64,000 nucleotides of DNA from positions 7,667,427 through 7,731,426 of the forward strand of contig OX459104.1 in NCBI GenBank assembly GCA_949775045.1, in the 5' to 3' direction. The notes beneath the pieces were generated by a model. That model saw only the letters and a list, made by a program, of their open reading frames with translations. It was not told the origin of the DNA and ran no database searches. The position numbers and the translations under genes were made by a program. Below, one piece after another: positions 1 through 64,000 of the stretch. Positions within the stretch are counted from its first letter, which is position 1; each line of letters begins with the position of its first letter. This DNA is from Metridium senile. Lineage: Eukaryota > Cnidaria > Anthozoa > Actiniaria > Metridiidae.

Positions 1-1892
1 AGTTTATAAACTGTTATGTGCAAGGTTAAAACATCCTTATGTTTGTGTAATGCCCAATCAAAAACTTTTGATAGTAATATAAATATTTTATTTATAGTCT
101 CACATGTTTATTTTCACACCCCGCTGTAATGGAATGTCACATCGAACAATAACCTTTTGTTAATTCAATTGAAATCATCAGTACATGCTTGACAAATTTA
201 TTTAATTAACATTTGAAATTAATTGCATAAATACTAGAGCCTTTCTGTAGAATATGTTTTTATATTTTATTGAATTAGTATGTTCTTAAAATAAAATTAT
301 TACAAAGTTGTATCGTTGCCTTTAGTTATTTTGCAAAGAAGAAAGTTTTTACAATTAAATTTTCGTCAGGAACATGGGTGTTATTATTGAGATATTTTGG
401 GCATTTATCTAAACATGAATAATCGTGGTGTTGACAATCATTATCATAATCAGGAGCATGTAGGTTATTGTTGAGATATGGACATCTAAACGTCACTAAA
501 TTGAGGTTTTTACATTAAATCATTCTCAACAGGAAAATGAGGGTTTTTATGTTTACAGATTCTCTTTTTATTGATTTTCTAATCGACCATGATATCATTC
601 ATAACAATTTGATTATTATTATATTTGTTATATCGATAATTCCTTATAAAGAGTTACGTCATGGTAAAAGTATGTAGTATATCAAGACGTGATGCAAAGC
701 CAACACCCATATTCAGAAGGTTCGAGAAGTCGAACACTCCTTCAGCAAGTTTGCACAAAATTTGACTAGAATCAAATTGTCTCGCTATAAATTATAACCA
801 CAAAAGGCTATTTCACAATGCAAGCTGACTCTGGTTAAGGTATGTTTGAGATTTGTAATCTTTGAGTTTATTTTAGCCTGAACATACAAAACTATTATGT
901 CTAGATTCGATCCATAATTAATACGTATGATCGTCGTAAACAATTTTCTAGTGGCTGCTATAAACATGTGAAATACGCTTTAGTTTACTGATTTAGCAAC
1001 ATTACTTTCTATTTCTTTTTTTACATAAGTTATCCCCAAGTTTTTGACACATTACACGGATTATTTCATAATATACTCTTTGATTCTTGTAACAAACTTA
1101 AAACTGTTCGTGTGGTTGAATGGTTCTTAAAGAGTTCGCTGGCTATTGCACTCTATCTGAGGTTCGGTTAGGTTTATAACAAGTCAACAAACGGCAAACA
1201 ACCGATCGCCTTTTCTGGCCTATCTTTTTGAACTTGTTTAGAAGATATATACAAAGCACAGCTGAGAAACCGGCAAACAGTATTAACCCTATACAATGTT
1301 AACGACCCAAACTTTTTCTTATTAGCTTCCTCACCACATCAAGTTTCAAGCTCGATTGTTTGCCATAATTGCAAAATGATGACTTGTTTACAAAAAAATA
1401 AATTAGTTAATTGTTAATAAGTGTATGGGTATTGGGTTTAAATAAAACCCCTAGGTTTATTATATAATTCAGGCTTCTCGCATCTCTTTTGATGATCTCT
1501 CTGACCTTCTAAAGCTGTGCGAATGGTCGTTCCCTGCGGTTTTCTTCTTTATAGTCTATAATCAAGAACGTTTATATTTGAAAACATAGTTTAGACATGC
1601 CTGCTTCTATACTCTGAAAAAACTACCTGATAGTATGTAGCAATACAGTATTATAACGTTGGTCTGGCCTTCATCTAAGCTAAATAGATTTCCGAAGTTT
1701 ACGAACTATAATGTACTAATTTCTTTGTTTTACAAACTGTTAATTATATATCAAGTCTTTTATGTAGAGAAAATTTCTAATTTCTTAGTTATATAAACTG
1801 TTATCTGTCAGGTCCATTATGTAAAGAACATTTCTAAGTTTTTAGTTTATAAACTGTCAAGTCCATTATGTAAATAACATTTCTAATTTCTT
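1..1892. repeat. Copy A of a ~1.9-kb unclassified tandem repeat
   Basis: Bases 1-960 recur with few changes from about 1893 to 2800, so the window opens inside a head-to-tail array with a spacing of about 1.89 kb. The 960-1200 part recurs, more diverged, at about 8280-8530. The unit is AT-rich and has no convincing reading frame. It could be a non-autonomous transposon or a low-copy segmental repeat; terminal structures were not identified. Confidence 0.7.
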
Positions 1893-1915
1893 AGTCTATA
1901 AACTGTTATGTGCAA
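1713..1915. repeat. Short imperfect tandem repeat at the unit junction
   Basis: Three to four diverged copies of a ~60-75-bp motif (phrases such as ATTTCTAATTTCTTAG then TATAAACTGTTA and CCATTATGTAAA) lie at the A/B junction of the larger repeat. They may have mediated the unequal exchange that duplicated the larger unit. Confidence 0.55.
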
Positions 1916-2800
1916 GGTTAAAACATCCTTATGTTTGTGTAATGCCCAATCAAAAACTTTTGATAGTAATATAAATATTTTATTTATAGTCTCACATGTT
2001 TATTTTCACACCCCGCTGTAATGGAATGTCACATCGAACAATAGCCTTTTGTTAATTCAATTGAAATCATCAGTACATGCTTGACAAATTTATTTAATTA
2101 ACATTTGATATTAATTGCATAAATACTAGAGCCTTTCTGTAGAATATGTTTTTCTATTTTATTGAATTAGTTTGTTCTTAAAATAAAATTATTACAAGTT
2201 GTATCGTTGCCTTTAGTTATTTTGCAAAGAAGAAAGTTTTTACAATTAAATTTTCGTCAGGAACATGGGTGTTATTATTGAGATATTTTGGGCATTTATC
2301 TAAACATGAATAATCGTGGTGTTGACAATCATTATCATAATCAGGAGCATGTAGGTTATTGTTGAGATATGGACATCTAAACACCACTAAATTGAGGTTG
2401 TTACAATCATTCTCAACAGGAAAATTGTTTACAGATTCTCTTTTTATTGATTTTCTAATCGACCATGATATCATTCATAACAATTTGATTATTATTATAT
2501 TTGTTATATCAATAATTCCTTATAAAGAATTGCGTCATGGTAAAAGTATGTAGTATATCTCGACGTGATGCAAAGTCAACACCCATATTCAGAAGTTTCG
2601 AGAAGTCGGACACTCCTTCAACAAGTTGGCTCAAAATTCGACTAGAATCAAATTGTGTCGTTATAAATTATAACCACAAAAGGCTATTTCACAATGCAAG
2701 CTGACTCTGGTTAAGGTATGTTTGATATTTGTAAGCTGTGAGTTTATTTTAGTATTAACATACAAAACTATTATGTCTAGATTCGATCAATAATTAATTA
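1893..2800. repeat. Copy B of the ~1.9-kb repeat
   Basis: Matches 1-960 through its whole length, with point changes and small indels (for example around 2395-2440, where copy A has extra bases). Short reading frames here are not conserved between the copies because of these indels, so they are not called as genes. Confidence 0.7.
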
Positions 2801-3030
2801 TTAGTTACGTCATGGTAAAAGTATGTATCACGACGTGATGCAAAGCCAACACCCATATTCAGAAGTTTCGCGAAGTAGGACACTCCTTCAACAAATGCTG
2901 CGTGGGAGACTACTGACACAAAATTTGACTAGAATCAAATTCTATCGCTATATATAAATTAAAACCACAAAAAGCTTTCACAATGCAAGCTGACTCTGTT
3001 TAGGGTATGTTTGATATTTAGATCGAAAAA
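2800..3030. repeat. Partial third copy (C) of the repeat
   Basis: Restarts with the phrase GTTACGTCATGGTAAAAGTATG and continues through CAACACCCATATTCAGAAG to GCAAGCTGACTCTG. It matches about 2530-2730 of copy B and contains only this sub-segment. Confidence 0.6.
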
Positions 3031-3042
3031 TGTGTAAAGTCG

Positions 3043-3260
3043 ATTTTGAGTAATAATTTATAAACTTATTTTGTTTCCATTAAGTTTACTTAGATTCTCG
3101 AATTAAGGAAGTCTAAAATTTGTGTAGAAAACTGATAAATCTGGGTTAATTTGACTTCACATTTATGTTAAAGCTTGTGAACATTTTCCTTATTTTCTTT
3201 AATTTCAAAATATGAGAGTGTTTCGCCTGTTTTGAAAATAACACAGATCAAAATATAACT
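3043..3260. repeat. Direct repeat, first member (pair with 3909-4125)
   Basis: A ~215-bp segment beginning AGTAATTTATAAACTTATT and containing CTTCACATTTATGTTAAAGC recurs at 3909-4125 at visibly lower identity. No coding potential seen. Confidence 0.6.
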
Positions 3261-3589
3261 CTTGATCAAAATATCGTTTAATGTGGTGATTTTCCCATTG
3301 CTGAATATAAACATTTAATTTAAAGACATTCATTGGGACACTTCTATCATAAGCGTTAAATAATAACGATCTTTTTTTTTAGCCCGATTGTAAACAAATT
3401 AGGTTTAATGTAGAAAATATGTAAGATTTTGTGAAGTAAAAATATTCTAGATTCAGAAAGGTTATGTATTTTTTGTATAACTGAGCGGTTTTGTTCTTCA
3501 AGTGCAATTTATAGGAACGATATTATTTATAAAGATTGAATTGTAATTTTGTTTGGTTCATCGATCATGAACAGGTAGAAATATGCTAT

Positions 3590-3705
3590 GAGAGAATAAA
3601 AACTTACTCAGCCTTGGCTATGAAAAGAAAAATACTTTCAGCTCGTGATTCAAAATCTTTCTCGTGTTCTCCCAACAATCCCACGTGTTTCTAACAGAGA
3701 ATAGA
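3590..3705. repeat. Fragment related to the foldback element at 36,009-36,200
   Basis: The phrase CTTTCAGCTCGTGATT, followed by CTCGTG and CTCCCAACA..CCC, is shared with the right arm of the foldback element at 36,009-36,200. It looks like a diverged half copy of that MITE-like family. Confidence 0.4.
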
Positions 3706-3908
3706 AACACGGAAAATATCCTCTAATGCTTAATAAGATGCACGAATAGAGAATTTGTTATTGAAGGAATAGAAAACGCGCGCGCGTGCTTTGTGATTTA
3801 CATATTGAAATAGAATCCGTCGGAGCAAAGATCTAGTCGTTCAACGCCTGTTTATTACTAACCTTGGACTTTAATACATTATATGGATATCACTGAAGGC
3901 CATTGGTT

Positions 3909-4125
3909 ACAGTAATTTATAAACTTATTACTCAGTTTACATTATGTTTATTGAGATTCTTGAATTAAAGAAGTATCAAATTTGTAAAGACATTTTATAG
4001 ATTTGGCCTGGATTAATTCTGCTTCACATTTATGTTAAAGCTTTTTGAACTTTTTCCTAATTGTTTTTAGTTTCAAAAGTTGAAAGCGTTCCGTCTGCTT
4101 TGAAAAAATATATCGAATCGAAAAA
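3909..4125. repeat. Direct repeat, second member (pair with 3043-3260)
   Basis: Second copy of the ~215-bp segment, leading directly into the next partial copy (D) of the 1.9-kb repeat. Confidence 0.6.
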
Positions 4126-4144
4126 ATCTACCCATGAAAATTTT

Positions 4145-4545
4145 TTCTAAAGAATTACGCTAGGGTAAAAGTTTGTAGTCTTTTACGTGAAGCAAAACCA
4201 ACACCCATATTCAGAAGTTTAGCGAAGTAGAGTGATTTTCATATGACCGTGCAAGAAAATAGACCGTTTAGGTAGTGGTAGTTGATAAAGAACAAAAGAA
4301 AACAATGGGTTTAGTGTTTACTACTAACTGTTAGTTTGCCTTTTCTTTCATGGTCATATGAAAATCACTCTAGGATGCTGCAGCTGGCAACTTGGCGAAA
4401 ACTTTGACTTTAATCGAATTTTATCGCTAGATTTTGAACACGAAAAGCTATTTCACGATGCAAGCTGACTCGAATTATCTTTGATATTAAGATCGAAATA
4501 TGTAAGCTGTGAGTTATTTTTAGTATTAACATAGAAACTTTTTAT
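4145..4545. repeat. Partial fourth copy (D) of the repeat, split by a MITE
   Basis: The phrases CAACACCCATATTCAGAAG, TTTATCGCTAG and GCAAGCTGACTC identify it as a diverged copy. It is interrupted at 4228-4372 by a TA-flanked palindromic element and at 4553-4867 by another element, and continues after 4875. Confidence 0.6.
4228..4372. mobile_element. TA-flanked MITE, ~141 bp (Tc1/mariner-like)
   Basis: Perfect terminal inverted repeats GAGTGATTTTCATATGACC at 4230 and its complement ending at 4370, flanked on both sides by TA. The interior has no reading frame. TA target duplication is the hallmark of Tc1/mariner-type transposition. Other copies of the flanking repeat lack this insert, giving an empty-site comparison. 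Confidence 0.75.
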
Positions 4546-4874
4546 GTCTAGACACAGGCAGCCCAACTATTCCGCGCGGGTCGGATTCCTTTGGTGTATT
4601 TGTTTGAATCACTAGCGGATGGGATTCCTGTGGCTTTTTAACAAAGACGCGCGGTGTCGAAGAGGGAGGTATTTTGACTACTTTCATCGATTTTTTTTGT
4701 CGTGCGTGCGATTCCGCACGACGGAAAAATTGCTTGCAAAAATCAACAGGAATCCCATCCGCGCGTATTCAAACAAATACACCACAGGAACCCAAACCGC
4801 ACGCTCAATATGTATGGCGCTAGGTGCGCGGTAAAAATTCTCAGATAGAATAAATGGGCTGCCTGTGGTCTAGA
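4546..4874. mobile_element. 315-bp non-autonomous DNA element with a 7-bp target duplication
   Basis: Element 4553-4867 has 13-bp inverted ends, CACAGGCAGCCCA and complement, and is bounded by GTCTAGA on both sides (4546-4552 and 4868-4874). The homologous site in copies A and B holds a single TCTAGATTC, so the empty site is visible. A 7-bp duplication with a CANRG-type terminus would fit the P superfamily; hAT (8 bp) is the alternative. The interior has GC-rich patches and a 71-codon frame that is probably fortuitous. Confidence 0.7.
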
Positions 4875-4968
4875 TTCCATAATCATTACGTATGATCGTC
4901 GTAACAACTTTATAGTGTTTTTTGATAAACCTTTTATAAACCTGTGAGATATACTTTAGTTTACTTAT

Positions 4969-6003
4969 TTGATACTGTTATCTTCCTCCTTTCGTCCCAG
5001 GCCTTCTATTGACTCTGTGAATATTGCAGGTCATGACATCTCATTTTCAGCAAAGGCTCGCAATATTGGTGTTATTTTTGATGAAAATATATCTCTTGAT
5101 CACCAGATTGCTTCCATCTGTAAATCCTGCTTTTTTCATTTGAGAAATATCTCAAAAATTAGAAAACACATCAGTGTCAAAGCTTGTGAGACCCTTATAC
5201 ACGCATTTATCTCTTCTAAACTTGACTTCTGCAACTCCCTTCTTTATGGACTGTCTAAATCATCGCTTCAAAAACTACAGCTTGTACAGAATGCTGCAGC
5301 CAGGGTACTTACTTTTTCACATAAATCTGAGCATATTTCTCCTGTGCTGCGTAGCCTTCATTGGTTACCCATAGAACAACGTATACAGTACAAGATTTTA
5401 CTACTTACTTTCAAAGCTCTCAATAACTGTGCTCCTTCGTATCTTTCTGACCTACTTCAAGTTTACAAACCTGCAAGAACCTTAAGATCTTCTGGCCTTA
5501 ATCTTCTGTCTAAGCCCTCTTACAACCTAAATTCTTATGGTAAGAGGGCCTTTTCGTACGCGTCCCCTGAGCTGTGGAACTCCATGCCACAAGATATACG
5601 ATCTTGCACTGAACTTTCTACTTTTAAGAGCCTACTTAAAACCTTTCTCTTCAAGCAAGCATATCCTGTTTAATTAGTTAAGAGTGAACCATGGGGTATT
5701 TAGTAACTTTCACAGTTGTTTTTATTTATCTTTTTGTTGTTTTTAATTATTTCCATATATCGATACATTTTTATATCTCTGAACGATATGAAATTTAGTA
5801 ACTTTGTTTATATTTATATTTATTTTCCTTTTTAAAACATTTTTATTAATTATATAGATTTAGCTTAGATTTCATTCCATGTACTGTATATAGAATTTTA
5901 TCAATCATATTTTTTTTTTTTCCTTCTAAAATTGTAAAGCGGTGTTGAGCTTTTGTAATTGTCGCTATATAAAATAAAGTTATTATTATTATTATTATTA
6001 TTT
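4969..6003 (+). mobile_element. 5'-truncated CR1/L2-type LINE
   Basis: Contains the C-terminal part of a non-LTR retrotransposon polyprotein, followed by a ~300-bp 3' UTR that ends in a GCTATATAAAATAAAG-like phrase and an (ATT)n tail at about 5985-6002. The 5' end is truncated inside the reverse-transcriptase thumb region, as is usual for LINE insertions. It interrupts copy D of the 1.9-kb repeat. Confidence 0.85.
4974..5673 (+). pseudogene. LINE ORF2 C-terminal fragment
   Basis: About 230 codons read open up to a TAA at 5671-5673. Recognisable family phrases are LGV/IGVIFDENISLDHQI, KLDFCNSLLYGL, LQLVQNAAARVLT, SLHWLPIEQRIQYKILLLTF, TLRSS and LWNSMPQDIR. These are typical of the region after the RT palm in CR1/L2 and related LINEs. 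No endonuclease or RT catalytic motif is present, so this is a dead fragment and the apparent start codon at 4969 lies at or just outside the insertion boundary. The long open frame suggests fairly recent insertion. Confidence 0.85.
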
Positions 6004-8274
6004 AGCACTTTCACACTGCAGTTTGTTATTGATATAAGATGTAGAAATCATTTTCGTTCCCAAAGCCCACGGTCAACCGTGCAGCGGAAGGTTTCGCCCG
6101 AAGGGCTCTGGTTCAATCCAAAACCGGACGTTTTCCTGATTGGCTGATTTTTTTTTTTTTTAAATAAGTACCGGAAGTTGAATTTCATAAAAGTCAACCG
6201 ATTTGTGATTGGATAAAAAACACCAGAAGGTAGAAAAACCCAAAAATCGTTACTTATCCCTACCCTGACACCGCACGAAAGTGCACAACTTTAAAAAAAT
6301 ATTTCTCTGCGTCAAGAAAACAAATATATACAACTCAAACTGGCTTTCGAAAGATAATTTATTTGACATGATTTGTCAATAAAAACTTATTTATCGGTTT
6401 AGTAGTTTTAAAGATATTATTTTTTTGTGAAAGTGTTCGACGAAGTCGGGTGGAAATTAAAACCGTTCAAAATCACCCTAAAACGCACTTTTATGTTTCT
6501 ATGCCTTCGATATAATTGTAATTATTATAGTTTCTATTCAGTGCTGCATTGAGTGAGCTCGTTTACTGGTCCGGGAATATTGAATGAAATACACACGTGT
6601 TGGAGTAAATGGCTATGGGGAAAACGCCAAAAGCTGATTTTAATATAAAAATACATGGAAGATAATTAACCTTAGGTTTAGAGTAGAAATCGTAATTGGA
6701 GCAGTAAAGGTGAGGGCAAACAAAACGCCACACAATCATAAAATAACGAGGAAAGGCAAGGGGAGGAGGAGGGCATGTCAATGAATCCTTAAGATCGATT
6801 AACCAGAATGGCCATGTTTGTTCCAACGACTGGATATGGCACACCTTTGTCCCATGACCATATTCGAGATATCAAGGAGATTATGAAACTAATCCTAATA
6901 GCAACTGGTCAAATTACGGATACCCTCTTGACTGGCAGATAAGATAAAACAGGCATACATGAATTCATTCTTAATCGGCATGAAATTTAACATAAAAATC
7001 CTATTTGTGTCAAATATTTTATTCATTCAAAAAATCCTAGTTCAAAATGCTCATTAACTATGATCAGAACATAGTCTTATAGGATCGACAAGTAACTATT
7101 TCAAAAAGCCAATGCTGTGGTAAGAAAAAAATTCATCAAGGAAATTTTAAGTTTTGAAATATTTTGTAAAAATGTGTGCAATATTAGACAAAAGAAGAAA
7201 AAGCGCAGTTATATCTCACCAAACGAAAAATCATGTATGTCCTAATAGCTTGAAGTGATTTCGTTCATGTTCGCCAGACGGATAACTAAGACATTTGTTG
7301 ACCAAATGAGACCAAAAGCAACTTTTTCTGAGCCTTTGTAGTGATGTTTTTGATCAAGTGAAATGGATGCTTGATTAATTTAATTTATTTGTTGTGTAAA
7401 TGTTTAAAAGCGTTTTATTTAAAAATGCCTCCATATAAATCTTTTATTTTCAGCAACAACGAAGACCTTGATCCGAAGTTTGTGAAACAATCAATGCGGT
7501 TTTATAGAAAACTCTATTTCGCCTAAAATTGTCGTATTTGTCAAAACAACTTTTCTATCATAAAAAATTATTGCTAGTTCCGATTGCAATATTTGAAACA
7601 TCACAACAAACTTCAGTTTATGCCTGAACTCGCTATGGAAATTAATTTGAAAATATTTTTCTACGCACGACGTACTTTGCGATCAAACAGCGACGGTGGC
7701 CCTTCAAAAATACTCAGTCGAGCCACCTTAAGGTATTTGTAAGCTTTGACTTTATTATATAGTATTAGCATATAAAGTAATTGTGTCTAGATTCCATAGT
7801 TTATACCCCTTTATACTCACGTTAGTCGTAAACAACTTTGTAGTGTTTTTTTATAACTTATCAAACTCATCCCATACATTTGCTTGTATCAAGTTGTGAA
7901 GGTCACGCCACCCACAGCGTCTCACTGTAGAACACGCACATTTTGAAGCCTTTAATTTTGCTCATTTACTTAGAAAGCTTTCAATATTAACCAAATGTAC
8001 CTATTACTTTGAGTATTGCAGTGAACTCAGATTTAATAATTTTAAAAGCTTAAAAGTGTTAGAGACTTTTTAGTTCGTGACTTCTAAAGTGGTGAAGGCC
8101 GTCGAAGTCAAAATGGACACAAAAGTTTTGATTTTCTTCATTAGAAGAAACGATTGTGTATTTTTAAGGATAAATCCAGCGACACTCCGCTTGAATACCG
8201 TGTTACTATGCCCTCATAGAAACACAGTTTTTTTCACGTTTCAGCCAATGAGAGCGCGCGTTATATATTAGTTA
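6004..8274. other. Non-coding, repeat-derived stretch
   Basis: No supported gene. About 7740-7860 (GTGTCTAGATTCCATA, then TCGTAAACAACTTTGTAGTG) is another diverged piece of the 1.9-kb repeat. Around 6060-6125 is a short GC-rich segment with a B-box-like GGTTCAATCC that might be a SINE remnant; evidence is too weak to call. Confidence 0.5.
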
Positions 8275-8535
8275 TTTTAAAACATAGTTTACTGTTTTAG
8301 CACTATTACATTCTAATGCTTTTTTTTGCATAAGATGAGGAATTCTTTTTTGTAAACCTTTGAGACGCAACACGGATTATTTCATCATTTACTACATGGG
8401 TTAGTTCATAATTTACTCTTTGATTCCTTTAACAATTTTAAAATTGTTTCGTAAGGTTGAATGGGTCTTTAAAAGTTTAGTAGCTACTACACTATATCTA
8501 AGGTTCTGTCGAAAGCATAGCAGTAGTTTAATGAT
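8275..8535. repeat. Diverged fragment of the 1.9-kb repeat (matches 960-1180)
   Basis: Shared phrases in the same order as 1010-1180 include CACGGATTATTTCAT, TTTACTCTTTGATTC, GTTGAATGG and CTATATCTAAGGTTC. This shows that the repeat family extends to about 8.5 kb. Confidence 0.6.
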
Positions 8536-8728
8536 TTTTACACATTGATATAGAAACCCGCGCATGCTTAGAGCTGGTTTACACAATAAAATAAGCAAAA
8601 CAACGTAGTTATACACTTGCGTAGTAGGAATCACTTTGGATTTCACGACACATGGCATTTGTTGGGACGCATTGCAGGCCATGATTTCTATGCTAATGCT
8701 TATAAAAATATACTTTTGCTTATGTCAA

Positions 8729-8936
8729 AGGTAGCTCTAGCTCTTGATTCGATATCGTTTACAAGGCATGCGTGGGAGATGATTAAAACTTGTTAAAGAA
8801 CTAGAAAGATAGTAATTAAACTTTGAAAACACACGAAAGAGGAAAAATGACTTTATTTCTTGACACGACTTTATAATCTTCTATTCATTCCTTGTAAACG
8901 GTCTAGAATCAAGAGCTTGAGCTACCTGTGATTATA
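8729..8936. repeat. Imperfect foldback (hairpin) element
   Basis: The left arm with TAGCTCTAGCTCTTGATTC and GTTTACAAGG near 8731-8766 is mirrored by CCTTGTAAACGG and GAATCAAGAGCTTGAGCTA at 8900-8936. It resembles a MITE; no target duplication was recognised. Confidence 0.5.
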
Positions 8937-11880
8937 TTAACGCTGATGCTGCATTGGTTTATACTTAACAATCCTTAAAACTATGTTACTCTTGTTATTA
9001 CGTCAACGATTTGGTTATTTAAATCAAAATGAATTCTTAGTTTTTAGATTTTTTAAAAACCATACATTACCAGAAATCACGGACATATGACGTCACGGTA
9101 TTAGTTTTGCATGTGAAGGACATTAAAAAATGGCCGATAAGCACATAAAGAATTTTTTTTTTTCGGTCCGGTATCCTGTGATTCGCGCGCTGTGATTGGC
9201 TAGCGAGCGGGCCAGTTTTTCACGATCTGCCCGGTCCGCGGTATCCTGTTCGTTGGTACCATTTCTTGCCAGCGATATTAATGTTTGAAAAATTAGAAAA
9301 ATCTTCTTTAATAGGTAATTGTTAATTATGGTAATATTTATCGATCAAAATAGTAGGAGATCTAGAATTCTGAATTCACCAAATGACACTGACAGAATAC
9401 GATAACCGACTGAGAGAAAATTAAAAGCTACGTGGCGAGCATTGTTTTTGCAAACATTTTGACAAGCAAAAGTTGAGAAAATCAAATCAATATTGCAAAA
9501 ACTCACGAGAGAATACACAAATTTTTTTAAATTTTCTAAAGAATATAAAGCTCGTTCACATACCTCAATAGTAGTTGAAAAATATCCTTGTAGTTTTTAT
9601 CATTCCTTGTAAACATAGTTAATAGATTATTAACTATGTTGTAAACAACACGGCGGTGAATTGAGCTATCTTTTGATGATATATGTCGTTGCTTTTCAGT
9701 CACTTTTAAAATGCTATAAATTCACGAGAAGTTTATGTACAAAGTCTACAACGTTTTTGAAGTAAGGAAGTGTTCTTGTCTTTCTTTTTCTGCACACAAA
9801 AGGATAAACAATCTTGAAAAAGGTCGATTTGCTTGATTCAAAGTCCTGTCAGCGATCCTAATGCTTTCAACTTTCATCTTCTTCATAAATTACGACACAG
9901 ACAAATTAATTCCTTCAACAGTTGTCGGTGACTTCGACTAAATTTCTTATTTCTTATCATTTATCAAAAAATAAGCTGTAGGCTTTTTTCTTGATGCAAA
10001 CGTCCACAAGAACTGACGACGAATTTCAACTCGTTTCAACATCCATCTTGGTTCACTCAGTGTTCGTGTCAGCTAAAATCCTTTGTAAAACTTGTTTTTT
10101 GTTTCTTGACTTTCTTTGATGTTGAGATATAAACAAAACCCTTTCTCTTTAAACGATATTTGATTTGGAATGATGGAGAAAGCTGCAGTAATTTAAAATC
10201 TTTTGGCATTAAAATTACTGTAAGTTTGTCGAGGCGCCGTCACACTGAATGAAAACCGGTTTCTGAAAACCAGCTCTTTTTCAGTAAAACTACTGGGAAG
10301 CCATTTGAAAGCAACGCGCGTCGTAAAATATCAAAAACATTAATTATAGAGAGAATGAAAAAAATAAATCCATCCAAGACCTCGGGCAGTTTTCCACTAT
10401 GCGGACCTCCCAGCCGGTAAATAACATATATGTATGTGGTTTCAAACTTAAACTAAAATTATGAAAAGTAAAAGCTGTGGATTCTTAGTGCCGACATCTC
10501 AATTTAAAGTATAGCCCTAACAACATATTTTGTAAACATTTTTGCATCGTTTAATGTCATCTACAGGCTGCAAAACTAATCCAAAAAAGCAATTATTACT
10601 TGTAATAATGTCCTGTGATTCGACGAAAAATAGTGTTACCAGCACTACTTCCCAAGCTTATAACTTTTGACATATGCATGGATCCATCGGTGCCGACATC
10701 GTAAACTTTGCCTCAGCTAACAGTCATTCTCAATCCGCTAAAAGAATTCTTTCAGGATAAAATGTAAGGCTGCAAAACTTCAGCAAAAACCGGGTTATTT
10801 TGGAATGCACTCGAGCAATATCGGAAGTCGCAAACGGCTTGTAGAACGCCAAGAACTACCAATTTCTATCGCTTTAAAATCGTTAAAGAAGCTACTATGT
10901 TTACAACAGCTTAGCAACCTTGTAATGTTACGTGTTATACCGCTGTTTAAAGAATCCGAAGGCTTCTTAAGCGGGAAATTCAAAATTCAAAGTTCATAGA
11001 ATGGGTTTCCTGTGTCCTTTTGAAATTTTATAAGTGACCTAATTCGTTCAAATTATTCTATGCCGAGCGTAAGCGGGCGCTTCAATTTTAAATATATCAA
11101 CCGCACCGGAAGCACTTGGTACTTCTTAACAAACTTATAGTATAGTTTGGTTTTGATAAATTGATTTGTTTCGATAGACATTCGAGGATAATTCTGGACT
11201 GCCAGTAGACCGCTGGTCATAATATCGCAGACGTAAAATGTCCTAGATTTCTGGTAATGATAACGGTGCGCGGTATGAAATTTGATCAGGCGGTCCAACA
11301 TGGCTGACATTTGGTGGAATGTTTAAATTATGTAGTTTCTGCTTTTGTGAAACTCTTTGGTCTCTATTAGTTATACATGTCTCGAAGTACTTAGGATCTA
11401 ACTTGCAAAGATTGAGTGCGTTTGTGCCTTGTAAATGGACATTTGAAAGTAAAAAGTTGCGTTCGCTCGAAGTTTGATAATAATTTCGCCATTGTTCGAG
11501 TTCAAGTACAATTTTTCTCTGTAAAATATCATCTACAAATCAATTTACGCTTTAAAAGTTCTTTTGAAATAGTACTTTATAATATGTTTGCATGTATATG
11601 GGCAATAGTTGGTTAGTTTTCATTTTAGAAATCCTTTTACTTGAAAAACAAATCACCATCGCAAAAATCCAAGATGGGGGCCATTGACCGTGCAAAATTA
11701 GCAAATTAAGAAACTGGGACTAGGACCGCTTAAATTTCTACAATAATGCAGCGCGCGCCGTTTTCCGAGATCACCTGATTGTGATACCTGGAACTTCATC
11801 CAAATATTATTAACTTGAGTTCTCTTTTGTTTGTTTCTTCTTGACGTCTTCGTTAGGATGTTTCCATCTTTTTCTGGAAA
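8937..11880. other. Intergenic stretch without recognised gene
   Basis: AT-rich sequence with only short frames. A small GC-rich patch at about 9165-9260, with CGCGCG and an ATTGGC box, could be promoter-like, and a CRE-like TGACGTCA lies near 9089. A short palindrome around AACATAGTTAATAGATTATT sits near 9612-9642. Nothing here is supported as coding. Confidence 0.5.
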
Positions 11881-11891
11881 GCTTTTCTGGA

Positions 11892-11906
11892 TGACGTCAT
11901 TATATG
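11892..11906 (+). promoter_or_regulatory. CRE-like TGACGTCA next to a TATA-like TTATATG
   Basis: A perfect CRE/ATF palindrome TGACGTCA (11892-11899) is followed at once by TTATATGA, about 320 bp upstream of the start codon of the giant gene. A near-match TTGACGTC lies about 50 bp further upstream. Position and motif fit a bZIP-responsive promoter, but such short motifs also occur by chance. Confidence 0.3.
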
Positions 11907-12176
11907 AAGATTGAAGAATGAAGGACATATAACTGCATGCAGAGGTACACTTGTTATTTATCTTGGCCTCATTTAGACTTGTCTATAATAGCTTATAATA
12001 AAATGTTAATGCAAATGTCAACTTTAATATTTCATCCCTTAACAGGGCTTTTCTGAGTTAATACAACAAATACATAATATAATAAAAGCCATAGATTCAA
12101 TTGAATATAGGAAGCATTAGCATCACTTTAATTTTATTTCACGTTATAAATTAAACATTATGATTTATTTAATTGT

Positions 12177-12187
12177 TTCCTCCATAG
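12177..12187 (+). promoter_or_regulatory. Possible 3' splice site in the 5' UTR of the giant gene
   Basis: A pyrimidine-rich run ending TTTCCTCCATAG lies 30 bp before the ATG at 12218. It would allow a non-coding first exon nearer the CRE/TATA motif at 11.9 kb, leaving the whole visible reading frame in one exon. Confidence 0.35.
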
Positions 12188-12217
12188 GAATAATTTTTAA
12201 ATTAACTCAATTTCAAG

Positions 12218-15200
12218 ATGGAGTCAAACGATCGTTTCCAAAATCTCACTCTAAACGATGATGGTGTCAATGTTGTTTTCCATAATGGTCTTACTCCTTT
12301 AATGGACGCTATACTCGATAGTGACAATGAACGTTCATTGAGACTAATTGTTGGTGGTGCGGATGTAAATATATCTGATAATCATGGAAAAACTGCTTTA
12401 ATGTTAGCAGCCGAACATAACAACAAAGATATCGTAAAACTGTTGATAGAAAAGGGTGCAGGAATCAATGTATCTGATGAAGATGGATGGACTGCTTTAA
12501 TGTTTGCAGCCGAACACAGCAACAACGAAATCTCAAAACTGTTAATAGAAAAGGGTGCAGAAATCAATGTATCTGATACTTCTGGCCAGACTGCTTTAAT
12601 GTTTGCAGCCGAACATAACAACAAAGAGATCGCAAAACTGTTGATAGAAAAGGGTGCAGAAATCAATGTATCTTATGAAGATGGATGGACAGCTTTAATG
12701 TTTGCAGCCGTAAACAACAACGAACAGATTGCAAAACTGTTGATAAAAAAGGGTGCAGAAATCAATGTATCTGATGAAGATGGAAAGACTGCTTTAATGT
12801 TTGCAGCCGTAAACAACAACGAAAAGATCGCAAAACTGTTGGTAAAAAAGGGTGCACAAATCAATGTATCTGATGAAGATGGACGGACTGCTTTAATGGT
12901 TGCATCCGAACACAGCAACAACGAAATCTCAAAACTGTTAATAGAAAAGGGTGCAGAAATCAATGTATCTGATACTTCTGGCCAGACTCCTTTAATGTTT
13001 GCAGCCGAACATAACAACAAAAAGATCGCAAAACTGTTGATAGAAAAGGGTGCAGGAATCAATGTATCTGATGAAGATGGATGGACTGCTTTAATGTTTG
13101 CAGCCGAACACAGCAACAACGAAATCTCAAAACTGTTAATAGAAAAGGGTGCAGAAATCAATGTATCTGATACTTCTGGCCAGACTGCTTTAATGTTTGC
13201 AGCCGAACATAACAACAAAGAGATCGCAAAACTGTTGATAGAAAAAGGTGCAGAAATCAATGTATCTGATGAAGATGGATGGACAGCTTTAATGTTTGCA
13301 GCCGTAAACAACAACGAACAGATCGCAAAACTGTTTATAAAAAAGGGTGCAGAAATCAATGTATCTGATGAAGATGGAAAGACTGCTTTAATGTTTGCAG
13401 CCGAACACAGCAACAACGAAATCTCAAAACTGTTAATAGAAAAGGGTGCAGAAATCAATGTATCTGATACTTCTGGCCAGACTGCTTTAATGTTTGCAGC
13501 CGAACATAACAACAAAGAGATCGCAAAACTGTTGATAGAAAAAGGTGCAGAAATCAATGTATCTGATGAAGATGGATGGACAGCTTTAATGTTTGCAGCC
13601 GTAAACAACAACGAACAGATCGCAAAACTGTTTATAAAAAAGGGTGCAGAAATCAATGTATCTGATGAAGATGGAAAGACTGCTTTAATGTTTGCAGCCG
13701 AACATAACAACAAAGAGATCGCAAAACTGTTGATAGAAAAGGGTGCAGAAATCAATGTATCTGATGAAGATGGATGGACAGCTTTAATGGTTGCATCCGA
13801 ACACAGCAACAACGAAATCTCAAAACTGTTAATAGAAAAGGGTGCAGAAATCAATGTATCTGATACTTCTGGCCAGACTGCTTTAATGTTTGCAGCCGAA
13901 CATAACAACAAAGAGATCGCAAAACTGTTGATAGAAAAAGGTGCAGAAATCAATGTATCTGATGAAGATGGATGGACAGCTTTAATGTTTGCAGCCGTAA
14001 ACAACAACGAACAGATCGCAAAACTGTTTATAAAAAAGGGTGCAGAAATCAATGTATCTGATGAAGATGGAAAGACTGCTTTAATGTTTGCAGCCGAACA
14101 TAACAACAAAGAGATCGCAAAACTGTTGATAGAAAAGGGTGCAGAAATCAATGTATCTGATGAAGATGGATGGACAGCTTTAATGGTTGCATCCGAACAC
14201 AGCAACAACGAAATCTCAAAACTGTTAATAGAAAAGGGTGCAGAAATCAATGTATCTGATACTTCTGGCCAGACTGCTTTAATGTTTGCAGCCGAACATA
14301 ACAACAAAGAGATCGCAAAACTGTTGATAGAAAAAGGTGCAGAAATCAATGTATCTGATGAAGATGGATGGACAGCTTTAATGTTTGCAGCCGTAAACAA
14401 CAACGAACAGATCGCAAAACTGTTTATAAAAAAGGGTGCAGAAATCAATGTATCTGATGAAGATGGAAAGACTGCTTTAATGTTTGCAGCCGAACATAAC
14501 AACAAAGAGATCGCAAAACTGTTGATAGAAAAGGGTGCAGAAATCAATGTATCTGATGAAGATGGATGGACAGCTTTAATGGTTGCATCCGAACACAGCA
14601 ACAACGAAATCTCAAAACTGTTAATAGAAAAGGGTGCAGAAATCAATGTATCTGATACTTTTGACCAGACTGCTTTAATGTTTGCAGCCGAACATAACAA
14701 CAAAAAGATCGCAAAACTGTTGATAGAAAAGGGTGCAGAAATCAATGTATCTGATACTTCTGGCCAGACTCCTTTAATGTTTGCAGCCGTAAACAACAAC
14801 GAAGAGATCGCAAAACTGTTGATAGAAAAGGGTGCAGAAATCAATGTATCTGATATTCATGGAAAGACTGCTTTAATGTTTGCAGCCGTAAACAACAACA
14901 AAGAAATCTCAAAACTGTTAATAGAAAAGGGTGCAGAAATCAATGTATCTGATACTTCTGGCCAGACTCCTTTAATGTTTGCAGCCGTAAACAACAACGA
15001 ACAGATCGCAAAACTGTTGATAGAAAAGGGTGCAGCAATCAATGTATCTGATATTCATGGAAAGACTGCTTTAATGTTTGCAGCCGTAAACAACAACAAA
15101 GAGATCGCAAAACTGTTGATAGAAAAGGGTGTAGAAATCAATGTATCTGATACTTCTGGCCAGACTCCTTTAATGTTTGCAGCCGAACATAACAACAAAA

Positions 15201-18200
15201 AGATCGCAAAACTGTTGATAGAAAAAGGTGCAGAAATCAATGTATTTAATGAATATGGACGGACTGCTTTAATGGTTGCATCCGAACACAGCAACAAAGA
15301 AATATCAAAACTGTTAATAGAAAAGGGTGCAGAAATCAATGTATCTGATACTTCTGGCCAGACTCCTTTAATGTTTGCAGCCGAACAAACCCAACAAGAG
15401 ATCGCAAAACTGTTGATAGAAAAGGGTGCAGAAATCAATGTATCTGATATTCATGGAAAGACTACTTTAATGGTTGCATCCGAACACAGCAACAACGAAA
15501 TCTCAAAACTGTTAATAGAAAAGGGTGTAGAAATCAATGTATCTGATACTTCTGGCCAGACTCCTTTAATGTTTGCAGCCGAACATAACAACAAAAAGAT
15601 CGCAAAACTGTTGATAGAAAAAGGTGCAGAAATCAATGTATTTAATGAATATGGACGGACTGCTTTAATGGTTGCATCCAAACAAGGCAACAAAGAAATC
15701 TCAAAACTGTTAATAGAAAAGTGTGCAGAAATCAATGTATCTGATACTTCTGGCCAGACTGCTTTAATGTTTGCAGCCGAACATAACAACAAAGAGATCG
15801 TAAAACTGTTGATAGAAAAGGGTGCAGAAATCAATGTATCTGATACTTCTGGCCAGACTCCTTTAATGTTTGCAGCCGAACATAACAACGAAGAGATCGC
15901 AAAACTGTTAATAGAAAAGGGTGCAGAAATCAATGTATCTGATACTTCTGGCCAGACTCCTTTAATGTTTGCATCCGTAAAAACCGACGAAGATATCGCA
16001 AAACTGTTGATAGAAAAGGGTGCAGAAATCAATGTATCTGATACTTCTGGCCAGACTCCTTTAATGTTTGCAGCCGAACATAACAACAAAGAGATCGCAA
16101 AACTGTTGATAGAAAAGGGTGCAGAAATCAATGTATCTGATACTTCTGGCCAGACTCCTTTAATGTTTGCAGCCGAACATAACAACGAAGAGATCGCAAA
16201 ACTGTTGATAAAAAAGGGTGCAGAAATCAATGTATCTAATGAAGATGGATGGACTGCTTTAATGTTTGCAGCCGAACATAACAACGAAGAGATCGCAAAA
16301 CTGTTGATAGAAAAGGGTGCAGAAATCAATGTATCTGATGAAGATGGATGGACTGCTTTAATGTTTGCAGCCGTAAACAACAACGAACAGATCGCAAAAC
16401 TGTTGATAAAAAAGGGCGCAGAAATCAATGTATCTGATGAAGATGGAAAGACTGCTTTAATGTTTGCAGCCGTAAACGACAACGAACAGATCACAAAGCT
16501 GTTGATAGAAAAGGGTGCAGAAATCAATGTATCTGATAAGTTTGGCCACACTGCTTTAATGTTTGCAACCGAACATAACCACGAAGAGATCGCAAAACTG
16601 TTGATAGAAAAGGGTGCAGAAATCAATGTATCTAATGAATATGGACGGACTGCTTTAATGTTTGCAACCGAACACAGCAACAAAGAGATCGCAAAACTGT
16701 TAATAGAAAAGGGTGCAGAAATCAATGTATCTGATACTTCTGGCCGGACTGCTTTAATGTTTGCAGCCGAACATAACAACAAAGAGATCGCAAAACTGTT
16801 GATAGAAAAGGGTGCAGAAATCAATGTATCTTATGAAGATGGATGGACAGCTTTAATGTTTGCAGCCGTAAACAACAACGAACAGATTGCAAAACTGTTG
16901 ATAAAAAAGGGTGCAGAAATCAATGTATCTGATGAAGATGGAAAGACTGCTTTAATGTTTGCAGCCGTAAACAACAACGAAAAGATCGCAAAACTGTTGG
17001 TAAAAAAGGGTGCACAAATCAATGTATCTGATGAAGATGGACGGACTGCTTTAATGGTTGCATCCGAACACAGCAACAACGAAATCTCAAAACTGTTAAT
17101 AGAAAAGGGTGCAGAAATCAATGTATCTGATACTTCTGGCCAGACTCCTTTAATGTTTGCAGCCGAACATAACAACAAAAAGATCGCAAAACTGTTGATA
17201 GAAAAGGGTGCAGGAATCAATGTATCTGATGAAGATGGATGGACTGCTTTAATGTTTGCAGCCGAACACAGCAACAACGAAATCTCAAAACTGTTAATAG
17301 AAAAGGGTGCAGAAATCAATGTATCTGATACTTCTGGCCAGACTGCTTTAATGTTTGCAGCCGAACATAACAACAAAGAGATCGCAAAACTGTTGATAGA
17401 AAAAGGTGCAGAAATCAATGTATCTGATGAAGATGGATGGACAGCTTTAATGTTTGCAGCCGTAAACAACAACGAACAGATCGCAAAACTGTTTATAAAA
17501 AAGGGTGCAGAAATCAATGTATCTGATGAAGATGGAAAGACTGCTTTAATGTTTGCAGCCGAACACAGCAACAACGAAATCTCAAAACTGTTAATAGAAA
17601 AGGGTGCAGAAATCAATGTATCTGATACTTCTGGCCAGACTGCTTTAATGTTTGCAGCCGAACATAACAACAAAGAGATCGCAAAACTGTTGATAGAAAA
17701 AGGTGCAGAAATCAATGTATCTGATGAAGATGGATGGACAGCTTTAATGTTTGCAGCCGTAAACAACAACGAACAGATCGCAAAACTGTTTATAAAAAAG
17801 GGTGCAGAAATCAATGTATCTGATGAAGATGGAAAGACTGCTTTAATGTTTGCAGCCGAACATAACAACAAAGAGATCGCAAAACTGTTGATAGAAAAGG
17901 GTGCAGAAATCAATGTATCTGATGAAGATGGATGGACAGCTTTAATGGTTGCATCCGAACACAGCAACAACGAAATCTCAAAACTGTTAATAGAAAAGGG
18001 TGCAGAAATCAATGTATCTGATACTTCTGGCCAGACTGCTTTAATGTTTGCAGCCGAACATAACAACAAAGAGATCGCAAAACTGTTGATAGAAAAAGGT
18101 GCAGAAATCAATGTATCTGATGAAGATGGATGGACAGCTTTAATGTTTGCAGCCGTAAACAACAACGAACAGATCGCAAAACTGTTTATAAAAAAGGGTG

Positions 18201-21200
18201 CAGAAATCAATGTATCTGATGAAGATGGAAAGACTGCTTTAATGTTTGCAGCCGAACATAACAACAAAGAGATCGCAAAACTGTTGATAGAAAAGGGTGC
18301 AGAAATCAATGTATCTGATGAAGATGGATGGACAGCTTTAATGGTTGCATCCGAACACAGCAACAACGAAATCTCAAAACTGTTAATAGAAAAGGGTGCA
18401 GAAATCAATGTATCTGATACTTCTGGCCAGACTGCTTTAATGTTTGCAGCCGAACATAACAACAAAGAGATCGCAAAACTGTTGATAGAAAAAGGTGCAG
18501 AAATCAATGTATCTGATGAAGATGGATGGACAGCTTTAATGTTTGCAGCCGTAAACAACAACGAACAGATCGCAAAACTGTTTATAAAAAAGGGTGCAGA
18601 AATCAATGTATCTGATGAAGATGGAAAGACTGCTTTAATGTTTGCAGCCGAACATAACAACAAAGAGATCGCAAAACTGTTGATAGAAAAGGGTGCAGAA
18701 ATCAATGTATCTGATGAAGATGGATGGACAGCTTTAATGGTTGCATCCGAACACAGCAACAACGAAATCTCAAAACTGTTAATAGAAAAGGGTGCAGAAA
18801 TCAATGTATCTGATACTTTTGACCAGACTGCTTTAATGTTTGCAGCCGAACATAACAACAAAGAGATCGCAAAACTGTTGATAGAAAAAGGTGCAGAAAT
18901 CAATGTATCTGATGAAGATGGATGGACAGCTTTAATGTTTGCAGCCGTAAACAACAACGAACAGATCGCAAAACTGTTTATAAAAAAGGGTGCAGAAATC
19001 AATGTATCTGATGAAGATGGAAAGACTGCTTTAATGTTTGCAGCCGAACATAACAACAAAGAGATCGCAAAACTGTTGATAGAAAAGGGTGCAGAAATCA
19101 ATGTATCTGATGAAGATGGATGGACAGCTTTAATGGTTGCATCCGAACACAGCAACAACGAAATCTCAAAACTGTTAATAGAAAAGGGTGCAGAAATCAA
19201 TGTATCTGATACTTTTGACCAGACTGCTTTAATGTTTGCAGCCGAACATAACAACAAAAAGATCGCAAAACTGTTGATAGAAAAGGGTGCAGAAATCAAT
19301 GTATCTGATACTTCTGGCCAGACTCCTTTAATGTTTGCAGCCGTAAACAACAACGAAGAGATCGCAAAACTGTTGATAGAAAAGGGTGCAGAAATCAATG
19401 TATCTGATATTCATGGAAAGACTGCTTTAATGTTTGCAGCCGTAAACAACAACAAAGAAATCTCAAAACTGTTAATAGAAAAGGGTGCAGAAATCAATGT
19501 ATCTGATACTTCTGGCCAGACTCCTTTAATGTTTGCAGCCGTAAACAACAACGAACAGATCGCAAAACTGTTGATAGAAAAGGGTGCAGCAATCAATGTA
19601 TCTGATATTCATGGAAAGACTGCTTTAATGTTTGCAGCCGTAAACAACAACAAAGAGATCGCAAAACTGTTGATAGAAAAGGGTGTAGAAATCAATGTAT
19701 CTGATACTTCTGGCCAGACTCCTTTAATGTTTGCAGCCGAACATAACAACAAAAAGATCGCAAAACTGTTGATAGAAAAAGGTGCAGAAATCAATGTATT
19801 TAATGAATATGGACGGACTGCTTTAATGGTTGCATCCGAACACAGCAACAAAGAAATATCAAAACTGTTAATAGAAAAGGGTGCAGAAATCAATGTATCT
19901 GATACTTCTGGCCAGACTCCTTTAATGTTTGCAGCCGAACAAACCCAACAAGAGATCGCAAAACTGTTGATAGAAAAGGGTGCAGAAATCAATGTATCTG
20001 ATATTCATGGAAAGACTACTTTAATGGTTGCATCCGAACACAGCAACAACGAAATCTCAAAACTGTTAATAGAAAAGGGTGTAGAAATCAATGTATCTGA
20101 TACTTCTGGCCAGACTCCTTTAATGTTTGCAGCCGAACATAACAACAAAAAGATCGCAAAACTGTTGATAGAAAAAGGTGCAGAAATCAATGTATTTAAT
20201 GAATATGGACGGACTGCTTTAATGGTTGCATCCAAACAAGGCAACAAAGAAATCTCAAAACTGTTAATAGAAAAGTGTGCAGAAATCAATGTATCTGATA
20301 CTTCTGGCCAGACTGCTTTAATGTTTGCAGCCGAACATAACAACAAAGAGATCGTAAAACTGTTGATAGAAAAGGGTGCAGAAATCAATGTATCTGATAC
20401 TTCTGGCCAGACTCCTTTAATGTTTGCAGCCGAACATAACAACGAAGAGATCGCAAAACTGTTAATAGAAAAGGGTGCAGAAATCAATGTATCTGATACT
20501 TCTGGCCAGACTCCTTTAATGTTTGCATCCGTAAAAACCGACGAAGATATCGCAAAACTGTTGATAGAAAAGGGTGCAGAAATCAATGTATCTGATACTT
20601 CTGGCCAGACTCCTTTAATGTTTGCAGCCGAACATAACAACAAAGAGATCGCAAAACTGTTGATAGAAAAGGGTGCAGAAATCAATGTATCTGATACTTC
20701 TGGCCAGACTCCTTTAATGTTTGCAGCCGAACATAACAACGAAGAGATCGCAAAACTGTTGATAAAAAAGGGTGCAGAAATCAATGTATCTAATGAAGAT
20801 GGATGGACTGCTTTAATGTTTGCAGCCGAACATAACAACGAAGAGATCGCAAAACTGTTGATAGAAAAGGGTGCAGAAATCAATGTATCTGATGAAGATG
20901 GATGGACTGCTTTAATGTTTGCAGCCGTAAACAACAACGAACAGATCGCAAAACTGTTGATAAAAAAGGGCGCAGAAATCAATGTATCTGATGAAGATGG
21001 AAAGACTGCTTTAATGTTTGCAGCCGTAAACGACAACGAACAGATCACAAAGCTGTTGATAGAAAAGGGTGCAGAAATCAATGTATCTGATAAGTTTGGC
21101 CACACTGCTTTAATGTTTGCAACCGAACATAACCACGAAGAGATCGCAAAACTGTTGATAGAAAAGGGTGCAGAAATCAATGTATCTAATGAATATGGAC

Positions 21201-24200
21201 GGACTGCTTTAATGTTTGCAACCGAACACAGCAACAAAGAGATCGCAAAACTGTTAATAGAAAAGGGTGCAGAAATCAATGTATCTGATACTTCTGGCCG
21301 GACTGCTTTAATGTTTGCAGCCGTAAACGACAACGAACAGATCTCAAAACTGTTGATAGAAAAGGGTGCAGAAATCAATGTATCTGATATTCATGGAAAC
21401 ACTGCTCTAATGTTTGCAGCCGTAAACAACAACGAACAGATCGCAAAACTGTTGATAGAAAAGGGTGCAGAAATCAATGTATCTGATACTTCTGGACAGA
21501 CTCTTTTAATGTTTGCAGCCGAACATAACAACAAAAAGATCGCAAAACTGTTGATAGAAAAGGGTGCAGAAATCAATGTATCTAATGAATATGGACGGAC
21601 TGCTTTAATGGTTGCATCCGAACACAGCAACAAAGAAATCTCAAAACTGTTAATAGAAAAGGGTGCAGAAATCAATGTATCTGATAAATCTGGCCAGACT
21701 CCTTTAATGTTTGCAGCCGTAAAAACCGACGAAGATATCGCAAAACTGTTGATAGAAAAGGGTGCAGAAATCAATGTATCTAATGAATATGGCCAGACTC
21801 CTTTAATGTTTGCAGCCGAACATAACAACGAAGAGATCGCAAAACTGTTGATAGAAAAGGGTGCAGAAATCAATGTATCTAATGAATATGGCCAGACTCC
21901 TTTAATGTTTGCAGCCGAACATAACAACGAAGAGATCGCAAAACTGTTGATAGAAAAGGGTGCAGAAATCAATGTATCTAATGAAGATGGATGGACTGCT
22001 TTAATGTTTGCAGCCGAACATAACAACAAAGAGATCGCAAAACTGTTGATAGAAAAGGGTGCAGAAATCAATGTATCTGATACTTCTGGCCAGACTCCTT
22101 TAATGTTTGCAGCCGAACATAACAACGAAGAGATCGCAAAACTGTTAATAGAAAAGGGTGCAGAAATCAATGTATCTGATACTTCTGGCCAGACTCCTTT
22201 AATGTTTGCAGCCGTAAAAACCGACGAAGATATCGCAAAACCGTTGATAGAAAAGGGTGCAGAAATCAATGTATCTGATACTTATGGCCAGACTCCTTTA
22301 ATGTTTGCAGCCGAACATAACAACAAAGAGATCGCAAAACTGTTGATAGAAAAGGGTGCAGAAATCAATGTATCTGATACTTCTGGCCAGACTCCTTTAA
22401 TGTTTGCAGCCGAACATAACAACGAAGAGATCGCAAAACTGTTGATAAAAAAGGGTGCAGAAATCAATGTATCTAATGAAGATGGATGGACTGCTTTAAT
22501 GTTTGCAGCCGAACATAACAACAAAGAGATCGCAAAACTGTTGATAGAAAAGGGTGCAGAAATCAATGTATCTAATGAAGATGGATGGACTGCTTTAATG
22601 TTTGCAGCCGTAATTAACAACGAACAGATCGCAAAACTGTTGATAAAAAAGGGCGCAGAAATCAATGTATCTGATGAAGATGGAAAGACTGCTTTAATGT
22701 TTGCAGCCGTAAACGACAACGAACAGATCACAAAACTGTTGATAGAAAAGGGTGCAGAAATCAATGTATCTGATATTCATGGAAAGACTGCTTTAATGTT
22801 TGCAGCCGTAAACAACAACAAAGAGATCGCAAAACTGTTAATTGAAAAGGGTGCACAAATCAATGTATCTGATGAAGATGGACGGACTGCTTTAATGGTT
22901 GCATCCGAACACAGCAACAACGAAGAGTTCGCAAAGCTGTTGATAGAAAAGGGTGCAGAAATCAATGTATCTGATATTGTTGGCCAGACTCCATTACTCT
23001 ATGCAACCAAACATAACAACGAAGAGATCGCAAAACTGTTGATTGAAAAGGATGCAGAAATCAATGTATCTGATAAGTTTGGCCACACTGCTTTAATGTT
23101 TGCAACCGAACATAACCACGAAGAGATCGCAAAACTGTTGATAGAAAAGGGTGCAGAAATCAATGTATCTAATGAATATGGACGGACTGCTTTAATGTTT
23201 GCAACCGAACACAGCAACAAAGAGATCGCAAAACTGTTTATAGAAAAGGGTGCAGAAATCAATGTATCTGATACTTCTGGCTTGACTGCTTTAATGTTTG
23301 CAGCCGTAAACGACAACGAACAGATCGCAAAACTGTTGATAGAAAAGGGTGCAGAAATCAATGTATCTGATATTCATGGAAAGACTGCTTTAATGTTTGC
23401 AGCCGTAAACAACAACGAACAGATCGCAAAACTGTTGATAGAAAAGGGTGCAGAAATCAATGTTACTGATACTTCTGGACAGACTCTTTTAATGTTTGCA
23501 GCCGAACATAACAACAAAAAGATCGCAAAACTGTTGATAGAAAAGGGTGCAGAAATCAATGTATCTAATGAATATGGACGGACTGCTTTAATGGTTGCAT
23601 CCGAACACAGCAACAAAGAAATCTCAAAACTGTTTATAGAAAAGGGTGCAGAAATCAATGTATCTGATACTTCTGGCCGGACTGCTTTAATGTTTGTAGC
23701 CGTAAACGACAACGAACAGATCGCAAAACTGTTAATAGAAAAGGGTGCAGAAATCAATGTATCTGATATTCATGGAAAGACTGCTTTAATGTTTGCAGCC
23801 GTAAACAACAACGAACAGATCGCAAAACTGTTGATAGAAAAGGGTGCAGAAATCAATGTATCTGATATTCATGGAAAGACTGCTTTAATGGTTGCAGACG
23901 AAAACAACAACAAAGATATCTCAAAACTGTTAATAGAAAAGGGTGCAGAAATCAATGTATCTGATGAAGATGGATGGACTATTTTAATGTTTGCAGCCAA
24001 AAACAACAACGAACAGATCGCAAAACTGTTGATAAAAAAGGGTGCAGAGGTCAATGTATTGAATCGATATGGACGGACTGCTTTAATGTTTGCAGCCGTA
24101 GAAACCGACGAAGATATCGCAAAACTGTTAATAGAAAAGGGTGCAGAAATCAATCTATTTGATCAATATGGACGGACTGCTTTAATGTTTGCAGCCGAAC

Positions 24201-27200
24201 ATAACAACGAACAGATCGCAAAACTGTTGATAGAAAAGGGTGCAGAAGTCAATCTAATTGATCAATATGGACGGACTGCTTTAATGTTTGCAGCCGTAAG
24301 CAACAACGAAGAGATCGCAAAACTGTTGATAGAACATGGTGCAGATATCAATGTATCTCATAATGATGGCCAGACTTCATTACTCTATGCAGCCAAACAT
24401 AACAACGAAGAGATCGCAAGGCTGGTGATTGAAAAGGGTGCAGAAATCAATGTATCTGATAATGATGGCCAGACTTCATTACTCTATGCAACCGAACATA
24501 ACAACGAAGAGTTCGCAAAGCTGTTGATAGAAAAGGGTGCAGAAATCAATGTATCTGATATTGTTGGCCAGACTCCATTACTCTATGCAACCAAACATAA
24601 CAACGAAGAGATCGCAAAACTGTTGATTGAAAAGGATGCAGAAATAAATGTATCCGATAAGTTTGGCCACACTGCTTTAATGTTTGCAGCCGAACATAAC
24701 AACCAAGAGATCGCAAAACTGTTGATAGAAAAGGGTGCAGAAATCAATGTATCTGATATTGTTGGCCAGACTCCATTACTCTATGCAACCAAACATAACA
24801 ACGAAGAGATCGCAAAACTGTTGACTGAAAAGGATGCAGAAATCAATGTATCCGATAATGATGGCCAGACTTCATTACTCTATGCAGCCAAACATAACAA
24901 CGAAGAGATCGCAAAACTGTTGATAGAAAAGGGTGCAAAAATCAATGTATCTGATAAGTTTGGCAAGACTGCTTTAATGTTTGCAGCCGAACATAACAAC
25001 CAAGAGATCGCAAAATTGTTGATAGAAAAGGGTGCTGATGGAAAATCTGCTTTGTTCCTGGCTGCTTTTAATAACAGTGAAGAAGTAGCACACTTATTGC
25101 TGAATTCGGGGATTGATGCCAACAGTGTAGACGAATATGGTCAAACGGCTTTGTTTGCTGCTGTAACAAGTGAACATGATGATCAGTCAACAGACTTATG
25201 TGACGAAATGGAGTGGATAGAAACCGAAGCCAATCAAATTATCAGCGATGATCAAACGAACTTTGATAGAAGACAGAGCAGCATAACTCGTGCATTGGTT
25301 CAAGCTTGTAATGATGTTAATATTAAAGATGGCAAAGGAAAAACGGCTTTGTTCTATGCAATCGAACACAATAAAGAAACGTTGGTACGCATACTTGTTG
25401 ATGCTGGTGCGGATGTTAACATAAAAGATACCAATGGACAAACTCCGTTATTTTATGCTGTCAAATATAGTAGTGATTCTATGGTGGGCTTTTTAATCGA
25501 TTCTAGCGCTGACGTCCATTCAAGAAACAGTAACCACGAAACCGCCCTGTTCAATGCTGTAAGGTACAACAATACGGAGGTGATCGAACTGTTAGTTGAT
25601 CACCATGACGCTGACGTAAATGCAAGAAACGTATTCGGCAAAACACCAATGTTTTATGCAATTACTTCAGAATTTGCAAAACAAACAGCTTGTCTACTTC
25701 TTGATAAAGGGGCAAAAATAAATGATACAGATAGATGTGATCTCAGCGTGCTGTCATTTTATATAGAACATCAATGTAATAACTTCACATTTGACAATTA
25801 TCAAATGGAAATACTTGATATATTCACAGACAATGGGATACCGAGGTGCAAAGTGTTCACTTCTACAATCAACATAATGTACAGTACATTTCCATGTTAT
25901 TTAAACAGCTTATTACAGCGTGATAGTCAAAAATATGCAACAAAATTATTAACAATTGCAAAAAGCTATGCCCACAATGATGAGCAAAAGAGATTGATTA
26001 AGATGTTGGAAAAGCATCTTACTTATGAACATCTAAAAGATAAGTTTCTAGAGTTGCTTGATGTCCTGATTCAGCTTGGTGCAAACCCAAACAGTGTTGA
26101 TACATACGGGAACACTGCACTTCATAATACCGTTCAAATTCCTTTCTTTCTCATTTCAGAAGAGTTCATAATGAAAATTGTGTTACAGCTAGAAAACCAC
26201 AGAGCGAGATTCGACATTGAAAATCACCAAGGTCAAACACCACTTATGTTTTTCCTGTCTTCTTGGCATCGTGATAACATCAACTGGCTTAACGTTAGTA
26301 CATTTAAGGCAGTTTGTAGAAATTTCCTGAAACGTGCCTCACCTATCCGACAAATCGCAACAAGAAGTGGAGAGTCCGTGTTCCATTTATTGATGAAACT
26401 CTTCCAAACAGTGCTTAGTATAGATGATATACAAAGGCGAGAGAGAGTTCTTAACGGAATGGTTGAGATTTTGAAACTATTCTGTCCACCAGACATTGTT
26501 AAAGGAGTAACGGTCAACAAGGCAGATGACGATTTGAAATCTCCTCTTCATCTTTGGGCTTCGCTTTCTCTTGCATCCAATGATGATTATGTCAACAGCA
26601 TATCAGGGGAATCAGGGGAATTAACCTTTGAAAAATTCATGAAAACTATTTTCAACATTCTTCTTGATTGTGGGGTGATGCTCAACGCAAGAGACAGCAA
26701 AGACCGAACACCTCTTCATTACTGCAGAACGTGGTGTGCCGTTAAGTGTTTAGTAAAAGCTGGCGCAAAGCGAAATGATGACGACTCGAGAGGAAGAACT
26801 CCTCTTTTAGCTGCTGCACACAAAAGTGTCTTCATGAGGAATACAGAACATTTCTTTTCCGATGTCACAGACGACCCTAAATCGTTTTTCACAAGATGTG
26901 TTAAGTTGGATCTTGATCTTTGGGCTTGTGATAAAGAAGGTGAATCTGTTTTAAGCTTGCTGTTGGCATCAGAAGCCTTTTTACTTGCTGAAGCTTTAGT
27001 CGAGGTTGCATGCGAATCCAATTCATCAGTTTTGGAGCAGCTTCTGACGGTTATTTGTCAAGATAAGTCAACACACACCTTCTGGAAGTGTCAGTTGGTT
27101 CAAACGATTTTAACATGCAGATCTATGCCGCTGAAGATCAATCTCAATCCAGCACTTCGAAGTTGCTGTCTTCTCATTACCAAGGAATTGCATGAGAAAG

Positions 27201-28918
27201 AGAGAGGAGTAACATTAGAGAAGGAGAAGGAGGATTACGACGAGCCACCAACGAAAAAGGTGAGAACTGATGACTCAAGTGGATGTAGAGAAGACTGGCT
27301 AGACTCGTCATCTGCATCTGTCCATTTAGAAATTGCAAGACAACTGCGGATAAATGGAGCCAAAGGCAAAGCTTTGTGTGCAGACTTCCCCCAACTCAAT
27401 ACACTTCTGACAGGAGAAATTGATAGGTCTAAAGCCCCAATGATAATCCCATGGACATCATATTCTAAGAGGCACAAATCTAGACTTGCAGAAGTTGCAA
27501 GGCGACAGAACGTGGACAAAATCGGGACTTCCTGGTTCCACAAAGAGCATATTGGTGGAGGATCATTTGGTCATGTGTTTGCTGGAATCAACGAGAAAGA
27601 CGGAAGGGAGATTGCCATTAAGAAAATTGACAAGCTTCGTATGGTACGTCCCGAAGATAAACGAGAGATTAGAAATCTCACAGCTTTGGCAGATTGTGAG
27701 CAAGTAGTTACTTACATCTATTATATTGATAGCGATGACAGCTTTGCATACATTGTTTTAGAACTGATGGAAGGGCATCTTGATGAATATTTTAACGACG
27801 ATATTTTCGACCCACATCAAAGTTATTCGCTTTGCAAAGATGTGGTTATGGGACTTAAATTTTTGCACAATCTCAATCCAAATCCCATTCTTCATCGTGA
27901 TCTCAAACCAGACAACATTCTTTACAAGGTTCATCCCAAGATTTGTCTGAAGATCGCCGACTTTGGCCTTAGCAGCCCTCTGACTACTACTGGTACTACT
28001 GTCCTTGGAACTAACGTTGGTACACGATGTTGGATTGACCCCGAGGTGATCAATTCAGATCCATATCAGCACTCGATGGCATCTGACAACTATACTTGTG
28101 GACTTCTGCTCCACTATATTTTGTCAGTGCAAAAGCATCCATTCAGTCCAGCCGATTGTTCCAAGAAAACAAAAGAAAATAACGATCGTCAAACTCAAAA
28201 CAACATGATGGACAACGCAATGAAGGGTTGGGATAATAACCTTTCTCCAGAGGCCACACACCTTATTAAAGGTCTTTTGTCAAGCAATGTAGCTAAGCGA
28301 CCGTCTGCTGCTGATTCATTATCTCATCCCTTGTTTTGGACCAAGCAGAAAAAGATGACACTTTTAACTGCTGTTGGAAACCAACCAGAAGTCGGATGTC
28401 CACTTCCAGCCTATGGTCCTTTGGATGAAGTCGAATCGGAATTAGAGGCGGAATTCTCAAAAATAGTACAACATTCCACATGGGATGATGCTAAGTTCAC
28501 GTACATGCCTAGTATTTACACCGAAATGACCAAACCTATCGTAAAAGGAAAAGTTCATCCACTTAAACCAAAAGGAAAAAATCCTCTATTTAAACCAAGA
28601 CGGTATAAAACTGGATCGGTGGTAGAGTTAATTCGCTTTATCAGGAACTCCATCGCTCACGTATCTGATGCTAGCAGACCAACTGTTATCAAAAAACAAA
28701 TCCTTCAAAATGCGGTGTTTCTGGACTACTTCCCACACCTTGTCATAGAAGTCTTTAAGATCGTCTGCAAACACGGATGGGATACAAGAGAAGAAATCAA
28801 GCATGCAATGTCAAGTGATGAATGTAAGTTGTCTGTTTACACATATATCCATTCACTCGTCCATTCACTGATTTTTTCATTCGTTCATTTACACATCCAT
28901 TCATTCTTGTATTCTTGA
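12218..28918 (+). CDS. Giant ankyrin-repeat / protein kinase / KEN-endoribonuclease protein (RNase L-like architecture)
   Basis: The frame is open for 5,566 codons; the ATG follows TTTCAAG. Residues ~18-4272 are about 129 ankyrin repeats of 33 residues (TALMFAAEHNNKEIAKLLIE type). About 4272-4960 holds more diverged ankyrin repeats and linker, and a basic KKVR patch lies near 5010. The kinase domain spans ~5104-5371: Gly-loop GGGSFGHV, VAIK-type Lys5135, HRDLKPDN from 5226, DFG Asp5248. The SHPLFW phrase is typical of the kinase/KEN junction in IRE1 and RNase L. The KEN domain spans ~5372-5535 with the Arg-x4-His pair at R5476/H5481, matching the catalytic Arg and His of RNase L and IRE1. In these families the kinase part drives dimerisation and KEN cleaves RNA. 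Ankyrins replace the transmembrane lumenal sensor of IRE1, so a soluble protein is inferred. The last ~30 codons run into TTCA repeats; a GTAAGT donor at 28824 probably ends the exon earlier. The ligand is unknown. Confidence 0.88.
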   Translation: MESNDRFQNLTLNDDGVNVVFHNGLTPLMDAILDSDNERSLRLIVGGADVNISDNHGKTALMLAAEHNNKDIVKLLIEKGAGINVSDEDGWTALMFAAEHSNNEISKLLIEKGAEINVSDTSGQTALMFAAEHNNKEIAKLLIEKGAEINVSYEDGWTALMFAAVNNNEQIAKLLIKKGAEINVSDEDGKTALMFAAVNNNEKIAKLLVKKGAQINVSDEDGRTALMVASEHSNNEISKLLIEKGAEINVSDTSGQTPLMFAAEHNNKKIAKLLIEKGAGINVSDEDGWTALMFAAEHSNNEISKLLIEKGAEINVSDTSGQTALMFAAEHNNKEIAKLLIEKGAEINVSDEDGWTALMFAAVNNNEQIAKLFIKKGAEINVSDEDGKTALMFAAEHSNNEISKLLIEKGAEINVSDTSGQTALMFAAEHNNKEIAKLLIEKGAEINVSDEDGWTALMFAAVNNNEQIAKLFIKKGAEINVSDEDGKTALMFAAEHNNKEIAKLLIEKGAEINVSDEDGWTALMVASEHSNNEISKLLIEKGAEINVSDTSGQTALMFAAEHNNKEIAKLLIEKGAEINVSDEDGWTALMFAAVNNNEQIAKLFIKKGAEINVSDEDGKTALMFAAEHNNKEIAKLLIEKGAEINVSDEDGWTALMVASEHSNNEISKLLIEKGAEINVSDTSGQTALMFAAEHNNKEIAKLLIEKGAEINVSDEDGWTALMFAAVNNNEQIAKLFIKKGAEINVSDEDGKTALMFAAEHNNKEIAKLLIEKGAEINVSDEDGWTALMVASEHSNNEISKLLIEKGAEINVSDTFDQTALMFAAEHNNKKIAKLLIEKGAEINVSDTSGQTPLMFAAVNNNEEIAKLLIEKGAEINVSDIHGKTALMFAAVNNNKEISKLLIEKGAEINVSDTSGQTPLMFAAVNNNEQIAKLLIEKGAAINVSDIHGKTALMFAAVNNNKEIAKLLIEKGVEINVSDTSGQTPLMFAAEHNNKKIAKLLIEKGAEINVFNEYGRTALMVASEHSNKEISKLLIEKGAEINVSDTSGQTPLMFAAEQTQQEIAKLLIEKGAEINVSDIHGKTTLMVASEHSNNEISKLLIEKGVEINVSDTSGQTPLMFAAEHNNKKIAKLLIEKGAEINVFNEYGRTALMVASKQGNKEISKLLIEKCAEINVSDTSGQTALMFAAEHNNKEIVKLLIEKGAEINVSDTSGQTPLMFAAEHNNEEIAKLLIEKGAEINVSDTSGQTPLMFASVKTDEDIAKLLIEKGAEINVSDTSGQTPLMFAAEHNNKEIAKLLIEKGAEINVSDTSGQTPLMFAAEHNNEEIAKLLIKKGAEINVSNEDGWTALMFAAEHNNEEIAKLLIEKGAEINVSDEDGWTALMFAAVNNNEQIAKLLIKKGAEINVSDEDGKTALMFAAVNDNEQITKLLIEKGAEINVSDKFGHTALMFATEHNHEEIAKLLIEKGAEINVSNEYGRTALMFATEHSNKEIAKLLIEKGAEINVSDTSGRTALMFAAEHNNKEIAKLLIEKGAEINVSYEDGWTALMFAAVNNNEQIAKLLIKKGAEINVSDEDGKTALMFAAVNNNEKIAKLLVKKGAQINVSDEDGRTALMVASEHSNNEISKLLIEKGAEINVSDTSGQTPLMFAAEHNNKKIAKLLIEKGAGINVSDEDGWTALMFAAEHSNNEISKLLIEKGAEINVSDTSGQTALMFAAEHNNKEIAKLLIEKGAEINVSDEDGWTALMFAAVNNNEQIAKLFIKKGAEINVSDEDGKTALMFAAEHSNNEISKLLIEKGAEINVSDTSGQTALMFAAEHNNKEIAKLLIEKGAEINVSDEDGWTALMFAAVNNNEQIAKLFIKKGAEINVSDEDGKTALMFAAEHNNKEIAKLLIEKGAEINVSDEDGWTALMVASEHSNNEISKLLIEKGAEINVSDTSGQTALMFAAEHNNKEIAKLLIEKGAEINVSDEDGWTALMFAAVNNNEQIAKLFIKKGAEINVSDEDGKTALMFAAEHNNKEIAKLLIEKGAEINVSDEDGWTALMVASEHSNNEISKLLIEKGAEINVSDTSGQTALMFAAEHNNKEIAKLLIEKGAEINVSDEDGWTALMFAAVNNNEQIAKLFIKKGAEINVSDEDGKTALMFAAEHNNKEIAKLLIEKGAEINVSDEDGWTALMVASEHSNNEISKLLIEKGAEINVSDTFDQTALMFAAEHNNKEIAKLLIEKGAEINVSDEDGWTALMFAAVNNNEQIAKLFIKKGAEINVSDEDGKTALMFAAEHNNKEIAKLLIEKGAEINVSDEDGWTALMVASEHSNNEISKLLIEKGAEINVSDTFDQTALMFAAEHNNKKIAKLLIEKGAEINVSDTSGQTPLMFAAVNNNEEIAKLLIEKGAEINVSDIHGKTALMFAAVNNNKEISKLLIEKGAEINVSDTSGQTPLMFAAVNNNEQIAKLLIEKGAAINVSDIHGKTALMFAAVNNNKEIAKLLIEKGVEINVSDTSGQTPLMFAAEHNNKKIAKLLIEKGAEINVFNEYGRTALMVASEHSNKEISKLLIEKGAEINVSDTSGQTPLMFAAEQTQQEIAKLLIEKGAEINVSDIHGKTTLMVASEHSNNEISKLLIEKGVEINVSDTSGQTPLMFAAEHNNKKIAKLLIEKGAEINVFNEYGRTALMVASKQGNKEISKLLIEKCAEINVSDTSGQTALMFAAEHNNKEIVKLLIEKGAEINVSDTSGQTPLMFAAEHNNEEIAKLLIEKGAEINVSDTSGQTPLMFASVKTDEDIAKLLIEKGAEINVSDTSGQTPLMFAAEHNNKEIAKLLIEKGAEINVSDTSGQTPLMFAAEHNNEEIAKLLIKKGAEINVSNEDGWTALMFAAEHNNEEIAKLLIEKGAEINVSDEDGWTALMFAAVNNNEQIAKLLIKKGAEINVSDEDGKTALMFAAVNDNEQITKLLIEKGAEINVSDKFGHTALMFATEHNHEEIAKLLIEKGAEINVSNEYGRTALMFATEHSNKEIAKLLIEKGAEINVSDTSGRTALMFAAVNDNEQISKLLIEKGAEINVSDIHGNTALMFAAVNNNEQIAKLLIEKGAEINVSDTSGQTLLMFAAEHNNKKIAKLLIEKGAEINVSNEYGRTALMVASEHSNKEISKLLIEKGAEINVSDKSGQTPLMFAAVKTDEDIAKLLIEKGAEINVSNEYGQTPLMFAAEHNNEEIAKLLIEKGAEINVSNEYGQTPLMFAAEHNNEEIAKLLIEKGAEINVSNEDGWTALMFAAEHNNKEIAKLLIEKGAEINVSDTSGQTPLMFAAEHNNEEIAKLLIEKGAEINVSDTSGQTPLMFAAVKTDEDIAKPLIEKGAEINVSDTYGQTPLMFAAEHNNKEIAKLLIEKGAEINVSDTSGQTPLMFAAEHNNEEIAKLLIKKGAEINVSNEDGWTALMFAAEHNNKEIAKLLIEKGAEINVSNEDGWTALMFAAVINNEQIAKLLIKKGAEINVSDEDGKTALMFAAVNDNEQITKLLIEKGAEINVSDIHGKTALMFAAVNNNKEIAKLLIEKGAQINVSDEDGRTALMVASEHSNNEEFAKLLIEKGAEINVSDIVGQTPLLYATKHNNEEIAKLLIEKDAEINVSDKFGHTALMFATEHNHEEIAKLLIEKGAEINVSNEYGRTALMFATEHSNKEIAKLFIEKGAEINVSDTSGLTALMFAAVNDNEQIAKLLIEKGAEINVSDIHGKTALMFAAVNNNEQIAKLLIEKGAEINVTDTSGQTLLMFAAEHNNKKIAKLLIEKGAEINVSNEYGRTALMVASEHSNKEISKLFIEKGAEINVSDTSGRTALMFVAVNDNEQIAKLLIEKGAEINVSDIHGKTALMFAAVNNNEQIAKLLIEKGAEINVSDIHGKTALMVADENNNKDISKLLIEKGAEINVSDEDGWTILMFAAKNNNEQIAKLLIKKGAEVNVLNRYGRTALMFAAVETDEDIAKLLIEKGAEINLFDQYGRTALMFAAEHNNEQIAKLLIEKGAEVNLIDQYGRTALMFAAVSNNEEIAKLLIEHGADINVSHNDGQTSLLYAAKHNNEEIARLVIEKGAEINVSDNDGQTSLLYATEHNNEEFAKLLIEKGAEINVSDIVGQTPLLYATKHNNEEIAKLLIEKDAEINVSDKFGHTALMFAAEHNNQEIAKLLIEKGAEINVSDIVGQTPLLYATKHNNEEIAKLLTEKDAEINVSDNDGQTSLLYAAKHNNEEIAKLLIEKGAKINVSDKFGKTALMFAAEHNNQEIAKLLIEKGADGKSALFLAAFNNSEEVAHLLLNSGIDANSVDEYGQTALFAAVTSEHDDQSTDLCDEMEWIETEANQIISDDQTNFDRRQSSITRALVQACNDVNIKDGKGKTALFYAIEHNKETLVRILVDAGADVNIKDTNGQTPLFYAVKYSSDSMVGFLIDSSADVHSRNSNHETALFNAVRYNNTEVIELLVDHHDADVNARNVFGKTPMFYAITSEFAKQTACLLLDKGAKINDTDRCDLSVLSFYIEHQCNNFTFDNYQMEILDIFTDNGIPRCKVFTSTINIMYSTFPCYLNSLLQRDSQKYATKLLTIAKSYAHNDEQKRLIKMLEKHLTYEHLKDKFLELLDVLIQLGANPNSVDTYGNTALHNTVQIPFFLISEEFIMKIVLQLENHRARFDIENHQGQTPLMFFLSSWHRDNINWLNVSTFKAVCRNFLKRASPIRQIATRSGESVFHLLMKLFQTVLSIDDIQRRERVLNGMVEILKLFCPPDIVKGVTVNKADDDLKSPLHLWASLSLASNDDYVNSISGESGELTFEKFMKTIFNILLDCGVMLNARDSKDRTPLHYCRTWCAVKCLVKAGAKRNDDDSRGRTPLLAAAHKSVFMRNTEHFFSDVTDDPKSFFTRCVKLDLDLWACDKEGESVLSLLLASEAFLLAEALVEVACESNSSVLEQLLTVICQDKSTHTFWKCQLVQTILTCRSMPLKINLNPALRSCCLLITKELHEKERGVTLEKEKEDYDEPPTKKVRTDDSSGCREDWLDSSSASVHLEIARQLRINGAKGKALCADFPQLNTLLTGEIDRSKAPMIIPWTSYSKRHKSRLAEVARRQNVDKIGTSWFHKEHIGGGSFGHVFAGINEKDGREIAIKKIDKLRMVRPEDKREIRNLTALADCEQVVTYIYYIDSDDSFAYIVLELMEGHLDEYFNDDIFDPHQSYSLCKDVVMGLKFLHNLNPNPILHRDLKPDNILYKVHPKICLKIADFGLSSPLTTTGTTVLGTNVGTRCWIDPEVINSDPYQHSMASDNYTCGLLLHYILSVQKHPFSPADCSKKTKENNDRQTQNNMMDNAMKGWDNNLSPEATHLIKGLLSSNVAKRPSAADSLSHPLFWTKQKKMTLLTAVGNQPEVGCPLPAYGPLDEVESELEAEFSKIVQHSTWDDAKFTYMPSIYTEMTKPIVKGKVHPLKPKGKNPLFKPRRYKTGSVVELIRFIRNSIAHVSDASRPTVIKKQILQNAVFLDYFPHLVIEVFKIVCKHGWDTREEIKHAMSSDECKLSVYTYIHSLVHSLIFSFVHLHIHSFLYS
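13560..14690 (+). repeat. 396-bp (four-ankyrin) higher-order repeat, 3 tandem units
   Basis: Four successive ankyrins (DEDGW..LFIKKG, DEDGK, DEDGW..MVASEHSN, DTSGQ) repeat as a block with a 396-bp period, three times in the first large copy. The block ends with a DTFDQ variant at ~14,655. The equivalent block in the second copy has four units. Confidence 0.85.
17720..19245 (+). repeat. 396-bp higher-order repeat, 4 tandem units
   Basis: Equivalent of the block at 13,560-14,690, with one extra unit. The DTFDQ variant appears twice here (near 18,813 and 19,209) against once in the first copy, so the extra unit was gained at the 3' end of the block after, or during, the larger duplication. Confidence 0.85.
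28824..28829 (+). promoter_or_regulatory. Probable 5' splice site ending the giant exon
   Basis: GTAAGT interrupts the frame after the KEN domain, at phase 1. Downstream the frame enters TTCA repeats and encodes His/Ser/Phe-rich filler. Candidate acceptors TGTATGTGTAG at 29528 and at about 32,090 are in the duplicated 3' flank. Joining to either would create a stop codon at the junction, because the first exon bases are AA or GA after the phase-1 T. The protein would then end just after the KEN domain. Confidence 0.5.
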
Positions 28919-29144
28919 TAATTAATTAGGTAATTGTTTTAATGATCCAAAGCTTGATCCATTCATTTGTTCGGGTTCATTTAGCGAATCACTCAACTCA
29001 ATCATTTATTCATTTTATCATTCATCCATTCATGTAGTAATAATAATAATAATGCAATGTTTTAAGAAGCATTATCAAAGCTCAATGCTCTTACAAAAAA
29101 AAACAACCAAAATAGAATTATTGAAAAAGAAAAGTTTTTGGTTT

Positions 29145-29460
29145 TTCATGCATTCATTCATTCATCCATTCATTCATTCATTCATTCATCCATTCATTCA
29201 TTCATTCATTCATTCATTCATTCATTCATTCATTCATTCATTCATTCATTCATTCATTCATTCATTCATTCATTCATTCATTCATTCATTCATTCATTCA
29301 TTCATTCATTCATTCATTCATTCATTCATTCATTCATTCATTCATTCATTCATTCATTCATTCATTCATTCATTCATTCATTCATTCATTTATTATTTAT
29401 TTATTCATTCATTTAATCATTCATCCATCCATTCATTCTATCTATTCATTTATTTACAGC
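29145..29460. repeat. (TTCA)n microsatellite
   Basis: About 60 almost uninterrupted copies of ATTC/TTCA. It opens artificial reading frames of Ile-His-Ser-Phe repeats, which are not genes. It lies in the presumed intron after the giant exon. Confidence 0.95.
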
Positions 29461-29740
29461 CCATATAAACATTTATAGAATATGCGCTATATAAATTGAT
29501 TATTGATTCATGATATTTGTATGTGTAGAAAGGCACAATATCTGGATGGGACAGCTACTCTCATTGATGGTACTACAGACTATCAAGACTTCAGAAGGAC
29601 ATATTAAAGCCATACATGTGATACGAAATCATCATAATAGCTAAGACGAACAACACATGTCATATAAAAACATCTTAAAGCCAAGTTAACCGATGTATAA
29701 TCTCAATATTCTACAAATTGATAACCGACGCATAATTAAA

Positions 29741-30011
29741 CACTAAACTTTGGTAGTATTTGTTATCAATTAGTAGAATTTGTTATTTGTTATCAATTAG
29801 TAGAATTAGTAGAATATTGAAATAGAGGGATTTCATGGCAGTCATGTTTGTGGGCAAGTACAAAAGAAAGTTTTTGAATGACAAAGGATTTCATTTCTCT
29901 TGAAAGGAAAGCACCATTGTTTTGACCACAAACATGGTTGCCATGAAATCCCTCTATTTCAATATTCTACTAATTCTACTAATTGATAACAAATACTACC
30001 AAAGTTTAGTG
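29741..30011. mobile_element. Palindromic MITE with ~85-bp inverted arms
   Basis: The left arm begins CACTAAACTTTGGTAGTA and contains GAAATAGAGGGATTTCATGG; the right arm carries the complements and ends CAAAGTTTAGTG. A shorter copy sits in the second segmental duplicate at 32,304-32,478, so the element predates the duplication. Confidence 0.7.
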
Positions 30012-30411
30012 TAGACGCTGAATTGAAGAATCGGTTGCAGGTTCTGAATTAATCATAGAACATATAAGATAAGATCGCAAAGATACCTGGGAAAGCATTA
30101 AATTGTTCAGTAATATCGTATATTTGTAATGTATTTCCTGAGTATTTGTAGAGTTTCAAATCAGAGAGATTATTTCTTTGGATAAAATTCCATGTGTTTT
30201 ACTGACTACATAAAACTTACATACAGCTGATTTGCTACTTATCCATACATCCTAGCGGTCTTGTATGTTCTATGACTTCTAACGACAACGATTCTTCAAT
30301 TCGGTGTAAAAGTGTATATAATTTTAAGCATGGCCGACATGTAATAAATGTGTTTTGCATTTCTTGATATAGTTATTACAGTATAGTAATATAGACAAAC
30401 ATTTGATTTCA

Positions 30412-30880
30412 ATAATACAACTACATTAAGGGTTTCTACTGAGACTAATCTGTTGTAAATTATAGTTTTACGCATGTAATTTTCATATATTAGTGAAGAC
30501 GATTTATATTAATTTATATAATTGTATATCAACAATACAACTACATACATTCATTGTGATGGTTTGTATTGTGTCTAATCTCTTGTAAATTATAGTTTTG
30601 CTCAAGTAATGTATATATATTAATGAAGACGATTTATATCAATAATAGTCAGTAAAAAAGTCAAATGGAGGACTTTGATAATTCCCTAGACACCATGAAA
30701 CTACATCGTCACTACCAGACGGACTGCATGATGATATCAATAATACAACTACATTCAGTGTGATGGTTTATATTGTGTGTAATCTCTCGTAAATTAACGT
30801 TTATGCCCAAGTAATGTATATATATTAATGAAGACGACTTATATCAATTTATATCGTTGTATATCAAGAAATTTCTTGTA
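30412..30880. repeat. ~120-bp AT-rich tandem repeats, copy 1 set
   Basis: Units start CAATACAACTACAT and contain TTGTAAATTATAGTTTT and GAAGACGATTTATAT. There are three to four units, one interrupted by a ~75-bp segment (ACTACATCGTCACTACCAG). The same set recurs at 33,630-34,090. Confidence 0.65.
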
Positions 30881-31059
30881 ATGATCAACATTTTACTTGG
30901 CATACTTTTTTAGAAATAGGTATATATATATTGCATGTGTTATATTCTACTATTGTTGTTGTACAAATAAAATGACACCAAGTTATAAAAGACTGCACAA
31001 TTGCTGACTGCAAACATTCCCTTCTTTTTACACGGAAAGGGGTGGGGGGAATATATAAT

Positions 31060-31370
31060 ACTGTTATATATTCAAGATGTTCTGTTTTTGTTTTGTCTGT
31101 TTTCTTTTTCTTTTTTTTTTTCGCTTCCTTCCTTCTTTGTTTGTTTGCTTGTTTGTTTAATTGTTTGTGTGTATATGTGTTTCTTTCTGTGTTAATTTGT
31201 TTCTTTGTTTGTTTGATCAGTTTTTGTTTGTTTGTTTTCACTCACTCATTCATTGATTTGCCTATCCATTCATCTCCTCATCCACTAGGAAGGCCACAAG
31301 TTAATCAGTTTAATAAACTAAGGAAAATTTATTATATTTTTATTAATTTGTAAATGTAAGGTGAAAATAA
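31060..31370. repeat. Pyrimidine/TTTG-rich low-complexity stretch between the duplicates
   Basis: Dominated by TTTG, TTTC and TTCC runs. The short Phe/Cys/Leu-rich frames in it are compositional artefacts. Confidence 0.7.
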
Positions 31371-31387
31371 AAAATTGTCATTATTAC

Positions 31388-31830
31388 TTTTCATTCAATC
31401 ATTCGCTCACCCCATTTACTCATTTATGTATTCATTAACTCGCCCATTCATTCATTCAGTCATTTATGTATTCATTCGCCCATTTATTCATTCAGTCATT
31501 TATGTATTCATTCGCCCATTTATTCATTCAGTCATTTATGTATTCATTCACCCATTTATTCATTCAGTCATTTATGTATTCATTCACCCATTTATACATT
31601 CAGCCATTTATGTATTCATTCACCCATTTATTCATTCAGTCATTTATGTATTCATTCAGTAATTTATTCATTCAGTCATTTATGTATTCATTCACCCATT
31701 CATTCATTCAGTCATTTATGTATTCATTCAGTAATTTATTCATTCAGTCATTTATGTATTCATTCACCCATTTATTCATTCAGTCATTTATGTATTCATT
31801 CACCCATTTATTCATCGATTCATTTATACG
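31388..31830. repeat. ~36-bp minisatellite built from TTCA words
   Basis: Units of the form CATTCACCCATTTATT followed by CATTCAGTCATTTATGTATT repeat about eleven times with small changes. It lies at the position equivalent to the pure TTCA tract of copy 1, so a simple microsatellite has matured into a longer-period repeat, or the reverse. Confidence 0.8.
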
Positions 31831-32303
31831 TCCATTTATTCTTGTATTTTTGAGTAATTGATCAAGGTTATAATTTTAATGACTCATTGATGTATCCATT
31901 TGTTCCGGTTCACTTAGCAAATCACTCATTCATTTATTTATTCATTTACCCATTCATATTTTCATTCATTCTTTCACTCATGCATTCAATCATTCAATCA
32001 TTCATTCATTCATTCATGTACTCTCCTATTCTCTCATCCCTTGTGTCTGTATTCTTTGATGTATTCATTCAGTGTTATTTGTATGTGTAGGAAGACACAA
32101 TAGCTGGATGGGATGCTTATTCTCTTGGATGGTACTACAGTCCATTAACAATTCAGAGGAACATATCAATAAAGTCATACATGTGATATAAAAACATTAT
32201 AATAGCTAAGACAAACAACACATGTCATATGAAAACATCATATAAGCCAAGTTTAATAACTGATGTATAATCTCAATATTCTACAAATTGATAACCGATG
32301 CAT

Positions 32304-32478
32304 AATAGAGGGATTTCATGGCAGCCATGTTTGTGGGCAAGTACAAAAGAAAGATTTTGAATGACAAAGGGTTTCAGTCCCTTAGGAGTAAAGTTCCATT
32401 GTTTTGACCAAAAACATGGCTGCCATGAAATACCTCCATTTCAATATTCTTCAAATTGATAATGTAAAATTTAGTGTG
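32304..32478. mobile_element. Shorter copy of the palindromic MITE at 29,741
   Basis: Arms with GAGGGATTTCATGGCAGCCA and complement TGGCTGCCATGAAAT face each other across the shared core GTACAAAAGAAAG..TTGTTTTGACCA. The outer parts are deleted relative to the first copy. Confidence 0.65.
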
Positions 32479-32531
32479 GACAATCAATTGAAGAATCGGT
32501 TGGAGGTTCTAAGTCATAGAACATAGAAGAA

Positions 32532-33210
32532 TACTCAAGTACATTAAGGCCTGGGACAGGCCTTATTTTTAGATAAAACGAAATATTTTCGATTTTTTCG
32601 TGAAAACAATCCAAAAGGCAACAAAACTTTCAGATAACCTTGATTCCATTTGGTGGGATCTTTTTGTGTTGCTTTTGGGCAGAACCACTGATTACATGGT
32701 GGGTCACGTGACTTTTTGATATTCAAATTTTCAAATATTCCTCCGGTAGTGAGTGCAAAACGTATCGGAGAAGTAAATACTTAAAGTTATTTCTCTTCTG
32801 CATTGCTTTTCAACAGTGTCTTGGCTCGTTGAAAAAGTAAACTGCTTTAAGGGGTTGTTATGCAAAAAAGGTCACGTGACTTCACATATGCCCATTTATC
32901 TCGTTACCTAAAAGTCAAAGGTCGTCAGCTAAGACAGTATCATATATTTATTAGTGAGAACTATCCTTTGTTGTGGAAAATTTTGTTTCAGCAGCTTTCT
33001 CCACCACCGGAGAGAGCTTTTTATGTTTAGTCATGTGACCTAGCCTGTGACGTCACTAATTATCAAAAAAGGCCATAGAAAAGTTAAGGTCGTTGAGTTC
33101 CATCATATTACCAAAAATAAAATTTATCGAGGAACATTAAGGCAGTTAAAAGTTATATTTTAGTTTTTAGTGAGTCCTCTTGTTATCCCAGGCCTTAATG
33201 TACTTGAGTA
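32532..33210. mobile_element. 675-bp TA-flanked non-autonomous DNA element
   Basis: Perfect inverted ends CTCAAGTACATTAAGGCC and complement GGCCTTAATGTACTTGAG (32,534-33,208), with TA on both sides. The other duplicate lacks it at the matching site (30,070-30,085), giving a clean empty site. The interior has no transposase frame, so it is non-autonomous. TA duplication suggests a Tc1/mariner-type source. Confidence 0.8.
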
Positions 33211-33629
33211 GATCGCAAGGATACCTGGGAAAGCATTAAATTATTCAAATAATATCGTATATTTGAAATGTATTTCCTGAATATTTGTGGAGTTTAAAAT
33301 CAGAGAGATTATTTCTTTGGATAAAATTCCATGTGTTTTCACTGACTACATAAAACTTAGCTGATTTACTACTTACCCATAGATCTTAGCGGTCTTGTAT
33401 GTTCTATGACTTCTAACGACAACGATTCTTCAATTCGGTGTAAAAGTGTATATAATATAAATATGTTTTTGGCATTTCTTGATATAGTTAATACAGTATA
33501 ATATGAAATACATTATCTGTTGTAAATATAATTGTTTTAATGGACTTGAGGACAAAATAGTCAATATAGTCAAACAGTTAAAAAACACGTATCTAATGTT
33601 TAAATAGTATATGAAGACAAACATTTGAT

Positions 33630-34090
33630 TTCAATAATACAACTATATTTAGGGTTTCTACTGAGACTAATCTCTTGTAAATTATAGTTTTACGCATGTA
33701 ATTTTTCATATATTAGCTAGTGAAGACGATTTATATCAATTTATATAATTGTATATCAACAATACAACTGCATATATACGGTGATGGTTTGTATTGTGAG
33801 TTATCTCTCGTAAATTATAGTTTTTGCGCATGCAATGTATATATATTAATGAAGACGATTTATATCAATAATGGTCAGTTATAAAGTCAAATAGAGGACT
33901 TTGATAATTCCCCCAGACGCCGACATGAAACTACATCGTCACTACCAGACGGACTGCATGATAATATCAATAATACAACCACATTCAATGTGATGGTTTA
34001 TATTGTGTATAACCTCTCGTAAATTATAGTTTTGCCCAAGTATTAATGAAGACGATTTATATCAATTTATATCGTTGTATTTCAACTTAT
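33630..34090. repeat. ~120-bp AT-rich tandem repeats, copy 2 set
   Basis: Counterpart of 30,412-30,880 with the same internal interruption near 33,890-33,965. Indels in the shared interruption break any peptide frame. Confidence 0.65.
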
Positions 34091-34641
34091 TATAATTTCT
34101 TTATGTCTTGTATTAAATGATCAACGTTTTACTTTGAATACTGTTGTAGAAATAGGTGTATATATATTGCATGTATTATATTCTAGTATAGTTGTTGTAC
34201 AAATAAAGTGACGCTGAGTTATAAAAGACTGCCAAATTGATGACTGCAAACTTTCAATCAATACTTTTTGCGCGGAAGAGGTGGGGGGAGGTTAGCTATG
34301 TTTTGCAGCTATTTCAAAAAAATGTTGAATTTAATACTGAATAGTGCATTCAAAAACTAAAGTGCACTCATTAATTTGTAATAAATAACATATCAATATA
34401 CAGCAATATTTACTCACCAAATAACTAAATATTATTTATTACTCGCTTTGTGCCAGCAAGTTGAAGTTTCGGTGCTGATTATTGGTCGTCGTCGTCGTAG
34501 TAGTTCACCACAAAAAGGCATACGTCATCCACGCGGTCGTTGTCAAGGCAACGGCCGACATGCTCGAATTTATGCGAAAGAAGGCTGGCTTGGTGCTGAG
34601 GAAGGATTGAAGAGATTGTTTTGTCGTTGAAATACTTAAAG

Positions 34642-36032
34642 ATGGCTACAAAAGTAAGTCTTAAGCTCGAATTATATACAATCCCACACGCTGTTTGCGA
34701 TAGGCCCACACTAAAAGATGGTTTCGAGCGTATATTTTGGCCAGCGCCGTTTCAAAGCAATATATACGAATGAATACTATGAAAAACTATGAAAATACTA
34801 TGAAATATCAAAGCACTGACCTACTGACTCATACTGAACAGACAAACGATATGACAAATACAAAAAACAATGATTTAACTGGATGGAAGTGATCAAGAGA
34901 TGAAGAATTCAATGATAAGTTTCGTACGATGAGCTCACACTGACAGTGCGAAGCCACTATCCGCCATTTATAATATAGCTTAGATAGTACGTAAGCTCTG
35001 ATTGGTTGATTCACTCAAAAAAGCTATGCTCTATTTCACCGGTAGAGACATGGTTTTTGATTGACAGCTCACATTTTTAATAAGAGTTTTTCTGTTGTAC
35101 GCTACTACATCATGGTTTTGAAAATACGCCGCCTTTAGACAAACTGTAAAGCTGGAAGTCAAAAGTTGAATTTGATGAAAACAAACAAAAACATAAGGAA
35201 AACAGCGCTTCAAAGTGGCAATAATTTTTACTTCATTTTATCCTTGACATATGAAGATAATTTCATAGTGAATAAGTGAGATTTTTTTGCAATTGAACTC
35301 ATTTAATCTTGAGCAAATAACTTTCATGTTCGTTGAATTTATCGACGGCAAAAATATTATATTTTGTTTTATAAAAACAAACAAACACACAATCAATTAC
35401 AGAATTATAAATGTGCTTTCAAGTTTTTATTCTTATAAATAAACCATGTTTGAAAACAAGCAATGTGAACAAAAAGGCAGATTTATAATTATCTTTCAAT
35501 TGTCTCGTCAAAATGAAAACAAAAACTGATAAACCTTAAACCTGCAAACGTTTGATTAAAAGTAAATAAATACATACTTTCAGCAGCCTCAGTAATCTTG
35601 TAGATGTGGTCTTTGTTCTTTTTAACTTCAAAAAGTTGTACACAGCAAGCTTGTCTTGTTCAAACTTTTTTTCTCAGTGTGATAAATTGCTGTCAGTCGG
35701 CACGACTTTATTGCTGTATATATGTCAGTCTCATGCAAGAGTTCAACTAAAGTGTTTGTTTTAGCCACAGAAGTCAACCAAAGCTATGTTTTAACGGTTT
35801 TTGAAATGAAATTCCTTCTTTTTAGCTAGCAAAAAGACCCGTGAAGAAAGTGAACAGCACCTTGGTCCCTTTTTGGTCAAGATTGCTCAATAGTACACTG
35901 ATTATGATTGGTTCATCGGGCACTGGTGTTAGTTTTGAGAATTACTATTTTAATCAGCAAATAAAACTACGTTTTTTTCGGAAAAAACCTGCATTGCTAT
36001 ATTATAAAAGCAATAGAAGCCAGTTCCTATGA
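34642..36032 (+). CDS. Candidate small spliced gene (two putative exons)
   Basis: Unrecognised. A good ATG context (AAAGATGG) at 34642 encodes Met-Ala-Thr-Lys and is followed immediately by GTAAGT at 34654. A pyrimidine-rich acceptor TTCTTTTTAG at about 35,825 resumes in the same phase with LAKRPVKKVNSTLVPFWSRLL, after which the frame stays open to 36,032. The first ~25 residues look like a short basic, mitochondrial- or membrane-type N-terminus; a resemblance to ATP synthase subunit g was considered but is too weak to use. The real second exon may end at a donor before 36,009, where a foldback element begins. Further exons were not found. Upstream, 34,430-34,640 has a GC-richer, CpG-containing 5'-UTR look. 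Confidence 0.3.
34655..35820. other. Presumed intron or intergenic DNA
   Basis: AT-rich, no supported coding frame. Near 35,025-35,050 is GCTCTATTTCACCGGTAGAG, which recurs inverted at about 36,030-36,053 and again at about 36,160, linking it to the foldback family at 36,009-36,200. Confidence 0.4.
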
Positions 36033-36200
36033 CTCTACCAGTGAAATAGAGCACTTGGGATGTTGTTAGAAACACTCGAAAAAGTTATAAAATCACTCTC
36101 TCGCTTTCAGCTCGTGATTTTATAACTTTTCTCGTGTTTCTCCCAACATCCCGCGTGCTCTATTTCACCGTTAGAGTCATAGGAACTGGCTTCTATTGCT
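36009..36200. mobile_element. Foldback MITE, ~192 bp, with ~80-bp arms
   Basis: The left arm AGCAATAGAAGCCAGTTCCT..GTGAAATAGAGCAC..AAAGTTATAAAATCA is mirrored by GATTTTATAACTTTTC..GTGCTCTATTTCAC..AGGAACTGGCTTCTATTGCT. Only ~20 bp separate the arms, so the single strand would fold into a long hairpin. A half copy is seen at 3590-3705. Confidence 0.8.
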
Positions 36201-36264
36201 TAAATTGAAAATACAGCTGTCATCTGACCACATGGATATACAATGCACAAAATAGGAACGACGA

Positions 36265-36855
36265 TACAGTCTATTATACAGTCTATTATAGTCTATTATA
36301 CTTCGGTATCGGTTAGTACGTTCGTACGTACATAGTCATACCATAGTCTATTATACTTGTATCGGTTAGTACGTTCGTACGTACATATTCATACCATAGT
36401 CTATTACATTTAAATTGCGTAGTACGTTCGTACTACGTACATATTCATACCATAGTCTATTACATTTAAATTGCGTAGTACGTTCGTACTACGTATATAT
36501 TCATACCATAGTCTATTACATTTAAATTGCGTAGTACGTTCGTACTACGTATATATTCATACCATAGTCTATTACATTTAAATTGCGTAGTACGTTCGTA
36601 CTACGTACATATTCATACCATAGTCTATTACATTTAAATTGCGTAGTACGTTCGTACTACGTATATATTCATACCATAGTCTATTACATTTAAATTGCGT
36701 AGTACGTTCGTACTACGTATATATTCATACCATAGTCTATTATACTGGTAACGATTAGTACGTTCGTATTACGTATATATTCCTACCACAATCCATGAAA
36801 CTAGTATGTTAGTACGTTCGTACGTACGTATACTCATACTATAGTCTCTATAGTT
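36265..36855. repeat. 56-bp minisatellite with an internal palindrome, ~9 units
   Basis: The phrase TTAAATTGCGTAGTACG recurs at exact 56-bp spacing in the central units (36415, 36471, 36527 and so on). Every unit carries the near-perfect palindrome TAGTACGTTCGTACTA followed by CATACCATAGTCTATTA. Edge units are shorter or diverged. Confidence 0.9.
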
Positions 36856-37460
36856 TCGTACACCAGTATACATTACTAAGCGTGCAACTCGACAACTATT
36901 GGGAATACCATGCATAGTAGGTAACTGTGTGTTCATGATCCAGCAGGGAAGAGGTACCAATCCCGATACGGATAGTACTATCCGTACTAAGCAGAAAAAA
37001 GAAAAAGCGCGTTCCTAAAACAAGCAGCATATGCACATGGACGTCGATTTTCTATTAAGATTTGGGCTGCTTGTGGTAAACTTATTACGTATTTTTATTG
37101 TATTTATTATGTACAAATGGACTGAATCAATTTTGTCTGTATATATTATTACTATTATTCTCTGCTTAATTACGTGTGTTTTGTAAGCTTTACAAATAGT
37201 CAGATATGGTCGCAAAGTATATCATAAAAGATGAAAATTATCCTATTATAGTATATGTAAAACATGAATCTGTAGTGTCAATAAAAATGTAAGAATAAGA
37301 TCTCCTATTCAAAGTTTATTTATTTTAATTCTAGACAAGTAGTGTGTAATTGTCATAAAACTCGATGCCGTTCTTGTGAACCCAGCCGAACTAAAGGAGG
37401 AAAGTTGAGAAAATGTGTCTATCAAAAGGATTTGTGAAAACACACCAAAATCTTCTTTGA

Positions 37461-37655
37461 TACATCGGGTCAATTTCAAAAACGTTGTCTTATAGAAATA
37501 GAATGTTTGTACTTTAGTGGAAAAGGAATGCATTAAAAAGACAAAAGAATCGTTCAGCTTTAGTGATTTTCTTTTGTGTTTTTAATGTAATTCTTTTCCA
37601 CTAAATTACCAATGTTCTATTTGTATATGACAAAGTTTTTGAAATTAGGTGTATG
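37461..37655. mobile_element. Hairpin MITE, family H, copy 1
   Basis: Arms containing TTTAGTGGAAAAGGAATG and ATTCTTTTCCACTAA face each other around AAAGAATCGTTCAGC. The outer arms end near TCAATTTCAAAAACGTTGTC and its mirrored partner GACAAAGTTTTTGAAATTAG. Two relatives lie at 38,015-38,884 and 48,278-48,441. Confidence 0.7.
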
Positions 37656-38014
37656 TGATATTTTATATATACAAATTGAGAGCCATGAGAGGGATGTCTG
37701 TGCTACCTGTGCTCTTCGACAACGTTTCGTCAAACATGACAAATAACTATATGACCAGCGAGTTAATGCACTATGGGCATCTAGTTTTACTTGAAACAAT
37801 ATTAAATGTCCCAGAAGGCATTATGGTCTTGCAATATACTATTAAGTATTCAACAATTTTTGAAATTGCTGTATATGTTCTATTGTTTGTTTACTTTTTT
37901 CAGGAGTTTAGCAATTCAATGCAATGAGGCATTTATACAAATTATAAAACACAGAAAAATAATATATATATTTTCCAAGTAATATTTATATTTCTAAACT
38001 CATATTTTTTGTAT
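37656..38014. other. Spacer between two family-H hairpins, no gene called
   Basis: A short open frame at 37,649-37,927 starts inside the flanking hairpin and contains a hydrophobic C-terminal segment. It has no supporting context and is treated as chance. Confidence 0.4.
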
Positions 38015-38884
38015 ATACACCTACTTGCAGTAAGGTTGTCATACAAAAATATACATTTGTTATAAAGAAAAGAGAACATTTGTGATTTAGTACGATAGGA
38101 ATTGATTAAAAGACAAAAGGAGATCACTCAAGCTCAACTCTCTCTTTTGTCTTTTAAGGACATTCCGTAGTTTTGCATTGCGCACGCTCTACTGCGCACA
38201 ATTTTGACCAGCGAGAGCGCGCGCTACAGCTCGCGCACCTTGCGCGCGCTATGTCGGTATTACTAAAATATCACAATTCGTACATTCAAAGAGCCATAGC
38301 GCCAAAACGAATACGGTGACCTATCTTTTTTATGGTGTTAAACTAATGGTATCCAGGTTTGATAACACATATCCGAGTTTGAATAAAAATTTGTCCAGAT
38401 TTCGAGATATTTCAGAATTGTGGTAATATTCTGTCATCCAGGTGTTCGCGATCAATACGCTCGTGTATTGCATTATCGCTATTTTCTTTTAACAGGTCCA
38501 CTTTACTATCCAAGTATTGTGTGTGAATGAAGACTTGGGATGCTAAGATGTAATTAAACCTAATATTTCAATACTAATATCAAAAAAGAGTGCCATTAAT
38601 CGCCTTTTCTTCTCATTTTATAAATCGAAATATTACTCTCGCGCGCCGTCAAAATGAGTAACTTTGACGTGATCTAGTGCCAAAAACAACACGGTGACCC
38701 CCCTTTTTATTTCATTTTTGAAATGCCCATGTCTTTCAATAAAAAGTTGTCAAAATGTCAAATGTCAAACTCTATTACTACGGAATGTCCTTAATTAATT
38801 CCTTTCGCACTAAATCACAAATGTTCTATTTTCTTTGTGACAAATGCTCTATTTTGTATGATAACTTTACTGCATATAAGTTTA
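38015..38884. mobile_element. Hairpin MITE, family H, copy 2, split by a TTAA-flanked element
   Basis: The left arm (ACCTACTTGCAGTAAGGTTG through GATTTAGTACGATAGGAATT) is at 38,015-38,157. The right arm (AATTCCTTTCGCACTAAATC through GTATGATAACTTTACTGC) is at 38,791-38,884. The hairpin was opened by the insertion at 38,158-38,790. Confidence 0.7.
38154..38794. mobile_element. 633-bp TTAA-flanked non-autonomous element
   Basis: Inverted ends GGACATTCCGTAGT and ACTACGGAATGTCC with TTAA on each side (38,154-38,157 and 38,791-38,794). TTAA target duplications are typical of piggyBac and also of Kolobok elements. The interior, with GCGCGC-rich patches, has no transposase frame. Confidence 0.8.
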
Positions 38885-40173
38885 ACTTTTGCTATTCAAA
38901 ATTAAATGAACGGAAGTTTAAACTTCAAGTAATAATATATATACAAACAACAAAACATGAATTATTTTTTTCCCTTGTTTTATTTTGAGCCAAGTCAGTT
39001 AATTTTTTAACCCCGTTGAAGATTTTCTTCGTATAGAGTACTCAATTCAATAAAAATATAAAAAAGTTATTTTGGACCATATTTTGTCCGAAATACTATT
39101 TACAAATTGAGGTTTTTACAATTTTGTATTTATTTTATTTACTTATATATTTTGGTTAACATCTAAAATACATACAAAGTTAAATTATCATGTTAATTGC
39201 TAGATTGAATGAAAAATTAATGACTTCACAATGAATAACTGAAGAACTCATTTACATCTTTGCAACTCCAAAAGTTCTTCCTCCAAACATCAAAAAGCGA
39301 ACTTAATGCTTGTCAGACCTTTCAAGAGCTACCTTACCTACCCTACCTACCAAAACTCCAAATACGCAACCTGGTCCAGCTTTTTACGCTAATTTGTTAC
39401 TGAAAAGGTTTACTTAATTCAAAGTTATTATTAATATTCGGATTTCGATAAACCTAGTATAATGTGAACGTAATTTACTTGGGATGAAATGGTTTGTAGA
39501 AGGTCAAGCTAAATTGATGAGATAATTTCATATACACCGTTAATTGGAGAAAGCGTTACAGCAAGCAAGGTGTCGATCTTACATCAAGAGAATAAAGTCT
39601 TCAACTATCATTATCTTCAAGTCGAACATTCTGAGAAAAATTAAGTCTAAATGTGGCAGAAACGATAGTCCGAAACGTTTGTAAGTAACTTTTAATTTCT
39701 ATCGTGTAAAAGTGACCATTGTTTCCGTATATTTTACGGCATATTTTGTTTTTTCACGAAATCGTACCTCATCGTGTACTGATCTTGTAACTTGAGTTAG
39801 AAAGTCAACGTTTAATTGAAGTCTTGAAAAATTTCAAGTAAAAATGGAAGGTTAGTAATTAATATAAACAATTCAAGCTATAACTATCGGCTATAATTAT
39901 GAACAGATTATTGTAGAATTGAATTTGGAGTTTATCAACAAATAAACATTGCAAGCAACATTTTACTAGATGGAGAATTGAAGCTGGAACTTTGTCTGAA
40001 TCAATTCGCTTCATTTGGTGAATTAACTTGGGATCTAAATAATTTATTCAAAGACTTCAGAATCTCTACAAGACAGAACGGACCACCCTACAAAAAGTAA
40101 ATTCAATCTCTCTGGATATTTTTTACGGGTCAATATCTGTTTTTATCAATTATCATTATAATAAATCCAAAAA
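38885..40173. other. Intergenic DNA or 5' region of the 205-codon gene
   Basis: No supported coding frame. AT-rich, with no clear repeats. An isolated ATGGAAG followed by GTTAGT near 39,843 could be a tiny first exon, but nothing else supports it. Confidence 0.35.
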
Positions 40174-40791
40174 ATGTGCTGTTTATCGTCCATCAAAAAC
40201 TGGGAAGTCACCGCTAAAGCTGGCCAAATGGACAAATATTACTTCATTCGAATACAAAAGCATTTTGGTTGTTCTTCTCCGTTTGACCTTTACGTTAACA
40301 ACCAACCTATTTCAAAACAACTACCTCTGAAAAATTACTCGCCGTTTTATCGACTTCGAGGACAATTCGGCTGGGAACAAGATAACAACAATTTTCTTCT
40401 TGTTCGAGATTCATTACTCTTTGCGGCCTTTTCGCAGAAATACAGATTATTTGTCAACAAGTTTGATACTGAGAGTGGCCTTGAGTTCTCCGAGTTTTGG
40501 AAACATAGAGGCTGGCAGCATTTATTTGTAGGAGTTGGTTTGATAACTTTATGTGTTGGTTTAAGCCTTATTGTTAGCCATGTTGGACAAAGTTCGTTTC
40601 TCCTCTGGATGGATATAGTACTAGCAGTCTTGGCTGTCGTTTTCATGTTGTTTGGAGTGTTTTTAATCATGTACAAACACAACAGATCTGGGGATATTTA
40701 CATTGTTGGAAACTCCGAAATAAACGAAGGATTTGAACACGAAGTGGGAAATCACAATATTGCGGAAGCAACTGCTACTAGCAACTGTTGA
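40174..40791 (+). CDS. Uncharacterised membrane protein with two C-terminal TM segments (205 codons)
   Basis: Not recognised. The frame is open from an ATG at 40,174 to TGA at 40,791. Residues 1-112 form a hydrophilic, aromatic-rich N-terminal domain, with YYFIRIQKHFG and a GQFGWEQDNNNFLLVRD segment. Two strongly hydrophobic stretches follow at about residues 115-137 and 143-167, separated by a short Ser/Gln turn, then a ~38-residue polar tail (YKHNRSGDIYIVGN). Both ends would lie on the same side of the membrane; cytosolic is likely, since no signal peptide is seen. Codon use and the balanced domain layout make a real gene plausible. It could be the last exon of a longer gene or a retrocopy, because no introns are visible. 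Confidence 0.6.
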   Translation: MCCLSSIKNWEVTAKAGQMDKYYFIRIQKHFGCSSPFDLYVNNQPISKQLPLKNYSPFYRLRGQFGWEQDNNNFLLVRDSLLFAAFSQKYRLFVNKFDTESGLEFSEFWKHRGWQHLFVGVGLITLCVGLSLIVSHVGQSSFLLWMDIVLAVLAVVFMLFGVFLIMYKHNRSGDIYIVGNSEINEGFEHEVGNHNIAEATATSNC

Positions 40792-40837
40792 TGTCTACAG
40801 AAAGTCGCAAAGTGGGCCTTTTATCACTGTAAATCTA

Positions 40838-41190
40838 GGTTTGTTTCCCGGCCTGGCCGAGCGACAAGTAAATAGCGTTTGTTTGATGTGTTGTTCTCTT
40901 TCGTGCCACAAGGGTTTTTTAAATGTAACTACACGCTCTAGGAGCGTGAAGTCGGGCTAGTCATAAAATCAACACAGGAGGCTAAACAATTCTACTTTGG
41001 GCTTTCTGTGTTCGTTCCCAAAGCGTCATGGGGGATATACGCGACATGACAGATATTAGATAGATAGATTGACTAAAAGGTTACCCTAGAGTCGGGCCTT
41101 CTAGCCCGACTAATAAGATGAAAAACAACATGTGAGCAGATTATGTTGTAAATATAGTGGTAGTGAGTGTGAGTGAACCTCACGGAAGAG
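40838..41190 (+). mobile_element. SINE-like fragment related to 43,470-43,720
   Basis: Contains an A-box-like CTGGCCGAGCG. The phrase TTTGATGTGTTGTTCTC..GCCACAAGGGTTTTT is shared with the element at 43,470, and the phrase GTAGTGAGTGTGAGTGA lies near 41,160. Between them (about 40,930-41,130) is a segment with mirrored GTCGGGCTAG / CTAGCCCGAC phrases, perhaps another small insertion. Confidence 0.45.
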
Positions 41191-43065
41191 CCCCGACGGA
41201 AAGTCATGGTTGTAAAATATGTACAATATTAAAAAAAACAGTCATTTGAAAACCGAAATGAGTTATTGGACAGTATACTGTTTTACATGAAGAAGCTAGA
41301 AAATGTCGTTTGTGATCTAAATGGCGCTTTCCATTCAACAACAAATTAACGGTTTGACTTTCATAAACTCCAATAATAATATGGTATTAAGTGGCACTCT
41401 CTCTAAGAACGGTCCGGTGACTTCATCTTTGGAAAATAGTTTTCCTTTATTTTTTGTGTGTTGAAAGGCATTTGGGTATAAGTCTCCAATGTGGATTTTT
41501 TTTTTGAAAAAAAATGTTTTTGGCTTCGCTACACGACCAAACACATTTTGCCCGTGTCGTCGCTAATTTGAGTCGATTTCGAACTTGAATTTGTGCACTT
41601 TTTAGAGTAGCACTGTGTCAAAACAACAAAGTTTTTCAAAATTTCGAACAAACTTCCAAGATAACATATATTTCGAGTACTCTCTGGCATAAAATCAGAG
41701 CATTTCACTAAAATGTGAATAAATACCATCAATATATATGGACCATGGTTTTAAGCTATTTCTTGAGAACCAAAAATGAACGAAATTCGATAAATAAAAT
41801 CTCAAAAGTGGGACCTAAAAACAAACTTAAAACTACTTGAATGTCTTGAGTTATACTTATTTTCACAATATATAAAATAATACTTGCGGGTATCTTTCGA
41901 CAATTAATGCAAGTAAAGATTTCCCGAAGCAACCGATCAATGATTTTTGCATAATTTACACTAATTAACGCCTAACTTCACAAACGCTAAAATCAACACA
42001 AAAATCATCTAAATATATATATATTTTAATAAAATAGGCTAACGTTAACTGGGAAATACATATCCTAGAGACACTATTAAAATTGTCCTGCATTTTGTCG
42101 AATAGCATGTGCAGTTTATTTGTTTTAGATTATTGAAGCGTATTCAATCAAACTGATAGACAAAGTGACTGTCACGCAACTTGTATACTTTCAAAACATT
42201 AATTTTTCCTTTTATTGATATTATTCCTTTTAATGACAAATAAATATATTGTTTTTCCAGAATTTAATTTGATAAATTAAAGAGCATGTCTTTTGGCTTA
42301 TAATTAGAATAAATTTGTATAATTTTTTTTATACTATATTTGTAAATGGCTAACGTGACATACTTGACATCAAGATTACAATTGATTTTTGTTGAACTTT
42401 ATTTTTTCTAACAAACGCGTTAAGATATAATTACTTTATTTGTAGTTATCTTGAAATAGCTATATGTAGTTTTTGCTTAAATCACGACATGTTTTAGATG
42501 ATATATATATTTTTAATTGTATGATTAAATATGCGGGACAAAATTCTCACGGTGTGTTTTTGTCGCGGCGCGGTGCTTTGATTGATTTTAACAGGTACAC
42601 TCATTAAACATTCCATACCTTAAAATGTCAGAAGTGCTTCTAAGCCTCGTCTTGTCAAAGCTTTTCAGATCATTTTCTTAGTTTGTTACAGTACGGTTAA
42701 GTTAGTGTACTGTCATGTAGAGGTTTTACCTTTTTGCAGAGTATTGCTGTTAGGAATGTAAACGAACAAGGCAACGCTAGGTTGCTATGGGTTTTTTTCT
42801 TCTGGACTGTTTTCCGAGCGTGCTGAGATATTTAGGTAAAACGATCTTGGGTATTGCTAGGAGAGAGAGCAATTTCAAATGAAACGCGTTTTTATTTTGG
42901 ATCAGATATTTTTAGGATTTTTCACAGTCATTATATAAATTATCTCTCGAAAATGATAAATCGGATAGTTTTTGATATCCATTATCACGCACATATCGAA
43001 GAAGGATTATTGTATTATTGTGCCTCGTATTTTCGAGTCTTCCATTGAAACAAACTACTTCGATT

Positions 43066-43280
43066 AGGGGTGGACCATTTAACTTTTGAGGGGGGGGGGG
43101 GGGGTGGATGATTTTGAAAAAAAAAATCCTGCAAGCCAAAATTTCCACTGAATGCCACTGAAATCTTTGCTTTTCTATAAAATAAATTGCGTGCACATGC
43201 CAGCGGGCTAAAAAAAATATTTCCTGCACGGACAAAATCATCCCCCCCCCCCCCCCTCAAAAGTCAAATGGTCCACCCCT
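43066..43280. mobile_element. MITE of the AGGGGTGGACCATT family, 215 bp
   Basis: The left end AGGGGTGGACCATTTAACTT is followed by a poly-G run and mirrored by a poly-C run and AAGTCAAATGGTCCACCCCT. A larger relative lies at 59,618-60,384. No clear target duplication is visible. Confidence 0.75.
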
Positions 43281-43469
43281 TACTTGATATGTTACGTGAA
43301 GTTAAAGCGCAATTTTCAATATTTCGCAACAAACTGGTCTAACGCGAAGCTTTTTATAATAAAATTGAAAATTACGCACATTCCTAATCATGTCAGTAAA
43401 ATTAAAGATAAATTAACGTTACTTCAATTGCAGCCAGGAGGTAATGTGTAAGACACATGCTTCTATGGG

Positions 43470-43984
43470 TGGCATGGGTGGCCTAGCGGTGGGAGCGCTG
43501 GCCTTTCTAGTCCCGGCTCGGGCATGGATCATATGTGAGTTGAGGTTGTTTGATGTGTTCTTCTCTCCTATGCCACAAGGGTTTTTCTCCGGGTTATCCG
43601 GTTTTCCTCCCTCCGCAAAAATAATTAACATAGTAGGTAGTGAGTGTGTGTCTGAGTAAGGCACACGTGTCCAGCTAGAACGATTGAGACGTTAAAAAAG
43701 TGTTTTATTTCATTTCATTTCATTTCAATTTATTTTTATTTTATTTTATTTTATTTTATTTTATTTTATTTTATTTTATTTTATTTTATTTTATTTTATT
43801 TTATTTTATTTTATTTTATTTTATTTTATTTTATTTTATTTTATTTTATTTTATTTTATTTTATTTTATTTTATTTTATTTTATTTTATTTTATTTTATT
43901 TTATTTTATTTTATTTTATTTTATTTTATTTTATTTTATTTTATTTTATTTTATTTTATTTTATTTTATTTTATTTTATTTTAT
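43470..43984 (+). mobile_element. tRNA-type SINE with an (ATTTT)n tail
   Basis: An A-box-like TGGCCTAGCGGTGGGAG starts the element. The body has GCCACAAGGGTTTTTCTCCG and TCCGGTTTTCCTCCC, a phrase type common in invertebrate SINEs, and ends GAGACGTTAAAAAAG before the tail. From 43,729 to 43,984 the tail is about 50 pentamers of ATTTT. The B box is poor. Confidence 0.55.
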
Positions 43985-44086
43985 AACTGACGTAAGTAGG
44001 GCCAAATGTTGTCGTTACGTCCTGGGGATGGTGAATGAATACAATACCAAAGCCGGATTCACTCTACATTTCCCCGGGTGTTAGCA

Positions 44087-44754
44087 CCGGGTCGCATTAT
44101 ACCAAATTTTGGTCGATTTTTGTTTACACAAGTGTTCAAATCTGTCATCACAACCCTTTCCCTAGTGCGACCTCACTTTTACTAGTTTGGCAAAAATTTA
44201 GAAATCGGCCAAAACTTCAAAGACGCCGTAGTGCTGCCTCGAGCCAGCCGATTTTTTGAAATTTTGCTTAAACAAAAGAAATCACAGCGGGAACTGTCAA
44301 CGCTTGTCAATATGGCTGTTCGAACAAAAACAGACAACTTTCGAAAAAAAAAATAATGTACTTTTAACTTGCTTGACGTAAGGAAAAACAGTCCTACGGA
44401 GACTCGGAGAAGCATATGTTAAATTTGTGACTGTAGTCAACCAGTTACGGCTTCATCAGTGATTGAGAGTTGATTGTTTTCGCTTCAAATATCATATCGG
44501 GACAGCCAAATCAATTCGTTGGACATTGCAGAGTCAAAGTATTCAAAAGAACTACAAATAAGCTATCTTTTAGAACACTTTGATTCAGTGTTTGCAATGA
44601 TATCCACGCTAACGCTGACATACAAATATCGGCATAGATCTGCAATGCGACCGTGCTCAAAACTTCAAATAATTGTATTTCCTGTGTCGGGATTAAAACT
44701 TTGGAGGACATTTTGTCGAGTAATTTTTTAGATTTGGCCATAGTGCGACCCCGG
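44087..44754. mobile_element. Possible 668-bp inverted-repeat element
   Basis: The left end CCGGGTCGCATTATACCAAA is mirrored imperfectly by TTTGGCCATAGTGCGACCCC at 44,735-44,754. The interior is non-coding and no target duplication was found. Confidence 0.45.
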
Positions 44755-46174
44755 CCTTATGTGCATTGTTTCAATTCTCGCTGTTATAGATGCTAAACTG
44801 TATTTTAAAGTAAAAAGTTGAAGCAAAAGATGTAAATCAGGCCATTAATAAAAGTCAATAAAAGTCAGCTCTTTTTTCATTCATTCTTTCATTCATTCTT
44901 ATATTCCTTCATTCCTTCATAAATTCATTCATACCGTCTATCTATCGTATCCTCATAATCATATATAAGCATTTAAGAATGCGTCTCATGCATTCAAAGT
45001 TAATTTGGTAATTCTTTTAAACTCATTCAATTTAATCCAAAAACATTCACATTTGTTTTAAAAACGACATTATTTGAACATATCTACAATAAAAAGAAAT
45101 AGGTTTTGCACATTTGAATCGTTAAGATATGTCTTCAAAATCATTTTTTATACGTTTTTTTTGAATGAAGTAATAGTTTTATTATTCATCATCTTATGCG
45201 AATCAACTAAAAATCAATTGTTATATCTGTCACGCGTGACACGATGATCTATTACAAACATAGTTTGAAATAACATTATACAACTTATTCTAAGTCTAAA
45301 GACTGTTTATGCTTCATAAAACTAATTTCTTGGAATAGGAATATTTTTGTCAAATGAATAATATTTTTTTGAAAGCATACAAGTTGAATTGCGTGACAGT
45401 CACTTTAGCTATCAATTTGATTGAAAACGCTTCAATAATCAAAAAGAAATAAACTCGACAAAATGCATGACAATTTTAATAGTGCCTCTAGGATATGTAT
45501 TTCCCAGTTAACTTTAGCATATTTTATTAAAAATATATATATATATTTAGATGATTTTTGTGTTGATTTTAGCGTTTGTGAAGTTAGGCGTTAATTAGTG
45601 TAAATTATGCAAAAATCATTGATTGGTTGCTTCGGGAAATCTTTACTTGCATTAATTGTAGAAAGATACCCGCGAATATTATTTTATATATTGTGAAAAT
45701 AAGTATAACTCGAGACATTCAAGTAGTTTTAAGTTTGTTTTTAGGTCCCACTTTTGAGATTTTATTTATCGAATTTCGTACATTTTTGGTTCTCAAGAAA
45801 TAGCTAAAAACCATGGTCCATATATATTCGTGGTATTTATTCACATTTTAGTGAAATGCTCTGATTTTATGCCAGGGAGTACTGAAAATATATGTTATCT
45901 TGGAAGTTTGTTCGAAATTTTGAAAAACTTTGTTGTTTTGACACAGTGCTACTCTAAAAAGTGCAAAAATTCAAGTTCGAAATCGACTCAAATTGGCGAC
46001 GACACGGGCAAAATGTGTTTGGTCGTGTAGCGAAGCCAAAAATTTTTATTTTTCAAAAAACAAATCCACATTGGAGACGTTATACCCAAATGCCTTTCAA
46101 CACACAAAAAATAAAGGAAAACTATTTTCCAAAGATGAAGTCACCGGACCGTTCTTAGAGAGAGTGCCACTTAA

Positions 46175-46600
46175 TTGTTACAAGTAAGTACAAGTAATTT
46201 TTCGATATAGAGAACAATCTGGAGAGAGAGATAAAATTATTGTTATGGTGATTCAAGGTAATTCGTAGGCAAACTTTTATCAAGAATTAAATAACTTGAG
46301 TCGTCGATAAAAAAGTACAACTTCATGTAAACAAATGATGGCGGAAAAAATGGCGGACCAAAATGAGCGGGAAAATAAATGGCAAGCGCGTCCACCAACA
46401 GAAAAGGGCGGGAAAATGAATGCTACACGCGTCAAACTGGTAAAAACAACGAAAAAAGCGGGAAAACAAATGTCATTGGCGAGCAGATTGAGATGTTAAA
46501 AAAGTGATTTATTTTATTTTATAAATATATCCCAGCCGTCATTTCGGTCTAAGTGAATTACGACCTTCATCAAGACAACCTTTTTGAAATATTATGTATG
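46175..46600. other. 3' flank of YOD1, no gene
   Basis: Contains AT-rich sequence and a short repeated pair of phrases (GCGGGAAAA with CAAATG or AAATGA) at 46,360-46,475. No coding evidence. Confidence 0.5.
46507..46517 (-). terminator. Candidate polyadenylation signal of YOD1
   Basis: TTTATTTTATT on the plus strand gives overlapping AATAAA hexamers on the minus strand, about 90 nt downstream of the YOD1 stop codon. Confidence 0.4.
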
Positions 46601-46751
46601 TTAAACTTCTCCAAAGTTGGTGTGTCCGGTTGCCATGGCGTGTTCTTGTGCTTCAGCCTGACCGGTCAAACTGGTATTACAGGCTATACAACGTAGAGTA
46701 AACTTTGAAACATTGGTGAAGTTACGGTTCTGTAAAATAATAATGATTGGA

Positions 46752-46782
<31 letters not shown>

Positions 46783-48232
46783 CGATTATGATGATGATTA
46801 TGATGGTGGTGATGATGATGATGATGGTTATGATGGTTGTGATGATGATAGTGATGATGAATTTGACGACGCTGATCGATGATGACGTGGCGAAGTGCAC
46901 GTGTGGTGATAATAATAATAGTGGTGATGGTGATGGTGATGATTGTGATGATGACGAATTTGTCGACCCTGAAGATGATGATGGTCAAGATCATGATCAT
47001 GATGATGGTGATGATTGTGATTATGATGAATTTGACGACGCTGATGATGACAGTCAAGTGGTGGTGATGATAATAATAGTGGTGATAATAAGAATGATGA
47101 GAATGATTGTAATGATGATGATGGTGATGGTGATGACAAGAATAGTCATGTTGACGATAATGATGTTAATGAGAATTTTGATCATCATTATCATCACCAT
47201 CATCATCACCATTACCACCACCACAATCATCATCATCACCATCATCACCATCATCATCATTTTCACCATCATCATCATCATCACCATCATCACCATCATC
47301 ATCATAACCATCATTGCCATGATCACAACCACCACCACCATTATCATATAATCATCAGTACTATCATCATCATCATCATCATCATAATTAGTTGTACATA
47401 GTTGTACATAAGTGCATCCCCATATCATCATTACCAAGAAGACTTACTTTTTTCGCCTCTGCAGCGAGCTTCAATGCTTGAATCAGTATTGTCTCGTCTG
47501 AACAAGGAAAACTTCTCTGTAGGGGGAGGGGGTCTGGAGGGTTGTGCACCCCAATAGGGTCATAGTGGATTCCATCATATATTAAGAAAACGCGATTTTT
47601 ATATTTCCCATCCTCACCTATAGAAAATAAATGCAATGTTATGATGACGAAAAGAACTAGATGATTGTAGTAATGATGATGATGATGGTAGTATTGATGA
47701 TGATGATGATGATGATTTTAATGGTGATTATGATAAAAGTGAATGGTGGTGGTGATGATGATTATATTAATGATACTGATGATTGTAGTGGTGATTGTGG
47801 TGGTGGTGGTGATTGTGGTGGTGGTGATGATAATGTTGATGATGATGATAGTATTGATGGTGGTGGTGATGATAATGATGATAGGGATGATTGTGATTAT
47901 GGTAGCGATGGTGATGAGGATACTAATTATGATGATAAGGATGATGATGGTACTGATGATACAGGGTAATGGTAAAAATGATGATGACGATGAAGATGAT
48001 GGTGATGATGGTAATGATGATACAGGGTAATGATAGCAATGATTATGATGAAAATGATGATGATGATGGTAATGATGACACAGGATGATGGTAACAATGA
48101 TGATGGTGGTGATGTTTGTGGATTAGTATTTGTAGCTGTACCCACCAAAGCGATCAATTCTCTCTGTTTCTGTGTCCACTACAGCTATTTCAACTTCGTA
48201 ATATTTACTTAATATTGACAATTCAATGGCAC
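46601..48232 (-). CDS. YOD1: YOD1 / OTU1 ubiquitin thioesterase, last three exons (5' part outside the window)
   Basis: Three minus-strand exons join in frame with GT-AG borders: 48,232-48,146, 47,617-47,448 and 46,729-46,601. They encode the C-terminal ~128 residues. The first gives [16 protein letters not shown] and [13 protein letters not shown] of the OTU domain. The second gives the block with the catalytic His, [11 protein letters not shown]. The third gives the C2H2-type zinc finger (C-x2-C, then HAMATGH) and ends HTNFGEV, the conserved tail of YOD1. YOD1 is a cysteine deubiquitinase that works with p97/VCP in ER-associated degradation. The catalytic Cys exon and the UBX-like N-terminus are not in the window. 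They presumably lie beyond 64,000, which would put the Gypsy insertion nest inside an intron. A 16-residue stretch ([16 protein letters not shown]) after the His motif is longer than in some relatives. Confidence 0.92.
46740..47170. repeat. (GAT)n-type triplet microsatellite filling a YOD1 intron
   Basis: Imperfect GAT/GGT repeats on the plus strand, starting within ~15 bp of the 3' splice site of the last YOD1 exon. The Met- or His-rich frames through it are artefacts. Confidence 0.95.
47175..47390. repeat. (ATC)n-type microsatellite, opposite polarity
   Basis: From about 47,175 the plus strand switches from GAT to ATC/ACC triplets. This is the reverse complement of the preceding tract, so the two could fold back on each other within the same intron. 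Confidence 0.95.
47655..48112. repeat. (GAT)n-type microsatellite filling the second YOD1 intron
   Basis: Imperfect GAT/GGT triplets with a twice-repeated phrase GGTAATGATGATACAGGGTAA. It occupies nearly all of the 528-bp intron 47,618-48,145. Confidence 0.95.
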
Positions 48233-48277
48233 CTGATGGTGTTGAAAGTAAATATTAGGATTTATTACATATATTAT

Positions 48278-48441
48278 ATACACCTGCTTGCAAGAATGTT
48301 GTCATATGAAAAAGAAACATTTGTAATTTAGTAACAAAGGAATATCAGGAATAACAAAAGAAAGAGTTCAGTTTGAGTGATCAATTCCTCTCACACTGAA
48401 TTACGAAATTAAGGACAACGTTCTTGCAATTAGGTGTACAT
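48278..48441. mobile_element. Hairpin MITE, family H, copy 3
   Basis: Outer arms CACCTGCTTGCAAGAATGTT and AACGTTCTTGCAATTAGGTG are mirrored. The inner phrase AACATTTGTAATTTAGT and its partner match the copies at 37,461 and 38,015. It lies just upstream of the first visible YOD1 exon, in an intron. Confidence 0.7.
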
Positions 48442-48712
48442 GACACAGGTGAAAAACGCACTGCGCACACTCAGAAATTGGTCGTGTTTAAAATAAAATC
48501 ATTGGACATTTACTGGCGTTTGGTAAATCTTACAAGTTAATAAAGTTTGTGGAAAGTTAGTGTTTATATTTCCCTAACACATTACATTAGTTGTTTTCTT
48601 TCCCTTGTCAAATACTGCAAGAGAAATTCGCTTAATACATAACCACACGAAAACACGAAACCCTTCAGTTAGTCTTTTGTTTTGCTTACGCATGCGCTGT
48701 GCATGTTTCACT
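48442..48712. other. Intronic DNA, nothing recognised
   Basis: AT-rich single-copy-looking sequence without coding evidence on either strand. Confidence 0.4.
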
Positions 48713-49047
48713 AGTAAATTATAGTAAGAGGTTAAATGGATGCACAATAGATGAATGGTGTTGCTATGGATACATCACCTGTTATTACATAGCTGTGGTA
48801 GTAAATTATAGTAAGAGTTAGGTTAAATGGATGCAAAATTGATGAATGGTGTTGCTATGGATACATCACCTGTTATTACATAGCTGTGGTAGTTAATTAT
48901 AGTAAGAGTTAGGTTAAATGGATGCAAAATTGATGAATGGTGTTGCTATGGATACATCACCTGTTATTACATAGCTGTGGTAACAAATTATAGTAAGAGT
49001 TAGGTTAAATGGATGCACAATAGATGAATGGTGTTGCTATGGTAACA
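48713..49047. repeat. 91-bp tandem repeat, ~3.7 units
   Basis: The phrase GGTTAAATGGATGCA recurs at 48730, 48821, 48912 and 49003. Each unit also has GAATGGTGTTGCTATGG and CATCACCTGTTATTACATAG. Confidence 0.9.
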
Positions 49048-49084
49048 ATGTTTAATTACTACAAGTACGGCTACTATCGCCATT

Positions 49085-49148
49085 ATAAAAATTATCATCA
49101 TTATCATCATCACCGTACCATCATCACTGCCATCATCACCATCATCAC
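49085..49148. repeat. (ATC)n microsatellite, left part split by the Gypsy insertion
   Basis: Short CAT/ATC tract that resumes after the 3' LTR at 61,433. The retrotransposon is inserted within it, with ATCAC repeated on each side. Confidence 0.8.
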
Positions 49149-49278
49149 TGTAATGACGTAGCTATATCACGTGACTATATTGAAGCACACGCTCGAGTGG
49201 TAGCTTGTACCTCGGTGTGTTTGTGATTAAATTCAGTTCAGCCGATCGTGTGGTTTCTGTATCTTTTAAGATATTACA
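49149..49278 (+). repeat. 5' LTR of the Gypsy element
   Basis: 130 bp from TGTAATGACGTAGC to AAGATATTACA. Matches the 3' LTR over its full length. Confidence 0.92.
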
Positions 49279-49279
49279 T

Positions 49280-49297
49280 TGGCGACGAGGATAAAGT
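49280..49297 (+). other. Primer-binding site
   Basis: TGGCGACGAGGATAAAG begins one or two bases after the 5' LTR, the usual place and TGG start for a tRNA primer-binding site. The tRNA was not determined. Confidence 0.65.
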
Positions 49298-49337
49298 AAA
49301 GATACGTCAACATTCTGTTAAATCAGGGAAGAGAATT

Positions 49338-49592
49338 ATGGCGACAATTGCGAATTTTGGCGGAGAAATTGAGCATTTCGACATGGACGCCGATAAGTCA
49401 AGTTTAGCGGCAAGATGGCTTGAATGGAAATCGTCCGCTAGTTATATGATTAAGGCAAAAGGAATTACGACTCCAGCACAAAAGAGGCGACACTGTTACA
49501 CACAGCTGGAAGGAAGCTGCAAAAAGTCTACGAAACTCTACCAGAACCGACCGGATTGCCGGATGATGCAAATGTTTTCGATAAAGCAATAG
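49338..49592 (+). pseudogene. Gypsy gag N-terminus, frameshifted
   Basis: ATG at 49,338 opens gag (MATIANFGGEIEHFDMD..). Around 49,485 the sensible gag reading moves to the neighbouring frame, as shown by gag-like sequence resuming there and continuing into the main frame below. A single-base indel would explain it. The codons after the shift in this frame are nonsense. Confidence 0.75.
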
Positions 49593-51585
49593 CAAAGTTG
49601 GATCGCTACTTCGCGGGAAACGTCAACCAGCCCTTCGAACGGCATAAATTTCGTTCAATGCGTCAAGAATCATCTGAGTCAATAGCCAATTTTGTGTCCA
49701 GATTGAGGAGACAGGCAGATTTTTGTGGTTTCGGCGATACAAGAAATACACATGTGCGAGACCAACTCTTCGAAGGTTGTTTATCGCCGAAACTCCGATT
49801 AAAGCTTCTAGAGAAAGGCAACGAGTTATCATTAGATGTTGCTCTACAGATGTCTAGCTGTTATGAGGCCGTAACTCAGCAAGCCAACGAAATGCAAGCC
49901 GATAATGTCAACAAAATTGATGTGAAATTTAGTAGGAATCGTGCAAAGATGGCCGGCCGACCACGTGACACAACTCACCACAGGCAACCCAACAAAAAGG
50001 AAAAAGAGAGAAAATGCTGGAAATGCGGAAGAGAAGGACATTTATCCAAAGATTATTGTTGCCCTGCAAAGAAGGAAAAGTGCAGAAAGTGTGGTCGCAT
50101 TGGTCATTTTGCTAAAGTGTGCAGAAGTAAAGACAGCCAACAATCGAAGGTCTTCAGCCTAGAGAATAAAGAAAGCCCAGACGATGAAATTTTTGCGATA
50201 AATCTAACCCCTGAGGAAGAACCAGAAGTGAAAGTCATTGTGGGAGGTCAAGAAGTCCACGTGTTAATCGACTCGGGTGCTTCATGCAATGTTATTGATC
50301 ATCAACTTTGGAGGCAACTCCAAACGAATGGAATTATTTGCAGAAGCCAGTCTGAAAACAAGTCACTAAGGTCTTACGCAACAGCTAACAAAGTTAAAGT
50401 TGAAACAAAGTTCTGGTCTACAGTTAAGCTTGGTGGCAAGTCTTTAACCGACATTGAATTCCTGGTGATTACAGACAAAGGCAGACCCATCCTCGGGAGA
50501 AAAACAGCAATGGAACTTGGAGTGCTAGAGATCAAGTTACCCGAATCTGAAGTGAATCTCGTAGAGAGTGAGTTCCCGGAACTGTTTAGCGAGAAAGTTG
50601 GAAAGTTGACAAATTATTCTGTTGAACTGCATCTCAAACCTGATGCAAAGTTTGTAGCACAGCCGTGTAGACGTGTACCATATAGTCTTCGAGACAAAGT
50701 AGAGAAGAAACTGATGGAGTTGGAGGATATGGATATCATCGAGAAAGTGGAAGGCCCAACGCCATGCGTTAGCCCGATAGTTGTTGTTCCTAAGCAGAAT
50801 GGAGACATCAGAATATGTGTCGATATGAGAATGGCTAATACAGCTATTGAGCGTTCAAGACACCCCATACCTACTATCGATGATGTGCTGAGTGAGCTCA
50901 GTGGCAACACTGTGTTTACAAAATTAGTTCTAACCATGGGATTCCATCAACTAGAGCTGAAAGAAGGTATCTCAAGAGAAGTCACAACCTTCACAACACA
51001 TGCAGGCCTTTTCAGATATAAACGTCTAATGTTTGGCATCTGCTCAGCGCCGGAATTGTACCAACATGTTATCAATCAAGTTCTTCATGGAGCGGGATGT
51101 GTGGGATGTCAAAACATATTTGACGATATTGTGGTCTATGGTAAAGATGTAGCAGAACATGATGAAAGGCTGAAAAATGTCCTACACACCCTTAAAGAGA
51201 GAGGTTTGACCCTGAACAAGAAGAAATGTGTCTTCCGGATGAATGAGATTGAGTTTATGGGACATTTGCTGTCTGAGAAAGGCATAGGCCCTACAGAGTC
51301 CCGAGTGAAAGCACTACAAGAAGCAAGGGAGCCAAAGGACAGCTCAGAAGTCAGAAGTTTCCTAGGCTTAGTGAATTTCAGCGCACGATATATCAGCAAC
51401 CTGTCCACAAAAGCAGAACCATTGAGGAGATTAACACAGAAGAATACACCCTTTGTGTGGGGAAGGGATCAAAAGAAAGCCTTCACTGAGTTGAAGAATA
51501 GCCTCACAGATGTGGATACACTTGCCTACTTTAACCCTGCAATGAAGACGAGAGTTATTGCTGATGCCAGCCCTGTAGGACTAGG
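49493..51585 (+). pseudogene. Gypsy gag-protease-RT, cut off in RNase H by an insertion
   Basis: Residue numbers count from the ATG at 49,556. Gag capsid-like sequence is followed by two CCHC zinc knuckles starting near residues 154 and 176; the first has an extra residue before its last Cys. The protease motif LIDSGAS has Asp239. In RT, motif C reads FDD (Asp523/524). The motif A position that is normally Asp in KLDL-type sequences is Val458, so RT should be inactive. RNase H begins with the VIADAS motif near 667 and is cut at 51,585 by the Polinton-like element. Gag and pol share one frame, as in several Gypsy lineages. Confidence 0.88.
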
Positions 51586-52759
51586 AGTAGATATGGAATG
51601 CCGATTCTACAACAATAGGCTCCGGCGGAGCCGCCGGAGCGACCGAGAAACAAAGGAAATTCCTGATATTTCAAATTCCTAAGCATGCGTCGAACAAAAG
51701 AAGACGCGGCGTCCTTTTGCAGAACAAAGGAAATTCTCGACTCTAGGATTAAATGTGGCGTCCTATTTCGCTAAACAAAAGAAATTCTTCATATCTAAAA
51801 CTCCTAAGCGTCATTTTTAAAATTCCTTTAATAATAGCGGTTTTTCTAACTACAAACATGCGCGTCACCAAATGCAAATCTTTTGTGTTTAGTTCATTGA
51901 CAAAAGAAATGCTTGATATTGAAGTCAACAAACAAAAATTGTGTTATATCAGTATTTCTTACTGATAGAACACGAGAACGACGGCCATTTAATAGCTTTT
52001 TTTTTTTTTGTGATATTTATTATGATAATGTGTTTTTACAGTCTTGGCGCGTGCCGCGTCACCACCTGCAAATCTATTGTTTAGTTCATAGACAAAAGAA
52101 TTTCTTGTTTTTGAAGTAAAATTGCAATGCTTGCCTATAAATCGAGAAATAAACAAACAAAATTATGGCGTTAGATATTCCTTACTGATATAACAAAAAT
52201 AGACTACGCAGTTCTTTCTTTTTAAACAATAATAAGTGTGCCGAATTAAACAATAACACATCGTAACTAGGTATAGTCAATTAAAGGTTGAATAAGTACA
52301 TTTGTAAACATTGAGTAATTCAACGGGTTTTATTAGCTTTTCTTAATTAAACTTTAACTAACCTTAAAGTTAAAACTTTTAAAACAGTTTTTGCGATTAG
52401 TTTTTGGAGCAATTACTAATCTTACTGATATAACAAGAGAACGAAGAACTTCTTACTTTTCAAACACTAATATTATAATAATGAGTTTGTACAATTAGTC
52501 TGGGCGCGTGCCTATTGTTTAACTTATCCTTGTACATGCTTTGTTTGTTTATCAAATTTAAATCATTAAATGAGTTTGAGCAGTTTGTATTCTATATATA
52601 ATGCTCTATAACTTTTAACATATCCGATAATTGAAAGTATCCATTATATTTCTTCGACTGGCTTTTCTTCCGACTGCGTTAAGTCTGTCAGCCTCGTAGA
52701 GGCATATCTTGTCATGATGAAAATATTATATATTCTGCAAACCAAAGTGGGTTCATAGC

Positions 52760-53071
52760 TCAGAGAGCTTTCTTTGATTTTCTCTTTACGTTTCGAGGTC
52801 TACTGATCTTTTTCCGTCTTTGGACTTGTTGTGGCTTTCTTGGTAAAGATGGTTCATAAACAATGCTATCTTCATACTTTAATTTATTCTTCTCTTTAGA
52901 GTCGAGATAGACAACCACTTTTACTTTCGACTGAAGTTTTGCTTCTTGTAGGCATTTCCTTCGTTCAATGTGATCTAATTGATGTACATCAGTTAGATGA
53001 TTTGATAGTTTCACCAAGTATTTCGCTCCACAATCAGGGATAGGACAATCACGACAGACTCGATTGACCAT
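52760..53071 (-). CDS. C2H2 zinc-finger protein in the left arm (103 aa)
   Basis: Exact counterpart of the gene at 54,408-54,719 in the opposite arm. Starts MVNRVCRDCPIPDC and has one zinc finger, C-x4-C-x10-H-x4-H, within residues ~9-31 (a CxxC pair with Cys6 is also possible). A Lys/Glu-rich middle follows, then a strongly basic tail (RRKKISRPRN, KRKSKK) suited to nuclear import or DNA binding. Function unknown; I infer an element-encoded DNA-binding or regulatory protein. Both copies read outward from the centre toward the termini. Confidence 0.6.
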   Translation of the reverse strand: MVNRVCRDCPIPDCGAKYLVKLSNHLTDVHQLDHIERRKCLQEAKLQSKVKVVVYLDSKEKNKLKYEDSIVYEPSLPRKPQQVQRRKKISRPRNVKRKSKKAL

Positions 53072-53145
53072 GTTGATACTTTGACGTTCTCTTGGAAAAG
53101 ACGACGTTTACCCCAAATGTTCACATTTATCGAGGTTTAAGGCAA

Positions 53146-53250
53146 GGATGAGCAGGACAAAACCCAGGATGAGCAGGACAAAACCCAGGATGATGAGGAC
53201 AAACCCAGGATGATGAGGACAAACCCAGGATGACAAGGACAAACGGGATT
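53146..53250. repeat. ~22-bp minisatellite, five units (left arm)
   Basis: Units GATGAGCAGGACAAAACCCAG / GATGATGAGGACAAACCCAG lie just upstream of the left-arm zinc-finger gene. The mirror set is at 54,236-54,342. Confidence 0.9.
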
Positions 53251-53475
53251 AAATTCAACTTGTTGTGTATTCCCCTAGCCTATTGTGCTGACATTGCAGT
53301 TTTCTCTTTGAGTTTGTCAACATCCCCAGACTTGCCCCGCGATTCCACCAATACAAATACGGAGTTATTCATACATATGGCATACGTTTTAAAAATCAAA
53401 CAAGACTAGACTTTACCGTTTATGAATATATATTTTTATTAAAGATACACATTATGCTTGTACACGATAACATAA

Positions 53476-54075
53476 TCATCTGTGAAATTTGCAATCATGT
53501 GGGTTAAAAGTGTCAAAATTCACCGGACTTTGTATAGGAACTTCTTGTTTCGAAAACAGTTTGTTGAGCAAAAACTTTCTTTGGTTTATGGCTGATTCAG
53601 TTGCTTCTTCCCAGCTATAGTCTTCCATATCAATTAGGTTTTTCTTGGTAGTCATAACTTTTTTATAAAGAGGATCCTTTTTCAAATAGTGCATCCATTT
53701 TAGGTGCTCAAATAGAACCTCCCTGAGTTCTTTTCTGAAAGTAGGAACCACGGCATTACTCGCTTTAACTTTTGCTACTTCATCACTATCCCCATTTTGC
53801 TTATATTTCTGTACCAAATCTTCCCATTCGTCTTCATGCCTTTTGACCGCTTCGCTTTGAAGTCTTTCCCAGACGTTCACTTCGACCCCATCATCCAGCT
53901 CATCCTCTTCATGACTGTCTTCAGAAGAGTCATCGCTTTCCTGGATACTTTCCTCATCACTATGCAAACTTTCATCTTCATAGCCGGAGTCGGAATGAGA
54001 CATGGTTCTCTTATAGCGTTCCCTTTTCAAATGACTATATAAGCTGTCGTCTCCTTTATTATATCTTATCCTCAA
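53476..54075 (-). CDS. Acidic protein in the centre of the Polinton-like element (199 aa)
   Basis: Not recognised. It is the only gene in the ~690-bp unique centre, on the minus strand. Residues ~25-70 are very acidic and Ser-rich (DSGYEDESLHSDEESIQESD, DDSSEDSHEEDELDD). Residues ~70-185 look like a folded helical domain (WERLQSEAVKRHEDEWEDLV, FEHLKWMHYLKKDPLYKKV, YSWEEATESAINQRKFLL). An alternative start is the Met at residue 25, just before the acidic stretch. The 3' end reaches the inverted-arm boundary. The acidic-plus-helical layout would suit a protein partner or activator; no enzyme motif was seen. Confidence 0.55.
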   Translation of the reverse strand: MRIRYNKGDDSLYSHLKRERYKRTMSHSDSGYEDESLHSDEESIQESDDSSEDSHEEDELDDGVEVNVWERLQSEAVKRHEDEWEDLVQKYKQNGDSDEVAKVKASNAVVPTFRKELREVLFEHLKWMHYLKKDPLYKKVMTTKKNLIDMEDYSWEEATESAINQRKFLLNKLFSKQEVPIQSPVNFDTFNPHDCKFHR

Positions 54076-54235
54076 TAAATGTTTTTAAAAAGTATGCCAT
54101 ATATGTATGAATAACTCCGTATTTGTATTGGTGGAATCGCGGGGCAAGTCTGGGGATGTTGACAAACTCAAAGAGAAAACTGCAATGTCAGCACAATAGG
54201 CTAGGGGAATACACAACAAGTTGAATTTAATCCCG

Positions 54236-54342
54236 TTTGTCCTTGTCATCCTGGGTTTGTCCTCATCATCCTGGGTTTGTCCTCATCATCCTGGGTTTTG
54301 TCCTGCTCATCCTGGGTTTTGTCCTGCTCATCCTTGCCTTAA
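54236..54342. repeat. ~22-bp minisatellite, five units (right arm)
   Basis: Mirror image of 53,146-53,250, with units CATCCTGGGTTTGTCCTCAT. Five units in each arm. Confidence 0.9.
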
Positions 54343-54407
54343 ACCTCGATAAATGTGAACATTTGGGGTAAACGTCGTCTTTTCCAAGAGAACGTCAAAG
54401 TATCAAC

Positions 54408-54719
54408 ATGGTCAATCGAGTCTGTCGTGATTGTCCTATCCCTGATTGTGGAGCGAAATACTTGGTGAAACTATCAAATCATCTAACTGATGTACATCAA
54501 TTAGATCACATTGAACGAAGGAAATGCCTACAAGAAGCAAAACTTCAGTCGAAAGTAAAAGTGGTTGTCTATCTCGACTCTAAAGAGAAGAATAAATTAA
54601 AGTATGAAGATAGCATTGTTTATGAACCATCTTTACCAAGAAAGCCACAACAAGTCCAAAGACGGAAAAAGATCAGTAGACCTCGAAACGTAAAGAGAAA
54701 ATCAAAGAAAGCTCTCTGA
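54408..54719 (+). CDS. C2H2 zinc-finger protein in the right arm (103 aa)
   Basis: Identical in predicted protein to the left-arm copy. The ATG follows AAAGTATCAAC. Same single C-x4-C-x10-H-x4-H finger, charged middle (KVKVVVYLDSKEKNKLKYED) and basic tail. Placing the gene in both inverted arms gives the element two copies kept identical by their arm position. Confidence 0.6.
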   Translation: MVNRVCRDCPIPDCGAKYLVKLSNHLTDVHQLDHIERRKCLQEAKLQSKVKVVVYLDSKEKNKLKYEDSIVYEPSLPRKPQQVQRRKKISRPRNVKRKSKKAL

Positions 54720-55893
54720 GCTATGAACCCACTTTGGTTTGCAGAATATATAATATTTTCATCATGACAAGATATGCCTCTACGAGGCTGACAGACTTAA
54801 CGCAGTCGGAAGAAAAGCCAGTCGAAGAAATATAATGGATACTTTCAATTATCGGATATGTTAAAAGTTATAGAGCATTATATATAGAATACAAACTGCT
54901 CAAACTCATTTAATGATTTAAATTTGATAAACAAACAAAGCATGTACAAGGATAAGTTAAACAATAGGCACGCGCCCAGACTAATTGTACAAACTCATTA
55001 TTATAATATTAGTGTTTGAAAAGTAAGAAGTTCTTCGTTCTCTTGTTATATCAGTAAGATTAGTAATTGCTCCAAAAACTAATCGCAAAAACTGTTTTAA
55101 AAGTTTTAACTTTAAGGTTAGTTAAAGTTTAATTAAGAAAAGCTAATAAAACCCGTTGAATTACTCAATGTTTACAAATGTACTTATTCAACCTTTAATT
55201 GACTATACCTAGTTACGATGTGTTATTGTTTAATTCGGCACACTTATTATTGTTTAAAAAGAAAGAACTGCGTAGTCTATTTTTGTTATATCAGTAAGGA
55301 ATATCTAACGCCATAATTTTGTTTGTTTATTTCTCGATTTATAGGCAAGCATTGCAATTTTACTTCAAAAACAAGAAATTCTTTTGTCTATGAACTAAAC
55401 AATAGATTTGCAGGTGGTGACGCGGCACGCGCCAAGACTGTAAAAACACATTATCATAATAAATATCACAAAAAAAAAAAAAGCTATTAAATGGCCGTCG
55501 TTCTCGTGTTCTATCAGTAAGAAATACTGATATAACACAATTTTTGTTTGTTGACTTCAATATCAAGCATTTCTTTTGTCAATGAACTAAACACAAAAGA
55601 TTTGCATTTGGTGACGCGCATGTTTGTAGTTAGAAAAACCGCTATTATTAAAGGAATTTTAAAAATGACGCTTAGGAGTTTTAGATATGAAGAATTTCTT
55701 TTGTTTAGCGAAATAGGACGCCACATTTAATCCTAGAGTCGAGAATTTCCTTTGTTCTGCAAAAGGACGCCGCGTCTTCTTTTGTTCGACGCATGCTTAG
55801 GAATTTGAAATATCAGGAATTTCCTTTGTTTCTCGGTCGCTCCGGCGGCTCCGCCGGAGCCTATTGTTGTAGAATCGGCATTCCATATCTACT

Positions 55894-57613
55894 ACTAGGG
55901 GCAGTGTTATTGCAGGAACATGAGAAAGGAGTGTGGAAAACTGTTTGTTATGCAAGCAAGAGCTTATCTGATGTCGAAAGAAGGTACTCGCAAACCGAAA
56001 AGGAGACGTTAGCTTTAGTCTGGTCAGTCGAGAGATTTCAAGTTTACCTCCTGGGTAGAGAGTTTGAGCTGGTCACCGACCATAAGCCTCTTGAAATCTA
56101 TTCGCCCAAGTCAAAGCCAAGTGCACGTATTGAGAGGTGGGTACTTCGATTACAGCCCTATCATTTCAATGTGATCTACAAACCTGGTAAGGAGAACATT
56201 GCTGACACTCTATCAAGATTGCCTCACAGGAGTGAGGGAAAGGACTTTGATGATACTGTGAATTATGTGAATTTCATAACTGTGAAAGCTGTTCCTAAGG
56301 CAATGACCGCAGCAGAAATTGAGAAAGTGGCCCTGAATGACAAAGAAATGGAGCAGTTAAGACAAGCTATTCAAACTGGAAGATGGGAAGGAACTGGATG
56401 TTCAGAGTATCTACATGTAGCCAATGAATTGTGTGTCGTGGGTGGCATAGTTATGAGAGGAACCCGTATGCTGATCCCAAAGAGTCTCAGAGCGACAGTG
56501 TTGACCATTGGACATGAAGGACACTTAGGCGTAGTAAGCATGAAACAGAGACTGCGTACTAAGGTGTGGTGGCCGAAGATGGAGAAAGATGTTGAGAAGT
56601 TTGTAAAGCACTGTGATGCATGTCAACTAGTGAGCAGGCCTGATCCTCCAAAACCTCTGGCAAGCACAGAGCTACCAGAAGGACCTTGGCGTGCAGTTGC
56701 AATTGATTACCTGGGACCGTTACCCTCAGGTGGGAACATACTAGTAGCTGTAGACCACTATAGCAGATACTACGAGACAGCAGTTGTAAGGACGATTACA
56801 TCTGAGAAGACAATAGAATGCTTGGAGGCCATATTTGCAAGGCATGGACTGCCCGAAGTAATCGTTAGTGATAATGGTCCAAACCTTGTCTCAGAGAAGT
56901 TTGAAGCATACATGACAGAAAATGGAATTAAGAATCGACGTGTAACTGCTCGATATGCCCAAGCAAATGGTGAAGTAGAAAGGCAGAATAGGTCAATTCT
57001 GAAACGATTGCAGTTGGCACAGGCAGAAGGGAAGCACTGGAGAAGAGAACTAGTCAGGTACATGGCTGCGTACACAACAACGCCTCACCAGACAACTGGA
57101 CAGACACCAGCATTCCTTCTGATTGGCCGACATCCAAGAACAAAGTTACCTGAACTGTCACAACCAGTGCTGGGTGATGAAGAAACAAGAGACAGAGACC
57201 AACTGATGAAATTCAAGAGCAAACAGTATGCAGATGCTGCAAGAAATGCCAAGATGAGTGAGGTAGAACAAGGTGATCTTGTACTCATGAAGCAAGATAA
57301 GAAAAACAAACTGACTACTACATTTGAACCTCATCTGTACAAGGTAAAGAATAAGAAAGGAAATCAAGTTGTTGTGTCTGATAGCGACAATCCCGCAAGG
57401 GTGTTATACAGAAACACAACTCAAGTTAAACGATATCAATCAGCTGATGAACAACCAAACAACCTAAGTGCTAAGCAAGAAGAAGATGTTACTCCTACTT
57501 CCATTGAGAATGACGCAGCAGATAACTCAGGAAGTACTGATACCCAAACCGAAGATGTATCAAGGCGTTATCCGCAGAGGATTCGCAAGGCACCAGGGGC
57601 CGGTTGTACGTAG
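55894..57613 (+). pseudogene. Gypsy RNase H remainder and integrase, 3' end altered by a MITE
   Basis: Residues are numbered from the ATG at 55,793, which lies inside the neighbouring element; retrotransposon coding starts around residue 35. RNase H continues with YASKSLSDVERRYSQTEKE and TDHKPLE. The integrase HHCC zinc domain (GHEGHLG..HCDACQ) is followed by a core with an intact DD35E triad: Asp305, Asp360, Glu396. The C-terminal GPY-like region precedes a Ser/Thr-rich tail. The last six codons and stop at 57,613 come from the MITE at 57,596. The ancestral frame seems to run on after the MITE to the TAA at 57,750. Confidence 0.88.
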
Positions 57614-57734
57614 CCTGGATAGCGCTATCCACCGGATAAATCCCTATCCAGCGGATAAAATCTATAAAAAACCTATGAAGTGGATAACTTTTATCCGCGG
57701 ATAGCACTATCCAGGCTACGTACAACTGGCCCCA
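57593..57734. mobile_element. 136-bp palindromic MITE in the 3' end of pol
   Basis: Arms GTTGTACGTAGCCTGGATAG and CTATCCAGGCTACGTACAAC enclose a smaller mirrored GGATAAA/TTTATCC region. A 3-bp CCA on each side (57,593-57,595 and 57,732-57,734) would fit a Harbinger-type target duplication with GGGGCC-like ends. The boundary is ambiguous by a few bases. Confidence 0.7.
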
Positions 57735-58512
57735 GATAGACTGAACCTTTAAGAGTGACTGTCAGGAAGAACCAGACAAATTCGAAATATCGTGGCAAAA
57801 GTCGATTCATCGATTTTGTTCATATTTTGTAGTTCGATACCCTATCATGTTATAAGCACTCCTGTGAACTTAGTTTTTAAAAATGTGTTTTCGTTTGGGA
57901 GAAATTTGAATTATTATGCGAGAAGGCAAATATGCTAATTCGACGACTCTGAAATAGAGACCACTCGGCGATCTCGTGCACAAAATACAAACAATATTTA
58001 ACCTTAAAAACCTAATAATCTTTAAATATGTTATCTCTATATGCCTCATAGCGTATTTCAGACTTGTAGCTTTAACGATGAATTTTTAGCAGAATTTTGT
58101 TCAGGACACAGTTTTCATGAGCTAAAAAATACCCTCAAAACAGCCGCGAATTAAACTATGTTCGATATAACGGAATAGTTTGATATTCACTGTGTGTGAA
58201 GTTAAGATAATTTGTTAAAACACTGCCGAAAAAAATTGCTAGGTTTTTATGTTTTAAAGTTGTTACAGTCGATCTAAGTTGCCTAAATTGGCTGTTTTTT
58301 TACGATCATTTTTGCATAATTAGCAACGATAATGAGCGTCAAAACAATAATACTATTTGCAACAATCTTGTATTAACCGTATTTAACATCAGCAATGAGT
58401 CAATTTGTTTTCCTTATTGTAGTTAGAACAATATTTATTCCAACTCGATATAAATCATGCATGTATTCTCGGGGTTTTGATGGTTTTGTAGCTTTTTGTT
58501 TATACAAATTAA

Positions 58513-59617
58513 AAGCAAGGAGCATTGCGTGATAACTGGTAAGATAATTATCATTCTCACGTGTACAAGGTGCTTGGCAGCATTCTAATACCGGTAATGT
58601 AATATTTTGATTTCGTATTCTACACATTTGCTATAGCTGCCATGATTATAAAGTGCTTACATCTACAAAGCATTCATGTATGTATAAAAGCAGCTCTAAT
58701 AATTAGAAAAATGTTTGTTCAAATTTATACAAATGATTTTTGTGATCATAAATCAAAAGAACAGTAAATCTCCTATAGACCCTTTCATAAGTCCCTAAGT
58801 GTTGTGTTTTCCGCCGTTGACGTCCAATTTAATATTTTTTTGTTGAAATTTTTACAATATTCAAGAAATTGAGTTGTACCTCTAATAAACGGTCACCCTA
58901 GGGACTTTTCAAAGTGGCCGCTCAATAGATGTTGGCCGATGAATAAAGGTTCGGCACAAATCTACATATAAAGGGTGGAAATGGCAGGGTACGTTACTTA
59001 TCGGTTATTTTAATAAATTTGTGTCTTCTAAATAAAAGAAAATACATTAATTTTGAGCATTGCTCTTTAGACTTTCTCAAAGTCCGGTTTTTTTCGTATT
59101 GGTTTCTCTCGTTTATCTCGTTTATCTTTTGTTTATCTAGTCGTTTAGCGACTCGTCAAAATAAAGTCGACTTGTAGCAAGTCTGCCAAATATTGCAATT
59201 AGAAACTGCATTATTTGTTTATATAAGCATCGCATTATTGCTAAAATAACGTACTACTCAAACCTGTGTTTCGTTTCTTACAAAAGATATAAAATAAAAC
59301 ATTTATACTGGAGTTTTTATCAGAAATAAGATCGGTCATTATCTTGTAAATTTCATTTTGTAGACTTTAAAGATGGGATAATAGACAATCTGCTCTCAAA
59401 GAACAACTACCGGTATATCTATCTTCTATCCAAAAACACTACTACTATTCTATTCTACTATTATATAAATTTGCTATATTGAAGGAATTGTGTTGTGAGT
59501 CTCATGCATTACATAATATTTTTTTCTGACTTCTATCAGATTCATTTTAGTATTTCAAAGGGCAGTATCTAAAAGTCTTGCCATATCTATTTTTAGTAAC
59601 ACTCGTACGAGGATATA
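58513..59617. other. Unique spacer of the TTAA-flanked element
   Basis: AT-rich DNA with no coding evidence on either strand and no recognised repeats. Confidence 0.5.
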
Positions 59618-60384
59618 AGGGGTGGACCATTAGAAGTTGGGGGAGGGGGGGTGGCAATTCCCAAAATAAAAAACGTGCAAGGCCAATGCGCCCAAAAAAA
59701 AAATCCTGCACAGAGCCAAGCGAAAAAAAAAAAAACGTGCAGAACCTTGAGGGGTAAAGAATAAATTTTAAAATCCGAGCCTGAGATTCTAGAAATATAT
59801 CAGCTCATGCATTTATTGAATTTAAAAATTCTAGACTCCGAGACTCAAAAGCACGAAAATCCGAGACTCCCGGGGAGACTTTAAGACATCAAAAACACGA
59901 AAATCCGAGACTTTGAGGCATCAAAAACACGAAAATCTGAGACTTTGAGGCATCAAAAACACGGAAATCCGAGACTTTGAGGCATCAAAAACCCGAAAAT
60001 CCGAGACTTTGAGACATCAAAAATACAAAAATCCGAGACTTAAGCTCTTTGTATCAGTATACAAAATATACCAAAACAAAATCGACCTCGGTGTGTTTAC
60101 CCGACAAAAAGTGAACAAATCGCCCGAAAGTAAAGAAAAAATCGCTGCGAAGTATCTGCGCGTTGTACCGGACAAATAAATAAAACGGAAAAACGGAGTT
60201 TGACCAAAACACAAACAGTTGTTTTCGCTTTGAATTTCAGAGAACACAATTCTGTGAAAAAAAAAAAACGTGCAAGACCTCTCTGGTCGAAAAAAAAATC
60301 TTGCACAACCCGTGTGGCGAAAAAAAATAACCTACACAAAAATATTGCCACCCCCCCTCCCCCAACTTCTAATGGTCCACCCCT
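59618..60384. mobile_element. MITE of the AGGGGTGGACCATT family, 767 bp
   Basis: The left end AGGGGTGGACCATTAGAAGT, then GGGGGAGGGGGGGTGGCAA, is mirrored at 60,345-60,384. The interior has five ~40-bp tandem units with CACGAAAATCCGAGACTTTG (59,850-60,045). It shares its terminal 14 bp with the element at 43,066. Confidence 0.8.
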
Positions 60385-61287
60385 AATTGGCTTTGTATAA
60401 ACAAAACGATCCGGATCAAAACCCCGAAAATACATGCATGATTTATATCGAGTTGGAATAAATATTGTTCTAAATACAAATTGACTCATTGCTGATGTTA
60501 AATACGGTTAATACAAGATTGTTGCAAATAGTATTATTGTTTTGACGCTCATTATCGTTGCTAATTATGCAAAAATGATCGTAAAAAAACAGCCAATTTA
60601 GGCAACTTAGATCGACTGTAACAACTTTAAAACATAAAAACCTAGCAATTTTTTTCGGCAGTGTTTTAACAAATTATCTTAACTTCACACACAGTGAATA
60701 TCAAACTATTCCGTTATATCGAACATAGTTTAATTCGCGGCTGTTTTGAGGGTATTTTTTAGCTCATGAAAACTGTGTCCTGAACAAAATTCTGCTAAAA
60801 ATTCATCGTTAAAGCTACAAGTCTGAAATACGCTATGAGGCATATAGAGATAACATATTTAAAGATTATTAGGTTTTTAAGGTTAAATATTGTTTGTATT
60901 TTGTGCACGAGATCGCCGAGTGGTCTCTATTTCAGAGTCGTCGAATTAGCATATTTGCCTTCTCGCATAATAATTCAAATTTCTCCCAAACGAAAACAAA
61001 TTTTTAAAAACTAAGTTCACAGGAGTTCTTTCAACATGATAGGGTATCGAACTGCAAAATATGAACAAAATCGATGAATCGACTTTTGCCACGATATGTC
61101 TGGTTCTTCCTGACAGTCACTCTTAAGGACTTTGAACATCAACGTTGATATTGAACATTTCAAAGAACTGTTTATATGAATTTGAGATATGTTATGTACC
61201 TTTATACTAAGGACTTTTAGGAACATTTTGTTTTGTACTCGTTTATAGTTATCCAGTAATTTAATTACTTATGAGTATTCACTCTTT

Positions 61288-61302
61288 AGAAGAAAAAAGG
61301 GA
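61288..61302 (+). other. Polypurine tract of the Gypsy element
   Basis: AGAAGAAAAAAGGGA lies directly before the 3' LTR, the standard place for plus-strand priming. Confidence 0.8.
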
Positions 61303-61432
61303 TGTAATGACGTAGCTATATCACGTGACTATATTGAAGCACACGCTCGAGTGGTAGCTTGTACCTCGGTGTGTTTGTGATTAAATTCAGTTCAGCCGAT
61401 CGTGTGGTTTCTGTATCTTTTAAGATATTACA
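61303..61432 (+). repeat. 3' LTR of the Gypsy element
   Basis: 130 bp, no difference from the 5' LTR seen by eye, which points to recent integration. Confidence 0.92.
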
Positions 61433-62530
61433 ATCACCATCATCACCACCATCACACATCGTCCCCGTCCTCATCACTATCTTCACAACGACCATCGTAA
61501 TCATCATAGTAATCATCATAATCATCATCACCATCATTATTATTATCACCATCATCATAATTATCATCATATTCATAATCCAACCATCATTATAATCATC
61601 ACAACCATTATAATCATCATCATCGCCATCATCATTATTATCGCGATCATCACTATCATCATAATCATCACCATCACAATAATCATCATCATTATTATCA
61701 CCATCATCACCATCATCATAATCATCACCATCATCATAATCATCATCATTATTATCGCCATCATCATCATAATCATCATCATTATTATCGCCATCATCAC
61801 CATCATCATAATCATTACCATCATAATAATCATCATCATTATTATCGCCATCATCACCATCATTATTATCATCATCATTATTATCGCCATCATCACCATC
61901 ATCATAATCATCACCATCATAATAATTATCATCATAATTATTATCGCCATCATCACCATCATCATAATCATCACCATCATAATAATAATCATCATCATTA
62001 TTATCGCCATCATCACCATCATCATAATCATCACCATCATAATAATTATCATCATAATTATTATCGCCATCATCACCATCATCATAATCATCACCATCAT
62101 AATAATAATCGTCATCATTATTATCGCCATCATCACCATCATCATAATCATTACCATCATAATAATAATCATCATCATTATTATCGCCATCATCACAGTC
62201 ATCATAGTCATCACCATCATAATAATAATCACCATCATTATTATCGCCATCATCACCATCATCATAATCATCACCATCATAATAATCATCACCATCATAA
62301 TAATCATCACCATCATAATAATCATCACCATCATAATAATCATCACCATCATTATTATCATCATCATTATTATCGCCATCATCATCATAATCATCACCAT
62401 CATAATAATCATCATCATTATTTACGCCATCACCATCATTATAATAATCATCATCATTATTATCCCCATCATCACCATCATCATAATCATCACCATCTTC
62501 ATCACCATTATCATCATCATCATCATTTAT
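61433..62530. repeat. ~1.1-kb (ATC/ATT) triplet microsatellite
   Basis: Continuation of the tract at 49,085-49,148. It shows higher-order units of ~60 bp (CATCATAATCATCACCATCA, then TAATAATAATCATC and TATTATCGCCATC). Long Met/Ile frames on the minus strand are artefacts. Confidence 0.95.
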
Positions 62531-64000
62531 TGCTGATCAATCATGTACCTTATACTTGCAAACAGACAAGAGTTGTCAGCTGGGACTATTCTACAAATGA
62601 TAGAATATTTTGACATTTTTAAACTGCAACACACCTAATAGCTGTCATTATAGTTGATAAACCACTATCCCACACATACCACCCATACCATATGATGATA
62701 ACATACATGCATTTACTATTACGGTTTACAATTGAGGAGGCATTTTCAAAAGCGAGCACCAAGTCACCGAAGTGTGGTACAGCTTAGAAGAAAATTGTCA
62801 ACATGCTATGCTAATGTAATATCATATTAGACAAACTGGCTCACTTAAAACCTGCCAATGTTTTTAATATAGCAATATATATAGCAACTCCGTGCTCACG
62901 TTTCAAGATGACACCCCCATTGTAAACCAGAACAGTATAGAAGTCTGTTTATACATTTCACTGATCATTCAGATATCTATGTGCTCAACTCTCAATAGCT
63001 GATATTATAGTTATATGCAAATGTTTTCACACAATGGATACAAGTTTTGGCTTTTGGGGTGCTCTCGGGCAAAAACAAAAACATGGTTCAAAAGCCTTGA
63101 CTTGAATTCATTGTTCAAAATAATTCGTATATAACCATAATAACAGCTATTCATGTGTTGATTTTAATACTTACCAAATCGTATCGAAATATTCATCTCC
63201 CAATAATTTAAGTCTTTCACTGCTACGAAAATGACATTTAATAATGTATCCTAGACTAAAAGCAAAGAAAAGTTTCATTTGAAAGTTCAAAACTGATGCA
63301 AATGCAGTGGTTAGACCTGCAGGTTAATGGTTAACGAATACCAGATCGCGAGCTACGTTTGTCTTTGACCTCATTTTGCCCGGGTTTAAACTAAGCAAAT
63401 GTGGTTCTGTTTTATATCAAAGTTTTTGCTATCTCATATAGTTTTTAATTCCTTTTCTAGGTTTTTGATTGGTTCCTTTTATAGATTTTTGTTGACGATT
63501 TTGTATGTGACGATGTGTTGAAATTTGAGGCCCGCCATACATCCCTTTGTACCAAATTATTATCAAAACTTGCAATTTGACCGGGATAGAAATTAGTCAA
63601 ACAGACTCAAACAACAATAAACATGGGCAAGATATATTAGTATTTCATATTCCGTTTCTAGGTTTTTTCATACTTTTGAAATATATAGAAGAGTATTTTG
63701 AACAAATTGTGTTGAAAACGCTTAAAATTGCCTGTTTAGCCGTGGATTTAGTGGGGGCGTGAGGATCAAGTTGCCCTTCAATGAGACCTTTTGTTAACAG
63801 TGAGTTTCATATATTAATATTTCTACACTCGTTCCCAGTCCATTCCTCAATTTTACAGTGCGTATATAGTACAACCATCAATATTTGTTATAAAATACCA
63901 CGTAATTCAAAAATCAGTGTGAATATCTCGATAAAAAATAAAATAGCTTGTAATTAAGCTCTATCGTATTGACTATTTGTCTGATCTGAAACAAAGAACA
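62531..64000. other. Non-coding stretch, probably intron of YOD1
   Basis: No YOD1 exon or other gene was recognised on either strand; in particular no OTU catalytic-Cys exon was seen. Short frames lack context. A weak A-box-like TGGTTAGACC at ~63,310 is not enough to call a SINE. Confidence 0.45.

Follow-up and report, generated by a model that had tools for sequence, protein, structure and literature searches.

The window analysed here, a 64,000-nt stretch of Metridium senile DNA, carries on its forward strand one giant gene whose open frame runs for 5,566 codons, while the other five frames across 12218-28918 contain 489, 384, 257, 77 and 251 stops. Ankyrin repeats, a protein kinase domain and a KEN endoribonuclease domain follow one another in this frame, with Pfam matches to the kinase and the KEN domain; the earlier note had read the same order from the letters. 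The features of the gene are as follows.

12186..12187, + strand: acceptor-like AG, tttcctccatAG, upstream of the start codon (sequence reading)
12218..28918, + strand: open reading frame of 5,566 codons (stop-free frame)
12218..12277, + strand: conserved N-terminus MESNDRFQNL... (paralogue comparison)
12278..25051, + strand: 129 tandem ankyrin units of 33 residues each, one of 34 (TRF, register scan)
12589..21323, + strand: exact segmental duplication in the array (12589-14704 = 16747-18862; 14269-16769 = 18823-21323; zero mismatches)
25052..27541, + strand: diverged ankyrins and a middle region conserved within the family, mostly helical in the AF2 model
27542..28336, + strand: protein kinase domain (Pfam Pkinase E 7e-49; AIKK, HRDLKPDN and DFG intact; DPE for APE)
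28337..28822, + strand: KEN endoribonuclease domain (Pfam match 28583-28777; structure matches)
28604..28660, + strand: KEN catalytic segment YKTGSVVELIRFIRNSIAH (Y5463, R5476, N5477, H5481)
28824..28829, + strand: probable splice donor GTAAGT (sequence reading; the frame beyond it is read-through of a TTCA-type repeat)

The ATG at 12218 is supported as the real start because a MESND-like N-terminus recurs among the five paralogues compared: L024 and L025 begin with MESNDHFQ, L023 with MESNDRFQ and L019 with MELESNDRFP, while L016 deviates (METNRISLEQ). The acceptor-like AG before the ATG suggests an intron in the 5′ UTR, preceded by a 5′ untranslated exon. At the other end the donor is followed by the TTCA-type repeat, and the longest frames end in ...AMSSE in six of 13 paralogues and in ...AMQE in a seventh; we therefore place the end of the protein near residue 5535, so that the gene probably encodes ~5,535 residues up to a point near 28823, plus a short last exon. 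The remaining paralogue frames end a few residues later (L015), run into a repeat like that of the window (L024), or stop short of the KEN end (four loci). A candidate acceptor for the last exon, guessed by eye, lies near 29535. A single-exon coding sequence for a protein of ~620 kDa had been proposed. The mass computed for residues 1-5534 is 606.7 kDa, and nearly all of the coding part does occupy one exon, although small exons on either side are suggested by the acceptor before the ATG and the 3′ donor. Antisense ORFs at 12673-22269 fall within the repeat array and appear to be no more than its reflection on the other strand. Directly behind the gene is a foldback (29740-30012) with two arm pairs, one of 74 nt and 96% complementary (29784-29857 and 29922-29995), the other of 44 nt and 98% complementary (29740-29783 and 29969-30012).

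Three counts of the array agree with the ~130 repeats first estimated: TRF counts 127.9 copies (99-bp unit, 12368-25035), the register scan 129 units at 33-residue spacing (one of 34, with an extra codon), and a home-made HMM 137 ankyrins at a threshold of at least 5 bits. The units are encoded by 67 distinct DNA units that yield 63 distinct protein units, with 4-unit higher-order repeats. That one whole codon is the sole length change within the 129 units, and the frame is open across 16.7 kb. Framework positions are nearly invariant; variability among distinct units is highest at positions 3, 2, 5, 14, 17, 18, 15 and 13. In an ankyrin binder library the outward-facing positions 2, 3, 5, 10, 13 and 14 were randomised (passage in PMC3308923; the library positions are also treated in a passage of PMC9611651), and here each of the six ranks in the top 12 of the 33 for variability, with variable positions 15, 17 and 18 outside the library set. 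At the eight variable positions pN/pS is 1.03-1.13 and elsewhere 0.61-0.67, a contrast given without a significance test and as description only, because the positions were picked after their entropies were known and the units are not independent. The duplicated block comprises about 42-46 units, and as not one base differs over more than 4 kb, it either arose very recently or was introduced falsely by the assembly; without it the array still has more than 80 units. As a natural, very long and nearly uniform ankyrin solenoid, the array is useful for work on repeat homogenisation and solenoid mechanics.

For the C-terminal part, searches with kinase and KEN HMMs had been proposed as a check. 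Both domains were found, the kinase with the E-value listed above and the KEN domain with Ribonuc_2-5A at E 7.8e-9 (36.2 bits, where the cut-off is 23.3; the match spans positions 50-117 of the 127 in the profile). A KEN-only query of the PDB gave no match up to E 10; a longer query found IRE1, the KEN stretches themselves contributing just 5-7 bits. Comparison of predicted structures with RNase L and IRE1, also proposed, recovered the kinase-KEN module that IRE1 has; RNase L was listed for the longer model and was not among the 50 matches listed for the kinase-KEN model.

The gene does not stand alone and is the extreme member of a multigene family. A profile search with PF06479 across the 389-Mb genome (169 contigs; the window is on contig C10) gave 16 matches: two exons of one IRE1 gene on C5, the window, and 13 further loci. 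Twelve of the 14 non-IRE1 loci are on C10, and six of them, window included, lie on the same strand at 7.42-7.75 Mb. Frames resembling the kinase-KEN part of the window occur at all 13 further loci, and the longest frames at 12 of these hold 7-43 ankyrins (at least 5 bits each); at L028 the longest frame is without ankyrins and kinase-KEN is spread over several frames. Regular 33-residue-spaced runs reach 1-39 units in the paralogues, the maximum being in L024, against 129 in the window. The window copy is thus of one kind with the others and marks the far end of a series of lengths. At L024 (G000:C10:5827500-5837400), the paralogue nearest to it, the frame end runs into a TCCA-type repeat, so a similar repeat lies behind both genes.

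Relatives were also sought in a protein database, where 7,994 candidates were scored and the best 120 of 2,119 matches listed. Among these 120, identity in kinase-KEN is 38-65% and length 720-2,152 residues, against the 5,566 codons of the window frame; these uncharacterised anthozoan ankyrin-kinase-KEN proteins share its architecture and belong to the same family. An invertebrate origin had been proposed, and the genome is indeed that of an animal (an anthozoan), with the nearest proteins by score among those 120 coming from sea anemones, including six Actinostola rows 50-65% identical in kinase-KEN. Species names are attached to 22 of the best 120 of 2,119, in the genera Exaiptasia, Actinostola, Actinia, Dendronephthya and Montipora. 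Dendronephthya is an octocoral, Actinostola, Exaiptasia and Actinia are sea anemones, and Montipora is a stony coral. Since the matches listed include all three groups, the family is spread over Anthozoa. A search among proteins of 3,061-9,740 residues gave 18 matches (24-34% identical over 27-54% of the query) and no family member among them: PF06479 is absent from their listed Pfam matches, which for two of the 18 are listed incompletely, and the named ones are other kinases, e.g. SPEG, twitchin and UNC-89. Sizes of ~2,226-3,061 residues fall between the two searched length ranges. Judged by these comparisons of sequence, the window copy is the largest member found of a sea-anemone and coral ankyrin-kinase-KEN family.

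Conservation was read from an alignment of 126 rows, comprising 115 of the 120 relatives listed, the window protein, eight mammalian RNase L sequences, and human and yeast IRE1; the other five relatives (P0003, P0004, P0019, P0118 and P0121) dropped out by a length limit or a missing match. The catalytic Arg, Asn and His of KEN are all present in the window protein, and of the 109 relatives with all three columns filled, 107 keep the full triad. The kinase motif APE is found in 110 of 115 relatives; the window copy reads DPE, and its kinase could therefore be weakened. By simple counting, with no test applied, dN/dS of the kinase is 0.30-0.42 against eight paralogues (a ninth is saturated), that of the middle region 0.54-0.77 against nine, and that of KEN 0.38-1.08 against eight, the last implying a nuclease part that is weakly constrained or fast-changing.

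One alternative makes the giant copy a by-product: an unstable array would have grown through unequal crossing-over, or been lengthened artificially in the assembly, and the working members of the family would be those of ~10-40 ankyrins. The exact duplication, the 4-unit higher-order repeats, the short regular runs of the paralogues and the DPE motif all fit this, but a 16.7-kb frame whose units differ in length by a single codon, the low dN/dS of the kinase, and the >80 units left when the duplicated block is removed do not, and we consider it unlikely.

The known protein closest in plan is vertebrate RNase L (PDB 4oau, 4o1o), which likewise has ankyrins, a kinase-like domain and KEN in one chain in the same order. 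It has nine ankyrins (R1-R9, in a passage of PMC5927464) against ~130 here, and a pseudokinase (HQDLQPQN and similar, with DFD in 8/8 rows) where the window protein is canonical (HRDLKPDN, DFG). The window protein is 21-23% identical to four mammalian RNase L sequences (the RNase L rows of the alignment are mammals only, eight used from 120 listed of 241). IRE1, which has a separate locus in the genome (L021), shares the kinase-KEN module, as the structure matches indicate, but carries an N-terminal lumenal sensor; in the window protein ankyrins begin at residue 21, behind an N-terminus conserved in paralogues, and the view that the array takes the place of that sensor is upheld. Overall identity is nearer IRE1 in both domains (kinase, 34% to human IRE1 and 24% to RNase L; KEN, 26% and 23%), as could be expected if RNase L has changed fast. 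The KEN motifs, on the other hand, are VGN and FIRN in the window protein, found in 76/113 and 77/109 relatives, respectively, and both common to RNase L, whereas IRE1 has VSD and A[ML]RN (human, yeast and own-genome IRE1 read AMRN or ALRN, and VSD). A tree of 37 rows (including nine of the 13 paralogues, 16 of the 115 aligned relatives, three IRE1 rows, and RNase L from mammals only) sets the three IRE1 rows against RNase L plus the anthozoan family with support 100/94, under a treekit warning that two long branches meet and with the own-genome IRE1 row filled in 31% of columns. Forcing RNase L together with animal IRE1 gave an AU p of 0.032 in the same tree, under the same warning; an earlier tree (60 rows, two IRE1 rows) had the same split at 100/99. 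On the strength of the shared motifs, the tree split and the AU test, a single ancient ankyrin-kinase-KEN fusion is tentatively favoured.

The identical domain order, the two KEN motifs and the tree would also be expected if the protein were a functional counterpart of RNase L, cutting RNA once its ankyrins have bound 2-5A made by an anemone OAS; in that case the OAS-RNase L axis would be older than vertebrates. The nearer overall identity to IRE1 and the long-branch warning count against this, as does, for the regular array, a scan for the binding pocket. The 2-5A pocket of RNase L includes Y135. Others in its ankyrins are W60, K89, F126 and E131 (passage in PMC5927464). The window array is without a K89-type residue: Lys or Arg at position 1, the K89 place, occurs in 0/138 window ankyrin units, and the best of 130 triples has 3/5 pocket residues. 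The control of the same scan recovered the pocket (4/5) in one of eight RNase L rows, and because it failed in the other seven the scan speaks for the regular array only, not for the diverged ankyrins or the paralogues. A look for OAS or cGAS-like genes in the same genome had been advised, and it succeeded for the latter: at least 29 Mab-21 (cGAS-like) matches are listed, counted exon by exon, one with internal stops. Of the 29 listed, the match at G000:C1:4895314 has the longest open frame around it, with 2,409 codons. OAS was not found by Pfam or with human OAS1, searches that had no positive control, so this result is uninformative; in favour of a counterpart, part of PMC6307210 reports OAS in Nematostella, Acropora and Orbicella, and a passage of PMC10732462 covers the history of OAS and cGLRs. 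Taken together, we regard a true RNase L counterpart as quite improbable.

It is hardly credible that the array and kinase-KEN belong to two genes sharing an open frame by chance: several paralogues of the genome, and database relatives too, have both parts in a single frame and in this order, and the MESND..F N-terminus recurs in paralogues; as far as sequence tells, they form one gene, as had been supposed.

Our preferred reading, to which we give a probability of about 0.6, is that the window protein is an RNA-decay receptor built like RNase L, the largest found in an anemone and coral family. Direct support comes from the domain order, the intact catalytic residues of kinase and KEN (with DPE for APE), the predicted kinase-KEN fold, the clustered multigene family, and the variability of the array at outward-facing positions. 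The kinase-KEN modules of RNase L and IRE1 act as dimers or oligomers. Here the ankyrin solenoid would be the sensor, and several molecules would come together when a ligand binds along its length or an inhibitor leaves; the canonical kinase domains would then form dimers, probably with mutual phosphorylation of the IRE1 kind, and the KEN domains would pair and cut cellular and foreign RNA. By analogy, autophosphorylation is suggested because the kinase is canonical, and a cytosolic sensor as in RNase L because ankyrins are present. We infer the cytosolic place, activation by clustering, RNA cleavage and a role in defence; as to the ligand, our guess is a multivalent protein or a nucleotide. 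Variable outward-facing positions and local gene clusters would fit a defence receptor with changing ligands.

More speculatively, anthozoans might run a diversified RNA-decay receptor system. The arrays of its clustered ankyrin-kinase-KEN proteins would gain and lose length and change at the binding face, somewhat as LRR receptors do, and each protein would answer to a ligand of its own, be it a pathogen protein or a nucleotide second messenger produced by OAS or by one of the many cGAS-like enzymes. The ~600-kDa copy with ~130 ankyrins would be its extreme, and RNase L what vertebrates have kept of an ancient animal system; we offer this as a tentative possibility.

Published statements on RNase L outside vertebrates differ. 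A passage of PMC8476169 counts RNase L and OAS1 homologues among the genes detected in the Nematostella poly(I:C) response, whereas one in PMC6307210 gives OAS as present and RNase L as absent in corals and Nematostella; neither passage mentions ankyrin-kinase-KEN proteins. Elsewhere, in the passages concerned, RNase L is named as a vertebrate gene only (PMC13319465), Aplysia is said to be without OAS1 and RNase L (PMC9334734), and KEN is described as occurring with kinase and, in some proteins, ankyrin repeats, with expansions in Oikopleura and monocots (PMC3710099). Neither the expanded anthozoan family nor a giant array turned up in our literature searches on invertebrate and cnidarian ankyrin-kinase-KEN proteins. 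Within the reach of these searches the earlier note's 'undescribed' is borne out for the giant array, but an RNase L homologue in Nematostella is in print in the passage of PMC8476169 cited above. The gene opens a test of whether RNA-destroying defence of the RNase L kind is older than vertebrates: with its intact nuclease residues and many copies, the anthozoan family is a candidate executor through which a laboratory anemone can serve to test directly how old OAS-RNase L-type defence is.

Elsewhere in the window, an ORF of 205 aa at 40174-40791 (+) is membrane-like by eye and has sub-threshold Pfam matches only. A Ty3-type retroelement occupies 49454-57613 (+), with zinc knuckle, protease and reverse transcriptase at 49454-51682 and RNase H and integrase at 55709-57613, the two halves being separated by ~4 kb of other sequence. 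Within that ~4 kb lies an element at 53000-54479 whose inverted arms, 53000-53378 and 54101-54479, match perfectly over at least 379 bp and may extend further, since 53000 was the starting point of the search. It encloses a 202-aa frame without Pfam match (53476-54084, −) and looks like a DNA transposon nested in the Ty3 element.
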